NCBI GenBank assembly: GCA_963691705.1 | Contig: OY829537.1 | Span: 53,420,304 to 53,484,303, forward strand | Length of the DNA stretch: 64,000 nt | Direction: 5' to 3' | Source: Viola odorata | Taxonomy: Eukaryota > Streptophyta > Magnoliopsida > Malpighiales > Violaceae | In this document: positions 1 to 64,000 of the stretch, one piece after another | Layout of the letters: each line of letters begins with the position of its first letter | How positions within the stretch are numbered: the stretch's first letter is position 1 | The notes under the pieces: model-generated | What the model was told of the DNA's origin: nothing | The model's input: the letters and a program-made list of their open reading frames with translations, nothing else | The model's database searches: none | Made by a program: the position numbers and the translations under genes

Positions 1-2
1 AC

Positions 3-896
3 TATCCAGCATCTACAACTAGCGTCACTCGCAAACAGCTAGTCTCTATTGTCCAGAAAGATGATGAGAATCTAGGGCAATACCATGAGCACTTCAAGAA
101 GATGCAAGCCTTGTGTCCTTCACACAACCTCACTGATCATGCACTAATCCAATATTTTTATGAGGGCTTGAAGCCAATAGACAAGGCCCTGCCGAATGCC
201 GCAACTAGCGGTTCTCTTTGTGCTCGCACCCCAGCTGTCGCTAAAGCTATTATTGAGCTCATGGCTAAGACCATCACCGCATCTGATAGGGTAGCAAACC
301 ACACCCAGGACGTTCGCGTTGCTGCCATGGAAAATCAGTTAACAACCATCACGGGCATGCTACAGAATATGGCTGCAGGACAACCTATCCAGATCAAGGC
401 CTGCCAAATTTGTAATTTTATAGATCTTCCCAAAGAAATTCAAGTTAATGTTGTGGCAGGTTACAATGTCCCATACGTCCAGAACTACAATCAGGGCTGG
501 AAATACCCCAATTTTAGTTGGTCACACAACCCCTAATCGTCTGGCCCTAGCCAGCCGCAGCAGCATCAATATGGGAACCCATCTCAACCACCCTTCAATA
601 TGCATAATTTTAGGCCTAGGCCTCCATACCACAACAATCAGCAATACCAGTATCAACCTTCCAAGGATCAGACTTCTGCCCCTCCGCCGGTTGATGAGGT
701 AGCAAACTACAAGAGTGTTATTTCGGATCTCCAAAAGCAAATGAATGCCATGACTACTGAAATAAAGGAATTGAAAAATAGAGGTAGACTTCCTAGGCAA
801 ATAGAGGGAAATCCAAAGCACGAAGCATGTGTTGTGACCCTCCGTAGCGATCGTGAATTACCCCCTCTGGTGCATCCAGACCTCGACGTTGAATAA
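3..896 (+). pseudogene. Athila-type Ty3/gypsy gag, C-terminal part, broken
   Basis: One reading frame runs from the window edge to 896 and is interrupted by a TAA at 534-536. The first part matches the capsid C-terminal region of Athila-type gag: a helical stretch with the IQYFYEGL motif at about 150-170, then an alanine-rich segment followed by a helical TPAVA segment. The second part is rich in Pro, Gln and Asn (positions 540-690), and then comes a coiled-coil-like stretch ending in the LRSD..LP motif that precedes protease in this clade. Gag would assemble the virus-like particle. The 5' half lies outside the window. Clade assignment is by recognition of motifs, not by a search. Confidence 0.75.
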
Positions 897-990
897 TCCC
901 CATAACCTGAGCTCAAGCCCAAGAAGAAGGAACCAAAAATTCCAGAAGTAATGGAGGAATAAATTCGTTCTCCAAGAGGTTCCATAAGAA

Positions 991-1674
991 ATGATAAGAA
1001 CACGTTTGAGTTCACTCAAGAGTAAGATCCTTGAACCGCATTTCCCTCAACGTCTAGTCAAGTCCAAGAAAGATAAAGAAGATCGCGAGATTTTTGACAT
1101 GTTTAGTAAAGTCATCGTCAATATCCCCTTGTTACAAGCAATCAAAAATGTTCCTCGATATGTTAATTTCTTGAAGACATTGTGCACTAATAAACACAAC
1201 TTAGCCGGGGTAAATAAGATAAGTGTGGGAGCCAATGTTTCTGCCCATATTCAGTGAAAGATCCCCCCAAAGTGTAAGGATCAGGGTATGTTCATCATCC
1301 CTTGTAAGATCGGGACGATCGACATAGACAAAGCTATGTGCGATTTGGGTGCAGGCATCAATGCCATGCCCTTGACGATCTATAACAGTCCAGGCCTCGG
1401 CCCACTCAAGAATACCAGACTTGTCATTCAGCTAGCTGACCGTTCTTTCATCTACCCCGAAGGTGTTATCGAAGATATATTGGTCCAAGTGGGTAACTTC
1501 TTATTCCCTGCAGACTTCTATGTCATTGGTATAGAAGATGAAAAATGTACTAACGGCACAAATGTACTACTAGGAGGCCATTCCTTGCTTTTGCCAAGGC
1601 CAAGATCGATGTTCATGACGCCTCCATCTCTCTTGAATTTGATGGCGAGATCAAGGAAGTCTAAACGAACCTGA
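991..1674 (+). pseudogene. Athila-type aspartic protease, broken and cut from pol
   Basis: This lies in another frame from the gag piece, so a frameshift separates them near 980-1010, and a TGA lies at 1255-1257. The retropepsin motif reads DLGAGIN at about 1338-1358, where the family usually has DLGAS. The flanking segments (a MCDLGAG start, then a LADRS and a YPEG motif) follow the order seen in Athila proteases. No reverse transcriptase follows: the sequence changes after 1674 into non-coding DNA that looks like an LTR. The element was therefore reduced by deletion to gag, protease and an LTR end. Confidence 0.75.
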
Positions 1675-1679
1675 TTTCT

Positions 1680-2023
1680 ATAGCTTTTCTATAAAATCCA
1701 TTTTGAATATATTTTGTGTCAATGATCAACAACATCAAATTATGACCTCAAGAGATCTCTACCGGGAATTATTCTCTTATTGATTTCGGAATCACCTTGC
1801 TCTTTTTGTCTTGCAACATCTTATTTGCTTATTTTCTTTTTAGTTTTGTTTTAATCCATCTTTTGAAAACTCCACTCTTGATTGCTTGTTTGGTTTGATT
1901 ACTTGATAGAAAACTTAGATTAGTACGATCGTCCTTGAGGATCGAACCTTTCATCACTATGCACAATATCTTTTATTGCTAAGTGATAAGTTGTACTTAT
2001 TTTTGCTACACTCGACACCTATC
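1680..2023 (+). repeat. Athila-like LTR 3' part
   Basis: Non-coding sequence ending in ACACCTATCA, directly followed by a primer-binding site seven bases on. It contains the GAGGATCGAACC block (about 1938-1949) commonly seen near the end of Athila-type LTRs. The left edge is not defined, because the LTR seems to be joined by deletion to the protease piece on its left. Confidence 0.5.
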
Positions 2024-2029
2024 AAATTT

Positions 2030-2047
2030 TGGCATCATTGCTGGGGA
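2030..2047 (+). other. Degenerate tRNA-Asp-type primer-binding site
   Basis: TGGCATCATTGCTGGGGA begins seven bases after the LTR-like end. It matches the complement of the plant tRNA-Asp 3' end (TGGCGCCGTTGCCGGGGA), the usual primer of Athila elements, at 14 of 18 positions. All four differences are transitions of the kind expected from cytosine methylation decay. Confidence 0.7.
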
Positions 2048-2364
2048 CTGTGGTTGCTAATTTTTGCTTTGTTGTTCATGACTACATCGTCCAGTTTATA
2101 GCTCATACCGTACAATCTAGAGATATCTAGAACAGAGACAACACTAAAGAGATTTGCTTAATAGAGGTTCAGAGAAGTTTCATCGATAGACTCTTAATCC
2201 GAACCTGAGTCATAAAATGCATCCCTAGACCTAGGGACAGACTCAAAAATAGAATCAGAGCCAAAGATGGAGGAGACAGCTGAACAGACCCTGCGAGACC
2301 TCAACGATGGGGCGGAACAAGAGACCTTCCTCTACATCAATTATCGCCCGGTCTGATATAATTG
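2048..2364 (+). pseudogene. Athila-like leader and gag start, cut by element A
   Basis: A leader of about 215 bases follows the primer site. An ATG at 2265 opens a frame of about 33 codons whose start (acidic, then TLRDL) resembles the N-terminus of Athila gag. The frame is lost where element A begins at 2365. A gag scrap at 55255-55530 on the same strand could be a later part of this gag, now far away because of the nested insertions, but this cannot be proven here. Confidence 0.45.
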
Positions 2365-3166
2365 TGATACAGTCACAGTTCTCCCTAAAAAGGATGATGG
2401 ATTTGGCGAAACGAGTAGGAGGCATTGATGGTAAGAGTTTCGTAAGAGATTGTTCTCTTGAGAAAGATCTAGTTCAAGATGGAAAATGGGCACGTTTGAC
2501 ATAAGGAGAAAGGGAAGACGCAATCATATAAATATTGACACACACAAATGCGGAAAGAGTAACTTAATCGTGAGGATTAAGGTTCTTGTTCTTGGCCTTT
2601 TGATGTTGGAATTCACAAATAAATGTGCAACACAAATATGATATAACAAGGTAGAAACTTTTGATGTTTTTACTTGACTCAAATCAATGGCTTTCCAAAC
2701 CAAATAGATAAGCACCAAGAGAGCTTATAATGAGAGTTAGGAGGCTAAAGCACTCAACTAAGTTTCATAAAAATACAAGATAAGTTTACAAAATGAAAGG
2801 AAAGAGTTATTTATACAATGCTTCAAAATGGTCGGCTTCTTGAAAACTGAGACTAGCGATATGTCGCTAAGGGCTTGGCGCCACGCCGCTAGTCTAGGCA
2901 ATTGTTGTGTCAATTTTGGCAATTGATGGCCGAGATTGACGGTATACCGCTAGTGGCTTGACGGCATACCGTTAAGGACTTTTACTTCAAAAAGCTGCTT
3001 CAAGTCCTTCAAAAGGCCGTGTTCTTGGTTTCATGCCTTAGGGATTGGCACATGAGGTGCTATGGCTTAGTTCTCGTGGGCTTCTACTCCTCTTCTCCAC
3101 ATCCTCCGATCATCAGAAGCCCATGGTTGATTAGGTCCAAACACGGGTGTGGCCATGCGCTTATCA
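2365..3166 (-). repeat. Element A 3' LTR (complete)
   Basis: The copy begins TGATACAG and ends GCTTATCA on the plus strand. It matches 6914-7174 plus 52274-52668, the split second LTR. The stretch 2626-2675 has no counterpart in that copy because it was lost beside the insertion of element B. Confidence 0.85.
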
Positions 3167-3681
3167 TCCCCTCCCTTTTCAAAAGGATTCGCCCTCGAAT
3201 CTATAAGCTTGGGAGAATCATCTTCCTGCCATTCAAACATAGAGGAAACAAAGACACTAGGTGAGTTAGAGGAGCACAAGGTATATTTATATTCCCTTCT
3301 TGTAGCACATGCATTCACTTTCTTTTTGCTCTTCCCTCCACTCTCTTTGCTTACCATCTCACTCACGGTAGCAGGCTCACCTTTTGCATGCTTGCTGTCT
3401 TGATGGCTCTTATCCTTCTCCCCCCTCACCTCTCCTTTTCCCTTACCTTTACAAAAACTCTCATACTTGGTATGGCCTCTTGCAAGCATCATTTGGTCCA
3501 CCATGACTTGGGCGGGGAGCAAAGGGGGAATACTAAATTTCCGGCCATCATGTTGGAACTTATATTGGTTTGAGCGACCACTATAGCTCACATCACGATC
3601 AAATTGCATGGTCGGCCAAGAAGAATATGACAAGCTTGCATCGGAACAACTTAAGCAATTGTTTATCCACATAATCACCAA
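3067..3681 (-). pseudogene. Element A protease end fused to pol C-terminal tail
   Basis: The frame starts inside the region after the retropepsin core (a QFDRD..RYKF-like stretch and a PPLLPAQV segment, as in element F after its protease). After a charged, Lys-rich linker it jumps to SRANPFEKGGDD, the extreme end of pol in this family. The ORF then continues about 100 bases into the 3' LTR. The whole RT-RNase H-integrase block is missing. Whether this is a simple deletion or a stable non-autonomous form cannot be decided from one copy. Confidence 0.7.
3167..3186 (-). other. Element A polypurine tract
   Basis: On the minus strand TTTTGAAAAGGGAGGGGA abuts the 3' LTR start TGATAAGC. It would prime plus-strand DNA synthesis. 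Elements C, E and F have the same kind of tract in the same place. Confidence 0.8.
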
Positions 3682-3708
3682 TACTAAACGAAATAAGAGC
3701 TTGCTTAG

Positions 3709-5723
3709 TTACCTCAACACCTCCTCCTCGGTGAACCATTGTAGGTGATACAGACGGGTATGTTTGGTAGTGGGAAGGGTCAACTTATGGATCATCATCT
3801 CACTCACCACATCTACACAACTCCCATTGTCAATAATCATCGATACCACTTGGTATAATACTTGACATCCCGTATGGAATAAGTTTTCACGTTGCTCCTT
3901 ACCATTCAACTCATGTTTGGGTTGGACACTAAGTGTGCGACACACAACCAAGGACAAAGAATTCGCTACTTGGACCACATCATAGTGACGTCCATCTTCT
4001 TCACTCTCACTCTCTAATTCTTCCTTGGTACTGGCTTCCTCTTCATCCCCACTTACAATAACACCATCGCGAATCAACATGTTCCGCCTATTAGGACACT
4101 CATTCATCTTATGCCCGCAACCTTGACATTTGAAGCAAACAATAGAACTTGCGGGTTTGGAGTTAGGGTTGGTTTTTGGGGCCGATGGGTGGTTTGTAGC
4201 TGGCCTAGGTTGTGAGGCCGAAGATGAGTGAGTATTTTGTTTGGGTGAAGGTATGTATGGTGTCACTTTGTTCTCATAGAAGTTATAAGTAGATTTTTCG
4301 GGAGGTCTAGGGTTTGTAGAGGAAGGGGTGTATGTTGAAGTGTATGAGGGTTTGTCAAGGCATTGTCTTTCTATCTTGAGAGCTAGGTGTAGCATTTCTG
4401 CCATATCTTGGTACAGTTCAAGGTCTAACTTGTAGGGTATCTCCTTGTTTATCCCTCCCAAATACCGGGCCATGGTGGCCTCTTCCGACTCTTCCACATT
4501 AGCCTTGAGAATAAGAGTGTCCATTTCCTTAAAATAGTCACTAACGGACTTGCTACCTTGCTTATGTTGTTGCAAGCGTTAGTGCAAGTCACGATTGTGA
4601 TATTTTGACACAAACCGATATCTCATTACATCGTTATTTCCTCCTAAGTGGAGATAGGTGGTTCACCACTCTTGCGCCTCCATTGTTCTTCTTTTTCCCA
4701 CCAAGTGATGGCATAATCCAAAAATTCGACCGTAGCTACATTAATTTTCTTCTCCTCCGAATAATTATGGAACCGAAAAAATTCAATCCATCTTTCCCTC
4801 CTAAACAAGGTACGCATCTGGATCATTTTTACCATCAAAGGAAGGAATTGTGATCTTGATGCTTGACAAATTGGAGTCCACTTGGTTGTCACCTTGGGGT
4901 CTAGGTGTTCGGCCACGCCTTGGGGCTTGGGGGGTCTCGGCATGAGCGTGGTCATAGTACTCATGGGGAGCAGCAGTAGGAGCTTGAAAGCAAGGCCGAG
5001 GTGGTGGCCTAGGGTATCCATGGCCTCTGTGGGGCGACCTTGGATAAGACGAGTCGGTCGCCGGAACTCGTGGTTGATGGAGACCATGTGGGTCACTCTC
5101 ATAAAGAAAATAATCATGGGTGTAGGGGTGGAGTTCAAGTAGGGGAAAGACTTGTTGACGGTGTGGTCGAGTGTGGTCACTGGTGTGATAGGGAGGTAGT
5201 ATCTTATGCGGGGGTTGAGGGCATGGTGTGGGAGTAAAGGAAGTGGCGGTATGGTGGGCAGTGGCTGGCAGCATACCGTTAGGAGTAAACGGTACGCCGC
5301 TAGTGACTGGTTGGTGAAGGGTGAAATGAGGTGGGGCATGGCTAACACGGTTGCGTCACCGGGGACCCGCGGGGGCTAGGGAAGCCTCTACATGTTGTTG
5401 GCTATGAGTGTCGTCAGATGAGCTCGTGTGACCCTCGCTAAGGGTCTCAATGTGGCCATCGGCGGGTGTCAAGGACTCCTCATGTGGCATCCCATATAGG
5501 TGCGCATCGTTAGGTCTCGCGGTGTGATGTGTTGGGAGTATAGGTGCAGACGCTTGTCCTTGCGTCGGGCTGTCCGCGCCTTTTCTACTTGTTCCTTGTC
5601 ATCAAGCATTGTGGTGATGGCTTGGACTGCAAGTGTGCGATTGGTGAGGGCCTTGGCCATGTCGGTAGGGTTGTCTGTCGCCTCCCCAAGTCGTGATTTT
5701 CCCATAACATTCTCGGCCGACAT
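3709..5723 (-). pseudogene. Element A gag (Ty3/gypsy), frameshifted
   Basis: The first ATG is at 5723. The N-terminal part is charged; a Pro, His and Arg-rich region (about 5270-4930) follows, then the capsid core (IPSFDGKNDPDAYL, then NYSEEKK and a retained Trp pair at about 4700) and the QGSKSVSDYF helix region at about 4560. A CCHC zinc knuckle (CFKCQGCGHKMNEC) lies at about 4140-4090, and the start of protease with an intact DNGS motif at about 3835-3820. Frames change near 5348, 4800 and 4600, so no full gag can be made. The product would be the particle protein. Confidence 0.8.
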
Positions 5724-5730
5724 AAAGTGA

Positions 5731-6899
5731 AATACCTACAAAGATAAATAAACTAATATTCTTATATGTTAGTAAAATGCACTCACTCACGTGTTTTACT
5801 CGGTGTTTGCACTCCCCTCAATTGCTCTCTTAATCGCTCAACTCACACCTCTAAATTCTCCAACTCACTTGGCACAAGTTAAAGGTGAAGATAAGCACAA
5901 TGACAAGTCAAACAAATGACTCAAGGAAGCAAGGAAACACAAGCCCAAAGGAAACTCAAGAGGACCGCAAGAAGGACTCAACTTGGACTTGGAAAAGAGG
6001 GAGGGAAAATGAAAGACTTAAGTGTTTAGACTTAAAATTATACTTGAGATTGAAAGGACAGAAAATATATAAATACTTAAAATGATTTTAGAATAAATAA
6101 AAGACAGCTCTTACACTTTGTTTAATACTCCCATATTTTTGCTCTTTGATGCCAACTTGTGGTGTGTTTTTGGTTTAGGACTTGGGTGTCACTTGGTTAT
6201 TTGAGTTTAGAATTTTTAGCTTGGGGTTTTGGCAGTCATTTTAGTAGGTTTATGGGACAAGGATTTACTGCTAAGAGGCTAGCTATTTGGTGCCTAAAAT
6301 GGTATGTGTGATAGATGGCTTGACGGGGTCCTTTTTGCTTTATACCAAATATGGTAAAAGCTGGAAAATGAGCTGACTTGGTGGTTGTTTCTAGGGGAAA
6401 GAAAGCTGGAGTGATGAGAGGGTTGTTGTCTTAGTCTCAACTACCATAAGATTAAACAATATTAGCCACAAATTTTGCTCAAGAATCATAAGAAAAATGG
6501 ATCAAACAATAGGTAAATGAAGAACACAACTTGAGTGCTCAAGAACAGCTCAAGAACACAAACTTTTGTTTGACACTTTAACTTAAAAATAGTGGATATA
6601 ACTCACACAAAAGACTCTAGAGACTCAAAAGACATTGAATAACAAGATTCAAGAAAGAAAACAACAAGAAATTTGGGGTAGAGATGGTGACACACTCAAG
6701 AACATGGTGAACATTCTAAAAAAAATAGCTTTGCGTGACTTTACAATAAAATTATTTTGATAAGGATTTCCTTTGAAATAAATTATAAAAAATAGCTCAA
6801 AATGTTCACAAGACACAGAGGAACAACAATCAGTCAAGGAGAAAGAAAAATATGGTTGGAGGAAATACAGAAAAATGTACCAATCCTTGAAGAGCTGAA
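5731..6899 (-). other. Element A untranslated leader
   Basis: About 1.17 kb between the primer site and gag on the minus strand. It is AT-rich, and I see no ORF of note, no tandem repeat and no recognisable gene. Confidence 0.6.
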
Positions 6900-6911
6900 G
6901 CTCCGCTACCA
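6900..6911 (-). other. Element A primer-binding site
   Basis: The minus strand reads TGGTAGCGGAGC two bases after the LTR end ...CGTATCA. The same twelve bases follow the 5' LTRs of E (40207-40218) and F (41327-41338). I could not assign the priming tRNA. Confidence 0.7.
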
Positions 6912-6913
6912 CT

Positions 6914-7174
6914 TGATACGGTCATGGTTCTCCCTAAAACGGATGACGGAGTTGGCGCAGCGAGTAGGAGGGATTGATAGTGAGAGATACATGAGAGATT
7001 GTTCTCTTGAGAAGGATCTAGTTCAAGATAAAAGATGGGCACGTTTGACACAAGGAGAAAGGGAACACGCAATCACATAAACATCGACACACACAAATGT
7101 AGAAAGAGTAACTTAATCATGAGGATTAAGGTTCTTGTTCTTGGCCTTTTGATGTTGGAATTCACAAATAAATG
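6914..7174 (-). repeat. Element A 5' LTR, first part
   Basis: Starts TGATACGG and matches 2365-2625 of the other LTR. It is broken at the shared heptamer ATAAATG (7168-7174), where element B begins. Confidence 0.85.
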
Positions 7175-7655
7175 AGACTTGAAGGGCGTTATCATCCATA
7201 AACCACGCGGCAGGGACCGGAGTACTGTAGCTGTCGGCATGACCACTGTAGTCGTCACCTCCTACATGGATCTAGGGATGGTCGACTTCAGCCGGGGGGG
7301 GGCTCTCCATCAATGCGGCATTATCCGATCCCTAGATAACGTACAATGATAACATGCTTCTCTAATAGGGAACCCCAACCGTCTGTCAAAACCCGTCATC
7401 ATCCTCATATAACGGGGTTCTCTAAGGTAACACCCACTTTCTGCCTATAAATACCCCTAAGATCAAAGAGAAAGGTAAGCCTAGGATTGCTGGCCAAAAC
7501 TCTGCTATTCTCACCATTCTCACTGACTTAAGCATCAGAGTGTCTACGCTGGAGACCCCCTCCGGCGCTTTGCAGCTACATCGGACGGCGGTGAACAACA
7601 ACTTTGAGAAGCCATCTTCCCCTTTTGCCCTCCAACAAGAGTCAGGATCTTATCA
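7168..7655 (+). repeat. Element B 5' LTR, 5' end trimmed
   Basis: It matches 51806-52273 and ends in CTTATCA. The first bases of the right copy (TGATAACT) are missing here; the junction with element A falls in the shared ATAAATG. A TATA box, CTATAAATAC, lies at 7445-7454. The two copies differ at many sites and by an indel of about 20 bases near 7285-7305, so B is clearly older than D. Confidence 0.85.
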
Positions 7656-7658
7656 AAT

Positions 7659-7676
7659 TGGTGCTTTCATTGAGAG
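7659..7676 (+). other. Element B primer-binding site
   Basis: TGGTGCTTTCATTGAGAG begins three bases after the LTR end. Element D has the same site with one difference (TTTCGTTG). The matching tRNA was not identified. Confidence 0.6.
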
Positions 7677-7741
7677 CATTGGTTCTATTAAGTGAGCGTC
7701 CTTAATAGCCAAGCTTTGTTTTTCTTAGAGATCGAAAGACC

Positions 7742-9783
7742 ATGGCTTTTGATTTAGATTCTATACCACCTCAGTCTTTTGATGTTTCTCTTGCTACTCG
7801 TAGAGAGCTTTTTCCTTTCGCTACTACTGCTGTTTCTAGCACGATGCAGGAAACTCCTCAAGGAACGTTAGATTTCTCCTTTGCACAAACAACGGGAACA
7901 CCTTTTTCCCAGATGCATATTCCTCTTTCTCAGATGGCAGGATCTAGCTATTCCACTCCCCTTTCAAGGGGATTCGCGATGGAAAATGCAAGCAACCCTC
8001 TTGCGAATTCAATATCAGCTCTTCGTGCTCAGCTAGACCACCTGACTGGGTTAGCCGCAGGGCTGATGCCCAATATCTCAAGGCTTAGCATTCATTCTCA
8101 TGTAGTTTTTACTCCATCTATTGTCACCGATTGACCACTATCACCCCAGCAACGCCCGTGATGACGGCCCCTGTCAGTTTCATGCAACTCGCTCATAGAC
8201 AAGTTGAACCCTCTGCGCAGCACACGCGAGAAATCCCTATTTCTCAAGAGGAACGATGGCATGATGAGTACAGAGATCGTTGGGACGGCAGGCGAGATGA
8301 CATGTTTAGGGACATATCCCCTAGACACAGCGAAAGACCGAGTAGTAGAAGATATCAAACCCGAACACCCAGGAGTCGCAGTCGGTCCCCCAAACGGCAT
8401 CATCAACACAATCCTTGAGGTCAAATGCATCATTTAGAAGTTTCTCCTCCCCATCATCCTCGCGGAATTCCCGATGATAATGCTGGTCACCCGTTCAGCT
8501 ATCGCATAAGGCACCACAGGGTCAATCGGTACGTGAAACTTCCTACAGAGTCGTACGATGGCACAAAGGATCCCATCTCCCACCTTAATAAGGTGAAGGA
8601 CTTCGTGCAGTTTCAAACTTATAGCGACGCGAATTTGTGCCTGATATTTGTCATGACACTATCAGGGGTAGCAAGTCTCTAGTTTGAAGGACTCCCAGCG
8701 GGGTCGATCGATAGTTTTCCACAGTTGAAAACTAAGTTTCGGAGCCGATTTAGCACTACTGTCCCTATCAGGAAATCCGCAGCGGCGTTATTCGATATTC
8801 ATAAAAAATGTCAGGAGTCCTTGAAGGACTTCCTTAGTCGTTTTGATCTTGAAATGTCGTTAACACCAAATGTTACCATTGATTTCACTATGGAAGACTT
8901 GAAATGCAATTGTTGCTATGGGAAGTTACGAGATACGTTAATTGTGGATCCCCCACCGACTCTGGATTCGTTAAGGCTGAAAGCTCATAATTATGCGAGG
9001 ATGGAGGAGGAAGAAAATAGAGACAGAATTCGAAACGCGCCACAAGACGCACATCTTACTCCTAACACTCATACTAACGCGACCCCGGATACTCATCCAA
9101 GTGACGACTACGGCCATCGGAAAGATCATATCCCTAGAGCCTCAAATCGGCAGAGGGGTAATTTTTTGAGAGGAAGGCCTGGTAATTCTCCTACTAGACG
9201 ACAAGCAGATCCGCCAAAGGGCCGAGTTTATGACCCTGACCTTCCTTCTCTCATACTTTCGAGAACGGAAATCTTAGCAATTTTCCAGCAACGGAACCTG
9301 CCCATCCGTTATCCAGCTCCTCTGAAACCAGGAGTAATTATGGGAGGAAGGGAAAATGCCTTTTGTAAATTCCACAAAGTCAAAGGACACTCCACGAATG
9401 TGTGAAGAGAGTTAAAGTTAGCAATAGAGCATTTAGTGAAAGAAGGTTACCTCGGAGAGTTTGCCACTAAGGCGAGAGAAGAAGCCAGAGGCAACCCGAC
9501 AGGTAAAGCATCGGACAGCAGACAAGTACCCCCTCACCCCCCTAGAAATAATGATATCCCTGGCGGCAGAGCGGGAGAGACATTAACAGTCCACGATGAA
9601 GACATTACCATCATCAATATTATTGCTGGTGGCACGCCATATCTTGATGAGCCTGTGCAGTTAACGCCAAATTCAGGGGAGAAGCGTAAACGAGAAAGCA
9701 CGTTAATAAAAAGTAAGGCGATAACTGCATTAGATCGAATGGTATTGTCCTTCTCTGAGGAGGATGAGAAAGGCGTCATCTTC
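7742..9783 (+). pseudogene. Element B gag (Tat-type), many stops
   Basis: The ATG at 7742 follows the leader. The order is a Ser/Thr-rich N-terminus, a coiled-coil stretch (about 8000-8050), an Arg/Ser-rich segment (about 8200-8400), then the Tat-type capsid core (SYDGTKDPISHLNKVKDF at about 8545-8600). A CHHC zinc knuckle (CKFHKVKGHSTNV; its last Cys is now a stop) lies at 9362-9403. The frame continues past 9436 to the linker before protease, where element C cuts it after 9783. Stops lie at about 8132, 8681 and 9403. Comparison with D shows the 8681 stop replaces Trp and the 9403 stop replaces Cys. Confidence 0.85.
9779..9783. repeat. Target-site duplication of element C, left copy
   Basis: TCTTC here and at 17154-17158 flank element C exactly. 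Removing C and one copy rejoins B as ...GTCATC TTCCCACATAATG, which lines up with element D at about 23490-23505. Confidence 0.95.
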
Positions 9784-10696
9784 TGATACGATCCCCAACA
9801 TGCCTTTGCCACCAGATGGACCTATGACTCATGCTCGATGCAAGGACTTACAAGCGAAGCTGTCCCACATCATCCACAAGGAGCTTGCGTGCGACGCAAG
9901 CATCGAGGAATCCGTACTTCGCGGGAAGAATCCATGACTTATCACCCTCCTGTCTGTTACCGGCATCATCAAGCCCTATTCCGGCATCATCACGCCGCAA
10001 ACAGAGGGATGCCAGCTGCCAGCCTCGATGCCGGCGTCATCACGTCAGCTACCCGACATCATCACGTCGCAACCAGTAGCTCTCGAAGAATCTCGGCGTC
10101 ATCATGGCGCCTTTCAACGTGATCATGTCTTGGCCGCCCAGGATTTTTCACCAATGAAAGGAATTATCTTGACTTTCCTTTCTGCGGCTGATGCTTTTCC
10201 TTATTTATTAATTATGGACTTATTTACGTTTTGTCCTTATTAATTAATTAAGTTAGATTGAATTTATTTAATTAATTAATTAGGAGTTTAATTAGAGAAA
10301 GGATTTCTTTTGTAAGGATTAGGTTTTCCTATATAAAGGAGCCTCTTTATTCATTATAGGAGGACGAATTTTGATAATTAAAAATTAGAGAATTTTCTCT
10401 CAATTGTTCAGTCTTGAACCTTGTTCCTAATTGAGAACGGACTCTCGATTAGATCTGCAAGTCAAACCGAAAGTCCACTTTATTGAGTCGCTTCACCTAG
10501 GTTGGTATTCACAGGTTGAATACAGGGTTCGGGTTTCGAATCAAGATCCTTTCTTGCTTGATTTGGGTTGGCTAGTATAGGTTATTAGCAGGGTCAAACG
10601 CTCAAGAGAGTTATCATTCTGAATCATTGCAAAGTTCAGGCTTGAACTAGATCGAGAATTACGTGTTACGCATCTTATGCAACTAGGATCGTATCA
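9784..10696 (+). repeat. Element C 5' LTR
   Basis: Starts TGATACGATCC and ends GGATCGTATCA, an 11-base inverted repeat. It carries a run of degenerate GGCGTCATCACG units (about 9960-10115) and a TATA box, TATATAAAG, near 10330. The first third differs from the 3' LTR much more than the rest does by eye, so the copy may be a mosaic. Confidence 0.95.
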
Positions 10697-11404
10697 TCTT
10701 CCCACATAATGATGCAAGATTGGTTCTCATTCTATCCATTCTAAAACCAATCTCTTGTGTGCTTGTGTTAGTTATTTTATCGTTGAGTCGATCTAGGGTT
10801 CTAGATCAAGCAGTATCTTTGTGTGCGATTTGTTGTGTCGTTAATCTAGGTTAAATTTCTGTCCAAAAAAAAAAACAAAATAGTCAGTTTACTAATTCTT
10901 ATTTTATTCAATTCAATTAAAAAAAAATCAAAAAAAAATATACAAAATACTACAAGGTATTATATAGCTTCTACAGAAAGAATTGCTCAATTTGGTGGTG
11001 GCAATTGAAAGTTATCGAAGAAACAAGATCAAAATCCTAAATTGCATCACACTTTCATTAACGATTTTGTGAATTACTTGAGCCCTTTTGTGTCCTTTGA
11101 GCTTTCCTTAATTCCTATACGCTGATTTCTATTCCAGTAAAGTATTTGTTTAATTGATTGTTCTTGCGATTACTCAATTACTTTACATCTAAATTATTTT
11201 GAAGCTAGTTGTCGTTGAGAGTCTTATTGGAAGCTTTTCCTTGGAATTCTTGAGACTTTTAGCGGCTGAACAATTAAGGAAAAAATTGTGTGGGAATTTG
11301 GTGAGATTAATAGAGAGCTAAACACGAGAGTAAACACGTGAGGGAGTGTTAGAAATTTTTTAGGATAATTTTACGCTTGTTTGGTTACTTTGGTGATTGT
11401 AGGA
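10697..11404 (+). other. Element C leader with misplaced flank copy, no gene
   Basis: The first 19 bases (10697-10715) equal the host sequence to the right of the 3' LTR (17154-17172). No primer-binding site adjoins the LTR. Directly after comes a 9-bp perfect inverted repeat, AGATTGGTT and AACCAATCT (about 10717-10753). A-rich tracts lie at 10865-10945. No ORF of note. Confidence 0.7.
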
Positions 11405-12668
11405 ATGTCGGTAGAATCGGAGAAAGTTGGCAATTTGGACCTAGCTACAATCATTTAGAATCTAACCGCAAGGTTTGACGGCTTGGAGAGTAGGTTGAGT
11501 GAGTCCTCCAGCCAGAAGAAGGAAACACCTATTCGACACTTCGCTCAGAATCTCAATCCTGAGAATTCTAGGCATGTGTATGATGAGCCTCCACCCGATG
11601 GAAGGCCAAGGGTTTGTTTGGAGGTTTGCATGGAGGTTATGTTGGGGGAGGAGATGAGGAAATGAGGTTTGTGATTGGTCCCATACATGATGAAAGGGTT
11701 CATCAACGTGCTCCTAACCGCAATTTCTGTGGTGGTGCTAACCGAGATTATCACCAAGAATTCCATGAACAGTGGCGCGAGGAGCGCGAGGAAGATGAGT
11801 TTGACCACCGTGGGCATGACCGAGCTCATGAGTCGCAGCCTAGGCATGAGGAAAGGGTTGATTCCAATTTGGGGAGCATTAAGATGAAGATTCCTCCCTT
11901 TGATGGCAAGGATGACCCGGATGCCTACTTGGTATGGGAGAGGAAGATGGAGCTGATTTTCCTTTGTCATAACTACTCGGAGGAAAAGAAGGTCAAGTTG
12001 GCCTCGGTTGAGTTTACTGGTTATGCACTACATTGCTGGGACAACATAAACAGGACAAGGGCAAGAGTGCGAGCTGGACCTGTTGAGAGTTGGGAGCAAA
12101 TGACAAGCTTAATCAGGGAGCGGTTTGTGCCCACCTATTTTCAGCGCGACCTATACCAACGGTTGCAAACCATGACTCAAGGTAGCAAGAGTGTGAGTAA
12201 GTATTTCAATGAGTTAGAGATAGCATTGGCTAGAGCGCAAGTGGTTGAGGAGGAAGAAGCTACCATATCCCGGTTTATTAATGGCCTCCACCGGGAGATA
12301 GCTAATGCATTAGAGTTGACTCATTACACCACTCTCTAAGAGATGTTGCACATGGCGATTAAGATAGAAAGGCAACGCAAGGTGAAGTCCTCTTTTACTT
12401 CATCAAGCACAGTCAGTATAAAGAGCACTTCTTGGAAGAAGATGCCATAGGTAAAGGACGGTAAAGGTGGGAAGGAGTCACCTAGGATCTCACTACAGGA
12501 TTATGGAAATAAGGGTGTGACGGGTACCTAAGCTGGGTTTTAAGTGTTCCCACAAAGGATAATCGAGTTCCCACAAAGGATATCATTTGTTTTAAGTGTT
12601 CCGGGAGAGGTCACAAACAATCCGAGTGTCCGAATAAGAGAGTCCTTATAATTCGGGAGAATGGTGAT
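11405..12668 (+). pseudogene. Element C gag, broken
   Basis: The ATG at 11405 opens the frame, and a TAG follows within 20 codons. The main frame (11614-12339) holds an Arg/His/Glu-rich part, then the capsid core: PFDGKDDPDAYLVWE at about 11897, NYSEEKKVKLASVEF, and the QGSKSVSKYFNELE helix at about 12180. A CCHC knuckle, CFKCSGRGHKQSEC, is at 12588-12629 after a short local duplication (two ACAAAGGATA copies near 12552-12581). Frame changes at about 11610 and 12430 and the stop at 12338 prevent a full product. Layout and motifs match element F gag. Confidence 0.85.
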
Positions 12669-13343
12669 ATGGGGTCGGAAGATAAGTGTGAGGAGGAAGG
12701 GACAGAAGTGTTTGATGAAGGTAGAGAACGGGCTAGTTCAGATGAAGAAGATGAAGGTGAGTATGGTCTAAACCTTGTTATTAGGAGGAATCTCAGTGCT
12801 CAGGTCAAGACCAAAGAGAGTGTAAAGGAACAACGTGAAAATCTGTTTCACACTCGTTGTATAATCGAGAAGAAGAGGTGTTCGATGATCATACATAACG
12901 GTAGTTGCACGAATTATGCAAGTACTTTATTGGTGCACAAGCTGGGTTTGTCGACCACTAAGCATCCGAAGCCTTATTCTCTGCAGTGGTTGAACGATGG
13001 CAGCGGGTTGAAGGTGACAAAGCAAGTACTAGTCGCGTTCTCCATCTGAAAGTACAAGGACGAAATCCTTTATGCTGTTGTGCCCATGCATTCCAGTCAT
13101 GTTCTTCTTGGACGACCGTGGCAGTTTGATAGGAATGCTAATCACGAAGGGAAGACGAATCGGTATAAGTTGGAGAAGAAAGGGGTTCAAGTACTAGAGG
13201 ATCAGCTTTGGCTTGAGAAATCCTTTGCTGAATTTGAGCTTCCTAGACCATGGGAAAATAAAGAAAAAGAATTTGAAAACATCCCCTATGAAAAAAGAGA
13301 GCATGGGTCAATGAGAGAGATTCAAAGTGAGCAAAAGAAATAA
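12669..13343 (+). pseudogene. Element C protease, active-site Asp lost
   Basis: Retropepsin region in which the catalytic triad reads HNGS at about 12894-12905; elements A and F have DNGS or DSGS. The flap and the substrate-loop landmarks ([13 protein letters not shown] and LLGRPWQFDR) are kept. A stop lies at 13046-13048. The Asp-to-His change alone should abolish cleavage of the polyprotein. Confidence 0.85.
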
Positions 13344-13577
13344 GAGTGAGAAAAATAGCACGCATGAAAAGAGTGAGCATGCGAGAGGAAAACACACGCA
13401 TGAAAAAAAGTGAGCATGCTAAGAGTGATCCAAAAAGAGTGAATCTTTATGCGAGAGGGAGAGATGTGAGGCAAGCACTTGTTTCACAAAAGAAAAGAAT
13501 TGATGGAAGTTGCCCTCTGATCCTTCTTCATTTTAGGCCTCTTTGCCTAAACGTTTCTAACACTAACGATTCCTCTT

Positions 13578-14369
13578 TTGTGCATGTTGGTATTTCCTCT
13601 CTTTTGCGGGAATTTTAGGATGTTTTTCCCGAAGATATGCCGCCAAGTCTACCACCGATTAGGGGGAATCGAACATCAAATTGATTTCGTACCCGGATCG
13701 TCAATTCCTAATCGGCCAGCTTACCGGAGCAACCCCGAGGAAACCAAGGAGTTGCAGCGACAAGTAGATGAGTTACTTAGCCATGGATATGTCCGAGAGA
13801 GCCTCTCACCTTGTGCCGTACCAGTGATCTTGGTTCCAAAGAAGGATGGAACTTGGCGCATGTGTGTTGACTGTCGAGCGATAAATAAAATCATGGTAAA
13901 GTATCGATATCCAATTCCTCGTTTAGATGACATGTTAGATGAATTAAGTGGTAGTCAGATATTTTCTAAGATAGATTTGATGAGTGGCTATCACCAAATT
14001 CGCATGAAAGAGGGTGATGAATGGAAAATGACATTTAAAACGAAATATGGGTTATATGAATGGATGGTAATGCCGTTTGGTTTGACTAATGCGGCTAGTA
14101 CTTTTATGAGACTTATGAATCATGTACTTAGGTATTTCATTGGTATATTTGCGATAGTTTATTTTGACGATATACTGATTTATAGCAAATCTGTTGATGA
14201 TCATGTTTCACACATTAGAGCTGTTTTTATAACCTTGCGAGAACAACAACTTTATGCTAAACTAAAGAAGTGCTCATTAGGGTTAGAGCAAGTTTGTTTC
14301 CTTGGTTTTATTGTTAGTGTGCAAGGTGTGAAGGTTGATGAAGAAAAGATCAAAGCGGTCCAGGAGTGA
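13578..14369 (+). pseudogene. Element C reverse transcriptase
   Basis: The reverse transcriptase copies element RNA into DNA. Seen in order: the FVPGS start, [32 protein letters not shown] (motif A, with its catalytic Asp), and YFDDILIYS with both catalytic Asps at about 14158-14184. The upstream junction with protease is out of frame near 13660. A TGA at 14367-14369 replaces the Trp of the conserved E-W-P-T-P stretch (TGG in element F), so the thumb end is cut off from RNase H. Confidence 0.9.
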
Positions 14370-14393
14370 CCTACTCCTAAGAACGTAAGTGAT

Positions 14394-15923
14394 GTGCGAT
14401 CATTCCATGGCTTAGCGATCTTTTATAGGCGCTTTGTCAAGGACTTTAGCACCATTATGGTACCACTAAACGATCTAACCAGGAAGAACGTGGAGTTCAA
14501 GTGGGGACAACCCCAAGAGGAAGCATTCCAAACGCTTAAGGATCGTTTGTGCTCAGCGCCCATGTTAGCCGTCCCAGACTTTGACAAGGCGTTTGAGGTA
14601 GAGTGTGATGCTAGTGGGCTTGGGATTGGTGCAGTTCTTATGCAAGAGAAGCGGCCCATAGCTTACTTTAGCGAGAAGCTTAAAGATGCACAGTTGAGGT
14701 ACCCAACCTATGATAAGGAGCTGTATGCACTTGTACGCGCTTTGGAAGTGTGGCAACACTACTTAATGCCGCGTGAGTTCGTAGTGCACATGTATCACCT
14801 CAGTCTCAAGTATCTTAAGGGGAAGAGCAAGTTGAACAAGCGACATGCAGCTTGGCTGGAGTTCATTGAGTCATTCCTCTACCATTTTCGCTACAAGGAA
14901 GGTAAAGAGAATATAGTAGCTGATGCACTATCGAGAAGGTACACGCTTATCTCTTATATGAGTGCTACGTTGATAGGATTTTCACACATTATAGAACTGC
15001 ATCCTAATGATGTAGATTTTGGTGGACTCTATAATTCTTGTATGCATGCTGCTGAGTCTCAATTTTATAGACATGATGGATATTTGTTCAAGTGTAGGCG
15101 TTTATGTGTGCCTCATTGTTCCTTGAGAGATTTACTTGTACTAGAAGCACATTGTGGTGGATTGATGGGTCATTTTGGTGTGACTAAAATATTAGCGGTG
15201 CTTAAGGATCACTTTTATTGGCCTAAGATGAAGCGTGATGTGATGCGCTCAGTTGCTAGATGTCTAGTGTGTCGTAGGGCCAAGTCAAGAGTGACCAACC
15301 ATGGTGAGTACATGCCTTTACCTGTACCTTCCCATCATTGGACCGATCTGTCCATGAATTTTGTTGTCGGATTACCTAAATGTAAGGGAGGCACGAATAG
15401 TGTATTTGTAGTGGTCGATCGATTCTCAAAGATCGCGTATTTTATTCCTTGTGCTAGTACTAATGATGCGACCTACATCGCTAACTTGTTCTTTAAAGAA
15501 GTAGTCCGTTTGCATGGAGTTCCTACTAGTATTGTTAGCGATCAGGATAGTAAGTTTCTTAGCCATTTTTGGTGGGTTTTGTGGAAGAAGCTAGGGACAA
15601 AGTTGCTTTATTCTACGTCATGTCATCCACAAACCGATGGGCAAATAGAAGTGGTTAAGAGGACTTTAGGGTCTTTATTGCGCACTTTGGTTTCTAAGCA
15701 TAATTCTACATGGACTAATCATATATCTTTTATTGAATTTGCTTATAATCGTTCTGTTCATTCCAGCACTCATTATTCACCATTTGAGATTGTTTATGGT
15801 TTTAATCCCTTGGCTCCGTTAGATTTGACCCCGTTACCTTTAAGTGATATGTCAAGTTTAGATGGAGCTAAGAAAGTAGAGATGGTGAAGAAAATCCACT
15901 GGCCTCCTTCATTGAGAAGGTAA
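14394..15923 (+). pseudogene. Element C RNase H and integrase
   Basis: A 509-codon open stretch. RNase H begins at FEVECDASG (about 14593), but its HTDH motif reads HMYH at about 14787-14798, so a catalytic Asp is Tyr. Integrase follows with the HHCC finger (H..H then CLVCRRAK at about 15260-15285). The first Asp of the DDE triad (in MDF) is Asn here, reading MNFVVGLP at about 15354. The second Asp (SDQDSKF) and the Glu (IEVV) remain. The stop at 15921 comes from a frameshift before the C-terminal domain. Confidence 0.9.
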
Positions 15924-16477
15924 ACGAGCGGGTAGCAAGTAAGCGCAATCAAGGAAGAACACTGGCCTCTTTCAATATAGGAGATTGGGTTTGGCTGCAT
16001 CTACGCCGCGAGCGATTCCCATCCAAACGTCGAGGTAAGCTGTCCGACAGAGGCGATGGACCATTTCAGATCGTTGAGAAGATCAACAACAACGCCTACA
16101 AGCTGGATCTCCCTAGTGAGTATGGTTCAGTTAGTGCTACATTTAACGTTACTGACTTAGTCTTGTTTGATGCAGGTGATGATGATGAGGAGCTGGTTGG
16201 AGCGAATTCGAGGGTGAATTCTTTCAAAGGGGGAGGGAATGATATGATCCCCAACATGCCTTTTCCACCGGATGGACCTATGACTCGTGCTCGATGCAAG
16301 GACTTACAAGCGAAGCTGTCCCACATCATCCACAGGGAGCTTGCGTGCGAGGCAAGCATTGAGGAAGCCGTACTTCCCGGGAAGAATCCACGACTTGTCA
16401 CCGTCCTGTCTGCTACCGGCATCATCACGCCCTATTTCGGCGTCATCACGCCGCAAACAGAGGGATGCCAGCTGTAA
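15924..16477 (+). pseudogene. Element C integrase C-terminus, running into the LTR
   Basis: The C-terminal DNA-binding part (GDWVWLHLRRERFPSKR, FNVTDL) is open in the frame of 16163-16477, which crosses the polypurine tract. It continues 235 bases into the 3' LTR with a conserved-looking GPMTRARCKDLQAKL tail. The coding end of pol thus lies within U3. A chromodomain is not visible. Confidence 0.75.
16226..16239 (+). other. Element C polypurine tract
   Basis: AAAGGGGGAGGGAA abuts the 3' LTR start TGATATG. Confidence 0.9.
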
Positions 16478-17153
16478 GCCTCTACGCCGGCGTCATCACG
16501 TCAACTACCCGGCGTCATCACGTCGCAACTAGTAGCTCTCGAAGAATCTCAACGTCATCACGGCGCCTTTCAACATGATCACGTCTTAGCCGCCCAGGAT
16601 TTTTGCGCCAATTAAAGGAATTATCTTGACTTTCCTTTCTGCGGCTGATGCTTTTCCTTATTTATTAATTATGGACTTATTTACATTTTGTCCTTATTAA
16701 TTAATTAAGTTAGATTGAATTTATTTAATTAATTAATTAGGAGTTTAATTAGAGAAAGGATTTCCTTTGTAAGGATTAGGTTTTCCTATATAAAGGAGCC
16801 TCCTTATTCATTGTAGGAGGACGAATTTTGATAATTAAAAATCAGAGAATTTTCTCTCAATTGTTCAGTCTTGAACCTTGTTCGTAATTGAGAACGGACT
16901 CTCGATTAGATCTGCAAGTCAAACCGAAAGTCCACTTTATGGAGTCGCTTCACCTAGGTTGGTATTCACAGGTTGAATACAGGGTTCGGGTTTCGAATCA
17001 AGATCCTTTCTTGCTTGATTTGGGTTGGCTAGTACAGGTTATTAGCAGGGTCAAACGCTCAAGAGAGTTATCATTCCGCATCGTTGCAAAATTCAGGCTT
17101 GAACTAGACTGAGAATTACGTGTTACGCATCCTACGCAACTAGGATCGTATCA
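16240..17153 (+). repeat. Element C 3' LTR
   Basis: Homologous to 9784-10696; TATA box TATATAAAG at 16787-16795. Ends GGATCGTATCA, followed by the TCTTC duplication. Confidence 0.95.
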
Positions 17154-18616
17154 TCTTCCCACATAATGATGCGTTAGTGGTTACGCCCGTTATCGGCAAT
17201 CATGGAGTTAAGAGAACTCTTATTGACAATGGAAGCGCGGTAAATTTATTTTCATTAGAGGCTTACAACCTCATGAAGCATCCTGACAGTGAGCTGACAC
17301 CTTGCAAGAAGCCAATAATGGGGGTAGACGGAGTTCCAATCCCCGTGATTGGAGTCACATTGTTGCCAGTGTACTTTAGAGAAGATACGTCCAAGCGGTC
17401 GGAGGAGTTGTTATTCTTGGTCGTAGACTTAACTTTGCCCTATAACGCCATACTTGGACGACCGTTTCTCAACCGTTTTGGGGCAACGATATCTCAAAGG
17501 CACTTGAGGATGAAATATCCCTCTTGGGATGGAGTAGTCTCGATCAAAGGTGACCAGAAACTAGCGGCCGAATGTTACCTACTCATGACTCAAAAGAATT
17601 GCGATCGTTATATGTGTGTGACAGATGACCCCTTCGAACCGAAAGACGAAAAACGCACCCCGCTGGTGGATAGGATGGTGCTAGTTCCTATTAGCAGAAT
17701 CAGAGAAGCAAATTTCCTGGTTAGTGAAAAGTTAAGCCCGGAAGAAAACGCGCAGTTAGCTCGGTTATTAAACAAGTGCAAAGGAGAATTCGCTTGGAAG
17801 CCTGCGGATATGCCTGGAATTTCACGAGAAGTAGCAAAGCATCGACTTAACGTTGACCCTAATGTCAAGCCAGTTCAGCAAAAGCGGCGACCGTTCTCTA
17901 CAGAAAAGGCAATAGCCATTGAGAAGGAGATATCAAAACTCCTGGATGCGGGTTTTATCCAGGAGGTTCAATACCCGGCATGGTTAGCTAACCCTATTCT
18001 AGTTCCAAAACCTAACAGAGATTGGCGCATGTGTATTGATTTCACTAACCTAAACGACGCCTGTCCTAAGGATTGCTACCCTCTTCCTCGAATCAACCAG
18101 TTGGTCGACCAGACTGCTGGGTACGCATATCTAAGCTCCTTAGAGGCCAATTCCGGGTACCACCAAATCCCCATGGCTGTGGAACATGAGGAAAACACCG
18201 CCTTTATCAATCCAAAAGCCACATACTGTTATACGGCAATGTCGTTTGGTCTAAAAAATACGGGAGCCACATTTCAGCGCATGGCAAACAAGGTTTTCGA
18301 GAAGCAAATTGGGAAGAAAGTAGAGGCGTATGTGGATGACGTATTAATAAAAAGTCGAAGCTTCGAGGACCACTTAGCAGATTTGGAGGAAGTATTCAAA
18401 GTAATGAGAGAATACCAAATAAAGCTCAACCCCCATAAATGCATGTTTGCATTTCAAACGGGTAAGTTTCCTGGCTATGTGGTCAGTCAAAAAAGCATCC
18501 AGCCCAACCCGTTAAAGATCAAAGCCATCCACAACATGATATCTCCTCGAACAATCAAAGAAGTGCAAAAGCTCACAGGGCGCGTTATCGCTCTAGGGCG
18601 ATTTATTTCTAAGTAA
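17154..18616 (+). pseudogene. Element B protease and reverse transcriptase
   Basis: This resumes the gag-pol frame after element C. Retropepsin has an intact DNGS at about 17225-17236. The RT follows: WLANPILVPKPN, WRMCIDFTNLN, motif A (Glu in LEANSGY at about 18143, where element D has Asp), and YVDDVLIKS at about 18330. The Asp-to-Glu change at motif A may impair catalysis. A TAA at 18614-18616 replaces a Gln codon (CAA in D). The frame is otherwise open for 479 codons, longer than any other pol piece of B. Confidence 0.9.
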
Positions 18617-19332
18617 GGCGAGAGATGCCTACCGTTCTTCAAGGTTATTCGTAAAAAGGCTCCTTTCGGATGGACAGAAGAATGTGAAGAAGCGTTTGGT
18701 GGCATAAAAGCCTACCTTTCCTCTGACCTGGTGCTAACAAGACCAGAGCCAAGTGATACCCTATATTTGTATTTGGGCGTCGCAGATGAGGTGGTCAGTG
18801 TTGTCCTCGTGTGAGATGATAGTCATGTTCATCACCCCGTATTCTTCGTTAGTCATGTTTTGAAAGACGCCAAGTTACGATACGCTCGCATTGAAAAAAT
18901 AGCATTTATGTTAGTACAGGCAACGCGGAAAATCGACCGGTACTTTCAGGCTCACCCCATCATTGTGCTTACAGATCAACCTTTGAAAAGGATTTTCAGG
19001 AAACCTGAGTCTTCAGGAAGGATGCTAATTTGGGCCATTGAACTTGAGCAATATGGATTACAGTATAAGGCCCGACCATCTATAAAAGCTCAAGCGATAG
19101 CAGACTTCATAGCGGAATGCATGTTTACACAAGATCCATTGACGGACCTACTAGAAGATGAAAAGGATGACTTGGATATTTCGTTCCCGGAAACCTACAC
19201 CAACCTACAGGTTATCCATGTGGATGGGGCCAAGAATCAAGAGCTAGCCGGAGCTAGAATTTTTATGACCCGGCCACACGGTATACAAATACGATATGTC
19301 ATCCGAATCTTACAACCGTTAGCTAACAACTG
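18617..19332 (+). pseudogene. Element B RNase H and start of second RNase H, truncated
   Basis: The gypsy RNase H runs from the LPFFKVI stretch to about 19120. A TGA at 18812-18814 stands where D has an Arg codon (CGA). The second, archaeal-type RNase H begins at VIHVDGAKNQELAGA (about 19213), as expected for Tat/Ogre elements, but after LQPLANN (about 19329) homology to D stops. The sequence passes straight into the antisense gene beta remnant, so the rest of this domain and all of integrase are deleted. Confidence 0.85.
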
Positions 19333-20421
19333 CTATCACCTGCGTCTTCCTCCTTATAAGAAAGTTGGCCTTCTTTACTCCCATCAATTTTATCCATCAT
19401 GGCAGAGGTATAATCGGCAATCTTAGCTGGATCGAAAGAATTACTCTTATGGTAATCTGCAAAACTAGAGTTAAAGGCTTGCATGGCCTTCTTCTTCCAC
19501 CACTCTATCTTTAACGGAACCCTGGCAAGCTCCTTGTCTCGAGCTAGTATTTCTTCATAAAGAAGAAAGTTCTTCTTCCTTTCTGTCACTAACTCTACCT
19601 TCAAAACCTCGACTTTTGCTTTCCCTTTGGATTTCTCTCTACTCAACTCCTTTTGCGTTTCGTTTTGGAGTTTCGTTATCAATTTCACATGGCTTAACGC
19701 CCGATCAAGCTGCGCCTTTTGAGCACACATTGCGTTGGAAAAATCCTACAATTGGCTTTCGAGAATCATTCATAATGTGCACATATCGAGCCTTTTGAGA
19801 AAGTTGTAGAAACTTTTCTCTTTCTTTAGAAAGACTCATCATCTTGCCTATCAAAGATGGCATTAATTCATCTCCCGAGAAAGGGTTTCACACCCCTGTG
19901 GCGTGAAGATCATCGACTCTAAGCCCTATCAAATCTAGTCGGTAGGATGAAACTCCCTTAGGGCCTTGAGAAGAGAGATTGACCGTTAAGGCCGGGGAAG
20001 AAGATTTATCACCTGCTCTAGTAACAGAAGTGAAAAACAATCGTTGAGGGGCCCTGGGCAACGGCTCAGGAGGTGGACTCACATGAGAAGTCATTGTCGC
20101 CATGCCTGGAATGCAACAAGAAATATGAGAGTCAGGGGTGTTAATCGGTGGAAGCGAATCTGCTTTTAACGGAACTTCAGTGATAGTTGGAGGAGCGACA
20201 GTTGTCGCCTCTGCAACCTTGGTCGATTGAGAAGAACTTGCCACAGTAGAAATGTCAACCCTCGTGGTAGGAACCTCGCCAGTACTTCGAAGAGAAATCC
20301 CGGTAGCCTGTCCATCTTTCTCTACTCTAAGTTTCTTCCGTTGGACTGTGGAGGTGTGACGAAGGTCTGTTTCAGTATCCATATCCTCGCTATCGCTGTC
20401 AATTATCCTAGTTATGGGTAG
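19330..20421 (-). pseudogene. Element B antisense gene beta, C-terminal part
   Basis: On the minus strand this continues the gene interrupted by element F; its 5' part is at 48771-49778. It shows an acidic start (SDSEDMDTETD), a Ser/Thr/Pro-rich middle, then a coiled-coil C-terminus with an E-W-W-K-K-K landmark at about 19490. D's beta has the same order with WWKKK and a following DPAQVADY motif (here DPAKIADY). Frames change near 19890 and 19740. The end at 19330 is the deletion point that fuses it to pol. Confidence 0.75.
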
Positions 20422-20693
20422 TGATACGAGCCCAAGGGCCCATACCACACACGGGCCAAGGACAAGGAGCAAAGCCATGATAGCCTTGTTCTTGAAGGCG
20501 CTTAGAACCGAGGAAAGCAGCACGAAGCCCGCAAGCCTTTGGAGGCTTTGTGTCTACGCCAACGACTCGACTCACAGCCTCACGCCCGAGTCTGAGTCCC
20601 ATCGGAAGCCCAAAGCCACACCCAGCGCTTTGGCCACGGCTCGCAGCCTCACGCCCGAGCCCGCGCTCTATCGCAAGCCCAAGTGATACGATC
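20422..20693 (+). repeat. Element F 5' LTR, first part
   Basis: TGATACGAGCCCAAGGGCCC and what follows matches the start of the F 3' LTR at 47704 with few differences. It ends at CCAAG, where element E's LTR begins. Confidence 0.9.
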
Positions 20694-20800
20694 CTTGCTA
20701 GGCTTGGATCGATTCTCCTTTTTGCGATCGTTGTTCAAGTGTGGATTTCATTGCGGAAGTCTTTGATAACATGATTTGAATAGGACTCACGTCGGGTGAG
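20694..20800 (-). repeat. Element E 3' LTR, distal fragment
   Basis: TGATACGATCCTTGCTAGGC matches 40221-40327. It is separated from the rest of the LTR (35846-37068) by element D. The last five bases, GTGAG, are D's target-site duplication. Confidence 0.95.
20796..20800. repeat. Target-site duplication of element D, left copy
   Basis: GTGAG is repeated at 35846-35850. Removing D rejoins E's LTR exactly as seen in the uninterrupted copy at 40323-40340. Confidence 0.95.
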
Positions 20801-21370
20801 TGATAACAATCCACCTAAGGAAAAGGGTATTTCCGTCTATTGCCCTGAACTGAAAGAAGAAATCACTATTCCCACCACCGCGGTGGATAGAGGGTCATCG
20901 CCTACCCAGAGGCTGACGCCATGAGGGCAAAATAGTGCTCAGGAATCTCCCCAAACAAACCTTCTACATGGCTCGAGGAGCTGTCTCATTCTGAGGAATA
21001 CCACGCGTCAGGGGGACAACTCAGTCGCTACCCTATCGTGGTAACATTTATCCCATGGCTATCGCCACGGTAACATATCCTCCGAGGGGCGAACCACGAT
21101 CCCTAATGTTAGGGATAGCTCTCCAGCTATTCCAAACGCGGAAATGCTCAATTCTTCTATATATACACCTCCCCCTCAAAGGAGGCAGGTAAGCATACTC
21201 TAACTGGCCCAAGCTCTGCCAAATTCAGTACACATACTGACTTATGCATCGGAGTGTTTCAGCCGGAGACCCCCCTCCGGCGCATTGCAGGTACCGCGGA
21301 CCGTCGTGAGCATTGATCTGAGAGGAACCGTTCCGCCATACATCCTTCGACAGAAAACAAAATCTTATCA
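20801..21370 (+). repeat. Element D 5' LTR
   Basis: TGATAACAAT to CTTATCA, 570 bp, with a TATA-type box TATATATA at 21158-21165. Confidence 0.95.
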
Positions 21371-21373
21371 AAT

Positions 21374-21391
21374 TGGTGCTTTCGTTGAGAG
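21374..21391 (+). other. Element D primer-binding site
   Basis: TGGTGCTTTCGTTGAGAG starts four bases after the LTR, as in element B. tRNA not identified. Confidence 0.6.
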
Positions 21392-21455
21392 TATTGGTTC
21401 TATTAAGTGAGCATCCTTAATAACCAAGCTCCTCCTCCCCGAAGCTAGAAGGATT

Positions 21456-23327
21456 ATGGCCTCAGAGTCAGATCCGGCGCTGTCCCAAACTTCCAACATC
21501 TCATACAACACCCGCAGACGACTGTTTGCCTTCGCTACCTCTGATGCCTCCACCCCAGTGCAGGACGTCACTGCGGGAGAATCAAATTTTCCTCCTGGGC
21601 CAAGTTAGGAAGAAATTACATTCCAGATTTGCTCTCTCTTTTCTCATGTGACAGGAACCAGTCGTCTTACCCCCCAAGCAGGGAGATGCATGATGGGTGA
21701 AGCAGACAACCCTTTCGCAAATTCAATAGCAGCTCTCCAAGCTCAATTGGATCAGTTGACAGAGATGGCTGCTGGATTTACTCCTCATGCCTCGAGACCT
21801 GGTGTGTCCTCCCAAGTAGTTTTCACTCCGTCCATTGTCAATGAACAACCATTATCGCCTCGACAATCCAGAGGACTCCCGTCCTCCTTACCATTTTCAT
21901 TGGCCCCCATCAGCGTCCTGCCGTTCGCGCGTGGACCTGCGGAACATTCTGGACAATACAGGGGAGGAATCTCTATCCCTGAAATAGCTCGCCGATGTGA
22001 TGAGTACAGAGAACATTGGGATGATCGACGGGGGGATATATTGAAAGAGCCATCTCCTAGATACAGTGAAAGATCTAGCAGCAGAGGTCGACGAGCTCGA
22101 ACTCCAAGAAGCCACAGCCGATCTCCCAGGCGGCATCAGGAATATGACCCTCAGAATCGCAGATATGACGTTGAAATTCCACACCCGCACCAGCCTCGTG
22201 GAGTCCCTGATATTAACGTTGGCCATCCGTTCAGTTACCGTGTCAGGCACCATAGAGTTCACCGACATGTGAAACTCCCAGCAGAATCATATGATGGCAC
22301 GAAAGATCCCATTTCTCACCTCAATAAGGTGAAAGATTTTGTGCAATTCCAAACGCGCAGTGACGCAGCATTGTGTCAGATCTTCGTAATGACGCTGTCA
22401 GGCGTGGCACGTCTCTGGTTCGAGGGACTCCCGGCCGGATCTATTGATAATTTTTCTCAACTGGAAGAAAAATTTAAAAGTCGGTTTAGCACGGCTATTC
22501 CTATCAGGAAGTCAGCAGCTACACTGTTCGATATCCATCGAAGACCGCAGGAATCATTGAACGACTTTTTAGGTCGATTTGATCTTGAAATGTCCCTAAC
22601 GCCAGGGGTCACTATTGATTTTGCGGTTGAGGCCCTAAAACGCAACTGCCGATACGGAAAATTGAGAGACACGCTAACGGTGGACCCACCGATGACCCTG
22701 GATGCGCTGAGGCTGAAAGCGCATAATTATGCGAGAATGGAAGAGGAGGAAAATAGAGAATGGATCCGAGACATGCCAGCGGACCCATATGTGGCCCCTA
22801 ATGCCCCGCATAACAGCGCCCCTGACGTACGACCCACTGATGATCAGGGGCAACGAAAGGAGCATACTGTCAAGACCTCTAACCGGCAGGGACCTGGAGG
22901 GTCCCCCTCTCGAAACCAAGCGGATCCGCCAAAAGGCCGGATATATGATCTTGACCTTCCATCTCTTATACTCCCACGGGCTGAAATCCTAGCGATAGTC
23001 CAACAGCGAAATCTGCCTATTAGATATCCGGCTCCTGTGAAGCCAGGAATGATCATGGGAGGAAGGGAAAACGCATATTGCAAGTTCCACAAGGTCAAGG
23101 GACATTCGACAGATGTATGCAGAGAACTGAAATTGGCCATAGAGCGATTGGTCGATGAGGGCTACCTAGGAGAATTTGCCACCAAGGCAAGAGAAGAGGC
23201 CAGGAACAACCCAACGGGAATGAAACTGATCAGAGGCAAGCGCCTTCACGCGCCATGGGGGCTAACGCAATCCCCCTTGGACAAAATAGAGAAGCTCTCG
23301 TTGTCCATAGCGATCAGATGCCTATGA
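21456..23327 (+). pseudogene. Element D gag (Tat-type), one early stop
   Basis: ATG at 21456. A TAG at 21606-21608 is the only stop before 23327. The N-terminal part is Ser/Thr-rich, an Arg/Ser-rich segment runs at about 22060-22140, and the capsid core begins SYDGTKDPISHLNKVKDF (about 22290). A CHHC zinc knuckle, CKFHKVKGHSTDVC (C-x2-H-x4-H-x4-C), is at about 23080-23121. Near 23220 the frame shifts relative to B, where gag runs on into protease without a break. Gag forms the particle and binds the RNA. Confidence 0.9.
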
Positions 23328-23953
23328 TTAATATTATTGCCGGGGGAACACCCTACTTCAAGGAGGCCATACCACAAACGCCCAGTCCTGGGGAAAAGCG
23401 CAAGCGAGAAAGCGCCCAGGTAAAAATTGAGGCGATAAACGCCTTAGATAGAATGATATTGTCCTTCTCAGAAGAAGACGAAAAGGGTATTGTTTTCCCA
23501 CACAACGACGCGTTGGTAGTCACACCTGTCATAGGAAGTCACGGGGTGAGAAGAACCCTTGTTTACAACGGGAGCGCAGTAAATCTATTTTCGCTGGAAG
23601 CATATAACTTGATGAAACGCCCTGATGGGGAGCTAGCGCCATGCGCGAGGCCAATTATCGGGATTGATGGCGTACCGATACCGGTAGCCGGAATAACATC
23701 CTTGCCAGTATACTTCCGAGAAGACACATCCAAGCGCTCAGAAGAGCTATTATTCCTGGTTGTAGACCTAACATTACCATACAACGCTATACTGGGATAA
23801 CCGTTCCTCAATCGTTTTAGGGTAGCGATATCCCAAAAACACCTACGAATGAAATACCCCTCGTGGGACGGAGTGGTCTCAATCAAAGAAGACCAGAAAC
23901 TGGCAGCCGAATGTTATTTGCTCATGACTTAGAGGAGTTGCGACCGCTACGTT
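23255..23953 (+). pseudogene. Element D protease, active-site Asp lost
   Basis: Begins after the gag frameshift with a linker shared with B (MINIIAGGTPY, then SFSEEDEKG). The retropepsin triad is YNGS at about 23567-23578, where B has DNGS, so the Asp is Tyr. Stops occur at 23798 (TAA where B has an Arg codon) and at about 23931 (TAG in place of a Gln codon). Confidence 0.85.
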
Positions 23954-23956
23954 TGC

Positions 23957-25339
23957 ATGGCAAACGACCCTTTTGACGATAAAGAAGAAAAACGCACTCA
24001 GCCGTTAGATCAGATGATGTCAATACCTATCGCTGAGGACAATGAGGCGAATCTCTTGGTCAGTGAGAAACTGAGCCCTGAAGAGAGCGTGCAGCTAACC
24101 CGACTATTAAGAAAATACAAGGGAGAATTCGCATGGAAACCAGCGGACATGCCTGGAATCTCGCGAGAGGTCGTAGAGCATCGTCTAAACGTCAGCCCTG
24201 AGGCCAAACCTATTCAGCAGAAACGACGCGCCTTTTCATCAGAAAAGGTGGCGCCTATCGAGAAGGAGTTACTAAAGCTCATGGACGCGGGGTTCATTCG
24301 AGAAGTTCAGTACCCAACTTGGCTGGCTAACCCGGTGCTAGTTCCAAAGCCTAACGGAGATTGGCGCATGTGCATTGATTTCACTAACCTAAATAATGCT
24401 TGTCCCAAAGATTGCTATCCCCTTCCTCAAATTGACCAGCTGGTCGACCAAACCACGGGGTACGCTTATTTAAGCTCTCTGGATTCCAACTCCGGATATC
24501 ACCAAATCCCAATGGCTGCAGAAGACGAAGAGAAAACTGCCTTCATCACCCCTAGGGCCACATATTGCTACACCGCAATGCCGTTTGGGCTGAAGAATGT
24601 CGGGGCAACGTTTCAGCACATGGCAAATAAGATTTTCGAAAAATAAATAGGGAAAAACGTAGAGGCCTACGTGGACGATATCCTGATTAAAAGTCGAAGC
24701 TTCGGAGACCATCTGGCCGATTTGGAAGAAGTTTTCAATGTAATGAAAAAATACAAAATGAAGCTGAACCCACGAAAGTGCATGTTCGCGTTCCAAACAG
24801 GAAAATTCTTGGGCTACGTGGTTAGCCGAAAGGGTATTCAGCCCAACCCTTCAAAGGTAAAGGCCATTCAGGACATGATATCCCCGCGAACCGTCAAGGA
24901 AATACAAAAGCTCACTGGCCGCATCATCGCGTTAGGACGGTTTATATCTAAGCAAGGAGAGAGATGCCTCCCCTTTTTCAAGGTCATTCGAAACAAGGCC
25001 CCATTCGGATGGACAGAGGAATGTGAAAACGCGTTCGCAGGACTGAAAGCCTACTTGTCATCCGATCTAGTGCTAACGAGGCCTGAGTTCGGTGATGAGC
25101 TATACCTATACCTGGGAGTAGCTGACGAAGTAGTCAGTGCCATCCTCGTACGAAGTGAAGGGCATGTACATCGCCCTGTATTTTTCGTGAGTCACATATT
25201 AAAAGACGGGGAGCTACGATACGCCCGCATCGAGAAGATAGCGCTTGCTCTAATACAGGCAACGCGAAAGATGGACCGATATTTCCAAGCCCACCCCGTT
25301 ACCGTTCTAACTGATCAGTCGCTGAGAATTTTTTTTTAG
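23957..25339 (+). pseudogene. Element D reverse transcriptase and RNase H
   Basis: All three RT catalytic Asps are visible: SSLDSNSGY (motif A, about 24475-24502) and YVDD (about 24669). The primer-grip and thumb regions follow, then gypsy RNase H from LPFFKVI (24967) with LYLYLGVADE and LTDQSL. A TAA at 24643-24645 replaces a Gln codon. A T-run at about 25329-25338 shifts the frame beside a stop. Both breaks leave otherwise well conserved coding sequence. Confidence 0.9.
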
Positions 25340-25361
25340 AAAGCCTGAGTCCTCAGGGAGA

Positions 25362-27308
25362 ATGTTGATTTGGGCAATCGAGCTCGAACAATACGGGCTG
25401 CAATACAAAGCCAGGCCGGCAATAAAAGCCCAGGCGTTAGCTGACTTCATAGCGGAGTGCACATTCACCAAGGAGGTGTTGGAAAAACTGTCAGAGGAAG
25501 AATCAGAACACTCATGCCTACCGTTCCCGGAAACGCACGCAGACTCATGGGTTATCAACGTGGACGACGCAAAAAATCAAGAGCTAGCAGGAGCAGGCGT
25601 TTTCCTGGTGGGGCCAAACGGCATAGAAATGCGATATGCCATTAGAATCCTGCAGCCGTTATCCAACAACGCCGCTGAATATGAAGCGCTGCTGGCAGGA
25701 CTCAGAATTGGAAACACCTTCTCCGTTGAAGCCTCTACCGAGACGGAAGAGCAATACGGCTTACGCCTAAAGATTCGAGGAGACTCTAAATTGATAATGG
25801 ATCAAGTCCTAGGAAACTCCCAAGCCCGAGAACCCGTCATGATTCAATACTTGGCCAAAGTAAAGCGTGAGCTGTCGGAGATGCAGAAAAAAGGCACACG
25901 GGTCATCTTCGAGCACATCCCCAGAGAAAGTAACGAAGAGGCTGATAGCCTCGCCAAGATGGCAGCCAACGCAGACGCCTCCATACCCAGCGAGGTACAT
26001 TACAAGGAACTATCCATACCCTCTTTCATGGAGGAGCAAGCATCGTTGTGTGTGGAAGAAATAGAAAGTGACTGGAGGATCCTAGTGGTAGAGTATCTAA
26101 AGCATGATAGGCTACCAGATGAAATTGCGGAAAGGAGGAAAATCCTAAAATGGGCGGCGCGATGTACATATTACAATGGAGAGTTAATACGGAGGTGCTT
26201 CTCCCACCCAGCTGCTAAATGCATAACGGAACAAGAAGGCCTGCATGTGCTAAGAGAAATTCACGAAGGGATATGCGGCATGCACATCGCAAGCGATACT
26301 CTAGCAGCTCAAGTCTTTCGGTCGGGATTCTATTGGCCCACCATACGAAGAGATTGCCATAACTTCGTGAAAACCTGTCAGAAATGTCAGGAATACGCTA
26401 AGATCCCTCAAAAACCGGCCACGCCAATCTCAGAAATAATTGCTCCATGCCCGTTTGCCAAATGGGGCATTGACATATTAGGCCCGTTTCCAATGGCTAG
26501 ATCTCAGCTAAAATTCGTGGTCGTGGCAGTAGACTACTTCACAAAATGGGCCGAAGCCGAGGCGTTAGCCACCATCACCATTGAAAAAATTTGGCATTTT
26601 TTCAAACACCAAGTCATTATGCGATTCGGGGTTCCGCGCATACTGATTAGCGATAATGGAGCACAGTTCACAAGTCAATTCTTCAGGGATCAGTGTGCGG
26701 AATTCCAGATCGAACAAAGGTTCTCTTCCGTAGCACACCCCCAAACCAATGGCCAAGCAGAAGTAACCAACCGCAGCATCCTTAGTGGCATCAAAAGAAA
26801 CCTGGAAGGTTCCAAAAAGAAATGGCCAGACGAATTGCCATACGTACTATGGGCCTATCACATGACTGTTAAGACCAGCACTGGAGAGACCCCGTTTGCG
26901 TTAGCATTCGGAACCGAAGCTGTCACACCGGTTGAGATCGGAATGATGAGCCTTAGGGTGGCTCATTTCAGAGAAGAAAATAACGAGGAAAGGTTACGTG
27001 CTAACCTTGACGCCCTACCAGAAACACATGAGGAAACATTGCTGAAAACTCTACACTACAAAAGAAAAATGGCGCAATACCACAGCCGGCAAGTGAGAGA
27101 GCGATTGCTCAAAGTTGGAGACTTAGTGCTCAGAGATAGACGAGCGGCAGGGCAACGCATGGGCAAACTTAGTCCAAACTGGGACGGACCGTATCGCGTC
27201 ACCCGTATTGTGGGAAGAGGAGCTTACCACTTGGAAACGCTCGATGGAATGCCCCTACAGAACTCGTGGAATATAGCCCGGCTGAAGCTATACCACACCA
27301 GGAACTAG
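25362..27308 (+). CDS. Element D second RNase H and integrase, open
   Basis: A 648-codon open frame. It begins in the end of gypsy RNase H and the connection, then shows an archaeal-type RNase H (VINVDDAKNQELAG at about 25548, NAAEYEALLAGL, GDSKLIMDQV, ESNEEADSLAK), the dual RNase H layout typical of Tat/Ogre elements. Integrase follows with its zinc finger (CQKCQEYAK at about 26380) and the DDE residues in GIDILGPF, ISDNGAQF and QAEVTNR. The C-terminal part has the GDLVLR and NWDGPYRV motifs. Integrase looks intact, but it depends on a broken upstream polyprotein. Confidence 0.9.
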   Translation: MLIWAIELEQYGLQYKARPAIKAQALADFIAECTFTKEVLEKLSEEESEHSCLPFPETHADSWVINVDDAKNQELAGAGVFLVGPNGIEMRYAIRILQPLSNNAAEYEALLAGLRIGNTFSVEASTETEEQYGLRLKIRGDSKLIMDQVLGNSQAREPVMIQYLAKVKRELSEMQKKGTRVIFEHIPRESNEEADSLAKMAANADASIPSEVHYKELSIPSFMEEQASLCVEEIESDWRILVVEYLKHDRLPDEIAERRKILKWAARCTYYNGELIRRCFSHPAAKCITEQEGLHVLREIHEGICGMHIASDTLAAQVFRSGFYWPTIRRDCHNFVKTCQKCQEYAKIPQKPATPISEIIAPCPFAKWGIDILGPFPMARSQLKFVVVAVDYFTKWAEAEALATITIEKIWHFFKHQVIMRFGVPRILISDNGAQFTSQFFRDQCAEFQIEQRFSSVAHPQTNGQAEVTNRSILSGIKRNLEGSKKKWPDELPYVLWAYHMTVKTSTGETPFALAFGTEAVTPVEIGMMSLRVAHFREENNEERLRANLDALPETHEETLLKTLHYKRKMAQYHSRQVRERLLKVGDLVLRDRRAAGQRMGKLSPNWDGPYRVTRIVGRGAYHLETLDGMPLQNSWNIARLKLYHTRN

Positions 27309-27404
27309 CTCACCCTATCTGGTAACATCAATACTATTCTAACAAGATATATCTTTCTGTGTGTTTGTTGTTGAATAAAATGCAGATAGTGAAGCATGCC
27401 AGGA

Positions 27405-27818
27405 GTGAAAATCATATCCTTGTGATGGCTGGTCCTGATCAGACAGCTCACTAAGACGAGGCACACCCTGGCATGGCTAAGCATTGGGAGTGAGAATCCT
27501 ATCCTTATGGTAACCGTGCTCACATAGACGGCCCATTAAGACGAGGCACGACCTCAAACGCTCCCGGGAGTGAAAATCCTATCCTTGTGGCAACCGTGCT
27601 CATATAGATGGCCCATTAAGATGAGGCACGATCCCAAGGAGAGACCAACTCCGTCCTGGAAGTGAAAATCCTATCCTTGTGGCAACCGTGCTCACATAGA
27701 CGGCCCATTGAGACGAGGCACGTTCCAGGAACGCGAGGTTTCAATGCTTAGGAGTGAAAATCCTATCCTTGCGATGGCTGGTCCTGATCAGACAGCTCGC
27801 TAAGATGAGGCACTCCAT
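27405..27818 (+). repeat. Five imperfect tandem units after integrase
   Basis: Units of about 80-92 bp start near 27405, 27491, 27570, 27661 and 27753. Each contains a version of AGTGAAAATCCTATCCTTGTG and a block ending in AGACGAGGCAC. The first and last share a TGGTCCTGATCAGACAGCTC core, and the middle three share CAACCGTGCTCACATAGACGG (with changes), giving an a-b-b-b-a order. The position in the 3' untranslated region fits known Tat/Ogre tandem subrepeats. Confidence 0.9.
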
Positions 27819-28282
27819 AAGCCAATCTCCGGCGGAAGAAAGGAGGGGACACTCCAGCTAGAAATTGAGCGGTCGATACCCGACAAAGTAAGGCCGGAAA
27901 GACATCCCTACTGCAGCAACAACATCGCAGCAGGCCTAACGGGGCAAGAAAGCTCCCCTGACAACAAAGGGTGATTTGAATCTGAGCAATGCTGAGTCAT
28001 TCTTGGAAATGCTATCGGAAAGCAACAATAAGGCCATCGAAAAGGCAGCTGAGGAACCTGAATGAAGTTCATATGAGAGCAAAGTGGGCATATCTATAGA
28101 GGCACGGCAGCAAATGCCACGGACGAATAATTGCGCAAGCAGTATTATGAAACAGAGCAGACAAAGAAGTTCCATTCAAAAGGGGTAGCCCAACCAAGGC
28201 AAAAAGTGATATCGTTAACGTTACAAAACAAGGAATGGCTCGTCGGCCGCAAAAATCAGAATTTATCTATAAAAAAAAAAAA
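27819..28282 (+). other. Element D spacer, no gene seen
   Basis: Between the tandem array and the end of antisense gene alpha. A T-rich end on the minus strand (28270-28282) lies just after alpha's stop and may be part of its 3' region. No ORF looks real. Confidence 0.5.
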
Positions 28283-30515
28283 CTAAGGAGCGGGTGGTGC
28301 GTTGACTCCTCCTTGCTGCCTCGATTTCCATAAATAGAAGCTGTCATCAGTAATAGTGGAGACCCTCCTATCAAAATACGCAGCCAACTCATCAATACGG
28401 AGTTTTTCTATCCCATGATGATGCATCAACGCCTCCGACATGAGCCCTCCGCCTTCCCTCAAGTACCATTGATTCTTCTCAACGTTTAAAGCCAGATCGG
28501 CAGTCAGGTCGGCATTCCTCTGCCTCTCCTGGCGCAACTCATTCTCCTCACGAGAAAGGCGTTCGGTCAGAATCCGTTTCTCCTCCTCCAAAATATGCTT
28601 GACAGCCTCCAGCTCTTGCTTGACAGTCGTCACTTCCTGACGGGCAGACTCTGTTTCTTGATTGGCAATGTTAAGCGCGTCCACAAAACTCTGACGCTCA
28701 TTCTGCAACCTGGTCACCTCCCCCTGCCCGTTTGCGGCAATCCTAGCATTCTCCTCATCCAGGTAATGGAGGTGACAGAAAAAAGAAAGCGCTTGTGAGC
28801 GAAGAAAGTTTATACGCTCCTGCTCACTCCTAGCCGCAAAGGCATCCCTCTCCCTTGGAAGAGACATAATCTCGGCTACCAGGTAAGAGGTAGACGCGAG
28901 AATGGAATCATGATCAGTCCCGGCAGGAAATTGCAGAATGTTGTCCCTGAAGGAACGCAAACCAATATGATGAGTGGGCATGAGGGGAGGATTATAAGTA
29001 GAAGCACCGGCTATCAAAGCAGGGGCTGGGCCACCTCTCGCGATACTGGGAGGAGACATCGGAACAAAAAACAGAGCGGCAGGAGAAGAGGGTCGACTGC
29101 CGGAACCTCCCGCGTTGGGCACTAGGGACCCATCTCCACCAAGTGCTTCAAGGTTAAGGGCACTTGAGTTATAGCTTGTCGCGGTGGAGGAATCACCTAA
29201 AATGTGAGGATTACCACCGAAATCAATACCCTGCGATTGCTCGGCAGGAAGGCCACCACCCTCAGAGACGTTCAAAGGAGGATTCGCAGCAGAAGAGGTA
29301 GGGTTGTGCTGAAGCTCATAGCGGGCCTTCTTCTGACGCTCTCGAAGGACCTCGGCAATAGACATATCACCCGCAGAGGTTGACTGAGCAGAAACAGTGG
29401 AAGCCTCCTAGAAAACGCAGTGCAAGCATACCTGGGTGACTGTGGAAACCAGAGGTATCGCGGTAGGAATGGGATCAACTGTCGCCTCCGAAGAAACAAC
29501 GGTGTGAAGGGAAACGGGTTGCGTGGCGCGTGTTTTACTCACTCTCTTCTTCCTTGCGACAGGGGTGCGAGGAGGTGGCGATGAGGTAGTACCCATAGCG
29601 GTAGCAATGCCTTCCTCTTCCGCAGCGGCAGCAGCAGCAGCAGCCCTGGTGGCAGCGGCAGCTTTCTTCCTTTGTTCCTGTTTCCTCTTCCTCCGGAAAT
29701 ACTCGGGCTCCCAACCAGGCGGAGGCACTGCACAGTTAAAGAAACGTTAGCGTTAGTACCTCTTGGCAGCACAAAAGGAAAAAGGGCAAACGCTCACCCT
29801 TTTTGCACGGTTCCATTTCCAGACCATTAGCCACTTTTCGGGCATCAACACTGAAATCTAGTTGAAGTAGCGTCTTCAACCAGCCATCTTCTGGATCAGA
29901 AAGGGGTTTCCGATGGCCCCAAGCTCCATCTTTAATTTTCTTATTGAAGCCGGCCCTCCATAACGGCTCGGGCAAATCAATAATAAAAAATTCCTCTTTC
30001 CCATGAGGAACAGAAGACTCGATACCCATAAGCTTCCAGGTAAAGGGCTTCAATGAGCCATCTTCATAATGAGGGGATATTGATATCACCCCCTTACGAG
30101 AATACAACTGGAAAATGTCATGAAGCAGGGCCAGAGTGGGAGACTCGATTCCCTTGAAACGGCACAGTGCGGCAAAGGCACTGACAACGCAAATCGCGTT
30201 AGGGCTCAATTGAGCCGGAGCCAAATCAGAATCAGCCAATAACAACTCAACAAGCGGGTCAAGAGGAAGACAAAACCCATGGTCAAATAACTTAGCATAT
30301 AATATTCTACTGTTACCGGGCAGAACGCTGTTCAGACGAAGTGATTCGGAAGCAGCGCGCACGAGATATTCTCTGGGAAATCGCGCATTACACGCGGCAA
30401 GCCTACGATTAACTAAAGGCAGAGTATAGAGAGAAGTAGGGGTAATGCTGATTTTTTCTTCTCCGACGGACCCTTGAGGATCCTCCTCATCGGAAGATCT
30501 CTTAGTCTTAGCCAT
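28283..30515 (-). pseudogene. Antisense gene alpha of element D (gypsy-type transposon domain, coiled coil)
   Basis: ATG at 30515 (MAKTKRSSDEED). Exon 1 runs to 29798. A 70-nt intron follows (29797-29728; donor AGG/GTGAGC, branch site TACTAAC, acceptor TGTGCAG), and splicing keeps the frame. Exon 2 runs to the stop at 28283. Exon 1 resembles the Pfam family called 'putative gypsy type transposon' (LPLDPLVELLL..LAPAQLSPNA). Exon 2 starts with a basic Arg/Lys block and Ala runs, then a Ser/Pro/Gly-rich part, then a coiled coil (about 28800-28480) and a conserved end. A single TAG at 29408-29410 is the only break. Function unknown; nuclear entry is a guess from the basic block. Confidence 0.75.
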
Positions 30516-30680
30516 AACCAATAAAGGAGAAGTGACGAGCAAAGAAAGGGTGTGTACCTTCGCAAAGAGAACACCAGGAGTCTCAGACCAAAAAGAAGAG
30601 AGCGACGCGAGTTGTTTGTCCAGAAAGCAGCAGCGTGCGAGAGAGGAGATTAAAAAAGAAAAAGGAGGAAGGAAAAACAT

Positions 30681-30689
30681 TATATATAA
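30681..30689 (-). promoter_or_regulatory. TATA box of antisense gene alpha
   Basis: The minus strand reads GTTATATATAATG, about 165 bases before the ATG. A CCAAT box in reverse (CTGATTGG) lies about 25 bases further upstream (near 30705-30712). Confidence 0.6.
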
Positions 30690-31145
30690 CACGGAAAGGG
30701 CGTGACCAATCAGCGGGGGACGCATGGCAAAGCAGCGCGTCGGGAAATAAGGCTGACGAAATGCTTCGGTGATTCACGTCTCCCTAGGAGACGCTTGCTT
30801 CAAACGCCTCTTCATAGAAAGACGCGTGTCCTTTTCCATCATTGCTTTTCAGATCGCATTAAATGGAGGGACTGCAGCATTTAAATGGCCTAAAAAGCAG
30901 CGCTGGCTTAGCCAAACGGCACGGCAACACAAAGAAGATAATGAAGAGATGGCGGTAGCATCACAATGATTCACGCGAATGCGATAAAGGTCATATAGCG
31001 TCAGCATTATTACAAGAGGAATAATGACAAATGGTTTTTGGAAAAAATAATAATAAAAGCAGACAACAATAAGAATAACAAGGGAGGGTCCAGAAACCCG
31101 TTGTGACACTTCTCCAAAAGCAAAGCGGCGCCCCTATCTTTGGCG

Positions 31146-33260
31146 TTAGCCCTTTTCCCCTTCTGAGACAGAAGAACCAATCCCACCTTTGCTAACCTCA
31201 TCCATCACGGCAGAAATATAGTCAGCAACCTGGGCAGGGTCAGAAGAGTTACCCTTGAAACGGGTTGCAAATCCAGAAGTAAAGACTTCCAGGATTTTCT
31301 TCTTCCACCATTCCTCCTTTAATGATGTCCTGGCGGATTCCTCGTCTCGAGAAGACATCTCTTCGCGAAGAAGGAGATTTTTCTTCCTCTCCAACGCTAA
31401 CTCTGCCTCCAGAACCTCCACCTTTGCTTTCCCGACAGACCTCTCTCTGTTTAATTCCTTTTACGACTCATCGCAAAGACGCGTTAGCAACCCCATTTGC
31501 TCCACCGCTTTCTCAAGATGCACTTGCTTAACGCACAGCGCGTTGGAAAAATTGCGTGATTCGCTGTCATGAATCTCGAACAGATAGTTCAGGTGACGGA
31601 AGAAATCTAGAGAATCATTCATCATATGGCGAAGACGAGCCGGTGGAGGAAGCTGAAGAAACTCTTCCTTCTCCTTCTAGGAGCCCAGCATCTCTCCTAT
31701 CAAAGGTGCAGTAAACTCATCTCTGGAAAAAGGTTGGGGAACCCCGACAGCACGAAGACCATCAAAGCAGAATCCCTTCAGGCCCATAGGATAGGAGGGG
31801 GTCTCGGTAGGACTGCCATAAGAAAGATTGATTGACGGAGCGGGAGAGGAATTCCCGGAAAAAAATTCCGTGATAGGAGAAAAGAACAGTTGAGGAAGGA
31901 CTTTAGGCGGTAGCCCAGCAGTCAAATCCGTAGTAGAAGGCGTAGCAACTACGTCAGGAATGCAATGAGAAATTGGAGAATCGTGAGCGTCAACTGTAGG
32001 AAGAGGACACGTTGTCGAGGGAACCTTCACCTCGGCAGAACACGTAGCAGCCAACGCCTCAGTAACTCCCACCGGTTGGGAGACACTCGTCCCAACCAAA
32101 ACGGCAGAGATAGGAGCAGTCGTTGCATCCACAGAAGAAGCCCCGGTGGCCTGCTCACCCGTGGTAAATTGAAGTTTTTTTCGACGCAAGGAAGAGGCAT
32201 GGCAAAGGTCCGACTCGACATCCACATCCTCATCATCACTAGCAATCACCGTCCTTGCGGCTGGGCTGGAGTCCGTCCTCTTGCGACGCTCCGGGAGCTA
32301 ATTTTCCACAAACCGAGAAACTCGGCCAGAGCTAACGGGCCTTCGCCCTCCCCGGGCAACGGTCTTGGTTCTTCTCCTCGGGGGATGAGCGCTACCCTGA
32401 TTAGAGCCATCAGCAGGGGGGAAGCTGGTAAAGTTTGAAGTGGCGTAACATTCAAAGGAGCGCCAGCGTCACCTGGGAATTAACCGTTAGCCTCCTATAA
32501 CAAAAGAAGCGCGCAAAGACAAAGGCAAAGAAAATACGAAAAGAGGCAGACTCATCCATAGCACACTCCTCCAGAGGTTTGAACAAGGCAAAGCTACGGA
32601 TGCGATAGTGAGCACCTTCATCTAACAGAGCGTTAGCTTGCTACAACTCAGTCCTGGTCAATATCGAGGGATTCGACCAAATGGGGCCTATCAGCTCCTG
32701 GTTGAAATTAATACGCCACAAACGTGACGGTAGCTCCAGAACAAAGAAACTGTTTTTCAAATCAGCTACACCCTTCTTAAACCGTGAAAACGCTGCCAGA
32801 ACGACTGCACGAGTGCGTCATTCCACCGAGGAGTAATTTCAATTAAACAATTATGGCAATTCATACTAAAGAATTTGCGAAATAAATTGAGAGATGGGGT
32901 AGAAATGTTCTTCAACTCGCAAGCGCGAAGAAAAGCATAAACCGCACACCAGGAGGAGGGAGTTATCTGGGCAGGATTAAGGTTATACTCCCGCAGCAGC
33001 GTTAGTATCGATTCATGAACAGGAAAGCGGAAACTGTAAAGGAACATCTTAAAGTAAAAAAGCCTACTGTAACCCCACGCCGGATTATGGAGCCGCATAT
33101 CACTTCCAGGGATAAAGGGCTCATACCCGGGAGGAAAAGTAATACCGTGTTCCTCCAGCTCGGCTTTCAGAACCACATCGCATGTAAAAATACTAGGTGA
33201 TTGCGCGACCTCTGGATCCATGGGTTTCCAGATAACCTGGCGAGGTCTATTTCTAGCCAT
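31146..33260 (-). pseudogene. Antisense gene beta of element D, paralogue of alpha, broken
   Basis: ATG at 33260 (MARNRPRQV). The N-terminal domain follows the alpha plan: a FRFPVHESILTLL..LNPAQITPSS core at about 33030-32960, then LELPSRLWR (about 32735). The frame shifts near 32780, a TAG lies near 32640, and the intron donor at the alpha-equivalent position (about 32560) seems altered. After it come a linker, an acidic stretch (SDDEDVDVESD at about 32240), a Ser/Thr/Pro-rich part (open 32249-31677) and a coiled coil with an E-W-W-K-K-K landmark (about 31310). Element B has the same gene, split by F. Function unknown. Confidence 0.7.
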
Positions 33261-33479
33261 AACAAACCAGCAAAAAGGAAATCGGAGAAGGATTGAATTG
33301 GTACCTTGAAAGGGGAAAGTTACAGAGGAGTCGGCGGACGACGACGGACGGCCGGTAAGATATTCGGGGAAGAAGACGAAGGAAGATAAGAGAAAAAATT
33401 CGAAGCAAGGGCAAAAGTTCTGAAAAAAGAAAAATGGCCCCTCTTAAAGGATTAAAACGCCACCGCATTAATTAAGCCA

Positions 33480-33521
33480 CCAATCGCGCGGAGACGCGTG
33501 TAAAAAGAGGTTGGCCACGTG
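33480..33521 (-). promoter_or_regulatory. Conserved upstream block of gene beta (G-box, CCAAT)
   Basis: A CACGTG G-box (33516-33521) and a CCAAT (33480-33484, in reverse on the gene strand) lie upstream of beta. Element B keeps the same G-box (50027-50032) and CCAAT in the same order, although the surrounding bases have diverged. Their role in transcription is inferred. Confidence 0.45.
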
Positions 33522-33752
33522 GAAGCACATTAAAGAAATTAGAAAAAGAGAAGTTATTCAGCGTGATTCCCCAAAAGGGCGACAGAGTTGACCCAGTCAA
33601 GATAACTGCGAAGCAACTGCCTCGGCCAAGCCAACCGCTTACGTTGGCTATCGCCAAGGACCAGTAGGCTAACGGAAATAATGACAAAAGAAAAAGGTAG
33701 AAAATATCATCTTATTTATAAAATGCCAATAGGCATATACAACACAGAGGCG

Positions 33753-34208
33753 TTAATCCTCATCAGCCCAATCCATGTCATAACAGTACTCGTAGTCCTC
33801 CGAAGGCGACGGGAATCCACTGTTGTAGGAAAAGAAATGTTCGACAGGTTTGGGCACAAGCTTTGTCGCATGAGCTACCGTCTTGTCATAACGGGCACGA
33901 GAACTCTCCCCAACGGTAGAAGCTGCTAGCTTTAAATCAGTGCCGCGAGAAAGAGCCTTATTCTCAAAAGAAGGAGAAGGAGGGGCAGACGGTGACACCT
34001 CATCATTTTTTGGTAGCGTCGCGTAGTGGGGCACAAAGCCGGTAAAGAAGGACTCAAAGGTCTGCTTCTTCACTTTCACTATTTTCTTGCGACCCTGGCG
34101 TCTAGCAGGACATTTTATAGGTCTCCACGGAGGAGTCGAAGGAGGATTATCCGAATCCGGTGAAGTCGGAGGTGTTGGCAAGGAATCACGCCCGCAAAAA
34201 TCTGTCAT
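33753..34208 (-). CDS. Antisense gene gamma of element D (small acidic protein)
   Basis: Open for 151 codons from the ATG at 34208. The N-terminus reads DSLPTPPTSPDSD, identical in element B's copy and similar to Cdc4/FBW7-type phosphodegrons (Leu-Pro-Thr-Pro-Pro-x-Ser). A Lys/Arg-rich block follows (about 34120-34070), a Ser/Pro-rich middle, and a conserved acidic aromatic end (here DMDWADED; in B a Trp-Leu-Asp-Glu-Asp end). No known fold is recognised. A TATA-like box lies about 70 bases upstream. Being open in both D and B is unusual among the broken genes around it. Confidence 0.6.
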   Translation of the reverse strand: MTDFCGRDSLPTPPTSPDSDNPPSTPPWRPIKCPARRQGRKKIVKVKKQTFESFFTGFVPHYATLPKNDEVSPSAPPSPSFENKALSRGTDLKLAASTVGESSRARYDKTVAHATKLVPKPVEHFFSYNSGFPSPSEDYEYCYDMDWADED

Positions 34209-34275
34209 GCCGACCTACAAGAAAGCAAAGAGAAGGAAAAGATGAAGATGAATAGGGGAAGGGAAAGCATTTCCC

Positions 34276-34283
34276 TTAAATAA
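34276..34283 (-). promoter_or_regulatory. TATA-like box of gene gamma
   Basis: The minus strand reads GGTTATTTAAGGG, 68 bases before the ATG. Element B has GCTATTTAATGG at 50786-50797, a similar distance from its ATG. Confidence 0.5.
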
Positions 34284-34530
34284 CCCAGGAAGAGCTCCGA
34301 TCCTCGCACAGATCCTGAAAAAATCAATTAAGATGTCTGGGAAAAATAACCGCAATGGCAGAAGCTGATCCGGCACAAATATACCTGCTCGTTAAATGCG
34401 CCAACCAAAAGGCACCAAATAACTACCCAATCACTCACCCCTGAAACGGCGGCTTTGGAAACAGTTGAGTCAAAGCATTCATTGCTCATTCATGGAACGC
34501 AACCGCGGAAAGGGTATGTACTGAAGAAGG

Positions 34531-34550
34531 CTCATTTTCAGTTGGGCTTG
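34531..34550 (-). promoter_or_regulatory. Repeated 20-base motif, internal copy in D
   Basis: CTCATTTTCAGTTGGGCTTG lies about 320 bases upstream of gamma's ATG. Copies also lie at 35255-35274 (before delta and abutting the 3' LTR), 51059-51078 and 51778-51797. The CAGTTG core fits a plant MYB site. Confidence 0.6.
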
Positions 34551-34707
34551 CCACCAACACATTTAGCCAATGCAGCAAGAAATAAACAAAATGACTGGAA
34601 AAAACAAAACAAAAGCAACCATTTATTTATGGCCTGAGCAGCCTCAGCGTTCAGATATACACATAAAAGCATAAGAGAAAGGCAACAAGAGGAAACAAAG
34701 GCAGCCG

Positions 34708-35091
34708 TCAGGCATTGGATCCTGCATCATCCTCCCCTGGTACGACCGGGATATCCCTCAGCGCGTCAGCAATGGAGGTCAGCTCAGCGGAGTAGGCCCT
34801 CATCCCCTTTAAGCAGCAGACCAGCAAATCCTTCCGCTGCTGCAGCATCGAGGCAACCACGTCAAGGTGGGCAGTAGTAGTGGCCAGCTTCGCCAAGCTC
34901 TCCAAAGGACGGAAGTCCTCCAAAGATATTCCCAGTTGTTTGGACAAAATAGGGGTAAGTATCCCCTACAACTCCAGGACATCCTCCGAGGTCTTGGTGA
35001 TCATCCTCTCCAGGAAGCCGATGTCACCTTCAGTAAGGTTCTTCAAGGTCAAAGTTTTGGAGATCAGAAAATTTCAGGTCAGTTCATCCAT
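34708..35091 (-). pseudogene. Antisense gene delta of element D (small helical protein)
   Basis: ATG at 35091; 127 codons. Two stops break it: TGA at codon 6 and TAG after VLEL (about 34971). The protein looks wholly helical with heptad-like leucines and a QRKDLLVCCLKGMRAYS segment matching element B's copy. That copy is open. It is the first gene in from the 3' LTR and has a TATA box about 60 bases upstream. No family recognised. Confidence 0.6.
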
Positions 35092-35150
35092 GGCGAAATA
35101 TGGAAAAGAAAGGGACGTGCAAGTGTGAGGAAACTTGCGCAGAAGAAACT

Positions 35151-35161
35151 TCAATTTATAA
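35151..35161 (-). promoter_or_regulatory. TATA box of gene delta
   Basis: The minus strand reads TTATAAATTGA. The same core stands at 51654-51664 upstream of delta in element B. Confidence 0.6.
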
Positions 35162-35254
35162 GCCCTGACAAAAATCATCTAAACCACTTTCTGATGAGGA
35201 AACGCTCTGATACCTCACGGAGAAGGGGGCGTTAGCCCTTGGTGAACACTCGGG

Positions 35255-35274
35255 CTCATTTTCAGTTGGGCTTA
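35255..35274 (-). promoter_or_regulatory. Repeated 20-base motif abutting D's 3' LTR
   Basis: CTCATTTTCAGTTGGGCTTA ends at the base before the LTR. There is no purine tract where one is expected, so this sequence may have a double role: priming of plus-strand DNA or promoter of delta. Confidence 0.5.
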
Positions 35275-35845
35275 TGATAACAATCCACCTAAGGAAAAGG
35301 GTATTTCCGTCTATTGCCCTGAACTGAAAGAAGAAATCACTATTCCCACCGCCGCGGTGGATAGAGGGCCATCGCCTACCCCAGAGACTGACGCCATGAG
35401 GGCAAAACAGTGCTCAGGAGTCTCCCCAAACAAACCTTCTACATGGCTCGAGGAGCTGTCTCATTCTGAGGAATACCACGCGTCAGGGGGACAACTCAGT
35501 CGCTACCCTATCGTGGTAACATTTATCCCATGGCTATCGCCACGGTAACATATCCTCCGAGGGGCGAACCACGATCCCTAACGTTAGGGATAGCTCTCTA
35601 GCTATTCCAAACGCGGAAATGCTCAATTCTTCTATATATACACCTCCCCCTCAAAGGAGGCAGGTAAGCATACTCTAACTGGCCCAAGCTCTGCCAAATT
35701 TAGTACACATACTGACTTAAGCATCGGAGTGTTTCCGCCGGAGACCCCCCTCCGGCGCATTGCAGGTACCGCGGACCATCGTGAGCATTGATCTGAGAGG
35801 AACCGTTCCGCCATACATCCTTCGGCAGAAAACAAAATCTTATCA
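35275..35845 (+). repeat. Element D 3' LTR
   Basis: TGATAACAAT to CTTATCA, 571 bp, followed by GTGAG. About 13 differences from the 5' LTR by eye. Confidence 0.95.
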
Positions 35846-37068
35846 GTGAGCATAGAGGAGCTCTCACTGGCCTAGCCGATGCCTTGATGAGGTTCTCACA
35901 ATGGTGAGTGAAGGCGAGCGTAGCTGACCTTACCGATGTCTTGTGATGGGTTTTGAACTTTCAATTTACTTGAGTTGTTCTTCGAGTGTTCGGACTCAAA
36001 GGATTCAAGGTTCAAGACTTGAACAATGTTGAGATCAATTTAACTCAGGGTTTTTGGAAAAAAAAGATCTGATTTTATTAAGCCAAGCGGCTGCCTTTAA
36101 ATAGGCATAAACAATACAAGTTTAACTAAGACTAGAAAACCTATTTTAACTAGAACTCCTAAGTAACTTCGAAATAGAACTTCTACTAGTCTAATAACTG
36201 TAAAAAATAATTAATAAATACAAATAAAGCCTTCTAGAACTTCCCAGAAGCATTCGCATCATCAGGCCAAGGTTTGGGCCAAATTCTCCAAGTCGCGGGC
36301 TGCTCGCGTTCACACTGCACGCCAAAATATCCACCCACCCTAACTGTTGATTCGCTTGTCTGATTGGGCTGAAACTTGTCCCATTCGATAGCTAAGACCC
36401 AAAAATAGTAGGAGGGTGCTCCTCTTCCTGGTCCGGGCCTGACTGGTATGAAGAATGGTCGTTGGCGTTGACGGACGCGTTTTGAAGTCCTCATCCGCGT
36501 AGGATTGCTGTCAGCGAAAATGTAACGAGCCATAACAAATAAACGGCTCGTAATTTTAATCTTAATTTTGGACAAAATGAAGAAGACATCATGAGGTTTC
36601 ATAATTGATAAAGATATTGTGATTCTGACTTCTGATGATCGAGATATGGTCCGACGAAGTCGTCCGTCACGTTTGCCCTTAGGACACTTGTGCATGCAAA
36701 AGTAGCAACGGGCCTTCTTGCAAGTTGCTCGTCCAAATGTCCTCAAACTTGGCAGAGGCCCTTTTAAGATCCCAATAGTTCTTGCATATATCTTGGAACC
36801 CTATTTGGAACCTTTCTTCCATGAATTGGCTCGTGTAGATGTGTAACCTTGCACTATGCGCCTCCAAGCCACCTTCCATGTCATCCTTCTCCTAAGGACT
36901 TGATCCAGCAACGTTCCTTGCCTAGTTTCCATGTCTAGAGGTTGTTGTAACCTCCCTTGAAGCTTTGGAACATCTTGGGCTCGACGCTTTGGGTTCATTG
37001 GCCTTAGTCGTAAGGCGTGTGCGCGTTGTGCGTGCGTTAGGGTTAGCCTCGGGGCTAGGATCGTATCA
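35846..37068 (-). repeat. Element E 3' LTR, main part
   Basis: Ends in GGATCGTATCA on the plus strand. A TATA-type box lies on the minus strand at 36106-36097 (CCTATTTAAA). Positions 36234-36533 form an open 99-codon frame upstream of that box, that is, in U3. Confidence 0.9.
36234..36533 (-). CDS. Element E U3-encoded ORF, 99 codons
   Basis: ATG at 36533. The product is basic and Arg-rich early (RTSKRVRQRQRP), then Gly/Pro, then Trp-rich. The second LTR keeps it open at 40721-41020 with about a dozen amino-acid changes. On E's transcript it would lie after ORF2, near the 3' end. No domain is recognised, and it could be an accidental frame. A test of synonymous against non-synonymous change between the two LTR copies would decide. 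Confidence 0.4.
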   Translation of the reverse strand: MARYIFADSNPTRMRTSKRVRQRQRPFFIPVRPGPGRGAPSYYFWVLAIEWDKFQPNQTSESTVRVGGYFGVQCEREQPATWRIWPKPWPDDANASGKF

Positions 37069-37595
37069 TTCCCTTCCCCTTCGAAAAGATTCACCCTCAA
37101 ATCTGTCTCCTCAATGGCAGCAACACTCTCTAAATTAGAAGCAGTAAAGGAAACATACGAATGATAGGAAATACCCAAGGCATCCCACTCGGCGGTGGTG
37201 CCTTTGTGTGCGGCGGTGGTTTGGGCTAAACCAACGTCTCTCATGGCGACTGTCTTGTTGACTTGAGTAGGCAACCAAGGCTGGTGTAAGAACATCCTTC
37301 CTCTATCAATAACCGTCAAGAACCGCTTCAATCTCTCTAAGTATCCCTTAGTCGCATAAGGAATACTCAAACCTTTCATGTGTAACACGGCTTGCCCTTG
37401 TGCTATCATCAACTCCTTGTGAACTCTTATACTTCCCCAGTACTCCACACACCAAGGATTCGATGAACCCATAAACATAAAATCAAAGCCGCATGGGTTG
37501 CAAGTAAACATAAGTGAAAATTCACTAAACAACTCAAACTTGCAAACCAACGAATAACACTTCGCTCTCCAAGCTCTCTCATCACTTCTCTCCAT
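36801..37595 (-). CDS. Element E ORF2, 264 codons, ends in the LTR
   Basis: ATG at 37595, 12 bases after the stop of ORF1. The N-terminal half is rich in Phe, Cys and Trp (CNPCGFDFMFMGSSNPW), and no domain is recognised. In the second half TDLRVNLFEGEGND (about 37110-37070) is the family's pol C-terminal tail, as in F ([12 protein letters not shown]). The frame then crosses the polypurine tract and runs 268 bases into the 3' LTR. It may be expressed by termination and re-initiation after ORF1. Complete and without stops. Confidence 0.6.
   Translation of the reverse strand: MERSDERAWRAKCYSLVCKFELFSEFSLMFTCNPCGFDFMFMGSSNPWCVEYWGSIRVHKELMIAQGQAVLHMKGLSIPYATKGYLERLKRFLTVIDRGRMFLHQPWLPTQVNKTVAMRDVGLAQTTAAHKGTTAEWDALGISYHSYVSFTASNLESVAAIEETDLRVNLFEGEGNDTILAPRLTLTHAQRAHALRLRPMNPKRRAQDVPKLQGRLQQPLDMETRQGTLLDQVLRRRMTWKVAWRRIVQGYTSTRANSWKKGSK
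37069..37086 (-). other. Element E polypurine tract
   Basis: The minus strand reads TTTTCGAAGGGGAAGGGAA directly before TGATACG of the LTR. Confidence 0.8.
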
Positions 37596-37607
37596 TGTAT
37601 GTTGTCT

Positions 37608-39476
37608 CTAATAAAGAGATACATAAGGTTGTGAGCTCGGTATCCCAAGGTTTCTCCACCCTTGTTGCCCTACATCGCCAAAAAGTCTTTTTCGGCGCTT
37701 ATACACAAACTCCATGGATAAACCGTACCAATACCAAACCCTCTCAAGAGACACACTACAACACATACTAGCCATACCAACTTGTAAGAAATCACCATAA
37801 ATATCTCCTGGTACAACTATCTCATCTCTCGGCGTAACCAAAACTCCAAATTTCATGCGTTTCCACAAGTACTCCTCAAAAGTAAGTGTTTCGGCCTTAG
37901 GCTTTTGCATAGGACCATCATCAATTAAATTAAATTCAACTCTAGAATCATATGCACTAATGATGTCCACATACCTCCACAATTCTGCTCTAAGAAAGTT
38001 TAATCCAACCACACCCTTTCGTCTAGGGCTTGGCGCAATATGCTGCACGGAATTGCTATGTTTCTTCCACTCCAATTGCAGTAGCTTAGGGGACTCATCC
38101 TCCTTAATAACTCCTTTCTTCATCTGCCCTAAAGAAGATGAAATAGAAGAAGAGAAAACAATTGGATAAGGGTTAGTAAAATTCAATTGCTTCGGCAAAG
38201 CTTCACTCTTTTTGCCAAGAACAATCTCTTGCACTACTAGTGCGTTTCCACTTTCTCTCCCTTCGGTACTCTCACTCAACTCGTCCTTTTTATGAGTACA
38301 ATTCTCTTCTTTCAACCCATGCTCACTCTTTTCATGGGGGATGTTTTGTTTATTTATTTTCTCCTTTTTAACTCTCAATTTTCCTCTTTCCTTCTCAACA
38401 TCTCTAGCCTTTTTCCATTCGCCGTATGAGTTTTCTAGATATTGTTGATCCTTAAGGACTTCGAGGGGCACCAATGGTCTTAAGGAGATCTTTCGGCCAT
38501 CTTTTATGAACTTGTAACGACCGTCCTTGCCTCTTTGAGTGACTCCTTTCTCTTGCAGCCATGATCGACCAAGAAGTATATGGCTCGACTTCATTGGTAT
38601 CACATCGCAAAGCACATCATCCTTGAACTTCCCAATAGAAAATGAAATCAGGACTTGCTTAGTTACCAACAAGTCCCTTCCGCTGAGCATACAACGCTGC
38701 AGGTATGGCTTTGGATGCTTTGTCGTTGGAAGGCTTGTCTTGTGCACCATCAATGTACTTGCATGATTCGCTAACCTTCCTTCATCGATCACTATTGAGT
38801 AACCCTTCTCTTTTACTAGGCAACGAGTATAAAAGACACCTTGTGCCATGCTTGAACTCCCTACTGCCTCTTGTTGTACACCTAACTCACACTTAGTGAT
38901 AAGTGTTTTATCTTGCTCTTCGAAACAGGGTGCGCTCGGTGATGGACTCGTTCCCTTGACTACCTTTGGATCATATCTTGGTCTCGACATAGCCAACTCA
39001 TGGTCCTCTCTTCTCTTTTGTTCCAGCTCCTCTTCAACCTTCTCTCTGAGGTGATTAACCAATTCTTTCCATGACATCTCCTCCAAGGTTTCGGCATTGT
39101 CCTTTAAGCTAACCGGGGGCTTCCTTGGAACGAAAGTTGGTGGTGTCTCCATCCCCTCGTACCTAACATTCTGCCCTAGCCTCTCATAGGCTCTCTCATG
39201 CGCAACCTCCTTATACAAACTCTCACTTTGTGACTGGCGTTCAGGTCTATGCCAAGGTGGTTCGCGTTCCAATCTGTCTGCGTGCCAATAGGGCTTGCGT
39301 TCTGCTCTATCTTCGAACCATGGTAGTGCATGCCCTTGCTCGCTTGCGTGCCATGATGTCTCACGCTTGTGTATCCTTGGCTCATGTCTTGGGCTAGACA
39401 TAGAAAACTCATGTTGGCCCCTTCTCCTCCTGTCCACTGCCTCATACCTCGCTCTCTCCATAGATGATATTGACAT
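37608..39476 (-). CDS. Element E ORF1, 622 codons, protease-like domain
   Basis: ATG at 39476; unbroken to 37608. The N-terminal third is rich in Arg, His and Glu, with repeats of a W(H/Y)-x-ER type (about 39430-39180), like the gag N-terminus of A and C. The usual capsid core and zinc knuckle are absent. A retropepsin-like segment follows: IDEGRLANHAS at about 38795-38763 in place of DSGS, then LPTTKHPKPY and LLGRSWL (about 38570), the landmarks of this family's protease. After a Lys/Glu-rich linker comes a C-terminal part of about 170 residues (38060-37610) that I do not recognise. An open frame of this size in a decayed neighbourhood suggests recent function. Confidence 0.7.
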   Translation of the reverse strand: MSISSMERARYEAVDRRRRGQHEFSMSSPRHEPRIHKRETSWHASEQGHALPWFEDRAERKPYWHADRLEREPPWHRPERQSQSESLYKEVAHERAYERLGQNVRYEGMETPPTFVPRKPPVSLKDNAETLEEMSWKELVNHLREKVEEELEQKRREDHELAMSRPRYDPKVVKGTSPSPSAPCFEEQDKTLITKCELGVQQEAVGSSSMAQGVFYTRCLVKEKGYSIVIDEGRLANHASTLMVHKTSLPTTKHPKPYLQRCMLSGRDLLVTKQVLISFSIGKFKDDVLCDVIPMKSSHILLGRSWLQEKGVTQRGKDGRYKFIKDGRKISLRPLVPLEVLKDQQYLENSYGEWKKARDVEKERGKLRVKKEKINKQNIPHEKSEHGLKEENCTHKKDELSESTEGRESGNALVVQEIVLGKKSEALPKQLNFTNPYPIVFSSSISSSLGQMKKGVIKEDESPKLLQLEWKKHSNSVQHIAPSPRRKGVVGLNFLRAELWRYVDIISAYDSRVEFNLIDDGPMQKPKAETLTFEEYLWKRMKFGVLVTPRDEIVVPGDIYGDFLQVGMASMCCSVSLERVWYWYGLSMEFVYKRRKRLFGDVGQQGWRNLGIPSSQPYVSLY

Positions 39477-40206
39477 GACTTAAAAATTGCGTTTTTCGCT
39501 CACAGCTTGTGTCTGCAACTTGTAAAATCAATATCTTCCACGTCTGACCTCCGAATTAAGCGATTCTTCTTGAAGCAGATCCGTAAAAGCTCCAAATATG
39601 TTGTGTAAAAATTTCAGAATTTTCTGGACTGGCCTCCTATATATTGATTTTATGTTTCGGTTCCATAATTTTCTGACTCTAAGAAACAACGACTAAAGGA
39701 ACACGTCTTGGGACTTTGGCTGTAACTTTTGACTCCGGTGTCCGAATCACTTGATTCTTTTTGATTCAGATTCTTAACAGACCCAGATTTCCAACGGACT
39801 CTCTTTCACTGAAATCTGACTTCAACAAGTATGTATTGAAATATGATTTTGACACTGACACTTTTGGTGGACTGTTTTTGGTGACACTTTAGGGGACTGA
39901 TTGTTGTGACTCTATTTTGTCACTTTGGGGACTGATTTTTGTGACTCTATTTTGACACTTTGGGGGACTATTTTGTGACTCTATTTGGTACACATAAGAC
40001 AAACAAATCGGACTAGATTTGTCGAAATAAAAACACAAACGCAAAGGAAAACTTGATTTAGGAAATTGATTTCTAAACCGACTCAACTAAAAACGAAAAT
40101 AACTAAATGGGTGAAGGGTGATTGACTCCGGACTAGAGTAAATCGACACAAGAATTTAACGAAAACCGAATTTAAATAAATAACTAACCAAACTTGAACG
40201 GCCTTC
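39477..40206 (-). other. Element E leader with short tandem repeats
   Basis: About 730 bases between primer site and ORF1. Between 39868 and 39990 three to four imperfect copies of a unit of about 40 bases (GGGGACTGATTTTTGTGACT and its variants) are seen. No gene. Confidence 0.65.
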
Positions 40207-40218
40207 GCTCCGCTACCA
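40207..40218 (-). other. Element E primer-binding site
   Basis: The minus strand reads TGGTAGCGGAGC, two bases after the LTR end TAGTATCA. Identical to the sites of A and F. Confidence 0.75.
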
Positions 40219-40220
40219 AG

Positions 40221-41157
40221 TGATACTATCCTTGATAGGCTTGGATCGATTCTCCTTTTTGCGATCGTTGTTCAAGTGTGGATTTCGTTGCGGAAGTCTT
40301 TGATAACATGATTTGAATAGCACTCACGTCGGGTGAGCATAGACAAGCTCTCGCTGGCCTAGCCGATGCCTTGATGAGGTTCTCACAAGGATGAGTGAAG
40401 GCGAGCGTCGCTGACCTTACCAATGTCTTGTGATGGGTTTTGAACTTTCAATTTACTTGAGTTGTTCTTCGAGTGTTCGGACTCAAAGGATTCAAGGTTC
40501 AAGACTTGAACAATGTTGAGATCAATTTAACTCAGGGTTTTTGGAAAAAAAAGATCTGATTTTATTAAGCCAAGTAGCTGCCTTTAAATAGGCATAAACA
40601 ATACAAGTTTAACTAAGACTAGAAAACCTATTTTAACTAGAACTCCTAAGTAACTTCGAAATAGAACTTCTACTAGTCTAATAACTATAAAAACTAATTA
40701 ATAAATAAAAATAAAGCCTTCTAGAACTTCCCAGAAGCATTCGCATCATCAGGCCAAGGTTTGGGCCGAATTCTCCAAGTCACGGGCTGCTCGCGTTCAC
40801 ACTGCGCGCCAAAATGTCCACACGCCCTAACTGTTGATTGGCTTGTCTGATTGGGCTGAAACTTGTCCCATTCGATAGCTAAGACCCAAAAATAGTAGGA
40901 GGGTGCTCCTCTTCCTGGTCCAGGCCTGACTGGTATGGAGAATGGTCGTTGGCGTTGACGGACACGTTTTGAAGTCCTCATCCGCTTAGGATTACTGTCA
41001 GCGAAAATGTAACGAGCCATACCAAACAAAAGGATCGTAATTGTAATCTTAATTTTGGACACAATGAAGAAGACATCATGAGGTTTCATAATTGATAAAG
41101 ATATCATGATTCTGACTTCTGATGATCGAGATATGGTCCGACGAAGTCGTCCATCAC
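40221..41157 (-). repeat. Element E 5' LTR, outer end lost
   Basis: Matches 20694-20800 joined to 35851-36673. Homology to E ends at a TCAC shared with F (41154-41157); about 390 bases of the LTR beyond it are gone. The U3 ORF copy is at 40721-41020. Confidence 0.9.
40721..41020 (-). CDS. Element E U3 ORF, copy in the 5' LTR
   Basis: Second copy of the 99-codon frame at 36234-36533, also open; ATG at 41020. In a 5' LTR it would not be translated from E's own transcript. Confidence 0.35.
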   Translation of the reverse strand: MARYIFADSNPKRMRTSKRVRQRQRPFSIPVRPGPGRGAPSYYFWVLAIEWDKFQPNQTSQSTVRACGHFGAQCEREQPVTWRIRPKPWPDDANASGKF

Positions 41158-41324
41158 CTCCATTTCCTAATTCGTTCCCTTTCATTTCCGCTGCAACACT
41201 CCACCCAAAACCCCATCCAAACCTCTTCCGCAACTTGTTCCCACTTCCGATCCACAAAGCCAACCGAGCCCGATCCGGTCATCTCAAGCATGTCCAAGCC
41301 ATTCAAGGCGTTTGGACGCTATCA
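41154..41324 (+). repeat. Element F 5' LTR, last part
   Basis: Matches 48594-48770 and ends GACGCTATCA. Some 640 bases present in the 3' LTR between the two fragments are missing here. Confidence 0.9.
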
Positions 41325-41326
41325 AG

Positions 41327-41338
41327 TGGTAGCGGAGC
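41327..41338 (+). other. Element F primer-binding site
   Basis: TGGTAGCGGAGC starts two bases after the LTR end. Confidence 0.75.
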
Positions 41339-42464
41339 CCAGCTGTCTCACGGTTGCATTTCCTACCCTTTCTAAAGGTATTCTACGGCTGAAAGCCTGT
41401 TTCCAAGCTTCCTCTTTATTTTCGGTCTTTTGGGTTGTTCTTGAGTTTTGAGCGATTTTTCTTGATTGATCCGTGGCAAAACGTGTTTGGTTTCCCTTGA
41501 TGTGTTTGTGTATGGATTAAATCTGTTTTTCTTCTTCTCTTTCATACGAAACCCGCTTGGTGTTCATAGTTTTCTTCCATCTACCACAAAAATGAGCCAA
41601 GTGTCCTAGGGTACTATTTTGTCTTGTTGCGTGACTCACTCTCCTAGCACATGGGTGGCGGCCTTCAACCCTAAAATACTATAAAGCTGCCATACTCGAT
41701 CATTTATAACCACAACCCCTTATCATGACATCATTGATACTAACACTTGCTCTTATCGACTATTCTCTTATCAATCATTGATACACTTGAGCACATATCA
41801 CTCGCACCCCACTCCTCTTATCGCTACTACTTATCACTTGTGCTTATTAAGTGTGCACTACTTGTCATACAACTTGGGATCTCTTGCACTCAATAAAAAA
41901 ATATAAAAAAAATAAAAAAATAAAAGAGAATTCAAAAAGAAAAGAAATGAATTCAAAACAAAACAAAAAATGGAATCAATTGAGTCAAGGTAAGAGACGT
42001 GAGTTTGTAATTGAAGCCGAGTTGTTTAGGAGATAGGCGCTTGTACTTGAGCCATTGAGGCATTTGATTGTGTTGATTGTCCATTAAGTAATTGTTTTCT
42101 TTGCCTAACTTCGGTTTGATTCTTGAGTAGTTAGAGCTTGCCTTCTTTTTGTCTTTGGTATGTCCTTTTTGATCCGCACACTACTTCTACTCTCGGTCTA
42201 GGTGAGCTGCATTGTTACTCGTGTGCCACACTAAACCTTCCGTGCCCTTTGCTTCATGCCCTTGTTTTCTTGCGTGTCTCATATGTGCCTTAGAGTCTTG
42301 CTAGTCTAAGTCGGATTGGGACGTGAGAGAAAATAGAGAGACGTGAGGGGAGAGCGCATTTGAGAGGAGAGGGAAACACGAGAGAAAAACACAAGTGAGG
42401 GAGGGAACTAACGTTTTTATTTAGAATTCGAATTGTGTTTGTTCACTGTGCAGGTTTCGAGACC
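41339..42464 (+). other. Element F leader, no gene
   Basis: About 1.1 kb. A-rich simple sequence at 41895-41935. The last 150 bases are purine-rich (GAGAGA-type). No convincing ORF. Confidence 0.6.
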
Positions 42465-44240
42465 ATGTCTCACCATGATGCACCCTCGGGAGGGGACTCT
42501 AATGAGTTGGTACATGGGTGCAGCATTGGGGGTTATAGGTTGGATGAGCCCGCGCCGCATGAGGCCTTGGCCAATCTATCGCGCGCAAATGGAGGAGCGT
42601 ATGACGCGCCCAGAGATCATGATGGCCAACCAGCAGGCCATGATGACTCGGATGTTGGAGACACTCACGACCATGTCCCAGCCGCAGCACCTACTCCAAC
42701 CGCAGCCACAAATGCCTCCCCAACCTCCACCTCAAACACAGCCCGTAATACAGCCCCAAACACAACCCCAAACGCATTCCCTAATACAACCCCAAACACA
42801 GCCCTTAATACAGCCCCAAACGCAGCCCCCGCCACACACACAACCCCCGCCTAGGCCACAAGAATGCCTAAAACAGCCAGCCACACACTTCCACCAAAGA
42901 ACCGGCCCAAAGAACCCCAATGACAAGGATTACTATGCCTTCTGCCGCGAGTATGTAGAAGTGGAAGATGTGGACAGCACGGCTAGTGAGGACCTAGCGC
43001 CACCGTAAGGGCTGATCTTAGGCCTACTTAAGCCTCGTACCCACCACTTCGAACCTCCGCCTAAACCCAACAACTACCTAAACACCATGCTCCAAGCCAC
43101 CCGAAACACCGACCCTAATCTATCCGTGACCCGAGCCCCCGGCCTTGCTAATCCTAGGCCACCACCGAGAGGCCCCCGCCGAGAGCCACCTATAGAGCCA
43201 CCGGGACACCCCGAATACGAACGAGAGGATATTATGGCGAGGGAGGCCCACGGTATTTGCGAGATAGGGATGATGACTACCGAAACCCCAAGCTACCCCT
43301 GCCTAGCTTTGAGGGTAAAGATGATCCCGAGGTCTACTTTGATTGGGAGAACAAGATGGAGCGCATCTTTGCTAACTATGACTATTCGGAAGGCAAGAAA
43401 GTCAAGTTAGCTGTGGTTGAATTCACGGGTTTGGCTATCCAATGGTGGGACCGCATTTTGGTAAATAGAAGGCTTGAAGGAGGAAGAGGCATGACCGAAT
43501 AGGGAGAATTATTGAGGGAAATGAGGCGCCACTTTATACCACCTCATTACATGCGAGACTTGCACCAACATCTCCAATCTCTTCGCCAAGGATCCAAAAG
43601 CGTGAGTGAGTATTATCATGAGATGCTCACTCTCATCTTCCGTGCGGAAATCCGAGAGAATGCTGAGGCCACCATGGCCCGATTTGTAGGGGGGCTACAC
43701 AAGGAGATCGCGGATATGATTGATTTCTACACCTACTCATCGTTGGATGAAATGTACCTTCTTGCGGCTAAGATTGAGAGGCAATTAAGCCGAAGGCCCA
43801 AGGCTTCCTCTCATTTGCCGATTGCTACTCCTAACCACACTTCTACCTACAAAAAGCCTTGGTCAAACACCATCAAAATAGCCGCTACCCCAACACCAAA
43901 CACTAACCGAGCCTTGACACCTAGCCCAAACATTACCTCCCACACCTACCCACCTAGACCTCCGAATACTTACACCCCCAAAACCACCTCAAACACCAAC
44001 CCACCCGAGAGGCCTCGCAATAGGGACATCACTTGTTTCAAATGTGCAGGACGGGGCCATATGAAGGCCGAATGTCCTAATAGGGTGGTCATGGTAATGC
44101 GGGAAAGTGGGGAGATCGTTAGCGAAGGGAAGAGGAGAAAGAGAGAAGTCCGAATGAGGTTTGGGAAGGAGAGGAAGGCTCTAGCGAAGGGAACGATGAG
44201 TATGACCATGTGGAAGTGCCTCAATGCCTTGTTGTAAGAA
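42465..44240 (+). pseudogene. Element F gag, one stop and frameshifts
   Basis: ATG at 42465. The frame shifts within the first 100 codons and again near 43240, and a TAG at 43500-43502 probably replaces Trp. Order: an N-terminal helical part (MTRMLETLTTM at about 42650), a Gln/Pro/Thr repeat block (42690-42860), the capsid core (LPSFEGKDDPEVYFDWE at about 43300; QGSKSVSEYYHEM at about 43590) and a CCHC knuckle, CFKCAGRGHMKAEC (about 44035-44076). Gag is less decayed than in A or C. Pol follows in another frame. Confidence 0.85.
42690..42860 (+). repeat. Minisatellite in F gag
   Basis: Imperfect repeats built from CAGCCCCAAACACAACCC-like units encode a Gln, Pro and Thr-rich tract. A Cys-rich minus-strand ORF here is only a shadow of the repeat. 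Confidence 0.8.
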
Positions 44241-44251
44241 GGAATTTGAGC

Positions 44252-47200
44252 ATGAAAGGTCGAGAGGAGGATGCCTCTATTGCGCAAAGGGAGAATCTCT
44301 TCCACACGAGGGGAATGTCTAACGGAATGGTGATGTCCATCATCATCGATAGTGGGAGTTGCGCGAACGTGGCAAGCATGCTCCTCGTGCACTCTTTGGG
44401 ACTTAGCACCACCAAGCATCCCCATCCTTATGTGTTGAATTGGTTCAACGATGGGAATACCGTGAAGGTTCAACGGCAAGTCCTAGTGCACTACAACATC
44501 GGCGGCTACAAGGATAAGCGTCTATGTGATGTGGCTCCTATGCAAGCAAGCCATTTGCTCATAGGCCGTCCTTGGCAATACGACCGAAGGGCAATTCATG
44601 ATGGTTTCAAGAACCATTACAAACTCGAGCATGAGGACCGGAAGTTCCTAATCCCACCCTTGTCACCGAGCCAAGTCTTTGAAGACCAACTCAAATTGGA
44701 AAAGGCTTGCGCTACTTTTGAGATCTCGGCTTCAATACAAAAGAAAGAGTGCGATTGGAGTGGAGAGAAGAAAGTAAGGGGGCACAATGGGGAAAACAGT
44801 CGCCATGAAATTAGAGAGCATGGCGTGAGAGAAGAAAGTAAGGAGAGAGGAGAGAAAAAGAAAGGCCCGAGTGGAAAAACACATCTTGAAAAAAATAAGC
44901 AAGATAGTGAGGCCTTTAGAGAGGCAAGAGTGGAGAGAAAAGTGAGCTTAATGGCTAAAGGGAGAGACATTAGGATTGCGCTAGTGATGCACAAACCAAT
45001 TGTTCTTATTGATTTCAAGCCTTTTGCTTTAAATGCTTCTAACCTTAACCCTCCCTTACCGAAGATGATTTCCCCTCTTTTGCTAGATTTTCAAGATGTC
45101 TTCCCCACGGATGTGCCCGAAGGTCTACCTCCTCTAAGGGGAATTGAGCACAAGATTGACTTTGTGCCCGGCTCCACCTTGCCCAATCGCCCCGCCTATC
45201 GTTGCAATCCAAAGGAGACACAAGAGTTGCAAGCTCAAGTCAACGGGTTGTTGGCCAAGGGGTTCATCCGAGAGAGCCTTTCTCCTTGCGCCGTTCCGGT
45301 CATCCTTGTACCCAAAAAGGATGGAAGTTGGAGGATGTGCATGGACTGTCGTGCCATAAATAAAATCACGGTGAAGTATTCCCATCCAATCCCTCACTTA
45401 GATGATATGTTGGATGAATTATGCCATGCTAAGATGTTTTCTAAAATTGACTTGGTCAGTGGGTACCATCAAATTAGAATGCATGAAGGGGACCAATGGA
45501 AAACCGCTTTTAAAACAAAATATGGACTTTATGAATGGTTAGTAATGTCGTTCGGCCTCACTAATGCACCAAGCACTTTCATGCGCTTAATGAACCATGT
45601 TTTAAGAGCATTTATTGGTCACTTTGTCGTGGTATATTTTGATGACATCCTAGTCTATAGCACTTCACCACAAGCACACCTTGAACACTTGCGCCAAGTG
45701 TTCCAAACCCTTCGTAAGCACAAATTGTATGCTAAGCTCTCTAAATGTGAATTTTGCTTGGAAGAGGTGCATTTTCTTGGTTTTCTTGTAGGAACCGAAG
45801 GTCTCAAGGTGGACAATGAGAAGGTGAAAGCCATAGCCGAATGGCCTACACCCACTACCGTTGGGGAGATCCGATCCTTTCATGGCTTTGCGGGGTTCTA
45901 TAGGCGCTTCGTGAGGGACTTCTCCACCATCGCGGCCCTTCTCAATGACCTAACAAAGAAGGATGTTCCTTTCGTTTGGGGCAAGGCGCAAGAAGAGGCC
46001 TTTAACACCCTTAAGGCTCGGCTTACATCTAGCCCGGTGCTTGTCTTACCCAACTTTGACAAGACATTCGAGGTAGAATGTGATGCGAGTGGCATAGGTA
46101 TTGGGGTCGTACTCATTCAAGAGAAGAGTCCCGTGGCCTATTTTAGCAAGAAGCTCAAGGCGGCACAACTCAATTATTGCACCTATGACAAGGAATTGTA
46201 CGCCTTGGTGAGGGCTTTGGCCGTGTGGGAGCATTACCTATTACCGAAGGAATTTGTGGTCCACACGGATCACTTGAGCCTCAAATATCTCAAGGGCCAA
46301 GGCAAGCTCAACAAGAGGCATGCGGCATGGATGGAATTCATTGAGAGGTTTTCCTATCACATCAAGTACCTCAAGGGTAAAGACAACGTGGTAACCGATG
46401 CGCTATCACGTAGGTACGCTCTTCTTACCTCTCTTCACTCACGCCTTCTAGGCTTTTCTCACATCACCACCTTGTATGCCTCGGATGAGGATTTTCGTGA
46501 TATGTATCTTGCATGTGCTAATGGGGTATTTGATCATTTCACCTTGCGGGAGGGATTCCTTTTTCGTAAGGGGCGCTTATGTATTCCTCAATGTAGCACG
46601 CGAGAGTTGCTTGTGAGAGAGGCACATGGGGGAGGGTTAATGGGACACTTTGGGATTGAAAAGACACTAAACACACTAAAAGAACACTTTTATTGGCCTA
46701 AAATGAAAAAGTTAGTGTCTCGGGTTGTTAATGCTTGTCTTGCATGTAAACGGGCTAAAACTAAGGGAATTAACCACGGTCATTACATGCCTCTACCCGT
46801 AGCTTCCCACCCTTGGTGTGACATTTCCATGGACTTTGTGTTAGGACTTCCACGCACTAAGCACGACAAAGATGCCATTTTTGTTGTTGTGGACCGATTC
46901 TCTAAAATGGCACACTTTGTCCCTTGTCATTCTACTTGCGATGCCTCACATGTTGCTACTTTGTTCTTTCGTGAAATAGTTAGGCTACATGGCGTGCCAT
47001 GCACTATTGTTAGTGATAGGGATAGCAAATTCCTTGCACACTTTTGGCGTGTTTTGTGGGCTAAAATGGGCACTAAGCTTCTCTTTTCTACTTCGTACCA
47101 CCCTCAAACGGATGGGCAAACTGAGGTAGTAAATAGGACCCTTGGCAATATGTTGCGTGCGTTGATCAGGCAAAATCCCAAATCTTGGGAAGAAAGCATT

Positions 47201-47761
47201 CCGTTTATAGAATTTGCCTACAATCGCACAATGCACTCCACTACTCACTTTTCTCCATTTGAACTAGTCTATAGGTTCAATCCTCTAACCCCCATGGACT
47301 TGTTACCTATTCCTTTGACGGCTTGTGATACTCTAGATGGAGAAGCCAAGGCGGAGCTCGTAAAAGGGATACACACGGCGGCTAAGGAGCGCATTGAGGC
47401 CATCAACGCCAAGCTTATCAAGAAACGTGAAGAAGGCCGAACTATTCGTTCCTTTGAAGTAGGCGATTGGGTCTGGGTCAATTGGTCCAAGGAACGCCGG
47501 GCCACTAAGCTTAGCGCACGGGGAGACGACCCCTTTCTTATCCTTGAAAAAATTAGCGATAACGCTTATGTCCTTGATATCCCTTCTTCTTACGGCAACA
47601 CTCATCACACCTTTAATATTAATGACCTTACTCCTTTCTTTATAGGTGACAACGTCGATAAGGAGTCGGATTCGAGGGCGAATCCATTTGAAGGGGGAGG
47701 GGATGATATGAGCCCAAGGGCCCATACACACACGGGCCAAGGACAAGGAGCAAAGCCATGA
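44252..47761 (+). CDS. Element F pol, intact polyprotein
   Basis: The first ATG of the open frame is 44252; the frame is open from 44210 to 47761. Retropepsin has an intact DSGS (about 44348-44359). The RT has motif A ([14 protein letters not shown]) and YFDDILVYS (about 45638). RNase H has FEVECDASG and HTDH (about 46263). Integrase has the HHCC finger (CLACKRAK at about 46736) and all DDE residues ([25 protein letters not shown]). The C-terminal domain has the GDWVWV motif, and the protein ends [13 protein letters not shown] then runs into the 3' LTR. About 1170 codons with no break, the best preserved pol here. No chromodomain is seen. It could have mobilised A and E. Confidence 0.92.
47690..47703 (+). 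other. Element F polypurine tract
   Basis: GAAGGGGGAGGGGA abuts the 3' LTR start TGATATGAG. Confidence 0.9.
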
Positions 47762-48770
47762 TAGCCTTGTTCTTGAAGGCGCTTAGAACCGAGGAAAGTA
47801 GCACGGAGGCCGCAAGCCTTTGGAGGCTTTGTGTCTACGCCAACGACTCAACTCGCAGCCTCATGCCCGAGTCCGAGTCCCATCGGAAGCCCAAACCCAC
47901 ACCCAGCGCTTTGGCCACGGCTCGCAGCCTCACGCCCGAGCTCGCGCTCTATCGGAAGCCCAAGGCTGCGCCTTGCGCCTTGGCTTCGGCCCACGACCTA
48001 TCGCTCGAGCCTAAGGCTAGCATCAGCCCGGCCTCGGCCTCGCATGAGTCTCGCGCCTCGACCCACCCAAAGCCACAGACCTCGGCTGCGCCTAAGCCTC
48101 ACGCCTCGGCCAGCGCCCAGCCTCGCGGCCCACGCCTCGGCCAAGCCTATGACCCATCACTCGGCCAAGCCAACACCATGTCTCTCGGCCAGCCATGAGC
48201 CTTGTCAACCAGCCAAGGCCGAGACATGTCATTCACTCAAGAGGGCCCGCGTGACTCATGAGTAGAAGCTTCCCTTTTGTCCAAGGGTCTCAAGGGTCTT
48301 TTCCCTTGTAAGTATCTAGCCTATAAATAGGAAAGACTTAGCTACATTTTAGGGTGCTTATTGATTTGTGAGATTTCTCTCTAAGCCATAAGCCGCACTC
48401 TAGACTAGCTCTAGGAGGATCTTAGATCCATTCGTCCACCTTCACCAAGGTGGCCGAGAGTCAAGCTTTCCTTACGAAAGCTCCGGCCTTGGTTGAGGTC
48501 CGATCAAGGTAGTGTCCTTGTAAACCTTGATCCGTTGTCCAAATATAATCAACTTGTTCCTTTCGTTAAACACCCCCTTGTTCATTTCCGATTCACCTCC
48601 ATTTCCTAATTCGTTCCCTTTCATTTCTGCTGCAACACTCCACCTAAAACCCCATCCAAACCTCCTCCGCAACTCGTTCCCACTTCCGATCCGCAAAGCC
48701 AACCGAGCCCAAGACTAGATCCGGTCATCTCAAGCACGTCCAAGCCATTCAAGGCGTTTGGACGCTATCA
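47704..48770 (+). repeat. Element F 3' LTR (complete)
   Basis: 1067 bp, TGATATGAGCCC to GACGCTATCA. It has a direct repeat of about 69 bases (47852-47920 and 47921-47985) and a TATA box, CTATAAATAG, at 48321-48330. Confidence 0.95.
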
Positions 48771-49778
48771 GTAGGCCCAAATTTACTCCTCTACCCCATA
48801 CTGGTAACCAATTGTCAAGAAAATGAGAGGCTTGAGCAGAAATACCCCGCCCTCTTCCGGCGACTGTCTTAGTTCTCCTATTCTTTAATGGGATATTCTG
48901 ACGACTGAAGCCCCTAGATGGCGGAGAAGCTGGCAGCGTTTGGAGCAGCACCACATTCAAGGGAGTGTTATTCCCTCCGGATGATTGACCCTCAGTTTTT
49001 TCTGCCAATAAACTATGTTAGAACAACAAGCAAATCAAAGCGATAACGCGAAAAGAGAAAAACTCAACCGTAACTCTCTCTTCCAGATGCCTGTACAAAG
49101 CGAACTCCCGAATATGGAAGGACGTATCTATCTCTAACAGGGCGTTAGCCTGAGCCAACTCGTCTCTAGACAACACTACTGGTTTTTCCCAAACACCACT
49201 AGTAATCTCTCGATTAAAACCTCTGCGCCACAAACGGGAAGGCAGTTCGATAATGAAGAAGCCGCTCTTCCAACCGGTCACAGTCTCCTCAAAGCCCCGA
49301 AACTTCCGCCAGAACGACTGCACGAACGCGTCATCCCACTAGGGGCAATATCGACTAAACAGTTACGACACTTTAAGCTAAAGAATTTAAAGAATAAATC
49401 GACAGACGTAGTAAAGATGCCCTTCATCTCGCAAGCACAAAGAAAGGCATAAATTCCACACAGGAAGAAGGATATATCTGAGCTGGATTAATATCATATC
49501 GGCGCAATAATTTCTCTACAGAAGTATGAAGTGGGAAACGAAAGCCATAAAGGAACATCTTAAAGTAAACCATTCTATAGTTTCCCTATAATGGATCATG
49601 AAGCCACATGCTATCCTCAGGAACGATAACGGAATAACCAGGGGGAAAAGTGATACGATGACTCTCTAATTCAGCCTTCAAAATCGTTTCACAAGAAAAA
49701 ATACTGGGTGTTTTATCGACTTCTGGATCTAAAGACCTCTGAAAACCCCTATGAGCTCTAGTCTTACGTATAATGAAT
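48771..49778 (-). pseudogene. Element B antisense gene beta, N-terminal part
   Basis: The minus-strand continuation of 19330-20421 across element F. It has the same order as D's beta: SLDPEVDKTPSIFSC, PPGYSVIVPED, the FRFPLHTSVEKLLRRY..INPAQI core (about 49560-49480) and IELPSRLWRRGF (about 49230). At the start codon D has ATG, but B has no ATG (the minus strand there reads ATTATA). The middle has frame changes near 49450-49320. After the LEERVT stretch a likely intron follows (about 49065-49000, acceptor TATTGGCAG) at the position equivalent to alpha's intron. Confidence 0.65.
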
Positions 49779-50262
49779 CAACAAAAATAAAATCTGAAGA
49801 AGATGGAGTGAAATACCTTGAAAGAAAAGAATTACAGGTGAGCTAGTGGAGGACAGCGGAAGAGCAAGAAATTCTTCGTGATAAAGCAGAAGGAAAAGGA
49901 AAAAGGAAATTTGAAATGAGGGCGAAAAGAGTAAGAAATAGAAAGTAGTCTCCTCTTAAAGGACTAAGTGCCACCACATTAATTGAGCAGCCAATCATAT
50001 GAAGACGCGTGTAGAAAGGAAGCGGCCACGTGGAATCATATTAAAGGAGAATTTAAGACCAAGCAGTTACTCGTCACATCTTTTCGAGGGGCGGTTACTT
50101 TTGACCGAGTCAGACGGTTACAGAACAGTTACTTCAAAATAACTAACGCGTTCGCGTTAGGTATTAAAGAAATTGGGAAGAAAATGCAAAAACGGTAACA
50201 AAGGATAATTGCAAATAATTCATAAAGCCATATGGCATCTACAAGGCGTATAACGCTTAAAG

Positions 50263-50721
50263 TCAGTCCTCATCAAGCCAGTAAGAAGGCCAGTAGAACT
50301 CATCTCCATCCGAAGACAGTAGCCCATCATTGACAAATAGGAAAGGCTCGTCAACCCTTCTCTCTTGACCTAGCTTTGACGGAGGGTCCTCCGAAGGACT
50401 TTTCCCCTTTGTAAGAGTAGTGCATGAATACCCCTTGACGACAGAGGCCGTAACTTCAGAACTGATATCACTAGTAGAATCTCTTTCCAAGAAATGACTA
50501 ATGTAAGGAAATAGTTCATCACCCTTCCGTACGGAAGGGATGTAGAAGTCAGAAGACGTGCTGACAGTCTCAGAGATCTTCTTCTTCGACCTCTTACGAT
50601 TCTTACGATGGGAGAACTGCCTTTTCAGGCATGGGGGAGAAGGATCGTCAGAATCTGGAGAAGTTGGAGGAGTTGGTAGGGAGTCACGTTCGGCAGCATC
50701 TATGGAATATGAGTCAGTCAT
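50263..50721 (-). CDS. Element B antisense gene gamma
   Basis: ATG at 50721; 152 codons, open. It has the same N-terminal DSLPTPPTSPDSD as in D, a strongly basic block (KNRKRSKKK at about 50600), a Ser-rich middle and an acidic aromatic end (PSYWLDED). The middle has diverged far from D's while both ends are kept, which suggests that two short motifs are what matters. TATA-like box at 50786-50797. Confidence 0.6.
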   Translation of the reverse strand: MTDSYSIDAAERDSLPTPPTSPDSDDPSPPCLKRQFSHRKNRKRSKKKISETVSTSSDFYIPSVRKGDELFPYISHFLERDSTSDISSEVTASVVKGYSCTTLTKGKSPSEDPPSKLGQERRVDEPFLFVNDGLLSSDGDEFYWPSYWLDED

Positions 50722-51058
50722 GAAATGGCAAGCAATTTCAACAGTAAAATGAAATGAAGATGAATAGAAAAAAGAAAGGAAAACCCCATTAAATAGCCAT
50801 AGGGAAGGGACTTTCCTGCCTTTTGGCACTAGGATAATTAATGCATTTCGAGAAGAATTATCATAATTACATAATCCAATCTTACGTGATCGCACCTGCT
50901 AGAAAGTCACACTAGTCAAGAGGCGCCGAAAAACCACCCAATCATTTACCATTGGGAGTGCAGCATAAAGTCAAATACCAAAAACGGTTGAGTAAAACAT
51001 TTATTGCCAAGTGGCGGATAAGGAACACGAATATTGAGAGAATACGTCCCGCAGAGGA

Positions 51059-51078
51059 CTCATTTTCAGTTGGGCTTG
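51059..51078 (-). promoter_or_regulatory. Repeated 20-base motif, internal copy in B
   Basis: CTCATTTTCAGTTGGGCTTG, identical to D's internal copy (34531-34550) and at a similar distance (about 340 bases) from gamma's ATG. Confidence 0.6.
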
Positions 51079-51171
51079 CAATCGCCTCGACTGGCGTAAC
51101 GATTCATACGACATTAGAAGCAGAGGACAGCGAAGAAGATACCAGAAAAGGCATTTTTATTTATTCACGGC

Positions 51172-51597
51172 CTAAGTGGCCCAAGCGCCTAAGCGCGTAC
51201 AGCAAAAGCATAACAAGAAAAAACAAAGAGATGGCGGTCGGCGATCAAGCATGGGAATCTCCTTTACGGCATCCGCCACCAAAGTCAGTTCGGAGGAGGA
51301 AACCCTCATGCCCTTCAAGCAGCATCCCAGCATATCCTTCCTTTGTTGCAGCATGGTCATGACCACCTCGATACGGGAAACAGCAACAGCCAGCTTAGAC
51401 ACATTCTCCAGAGGACTAAAATCCTCCATTGAAGCTGCACCTTGTCTGGACAAAAGAGGGTTCATCATCCCTTGAAGCTCCAGAATATCCTCAGAGGTTT
51501 TGGTTAGCATATTTTCCACAAAGCCCACATCAGCCTGGTTGAGGTTTTTTAGAGTGTGAGCCTTTGAGATCAAGAAGTTCTTTGTCAGATCATCCAT
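51172..51597 (-). CDS. Element B antisense gene delta
   Basis: ATG at 51597; 141 codons, open. Helical throughout (MDDLTKNFLISKAHTLKNLN, QRKDMLGCCLKGM). It matches D's delta up to the EIPM/DIPV stretch (about 51240), after which the ends differ, so B's tail may be frameshifted. TATA box at 51654-51664. Confidence 0.6.
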   Translation of the reverse strand: MDDLTKNFLISKAHTLKNLNQADVGFVENMLTKTSEDILELQGMMNPLLSRQGAASMEDFSPLENVSKLAVAVSRIEVVMTMLQQRKDMLGCCLKGMRVSSSELTLVADAVKEIPMLDRRPPSLCFFLLCFCCTRLGAWAT

Positions 51598-51777
51598 GAT
51601 GAAAATGCCGAGATGAATGCAGAAAAATGTGAAGAGTCGAAGCAAAGGAAGGTTCAATTTATAGGCCCCAAGGAATGATTGTGCGAAAGAACGCGTTATC
51701 AAGTCACCCCGTTGTCTTGAAGATTGTAAGGCAGGCAAGGCCAAAAATGAAATGGCATCCCTTGGTAAACACTCGGG

Positions 51778-51797
51778 CTCATTTTCGGTTGGGCTTG
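51778..51797 (-). promoter_or_regulatory. Repeated 20-base motif abutting B's 3' LTR
   Basis: CTCATTTTCGGTTGGGCTTG (one difference) ends at the base before TGATAACT of the LTR, as in element D. Confidence 0.55.
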
Positions 51798-52273
51798 TGA
51801 TAACTATAAATGAGACTTTAAGGGCGTTATCGTCCATAAACCACGCGGCAGGGACCGGAGTACTGTAGCTGTCGGCATGACCACTGTAGCCGTCACCTCC
51901 TATGTGGATCTAGGGGGGTCTCCATCAACGCGGCGTTATCCCATCTCTAGATAACGTGCAACGATAACGTGCTTCTTTAATAGGGAACCCCAACCGTCTG
52001 TCAAAACCCGTCATCATCCTCAGATAACGGGGTTCTCCAAGGTAACACCTAGTTTCTGCCTATAAATACCCCCATGATCAAAGAGAAAGGTAAGCCTAGG
52101 ATTGCTGGCCAAAACTCTGTTATTCTCACCACTCTCACTGACTTAAGCATCAGATGTCTACGCCAAAGACCCCCTCCGACGCTTTACAGATACATCGGAC
52201 GGCAGTGAACAGCAACTTCGAGAAGCCATATGGCTTCCCCTTTTGCCCTCCAATACGAGTCCGGATCTTATCA
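51798..52273 (+). repeat. Element B 3' LTR
   Basis: TGATAACTATAAATGAGACT to CTTATCA. Then element A's LTR resumes with GACTC. Confidence 0.9.
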
Positions 52274-52668
52274 GACTCAAATCAATGGCTTTCCAAACCA
52301 AATAGATAAGCACCAAGAGAACTTATAATGAGAGTTAGGAGGCTAAAGCACTCAACTAAGTTTCATCAAAATACAAGCTAAGTTTACAAAATGAATGGAA
52401 AGAGCTATTTATACAATGCTTCAAAATGGTCGGCTTCTTCTTGAAAACCGGGACTAGAGGTATGCCGTTAAGGGCTTGGCGTCATACTGCTAGTCTCGAT
52501 AATTATTGTGTCAATTTTGGCAATTGATGGTCGAGACTGATGGTATGTCTCTAGTGGCTTGGCGGCATACCGTTAAGGACTTTTCCTTCAAAAAACTACT
52601 TCAAGTCCTTCAAAAGGTTGTGTTCTTGGTTTCATGCCTTAGGGATTGGCACATGGGGTGCTAGGGCT
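52274..52668 (-). repeat. Element A 5' LTR, second part
   Basis: Matches 2676-3065 of the complete LTR. The last 100 bases and the outer end are missing; at about 52668 the sequence changes. Confidence 0.85.
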
Positions 52669-55254
52669 TGTGACTGGGTGCCGAGCCCGTCAAAAATAAA
52701 TATAAATTACAACTCGTTACTAAGAATAATTGTATTGTAGATAGCAGTAAGAGGATCGATCCACCAGGAGCAATGGTATGATATTCGTATGAACCTGCAA
52801 ATATAACATTTAGGTAGAATTTGAGGGGTTGGGATAGAATTAAAACTGGAAAGTAAATAGACAGGTAATTGTCTTGGCCAAGAGTGATGTTCTTAGTCAA
52901 GATGACAAAATTAATATGAAAGATCAAATAAGATAGAGATTCCTAGTAGAGGCTGATCGTCACTCAAATGTAATAATATTTCCTGATTCCTAATTGCACA
53001 AATAAAATGTGTAAAGGGCAAGACAGGGTCGAACCACAGAGACTGAGGGAATAATAAATCAATTGTAATGTATGACAGAGAGTAAGTGCAGCCAAACATA
53101 AGAGTAACACTAGGGGGGTTTTATGTTGATTAATACAATTAATCAACGCAAATGTGGTAGCTAACAAGATAAATAATTAAAACAGAAATCAAGGGCACGA
53201 AAGTAAAATACAATCAGAGGGAAGATTCTAGAGTACTGGCAAGGGCAAGATAACAAGAAGAGAAAGTAAATACAAAAATAGATTCAGATAGGATAGGATC
53301 TTAGCAAGGGGTATTCTTGGGTTGTTTCCAGGGTTAGCTAATCATCGGCTCAAGGATGTTCCATCCTTATACCATAGACATGCTATAGGGACCGAGTTTC
53401 CACTCAAACCCCTTGCTTACCTTCGTAGATAGAAGCTACCCCCCGTTTCCACATATGAGGTAGCTTTGACGTTTCGTCGTCCCCCCAGGAACGAATGCAG
53501 GGAGGCAATACTCAAAACGCCCATGAATTAGAGGTAAGGCATGTCTAGGGCACGATACCCCTCAGGTTGTCAAGTTGGTGGCAGCACCCTAATCGGCTAT
53601 TTGCCCTAGATTGGTGAAATCACACTGTAGCAACTTCTCCGCTCTAGGTATCTACTGCTCTTAATGGCCCCACGTCAGTTATTACCATTAAGATGACAAT
53701 AATCACAAAGAAACACTAATAGTTGATCAAGCTCTTAACACTCCTAAATGAAAATAACAAGATAGTGGCAAATAAACGAATATGATAATAAAGATGTATT
53801 AAACACGTTTAGGCCTCTTAACTAATCCTTACAACCCTTGAAACACCCTTTGCTAAGATAACGAAGTTTAACTACTCATAAATAGATATGAACAATAGAT
53901 AACTATTAGCATAAGAGGGAAAGAGTTTTGAATAAACTGATAGATTCAATAAAATCAAAGGAGAAAAGCTTGCTCCTTTTACAAACCGGCGGCGTGCTCC
54001 AATATCAAAAAAATGGATCCCTAAAATTATGGTAAAAGTGGAGTGATGTCTTAAATGTCTGCCTCCTTACAAAAACCCTAAAACTATGCTTAAATAGCCC
54101 TAAAACTCGCTAGGGGATAAAACAGCTAAGGGGGGCGTGACAACACATGTCCTTCAAGGGGAATATTCTAGAATCTTTGGGAGCACCTGACACCTTCTAG
54201 AAATGCATGGAATCCCGTACGGATCTTCGGAGATTCCTCTCTTTGGCTTTTGATTAAGAATGGATGCAGAGGTATCGCAGGTAGAAGAATGCTCACTGGT
54301 CTAGTTAGCGCCGAGGGCACGACGATACTCTGATCTTCTAGGCCTTGAAGCTTGAAATCTCAAGAATTCCTTAAAAAATGCATCTTTTCGCTCATTTCCT
54401 CCTTTTGGTATTGATCTACAATAAAGATGGAAATAGAGGTCATTTAGCAGAATCATGCCCATGAAAAGGCTAAAATAGAGGAGAAAATCATGCCCAAGAA
54501 CACACTATCAAAGGCTGGCAAGCTATGGGACATGCGATGCAATCATCGACGCAGGAATATTAATCTTCAATCTACAGAGTCGCTATAGGATCAAGGTACG
54601 CTTATGACCCATGCTTCTCTCCTGTATCAATACCACCTCAAGTACGCTTAGAGATGATGCCTTACCAACTAGCACCTTGCTGGTTAAAGGGTTTACTGAG
54701 TTGGCAGATGAACTACTAGGAGAAGACGACTCCAGACTAGTATCCTCGGGCGTCAATCGGGACTAGATTTGATTAACCTTTCCCCCTACCGTTTCCTGAT
54801 CCCGTCGGTAGCGCGTAGGTGTCTATTTCGATCTTCTTGGTCGATAATTCACAACCAAGAAGAATGACTATCGCTTGATCTGTTCAATTCTAGGTTAGCT
54901 AGGTCTAAAATCAATCAGAAAACATATTAAGAATAATCACATGATTAATTAAAATGCAAATATAAAGATTAATAATAACAATTAGGTCTCATGCATTCTC
55001 ATACTCATGCTTTAAACACCTCTACTAAGAACGATGCGCTTAGCTACTCATACTCATAATTGAAAAGCAAATAACAATAACCAAAAGCAGAAATTAAGGA
55101 AAATCGCATCCTAATTAGTTTTAAATTGTAATTTGATTCCTCTCATCCTCACAAGGAAATATAATCGAATCGAATCAGTAGACACATCATCAATCAGTCC
55201 GTGATCAACACTTTAATTATCACGGCAGGAAAGATCATCTGCCAGCGCCATCTG
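52669..55254. other. Non-coding repeat-like stretch, not identified
   Basis: About 2.6 kb without a convincing ORF. Two blocks of the form GGATCGAnCCAC/GGGTCGAACCAC with an AGAG or AGGAG tail (about 52753-52775 and 53025-53047) look like ends of LTR or LARD-type elements. A GC-richer part (53340-53700) sits among AT-rich sequence. I cannot assign a family. Confidence 0.4.
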
Positions 55255-55560
55255 ATTCATTGTCTGCTCTGAAATGTTCTCCATCTGAGGCTTGGCCAAG
55301 TGAGTTCGTCTTTGGTTATTGGAGCCTTTCCATGGTCCTTGGTGGATTCTGCCAAGAATTGGTTCTTCAGCCTCCCCCATAATTCCATTAACAACTGGGC
55401 AGACATGTCCCCCACCTTCCTCAAGAAGTACTGGTCGGCGACGAAAGTCGGGGAAGCAAGGAAGAACCCGGTTGCAATTCAACAGCGTAGCAATGAGTCT
55501 TTTGGACAAGCAAAAATTGGACTCAGCCGCGAGAGGAGCTTTATTGGACCTAACACCTAG
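55255..55560 (+). pseudogene. Athila gag fragment
   Basis: The frame of 55300-55560 shows AFPWSLVDSAKNWFFSLP then W..M...FLKKYW, the middle part of Athila gag capsid, after which homology fades. It covers a part of gag earlier than the piece at 1-560. Its strand agrees with the gag start cut at 2364, so it might be its continuation across the nest. Confidence 0.6.
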
Positions 55561-56176
55561 CTGACATCAGGTGAGCCTCATAAGTAGAAGAGGGAGATGG
55601 CAGAGTTGACGAGGATGGGATCAGATGTTCATGTACATGTTCGTCAAGTGGGAAGATAGGTGTGTTTATAACTTTATTAGTTTCTTCTATCATTTGTCGG
55701 TTGGATCCAGCTCGTATAGGAAAGATCAGATTTGGAGGTAGATCATGAGAGGTTGAAGCAAGAGTGGTCGAATTGGGATTCATGGTACTGGGATTAGGAT
55801 AAGTGGTAGTTGGATGAGTAGCAATTCCTTTTAATTTTTTATACTATTCCATTTTCTGTTTCTTTTTCTTACTCTCAACAGCTGCCTCATAGTGGTTTAT
55901 TGTATCCATAATCATTTGAATAGTTTTATTAGTGGCTTCTATCATATTTCTAAAAAGTTCAATTTTTATCAAATCATGATTCCATAATGGACTTTCAGTA
56001 TTAGAGATTGGAACTATACTTTCGCCCATTATTTCATTATAAAGATTTTCAATATAGGAATTTTCAATATCATCACATTTAGAAGCTAGTTCAGTTCTTA
56101 ATTCATACAAATCAGAAACTTTATTAGTGTTTAGTTCAGAAAAACAGTAAGATAATTGTTTGAAATTGAAAGACAT
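55550..56176 (-). pseudogene. Pararetrovirus small ORF after the promoter
   Basis: ATG at 56176. It is a helical, charged protein of 109 codons to a TAG at 55844-55846. The same frame then stays open to 55550 with a Pro/Ser/Thr-rich part. Since it is the first ORF behind the promoter, it is probably the 5'-most ORF of the viral transcript. The left edge of the virus lies near its end. Confidence 0.55.
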
Positions 56177-56213
56177 TTTGAAAGAGAGAACTTACGAAGG
56201 GAAAATTTTATGC

Positions 56214-56289
56214 TTTATTGCGTTGAGAGATTTTAGTATAAGTGATATTTGCTTGCTTTACAACTGAAGGAAAACTCTTCTATTTATAG
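56214..56289 (-). promoter_or_regulatory. Pararetrovirus promoter core and poly(A) signal
   Basis: The minus strand has CTATAAATA at 56289-56281 and AATAAA at 56219-56214, about 65 bases downstream. A TATA box followed closely by a poly(A) signal is the layout by which pararetroviruses make terminally redundant RNA. Upstream there is a CACGTG box (56452-56457). Confidence 0.65.
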
Positions 56290-56748
56290 GGAGAGTTTGG
56301 TGCTAATTTTACAAAGTCTGAAGAAAAGATTTGACAGATTTTACATTCTTCGAAGTTCATTCTTTTCTGATGTTACGTTGCAGTTGTGCTTCTTCTATAT
56401 TCCTTATTGCTGAGGTGTATGCGAGATTTGGCCGATTGATGCAGGTTTTTCCACGTGTCTTGCTTTCTTCGTTGGTGATAAAGATTGAGCTTGATGAGGT
56501 GTGTTTTTATTTTGTCTGATAAACTTATGTTCCTCCATATGTCTTGCCATCTGTCTCGCTTTGTCCATATGCATGATTTTTTGAATTTCTGTTTTTTTTG
56601 GATGATATATCTTCGTGCTGAGTTACTTTTTTTTTATCTCTGGAGAGATATTTGTTTTTTATTTTATTTTAAATTTGGATATAATTATGCTATCATGTCT
56701 GGATCATAGTTTGGATCATAATTTTGGGGAGTTGCTGATGATGCTACT

Positions 56749-57912
56749 TCATCTGCATCCAATTGAGAAAGTGTTTCTTTTAGTTTTTTTCTTGTATTCA
56801 TCTTTTGACGAAGCGGCTGCTAGGTTTGCTTGTAGCTGATTTTTGGATGAAAGGAATATAGATGGTGGTAGAGGAGTAGGGTTGGTAATTGTAGTTTCTG
56901 CTAGTTTGTGTAATACAGTATTTTTACATGCTTGTTCTTGTGGAAAACTTCTCCACCATTTTATTTTCCATCTTCTTGTCAATATGGGGGGTTCTGTGGC
57001 GGTATGGTCAACAATGTCAAAATCCCAAAAGATGATCCAGGGTACTTTGAACATGAGAGTGAATGACATTAATTTTGGTATAGTTTGAGAGTGATAATTT
57101 TTTTGAAAAGTTTCAAATCCTTCACTGACTGTTGGAGGATATGCAAGTTCTGATGCTCCAAAGTATTTCCACCATTGGTAAAACCAATGAGGGAATTTTC
57201 ATGGTATATCATTATGAAAATGGAAGAACCAGGAGTGGTGATAGTTTGGATATAGGAAGGCTTGTTGCCATGCTTTTTGATAGTCATGATAATTAAATCC
57301 GGTTGGCCGAAAGGGGTAAGAAAAAGTTTTTTCAGTATAGGGGTTCATGTTCCAATTAGATAAGGTTAATATTTTTAGGATTTTGCATTTGGAATAAGAG
57401 TATTTGCCAGGATCTCTTGGATCTTCAACATGAACGATTTCGACCGAATCTGTATCTACAAGAATGAACTCGTAGAATATTCTGTCTTTTTCTAAGGAGT
57501 CTGGGATAAATAGAAAGTCTTTTGGAAATATGTTGGATATAATGGTTTTAAGTTCGTTTTCGTGTTCTAGCTCAATATAACTGACACTTTTAACGAATGG
57601 TTTAGTTATTGATCCTTGTAGTGATTTTGTTTGTGATGGTTTAGTAGGAAGAGTTCCAAGAAGTGTGAAAGAAGGTCTACTTGTAATTGAAGCAGGGGAT
57701 TTTTGAGGTTGGACCTGTAGTGCTTGGAGGTAATTTGGAGCAAATCTTTGATTTTGTGGGGGTTGAGGTAATTCAACAGTTTTGGATGAACTGGATTTGA
57801 GTGGTTCCAATTTGTTAGGAGTAATAGGTATATTCATGGCATAGGATGCCTTGGTTTTTTTGTTGCATTCTTTTTGTATTGCCATCACTTCTTTTCCTTT
57901 TTGTGTTGCCAT
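56749..57912 (-). pseudogene. Pararetrovirus ORF downstream of RNase H, function unknown
   Basis: ATG at 57912 shares its A with the TGA of the pol ORF (TGATG). The frame runs to 56749 with one TGA at 57199-57201, about 387 codons. A Ser/Pro/Gln-rich N-terminal part is followed by a C-terminal half rich in Trp, Phe and Tyr. It lies where some genera place a transactivator or inclusion-body protein, but I see no motif that proves this. Confidence 0.6.
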
Positions 57913-58523
57913 CAAATCTTTCCCTGTAAAAATTCACGAGATAAAAAATCAGGTAAAGAATTATTTTCTCCTTTTATAAATTCAATTTCAAAATCAAAGT
58001 TTGATAATAAAGCTTGCCATCGGACAAAAATTTGTTTAGAAACTATATTTTGAACGTCCTTTTCTAAATTATATTTTGCACTTTTACAGTCAATTCGTAA
58101 TAAGAATTTTTTATTGAATAGGTCATCTTGAAAATTAGATATGCATAATACAATAGATAAAATTTCTTTTTTAATTGTCGAGTAATTTTTTTGTGAAGCA
58201 ATCCATATTCCTAAACAATATCTAATTAATTGTTCTTTTTCATGCTCCTTTTGTTTTAATATTCCTCCATAGCCTATATCAGATGCGTCTGTTTCTACAA
58301 TTAAGTCAGTTGAAGGATTAGGGATTCCTAAACAATGAAGATTTTTTATTTTTTCTTTAATATTTTTAACAATAATTGTCATATTTTCGTTCCATACTGG
58401 AGGGTTTTTTCTAAGTCTTTGATATAATGGCAAACAAATGGTTTTTAGATTTTTAATAAAATCTGATACATAATTCAGGCATCCCAAAAATCGTTGCAAT
58501 TGTTTTTTTATCTTTGATTTCAT
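57912..58523 (-). pseudogene. Pararetrovirus RNase H domain
   Basis: It begins in the RT thumb and connection region. RNase H landmarks are visible: an ETDASD motif at about 58296-58279, an IKKE motif, a DCKSA motif near 58069-58055, and a LPDFLSRE end (57946-57923). The frame is open for about 200 codons but is out of frame with the RT piece upstream, near 58500. It would degrade the RNA template during replication. Confidence 0.8.
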
Positions 58524-59804
58524 CTGGAAATTTATCTGTGAATTCTATGGATATGCTTATTGGTTTAATGGTTTCTTGGTAAATATCAAATCCTAAGAAT
58601 CTGATTTTTGTTTGACATAGTTTTAGTTTGGTAGCTGAAACTACCAATCCATTTTCTTTTAATATTTTGAAGAATTTGTTTAAATGATTAAAATGTTCTG
58701 TTATAGATTTTGAGAATACCAATACATCATCTATGTATATGATAGTGAATTTTGTATATGGATTTAATATATGTTCATTATATTTTAAAATTCTGAGGGT
58801 GTATTTTTCAATCCAAATGGCATTACATTCCATTCATAATGACCAAATGGTACAGTGAAGGCAGTTTTATATCTATCTTTTTCAGTAATTTGAATTTGCC
58901 AAAATCTTTATTTCATATCAAATTTTGAAAATATAATTGCTCCATTTAGTCTTTTAATTAAATCTCTTTTATTAGGTATAGGGTATCTTATCCATTGTAA
59001 TGCTTTATTCAAAGGTTTATAATTAATTACTAGTCTTGGAGCTCCTCTTTCTATTTCTGCTTGATTTTGAACATAAAAAGCAGCACAAGACCATGGAGAT
59101 TTACTTGGTCTGATGAGTTTTTTCTTTAATAGGGTATCTATTTCTTGTTTACAATATTCTAATAATTCTTTATTCATTTGTATAGGTCTGGCTTTGGTAG
59201 GTATATTTCTTTCATTAAAATCTTTTTCGTAACGTAGTTCTATTATATGTTTCTTTCTATTCCAAAAGGCATTTGGAAGTTCAGAGCATACTTCTTTTTC
59301 AAACAGGTTTTGAAAATATTTTATTTTTTTGATATTATCCTGATTTTGTAGTTCTTCTTCAATTCTTTTAAAGTTCATTTCTTTTGTTAAAAAATTTAGG
59401 TGCTTTTTCTTTTGAATTAACATAATATCTTTTGAGATGGAATAATTTTTTAACACATCAACATCTCTTTGTTGTGGTTGTTGGATAAATTGGAAGCAAA
59501 TATCTGTATCAAAAATTCTAGTTTTTATACCTTCATTATCTACCTTGAATGGATATATTTGAGTAAGGAAAGGAGTTCCTAAAATCATTCGTTGATTTAA
59601 ATCTTTTACTAATATGAATGAGTTCCGAAGACAGAATCCTTTATTGCATATATTTACATTAGAAAGTTTATAATTAATTTGAAGTTTATTTCTGTTGGCT
59701 CCATATAAATTTTCTCTGGTTTTTTCATAGTATTTGGTAGGTATTAATCCTTCTTGAATACAATTTTGATCTGCTCCTGAGTCTACTAGAGCGAGTATAT
59801 TCAT
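58453..59804 (-). pseudogene. Pararetrovirus protease and reverse transcriptase, broken
   Basis: Protease has DSGA at about 59785-59774. RT follows after a linker: a VINYKPLN-like motif near 59030, motif A with FDMK near 58920, a stop at 58908, and YIDD near 58735 in another frame (58833-58453). Thus there is one stop near motif A and a frameshift near 58800. The catalytic motifs can be seen, but the protein is not made in one piece. Confidence 0.85.
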
Positions 59805-60892
59805 ATGAAATTCTTTATTTATGACTAAATCTATATTAACATACCACTTTTAAAATTCTATTTTTGAAATTGCATTTAAATAACTTTCTTCCATGATTCC
59901 TAAGGCTTCATTTTTTATTTTTTGGTTTAAATTTTTTAAATTTTTAGGTTCTTCTTCTTGTTGTTCTAGCATCATAATTTTTATGTCTAATTTGGTATTT
60001 TCTATTTGTAAAGTTTTTATATCTACTTTTATTTGTTTTATTTCCTCTTTTAAATCTTGAGTCTATATTATAGATTCTTTAGGGAAAAATCTATTAATAA
60101 TTGTTTTTATACCAAAAAGTTTCTTTGGTGTCCTCTTCTTCTCCTTTAGATTGTTCTTTATTGTCTGAAGAGTTATCTGGAATTGGATCGATTTCTAATT
60201 CTTCGCTAGTGGTGTCTTCTAAATCATCATCTGTGCTTGAGTTTAATAGTTGTATCATTTAATTTTTTATTTCCTCGTCAATTTCAAGTTCTTGAATTTT
60301 CTGTTTCATTCTGCAATTATTTTTATAGTTTCCTGCTTGTCCACATTTAAAACAGGTAGGGATTTTATTTTGTTTATTGGATCTAAATTTATTAAATCAT
60401 TTTTTGTAAAATTTCTTTTGGTAGCCTGTATTGGGTTATTCCTGGCGTCTAGGGGTTTTATAATTTTTTTCTTATTGGTCTTCTTTGTTTTTTATATTTT
60501 CTTGAAGGGGGTATTAATGTTTCGTATCCATATTGAGCACAAAATGTTCCTAATTCTTTTTTAATTTGATTTTAGCTTTTAGTTTTAAATTAGTGCAGAG
60601 TGCTAGTCCTTCATTATTAACGTGTGCTATAATTTCACCATAGGTTAATTTTGAATAAGGAATTACTCCCCTATAAAGATTTTTAATTCTAGTTTTTACC
60701 TTTTCTGCAAATAGTTTTGGTAATCCTGAGATAAATTTTTCTTTCCAGAATGAATGATTACAATCTTCTTTTACAAATATTTTTGTTAAAAATGTCTTTA
60801 TACCATCTAAAATCTTGCAGTTTTGGGCAGGTTAAATTTAGTGTATGCTAGTACATTAGTAGCGTCCTCTTTGGGTTCTTCATCTTATGTTT
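59805..60892 (-). pseudogene. Pararetrovirus capsid end and zinc knuckle, degenerate
   Basis: A zinc knuckle at 60355-60313 on the minus strand has the Cys residues in the right places, but Asn stands in place of the His (AAC for CAC). An acidic stretch follows (about 60250-60140). Several frame changes and stops occur between 60890 and 60400 and again between 60110 and 59805. Confidence 0.65.
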
Positions 60893-62509
60893 TTACCGAT
60901 TTATTACTTCTAATTTTTCTTCTAGAGTTAGATAATTATCCCACCAACTTTTAAGTTGTCCTGAAAATCCTGAAATAATTATCTGAGCTACATATTTATC
61001 TGTGTTTCCTCTTGCCTTATATGCGGTAGCTACCATCATCATATTTTCTAACATGGTTATTATATTATGCTCACTTTGTCCATCTAAATTCCATTCTATA
61101 ATACTTTGACCGTCATACTTAGTTTGAGTTCTAGTATTCATATCTTCTGATTGTACACCAGGAAAGGATGGTCTAGGATAAAAATGTTTTATTTTAGGGT
61201 TTTGGTAATTTTTACTTCTTAGTTTATTAATATCTAATTCCTGAAATTGTTCTGAGATATCTTTTATATCTTTTTCATCAATTTCTTCTGTTAAAACCGA
61301 AATTTGGTCTTTAGATTTCATATTTATTTTATCTAATTTTTTGTTTATTATTTCCAAATATTCATCTTCTTTTCTAAATTTAAAATTCATTATTTCAGAA
61401 TTAGTCATTTCAATTGGTTTGAATAACGGTTGAGTAAGCATTTTCATTTTTTTTTGTTTCTTACTGGTTTCTGCTCCTACAGTAGTACTTTTAAATTGAA
61501 TGGGTGGAGGAAGATTTTCTTCTACCGTCATCATTTGTGTCGCTAGAGTATTTAGCATGAGATTTGTATAATTATTTTGAGTTTGAACGTTTTTAATGTC
61601 CTTTAGATTTATTTCTCTGGTTTCTTCAGGAATGTGTTTAAATGGTGAAGCTGAAATGATGTTATTATGATGTGTTATATGTATTTCTTCTAATGGAGGA
61701 TATACAGATTCTACTTTCGTATCTAGGGCGGTTTTCCATACTTGTTTTGCTGATTTTATTACGTTAATGTTTTTTATATCATGTAAATCCGATTGTTTTT
61801 GAAACCAGGTAAAAAATGGAATATGAATTTGTAATTCTTCTAGATCTTTATAAAATCTTTCCTGTATATAATCTTTTTCTTCTTTAGTGAAAGCTTTGAA
61901 AAATTGTGTTCTTAATCCGATTTTCGAAGGATCATAAAATTCTTTTCTTAATCTTTCTTTATCTATTTTATATTTATCAGTTTTAATCATATTGAGTTGA
62001 TTTAAATATCTCATGTCACTATGTGTAGGAGATGGTGATCTTATAATTTCTTGTTCGCTATTTTGATTCATATTTTGATAATATGGTCGTGGAATATTTT
62101 TATTAAAACCAACACCTCTTCTTATCGATCCTGATAATGATCTGGATAAAATTGGTCTTTCGATATTACTTACTGATCTTCTAAAACTAGTTGTGTTTAA
62201 AGGTTCGAGATGTGATTCAAATATTAATCGTATATTTCCATATTGATCTTCTTCTGTTTTTACAGGTTGTGTTTTTGGAATTATGGCTTGTGATTCGTTT
62301 GTTTTAGATAAAATCCATTCATTGGGTAAAGTAACTTGGTTCCATTGTAATAATTTTGGCGTTTGTATCATAGCATGTTCCGTATTAGCTTCGATTAAAA
62401 GTGTTTTGTCTTTTGGAGAATGTTTTATAGCTTTAGGGTTTATATTAGTTGTCAATACCTTGTAATATATCCTGTATATTAATGCTATATTTCTAGAATC
62501 TTTAATCAT
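60893..62509 (-). CDS. Pararetrovirus central ORF (movement protein end to capsid-like region)
   Basis: ATG at 62509; 538 codons, open. The first 100 codons continue the movement protein. The middle is Lys/Glu-rich and helical, and the C-terminal 110 codons (about 61220-60893) show a capsid-like helical domain with a conserved Trp pair. The start is probably not the natural one: a TAA at about 62524-62522 stands just upstream in the frame of the movement protein. Confidence 0.65.
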   Translation of the reverse strand: MIKDSRNIALIYRIYYKVLTTNINPKAIKHSPKDKTLLIEANTEHAMIQTPKLLQWNQVTLPNEWILSKTNESQAIIPKTQPVKTEEDQYGNIRLIFESHLEPLNTTSFRRSVSNIERPILSRSLSGSIRRGVGFNKNIPRPYYQNMNQNSEQEIIRSPSPTHSDMRYLNQLNMIKTDKYKIDKERLRKEFYDPSKIGLRTQFFKAFTKEEKDYIQERFYKDLEELQIHIPFFTWFQKQSDLHDIKNINVIKSAKQVWKTALDTKVESVYPPLEEIHITHHNNIISASPFKHIPEETREINLKDIKNVQTQNNYTNLMLNTLATQMMTVEENLPPPIQFKSTTVGAETSKKQKKMKMLTQPLFKPIEMTNSEIMNFKFRKEDEYLEIINKKLDKINMKSKDQISVLTEEIDEKDIKDISEQFQELDINKLRSKNYQNPKIKHFYPRPSFPGVQSEDMNTRTQTKYDGQSIIEWNLDGQSEHNIITMLENMMMVATAYKARGNTDKYVAQIIISGFSGQLKSWWDNYLTLEEKLEVINR

Positions 62510-62521
62510 GTTATCTGGAGT

Positions 62522-63020
62522 TTAAATATTTAAGGTTAAGGTTTTTAAAATGTTTGGATCAAATAATGATATTGAAAAGTTTGGATAACAGTTAAAATAA
62601 ACTGGTCCTTTAACTAGGTTTGACTGGAAAACTGCTAGTAAAGAATCATCAAATTTTTGGAATCTAGCGTCTCTTAGGCACATTAATATTGGGGAATCCA
62701 AACCTTGTCGGTGCAAGGGTTTTACTGGTATTTGAATTAACCCGATATGCAAAAATTTATATTTTTGCTTAACAGTTTCTATCTGATGAGATTGAATTAA
62801 TTGGAGTGTCTCAATTTGAGGATTTATAGGTATAGTTTATTCTGTAGTTTCTATTAAATAATCATGGAATAAATCTAGTGTTCCTATTTGATATATTTTC
62901 TTTTTTGGTTCCTTAGGTATGGTCCAATTTTGCAATTGTTGTTCTATTTTTGCTATATGATATTCTTGTCTGTTATATTCTTCTAAATTGTTGTCCAAAA
63001 TATTTTCTTTAACATGATTA
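62522..63020 (-). pseudogene. Pararetrovirus movement protein, N-terminal part
   Basis: The 30K-type movement protein region (a CLRDARF and a PVYF-like motif at about 62680-62600) is open in 62752-62522 and continues upstream with one stop near 62839-62837. It moves virus between plant cells through plasmodesmata. It ends with a TAA in line with the next ORF, consistent with one point change. The right viral edge is near 63035. Confidence 0.7.
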
Positions 63021-63035
63021 TTGGATCCTGCAAGG

Positions 63036-63373
63036 AATTTTCCAATACGCTTCCGAGATTACACCTTTTTGGTCGGGACCTCCACTGGGACCACCCTTCC
63101 TGTGGGTTGACCAACGGCTTTACTGGCTAACCAAGCGCCCAAATTGGCTTCTTCTCCGATGCAAGAGATAACATTCCAATCCAAATTCTTACCTCTACCT
63201 CCATCAGTTGAAGTGGGAAATGGCACAGCGGAATAAGATTAACAAGTGAAATTTTGAGAAAAAGGGACAGTAACTGTCCAGAGCAATCTTGACATTGTCA
63301 ATATTACAAAACATCCACAAGGGACGGGAAAAGGCATGCTAACAAAGAAAAATAAGAATTGAAACATAACGCT
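63036..63373. other. Flank of the pararetrovirus, nothing recognised
   Basis: About 340 bases without an ORF. The part after 63240 may be the 3' region of the alpha-like gene that follows. Confidence 0.4.
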
Positions 63374-63945
63374 TATGAAGGAGTTGTCGCATCGTCTCTC
63401 TCCTACTCCGGGACCCTATCCTTATGGAAATCCTCATCGGTTACATTTTGGGCCTTCTCCAAGTAATACTGAGAAAGGTCGTTAACTCGGAGGGCTTTTG
63501 TCTAGTAAAATTTCATGAAAGCATCCGTCATAAGTCCCGCCCCCTCCCGTATATACCAACGACACTTCTCGGCAGAAAGATTAAGCTCCGCAGACAACTC
63601 CACATTTTTACGCCTTTCCGCCTCTAGCTCGGCGTTAAGGGTAATGTTTCTAGCCTCTTCTTCGGAAAGACGTGTATTTAGAGCGACCCCTTTCTGTTTC
63701 TAATTATCCAGCGCGAGCCTGTCATCCTCTGTTTCCTTCCTGGCAGTTGCAACAACGTCTAATAGTCCTTGACGCTCATTCGTCAATTTGTCTATTTCTT
63801 CTTGTTTCTTTGCTGTTATCTTCGCGTTATCCTCATCCCAATAATGAAGATTGCAAAATGAAGAAAATAGGCGAGAGTGGATGAAGTTTATACGCTCCTG
63901 ATGATTCTTGGCCAAAAACATATCTCTTTCTCCTCGATGTGACAT
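63374..63945 (-). pseudogene. Third copy of antisense gene alpha, C-terminal part
   Basis: The minus strand from 63945 shows ERDMFLAKNHQERINFIHSR and a coiled coil that lines up with D's alpha (SEQERINFLRSQ at about 28820-28785). The end matches as well (GAGLMTDAF against GGGLMSEAL). Stops occur at 63698-63700, 63516-63518 and near 63413. The gene continues beyond the window. It shows that the antisense module exists in at least three Tat-like copies in this region. Confidence 0.7.
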
Positions 63946-64000
63946 TACGCGAGCCGCCAGAAGAGATGAAGAGATGAGGGCATCGTTATCACCTTCATCC

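Follow-up and report, generated by a model that had tools for sequence, protein, structure and literature searches.

A minus-strand gene cassette with two Transposase_28 paralogs in a Tat-clade retrotransposon of Viola odorata

In Viola odorata, a Ty3/gypsy retrotransposon of the Tat clade, here called element D, carries four genes (alpha, beta, gamma and delta) on the strand opposite to gag-pol. Codon-level comparisons between copies give signs that selection has kept at least three of them as protein genes. Alpha and beta, judged from their protein alignments, are paralogs, which adds to the preliminary description of this DNA. With slightly more doubt than belief, we read the cassette as a set of regulatory accessory genes whose mechanism we infer. 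Its core is already known, because antisense Transposase_28 (TRP28) genes are known in Retand elements; the additions made here are the codon-level constraint, the predicted alpha intron, the conserved noncoding blocks, gamma and delta, and a 20-bp motif. The window is the whole stretch of 64,000 nucleotides that was analysed.

Structure and clade placement of element D

The LTRs of element D are about 570 bp long and 97.7% identical, and its main features are:

20801-21370, plus strand: 5' LTR, TGATAAC...CTTATCA; target site duplication (TSD) GTGAG at 20796-20800
21648-23327, plus strand: gag (PF03732, E 3.4e-10)
23159-27308, plus strand: pol, with RT, RNase H, RVT_3-type second RNase H and integrase
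27567-27771, no strand: tandem repeat between pol and alpha, 92-bp unit, 2.2 copies
35275-35845, plus strand: 3' LTR; TSD GTGAG at 35846-35850

Although pol is broken into several frames, its domains follow the order RT, RNase H, RVT_3, H2C2, rve. The RVT_3 domain (PF13456, E 3.2e-12), found besides PF17919/PF17917, is presumably the archaeal-type RNase H that serves as the Tat-clade criterion, and element D has it between RNase H and integrase, the placement given in excerpts of PMC6317226 as the criterion for Ogre/Retand. Element D is therefore a Tat-clade element, and that half of the earlier label "Tat/Ogre-like" stands, but Retand is a better placement than Ogre: after its pol and before its 3' LTR element D has a TRP28 ORF in antisense orientation, given as characteristic of Retand in the excerpted survey (PMC11963269), and the Ogre traits looked for were not found. 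What element D has in common with Ogre is the Tat clade, the second RNase H and a long internal region. Ogre elements have an extra ORF upstream of gag; none was present among the ORFs of element D, where 277 bp separate the 5' LTR from gag. The plant mobile domain, reported in 57% of Ogre elements in the same excerpts that give Transposase_28 for just 23% of Retand elements (PMC6317226), had no match (PF10536) among the pieces of element D that were scanned. The 63 clusters of the Retand survey span 315-1,194 bp for the LTR and 7,380-12,869 bp for the internal region, ranges that are descriptive and set no defining cutoff (PMC11963269, in excerpt); the LTR of element D lies inside them, its internal region (13,904 bp) above them, and its pol-3' LTR region, which contains the four minus-strand genes, measures 7,966 bp against a survey maximum of 6,566 bp, which the survey's table gives as 6,556.

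The four genes and their copies

28283-29727, minus strand: alpha exon 2, low-complexity stretch and coiled coil; in-frame stop at 29408-29410
29728-29797, minus strand: predicted alpha intron, 70 nt, phase 1, GTGAGC...TACTAAC...TGTGCAG
29798-30515, minus strand: alpha exon 1, Transposase_28 domain (PF04195, 29.3 bits)
31146-33260, minus strand: beta, Transposase_28 exon (PF04195, 43.0 bits), Ser/Thr-rich middle, coiled coil
33753-34208, minus strand: gamma, 151 aa, Ser/Pro-rich, RDSLPTPPTSPDSD block, acidic tail; open in D
34708-35091, minus strand: delta, about 127 aa; two internal stops in D
19386-20424, minus strand: element B, beta C half (sequence match)
49021-49777, minus strand: element B, beta N half (sequence match)
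50263-50739, minus strand: element B, gamma; open
51172-51597, minus strand: element B, delta; open
63424-63990, minus strand: C-terminal fragment of a third alpha (41.5% over 195 aa, E 2e-42)

As first reported, element D holds the four genes on its minus strand from integrase to 3' LTR in the order alpha, beta, gamma, delta, and beta, gamma and delta recur in unchanged order in element B, where the halves of beta lie apart because other elements were inserted inside it. Similarity of element B to the pol of D stops near 19121 and its beta begins at 19386, so element B has neither alpha nor the last part of pol. The third alpha noted earlier is present, but only as a C-terminal fragment, so that one of the three copies within the window, element D, has all four genes. 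The view of a set held together in diverged copies consequently applies to beta-gamma-delta, found in both examinable elements, and not to alpha. Nor are the four genes of element D all intact: gamma is open, but alpha has one stop, and beta and delta are broken.

Alpha is not one open frame; it reads as two exons with a predicted intron between them and one in-frame stop. The intron is predicted from splice consensus, frame and the ends of two proteins, since alignments with the outside relatives P0001 and P0002 end at its site; at least 12 candidate introns would keep the frame open. A second, 24-nt intron around the stop at 29408 was rejected as too short. Both alpha and beta exceed the PF04195 gathering cutoff of 26.2 bits, and relatives of both were found outside the window, two of them 47 and 49% identical to alpha exon 1. 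Pattern matches in viral contigs were confirmed neither for alpha exon 1 (0/12) nor for the integrase ORF (2 matches) or P0002 (6), none of the 255 matches of query alignment A4 in prokaryote genomes was confirmed, and solved structures gave chance-level matches only (E 0.65 and above). The structure model of alpha exon 1 is poor (mean pLDDT 37.8).

The paralogy of alpha and beta is seen in an alignment of 29.5% identity over 139 aa (E 8e-20), and in one of 22% over 217 aa in the coiled-coil half (E 2e-9), a figure that may be inflated because neither the low-complexity filter nor the composition correction was applied. Beta has a predicted intron at about 32473-32564 with a weak donor, and in element D it carries a frameshift and several stops. 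Neither gamma nor delta matched a Pfam family. Delta is predicted, at low confidence, to be helical (model of mean pLDDT 51.6, poor); none of 14 candidate protein relatives reached E 0.01, and none of its 45 pattern matches in viral contigs was confirmed.

Selective constraint between copies

The comparison of dN/dS with a value near 1, proposed in the preliminary description, gave 0.19-0.48 for the named frames, 0.12 for gag and 0.07 for RT, while two intergenic controls, each in its named frame, had 1.36 and 0.80; it separated delta, the N part of beta and the C part of alpha, but not gamma or the middle of beta. These three separated stretches are constrained at near-saturated synonymous divergence. 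Delta has a dN/dS of 0.20 and clear codon periodicity (p 7e-05), and the C part of alpha, compared with the third copy, has 0.29 (p 0.0097). The successive pieces of beta gave 0.19, 0.19, 0.44, 0.19 and 0.37, with codon-position-3 bias in the N part (p 6e-4 and 0.011) and trends only in the middle, coiled-coil and c1 pieces (p 0.11, 0.067, 0.095). An excess at codon position 3 is also seen in gag and RT, and two intergenic controls had none (p 0.15, 0.27).

Intergenic controls in other frames reach pN/pS values as low as 0.61, and gamma (0.70) and the middle of beta (0.65, where reverse frame r1 gives 0.63) are therefore not separated from noise by this measure. Gamma has a dN/dS of 0.48 in its named frame, no codon periodicity over its whole length (p 0.88), and pN/pS of 0.74-0.77 in three of the five other frames, hardly above its own. 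Its constraint is confined to the strongly conserved RDSLPTPPTSPDSD block, where 14 residues are identical between copies despite 9 synonymous changes. At the level of sequence comparison the cassette thus goes beyond chance for alpha, beta and delta, and gamma as a protein gene does so only in part. Coding on the sense strand of the cassette region was considered and rejected, since low reverse-frame pN/pS also appears over gag (r0, 0.37) and RT (r1, 0.30), a mirror effect.

Conserved 5' blocks and a 20-bp motif

30680-30688, minus strand: TATA-like box TATATATAA of alpha, known from a single copy
30820-30829, minus strand: ACACGCGTCT upstream of alpha (D)
33492-33501, minus strand: ACACGCGTCT upstream of beta (D)
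33513-33524, minus strand: TTCCACGTGGCC upstream of beta; identical in B
34276-34282, minus strand: TATTTAA, TATA-like, 5' of gamma; also in B
34531-34550, plus strand: 20-bp motif CTCATTTTCAGTTGGGCTTG, internal copy, D
35150-35160, minus strand: TATA-like box TATAAATTGAA of delta; identical in B
35255-35274, plus strand: 20-bp motif, D, 1 mismatch; abuts the 3' LTR
50003-50012, minus strand: ACACGCGTCT upstream of beta (B)
51059-51078, plus strand: 20-bp motif, internal copy, B
51778-51797, plus strand: 20-bp motif, B, 1 mismatch; directly before TGATAAC

Between D and B, identical runs cluster 5' of delta and gamma (0/2000 shuffles), and the region 5' of beta is modestly conserved (p 0.034, and p 0.18 for its longest run). 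The three copies of ACACGCGTCT in the 64 kb all lie upstream of TRP28 genes, with none in 100 shuffles, and the 12-mer TTCCACGTGGCC we take to be G-box-like. Two further candidates were set aside: TCCTTTAAGAGG at beta is weak, at least two matches with one mismatch allowed occurring in 11/100 shuffles (3/100 for the G-box-like 12-mer), and GATTGG (CCAAT-like) is too common, with 41 occurrences in the window on both strands. The 20-bp motif has, in both elements, one copy at the LTR border and one about 720 bp upstream; the LTR of element B starts at TGATAAC by comparison with D and at 51806 by self-alignment.

Possible roles of the cassette

If the cassette is regulatory, element D would express, opposite to gag-pol, a duplicated Transposase_28/coiled-coil pair, alpha and beta, together with the small genes gamma and delta, each probably under its own promoter. 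TRP28, found in 61 of 63 Retand clusters in a survey of recently active elements, is predicted to bind DNA (PMC11963269, in excerpt). The two TRP28 proteins might pair via their coiled coils and move into the nucleus. There they would bind the DNA of the element family that encodes them and act in trans to raise its transcription or protect it. Gamma, with its many phospho-sites and acidic tail, and the predicted helical delta would be putative cofactors. An intron on the minus strand stays in the sense genomic RNA and can therefore survive retrotransposition. The broken beta and delta of element D and the absence of alpha from B count against a regulatory cassette.

Among known systems, the antisense TRP28 ORFs of Retand have in common with element D the site between pol and 3' LTR, the orientation, Transposase_28 and a tandem repeat; in two TRP28 paralogs, a predicted intron and two extra small genes, element D departs from the survey description as excerpted (PMC11963269). 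HBZ of HTLV-1 is by analogy an antisense accessory gene of a retroelement (PMC11963269, in excerpt), and the antisense promoter of HTLV lies inside the 3' LTR (PMC7264820, in excerpt). Likened by description, gene23 of maize Grande is also an accessory gene in antisense orientation that lies after pol and before the 3' LTR. It has a promoter of its own, as is probable for the genes of D, and a nuclear product, but it is the one gene described there against four in D (PMC7264820, in excerpt).

That nuclear product also bears on the first alternative, in which the TRP28 proteins would act at integration rather than in transcription, binding the cDNA or pre-integration complex and aiding nuclear import or target choice. 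An integration role has been raised for antisense ORFs (PMC7264820, in excerpt), but separate promoters would be an unusual supply route for a particle component, and we consider this role unlikely. Fairly improbable is a virus-like accessory regulon of some Retand-type elements, with four promoters, partial splicing, a heterodimeric DNA-binding TRP28 pair and a second plus-strand primer-like site; if it were true, that site, 720 bp before the 3' LTR, would give DNA synthesis with a central primer around the delta gene.

A third alternative is counter-silencing of the VANC type, in which TRP28 proteins would bind noncoding DNA of their own element, at short motifs or at tandem repeats, and cause loss of methylation. 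VANC targets are often tandem repeats (PMC5735166, in excerpt), tandem arrays occur in about half of the surveyed Retand elements (PMC11963269, in excerpt), and a repeat adjoins the cassette of D, but that repeat is short, with 2.2 copies. VANDAL elements belong to another transposon class, and what may be shared is only the logic, in which a protein encoded by the element acts on noncoding DNA of the family it belongs to (PMC5735166, in excerpt); we hold counter-silencing improbable. It is more doubtful still that the antisense transcripts act as RNA, pairing with genomic RNA to tune silencing, with incidental ORFs. Regulation by dsRNA has been raised (PMC7264820, in excerpt), and the conserved noncoding 5' blocks and the aperiodic gamma would suit it, but codon-position bias in delta, the N part of beta and the C part of alpha, and a Transposase_28 domain retained in both paralogs and in outside relatives, argue for proteins. 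Finally, that the genes are non-functional passengers, captured or nested sequence in decay, would agree with the stops in beta and delta of D, the loss of alpha from B and a gamma near neutral overall, but is very improbable given the constraint at near-saturated synonymous divergence, the relatives of alpha and beta elsewhere and the prevalence of TRP28 in Retand (61/63 clusters; PMC11963269, in excerpt). As far as alpha, beta and delta are concerned, the present comparisons already make it unlikely.

The copy in element D, with its two TRP28 paralogs, predicted intron, conserved 5' blocks and small genes, offers clear handles on TRP28 function. Gamma and delta are both shorter than the 600 bp at which the 2025 Retand survey set its cutoff, which suggests that ORF surveys with such a cutoff and no splicing can miss some accessory genes.

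An antisense gene cassette in element D

The antisense gene cassette of element D, a Tat-clade Ty3/gypsy retrotransposon of the Retand type, is genuine. It extends a kind already described, and at least the alpha, beta and delta genes within it are under selection. The preliminary description regarded the four genes as an accessory system, and we infer a regulatory mechanism for the cassette.

20801-21370 and 35275-35845, LTRs of element D, 97.7% identical to each other
30515-28283, minus strand, alpha of D
33260-31146, minus strand, beta of D
34208-33753, minus strand, gamma of D
35091-34708, minus strand, delta of D
63424-63990, third alpha, a C-terminal fragment; the remainder of its element lies outside the window or is lost

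Element D has TG...CA LTR ends and a target duplication, GTGAG. Its gag and pol lie on the plus strand, ending at 27308, and pol is ordered RNase H, second RNase H (RVT_3), integrase. Transposase_28 (TRP28, PF04195) exceeds the Pfam cutoff of 26.2 bits in both alpha (29.3 bits) and beta (43.0 bits), whose N domains share 29.5% identity over 139 aa and whose coiled-coil halves are more weakly related (22% over 217 aa, filters off). No Pfam family was matched by gamma (D and B copies) or the delta of B at E up to 10, or by the open piece of D delta at E up to 1.

In D, gamma is open; alpha is interrupted by a single in-frame stop, delta by two stops, and beta by stops together with a frameshift. 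In element B, an older diverged relative of D, gamma and delta are open, and beta has stops and is split by nested insertions. Likeness of B to the pol of D stops near 19121 and beta starts at 19386, so that B is without both the end of pol and alpha. The complete set of four genes is thus present in one of three copies within the window.

The alpha-beta pair also has outside relatives. A profile search matched 5 of 6433 candidates, including P0001 and P0002, which had been found earlier; by residues shared in the alignment, grouped by eye, P0001 to P0004 are alpha-like and P0005 is beta-like. The alpha-beta split therefore seems not to be confined to the window.

Tests of selection on the four genes

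Between D and B, dN/dS is 0.19, 0.19, 0.44, 0.19 and 0.37 in five beta pieces, 0.20 in delta and 0.48 in gamma, against 0.12 for gag and 0.07 for RT (dS is saturated in the RNase H piece); the alpha C part, compared between D and the third alpha, gives 0.29. In the reading frame chosen, the two intergenic controls stand at 1.36 and 0.80. The pN/pS bootstrap interval excludes 1 in all eight gene pieces, but the controls reach pN/pS values as low as 0.61 in their other frames. Six pieces fall below this level: delta (0.38), both N pieces of beta (0.37 and 0.42) and its coiled coil (0.41), c1 (0.54) and the C part of alpha (0.55). The values for the beta middle (0.65) and for gamma (0.70) lie above it, so the ratio does not set these two apart from noise.

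Differences were also counted per codon position. A third-position excess is found in gag (p 8e-26), RT (p 1e-14), delta (p 7e-05), the beta N pieces (p 6e-4 and 0.011) and alpha C (p 0.0097), with trends in the beta coiled coil (p 0.067), c1 (p 0.095) and the beta middle (p 0.11); it is absent from gamma (p 0.88) and the two intergenic controls (p 0.15 and 0.27). On dN/dS, pN/pS and codon positions together, constraint acts on alpha, beta and delta as protein genes. The coding status of gamma, whose frame is open in both copies, rests on the 14-residue block RDSLPTPPTSPDSD, with nine synonymous changes and none altering the block, the adjoining next codon having one amino-acid change; in its variable middle the alignment may be wrong. 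The most conserved gamma block (minus strand, downwards from 34181 in D and 50679 in B) includes LPTPPTSP, which we take to resemble the c-Myc phosphodegron.

Candidate introns and splice signals

The N domain and second half of alpha lie in different frames. A candidate intron of 70 nt (29797 to 29728, GTGAGC...TACTAAC...TGTGCAG), with good splice consensus at donor and acceptor, joins both halves in phase 1; among 70 candidates between 60 and 200 nt long, at least 12 keep the frame open to the known stop. P0001 and P0002 (2 of 865 candidates) continue past the intron position with G-K, which is what a GGTAAG-type donor would yield. In beta, the acceptor side is in phase 1 in both D and B; the intron is less certain than that of alpha, because D has a weak donor and the B donor lacks GT. 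Since these genes run antisense to the genomic RNA, an intron in them would escape splicing when the element is copied.

On the minus strand, AAGGTA stands about 45-50 nt ahead of the start codon in alpha (about 30560) and beta (33302-33312), and the beta-side CTTTCAAGGTA is identical between B and D. From their sequence, these sites look like a splice donor without a clear acceptor.

Putative promoters and the repeated motif

Identical runs of at least 9 bases in the D/B alignment were compared with 2000 shuffles. The delta 5' region has 39 bases in such runs (2.1 expected), TATAAATTGAA being among them, and the gamma 5'/delta 3' region has 54 (6.3 expected), neither excess being reached in any shuffle; the beta 5'/gamma 3' region shows a modest excess (34 against 12.3 expected, p 0.034; longest run, p 0.18). 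ACACGCGTCT has three sites in the window, one upstream of alpha in D and one upstream of beta in each of D and B, and appears in none of 100 shuffles; the beta sites of D and B are homologous to each other, and the alpha 5' region is represented by a single copy. The conserved runs and ACACGCGTCT are sequence signs of separate, putative promoters.

The delta and gamma excess comes in part from a 20-bp motif, CTCATTTTCAGTTGGGCTTG, found four times with up to one mismatch and in none of 100 shuffles; each of the two elements has one copy on either side of delta:

34531-34550 and 35255-35274, CTCATTTTCAGTTGGGCTTG in D, the second directly before the 3' LTR, the first 724 bp upstream
51059-51078 and 51778-51797, CTCATTTTCAGTTGGGCTTG in B, the second directly before a TGATAAC matching that of D, the first 719 bp upstream

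Its position at the LTR border suggests a plus-strand primer region, though the motif is not purine-rich, and the inner copy could serve as a second primer or belong to a promoter. Our literature search found no paper on a central polypurine tract in a plant retrotransposon.

Comparison with known elements

Of 63 Retand clusters, 61 are reported to have antisense TRP28 ORFs; TRP28 is predicted to bind DNA, and tandem arrays in Retand elements are described as well (PMC11963269). In another survey just 23% of Retand elements carry Transposase_28 (PMC6317226). For Grande gene23, a separate promoter and a product located in the nucleus are described, and examination of spliced antisense transcripts is urged (PMC7264820). 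By comparison with these published Retand and Grande antisense genes, the kind is already known and D looks like a richer variant of it. ORFs were counted from 600 bp, shorter ones only if encoding TRP28 (PMC11963269), and genes the size of gamma and delta would consequently have fallen outside that survey. In term searches, 'intron' and 'TATA' are absent from the main text of PMC11963269, and 'intron' from that of PMC7264820; no report of introns or splicing in antisense TRP28-type genes was found in the accessible text of these two papers and PMC12786077.

The nest of insertions

By element type and domain content, the host is probably a plant. The repeat map resolves the window into nested plant LTR retrotransposons: D sits in an LTR of a second element, the second in an LTR of a third, and the third inside the older B. 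B is itself inserted in an LTR of a still older element (2365-3068, 6914-7174 and 52274-52669), which makes the nest a deep one. The host element of the D insertion (36671-40332, minus strand) has LTRs of about 940 bp and ORFs of 622 and 264 aa, neither with a Pfam match at E up to 10; by eye, the 622-aa ORF resembles what is left of gag-protease in a non-autonomous gypsy element. Finally, 56000-62600 (minus strand) is AT-rich (GC 26-34% up to 62000) and endogenous pararetrovirus-like, with matches to protease, RT and RNase H and the domains PF24925 and PF24496, which we presume to be associated with caulimovirids.
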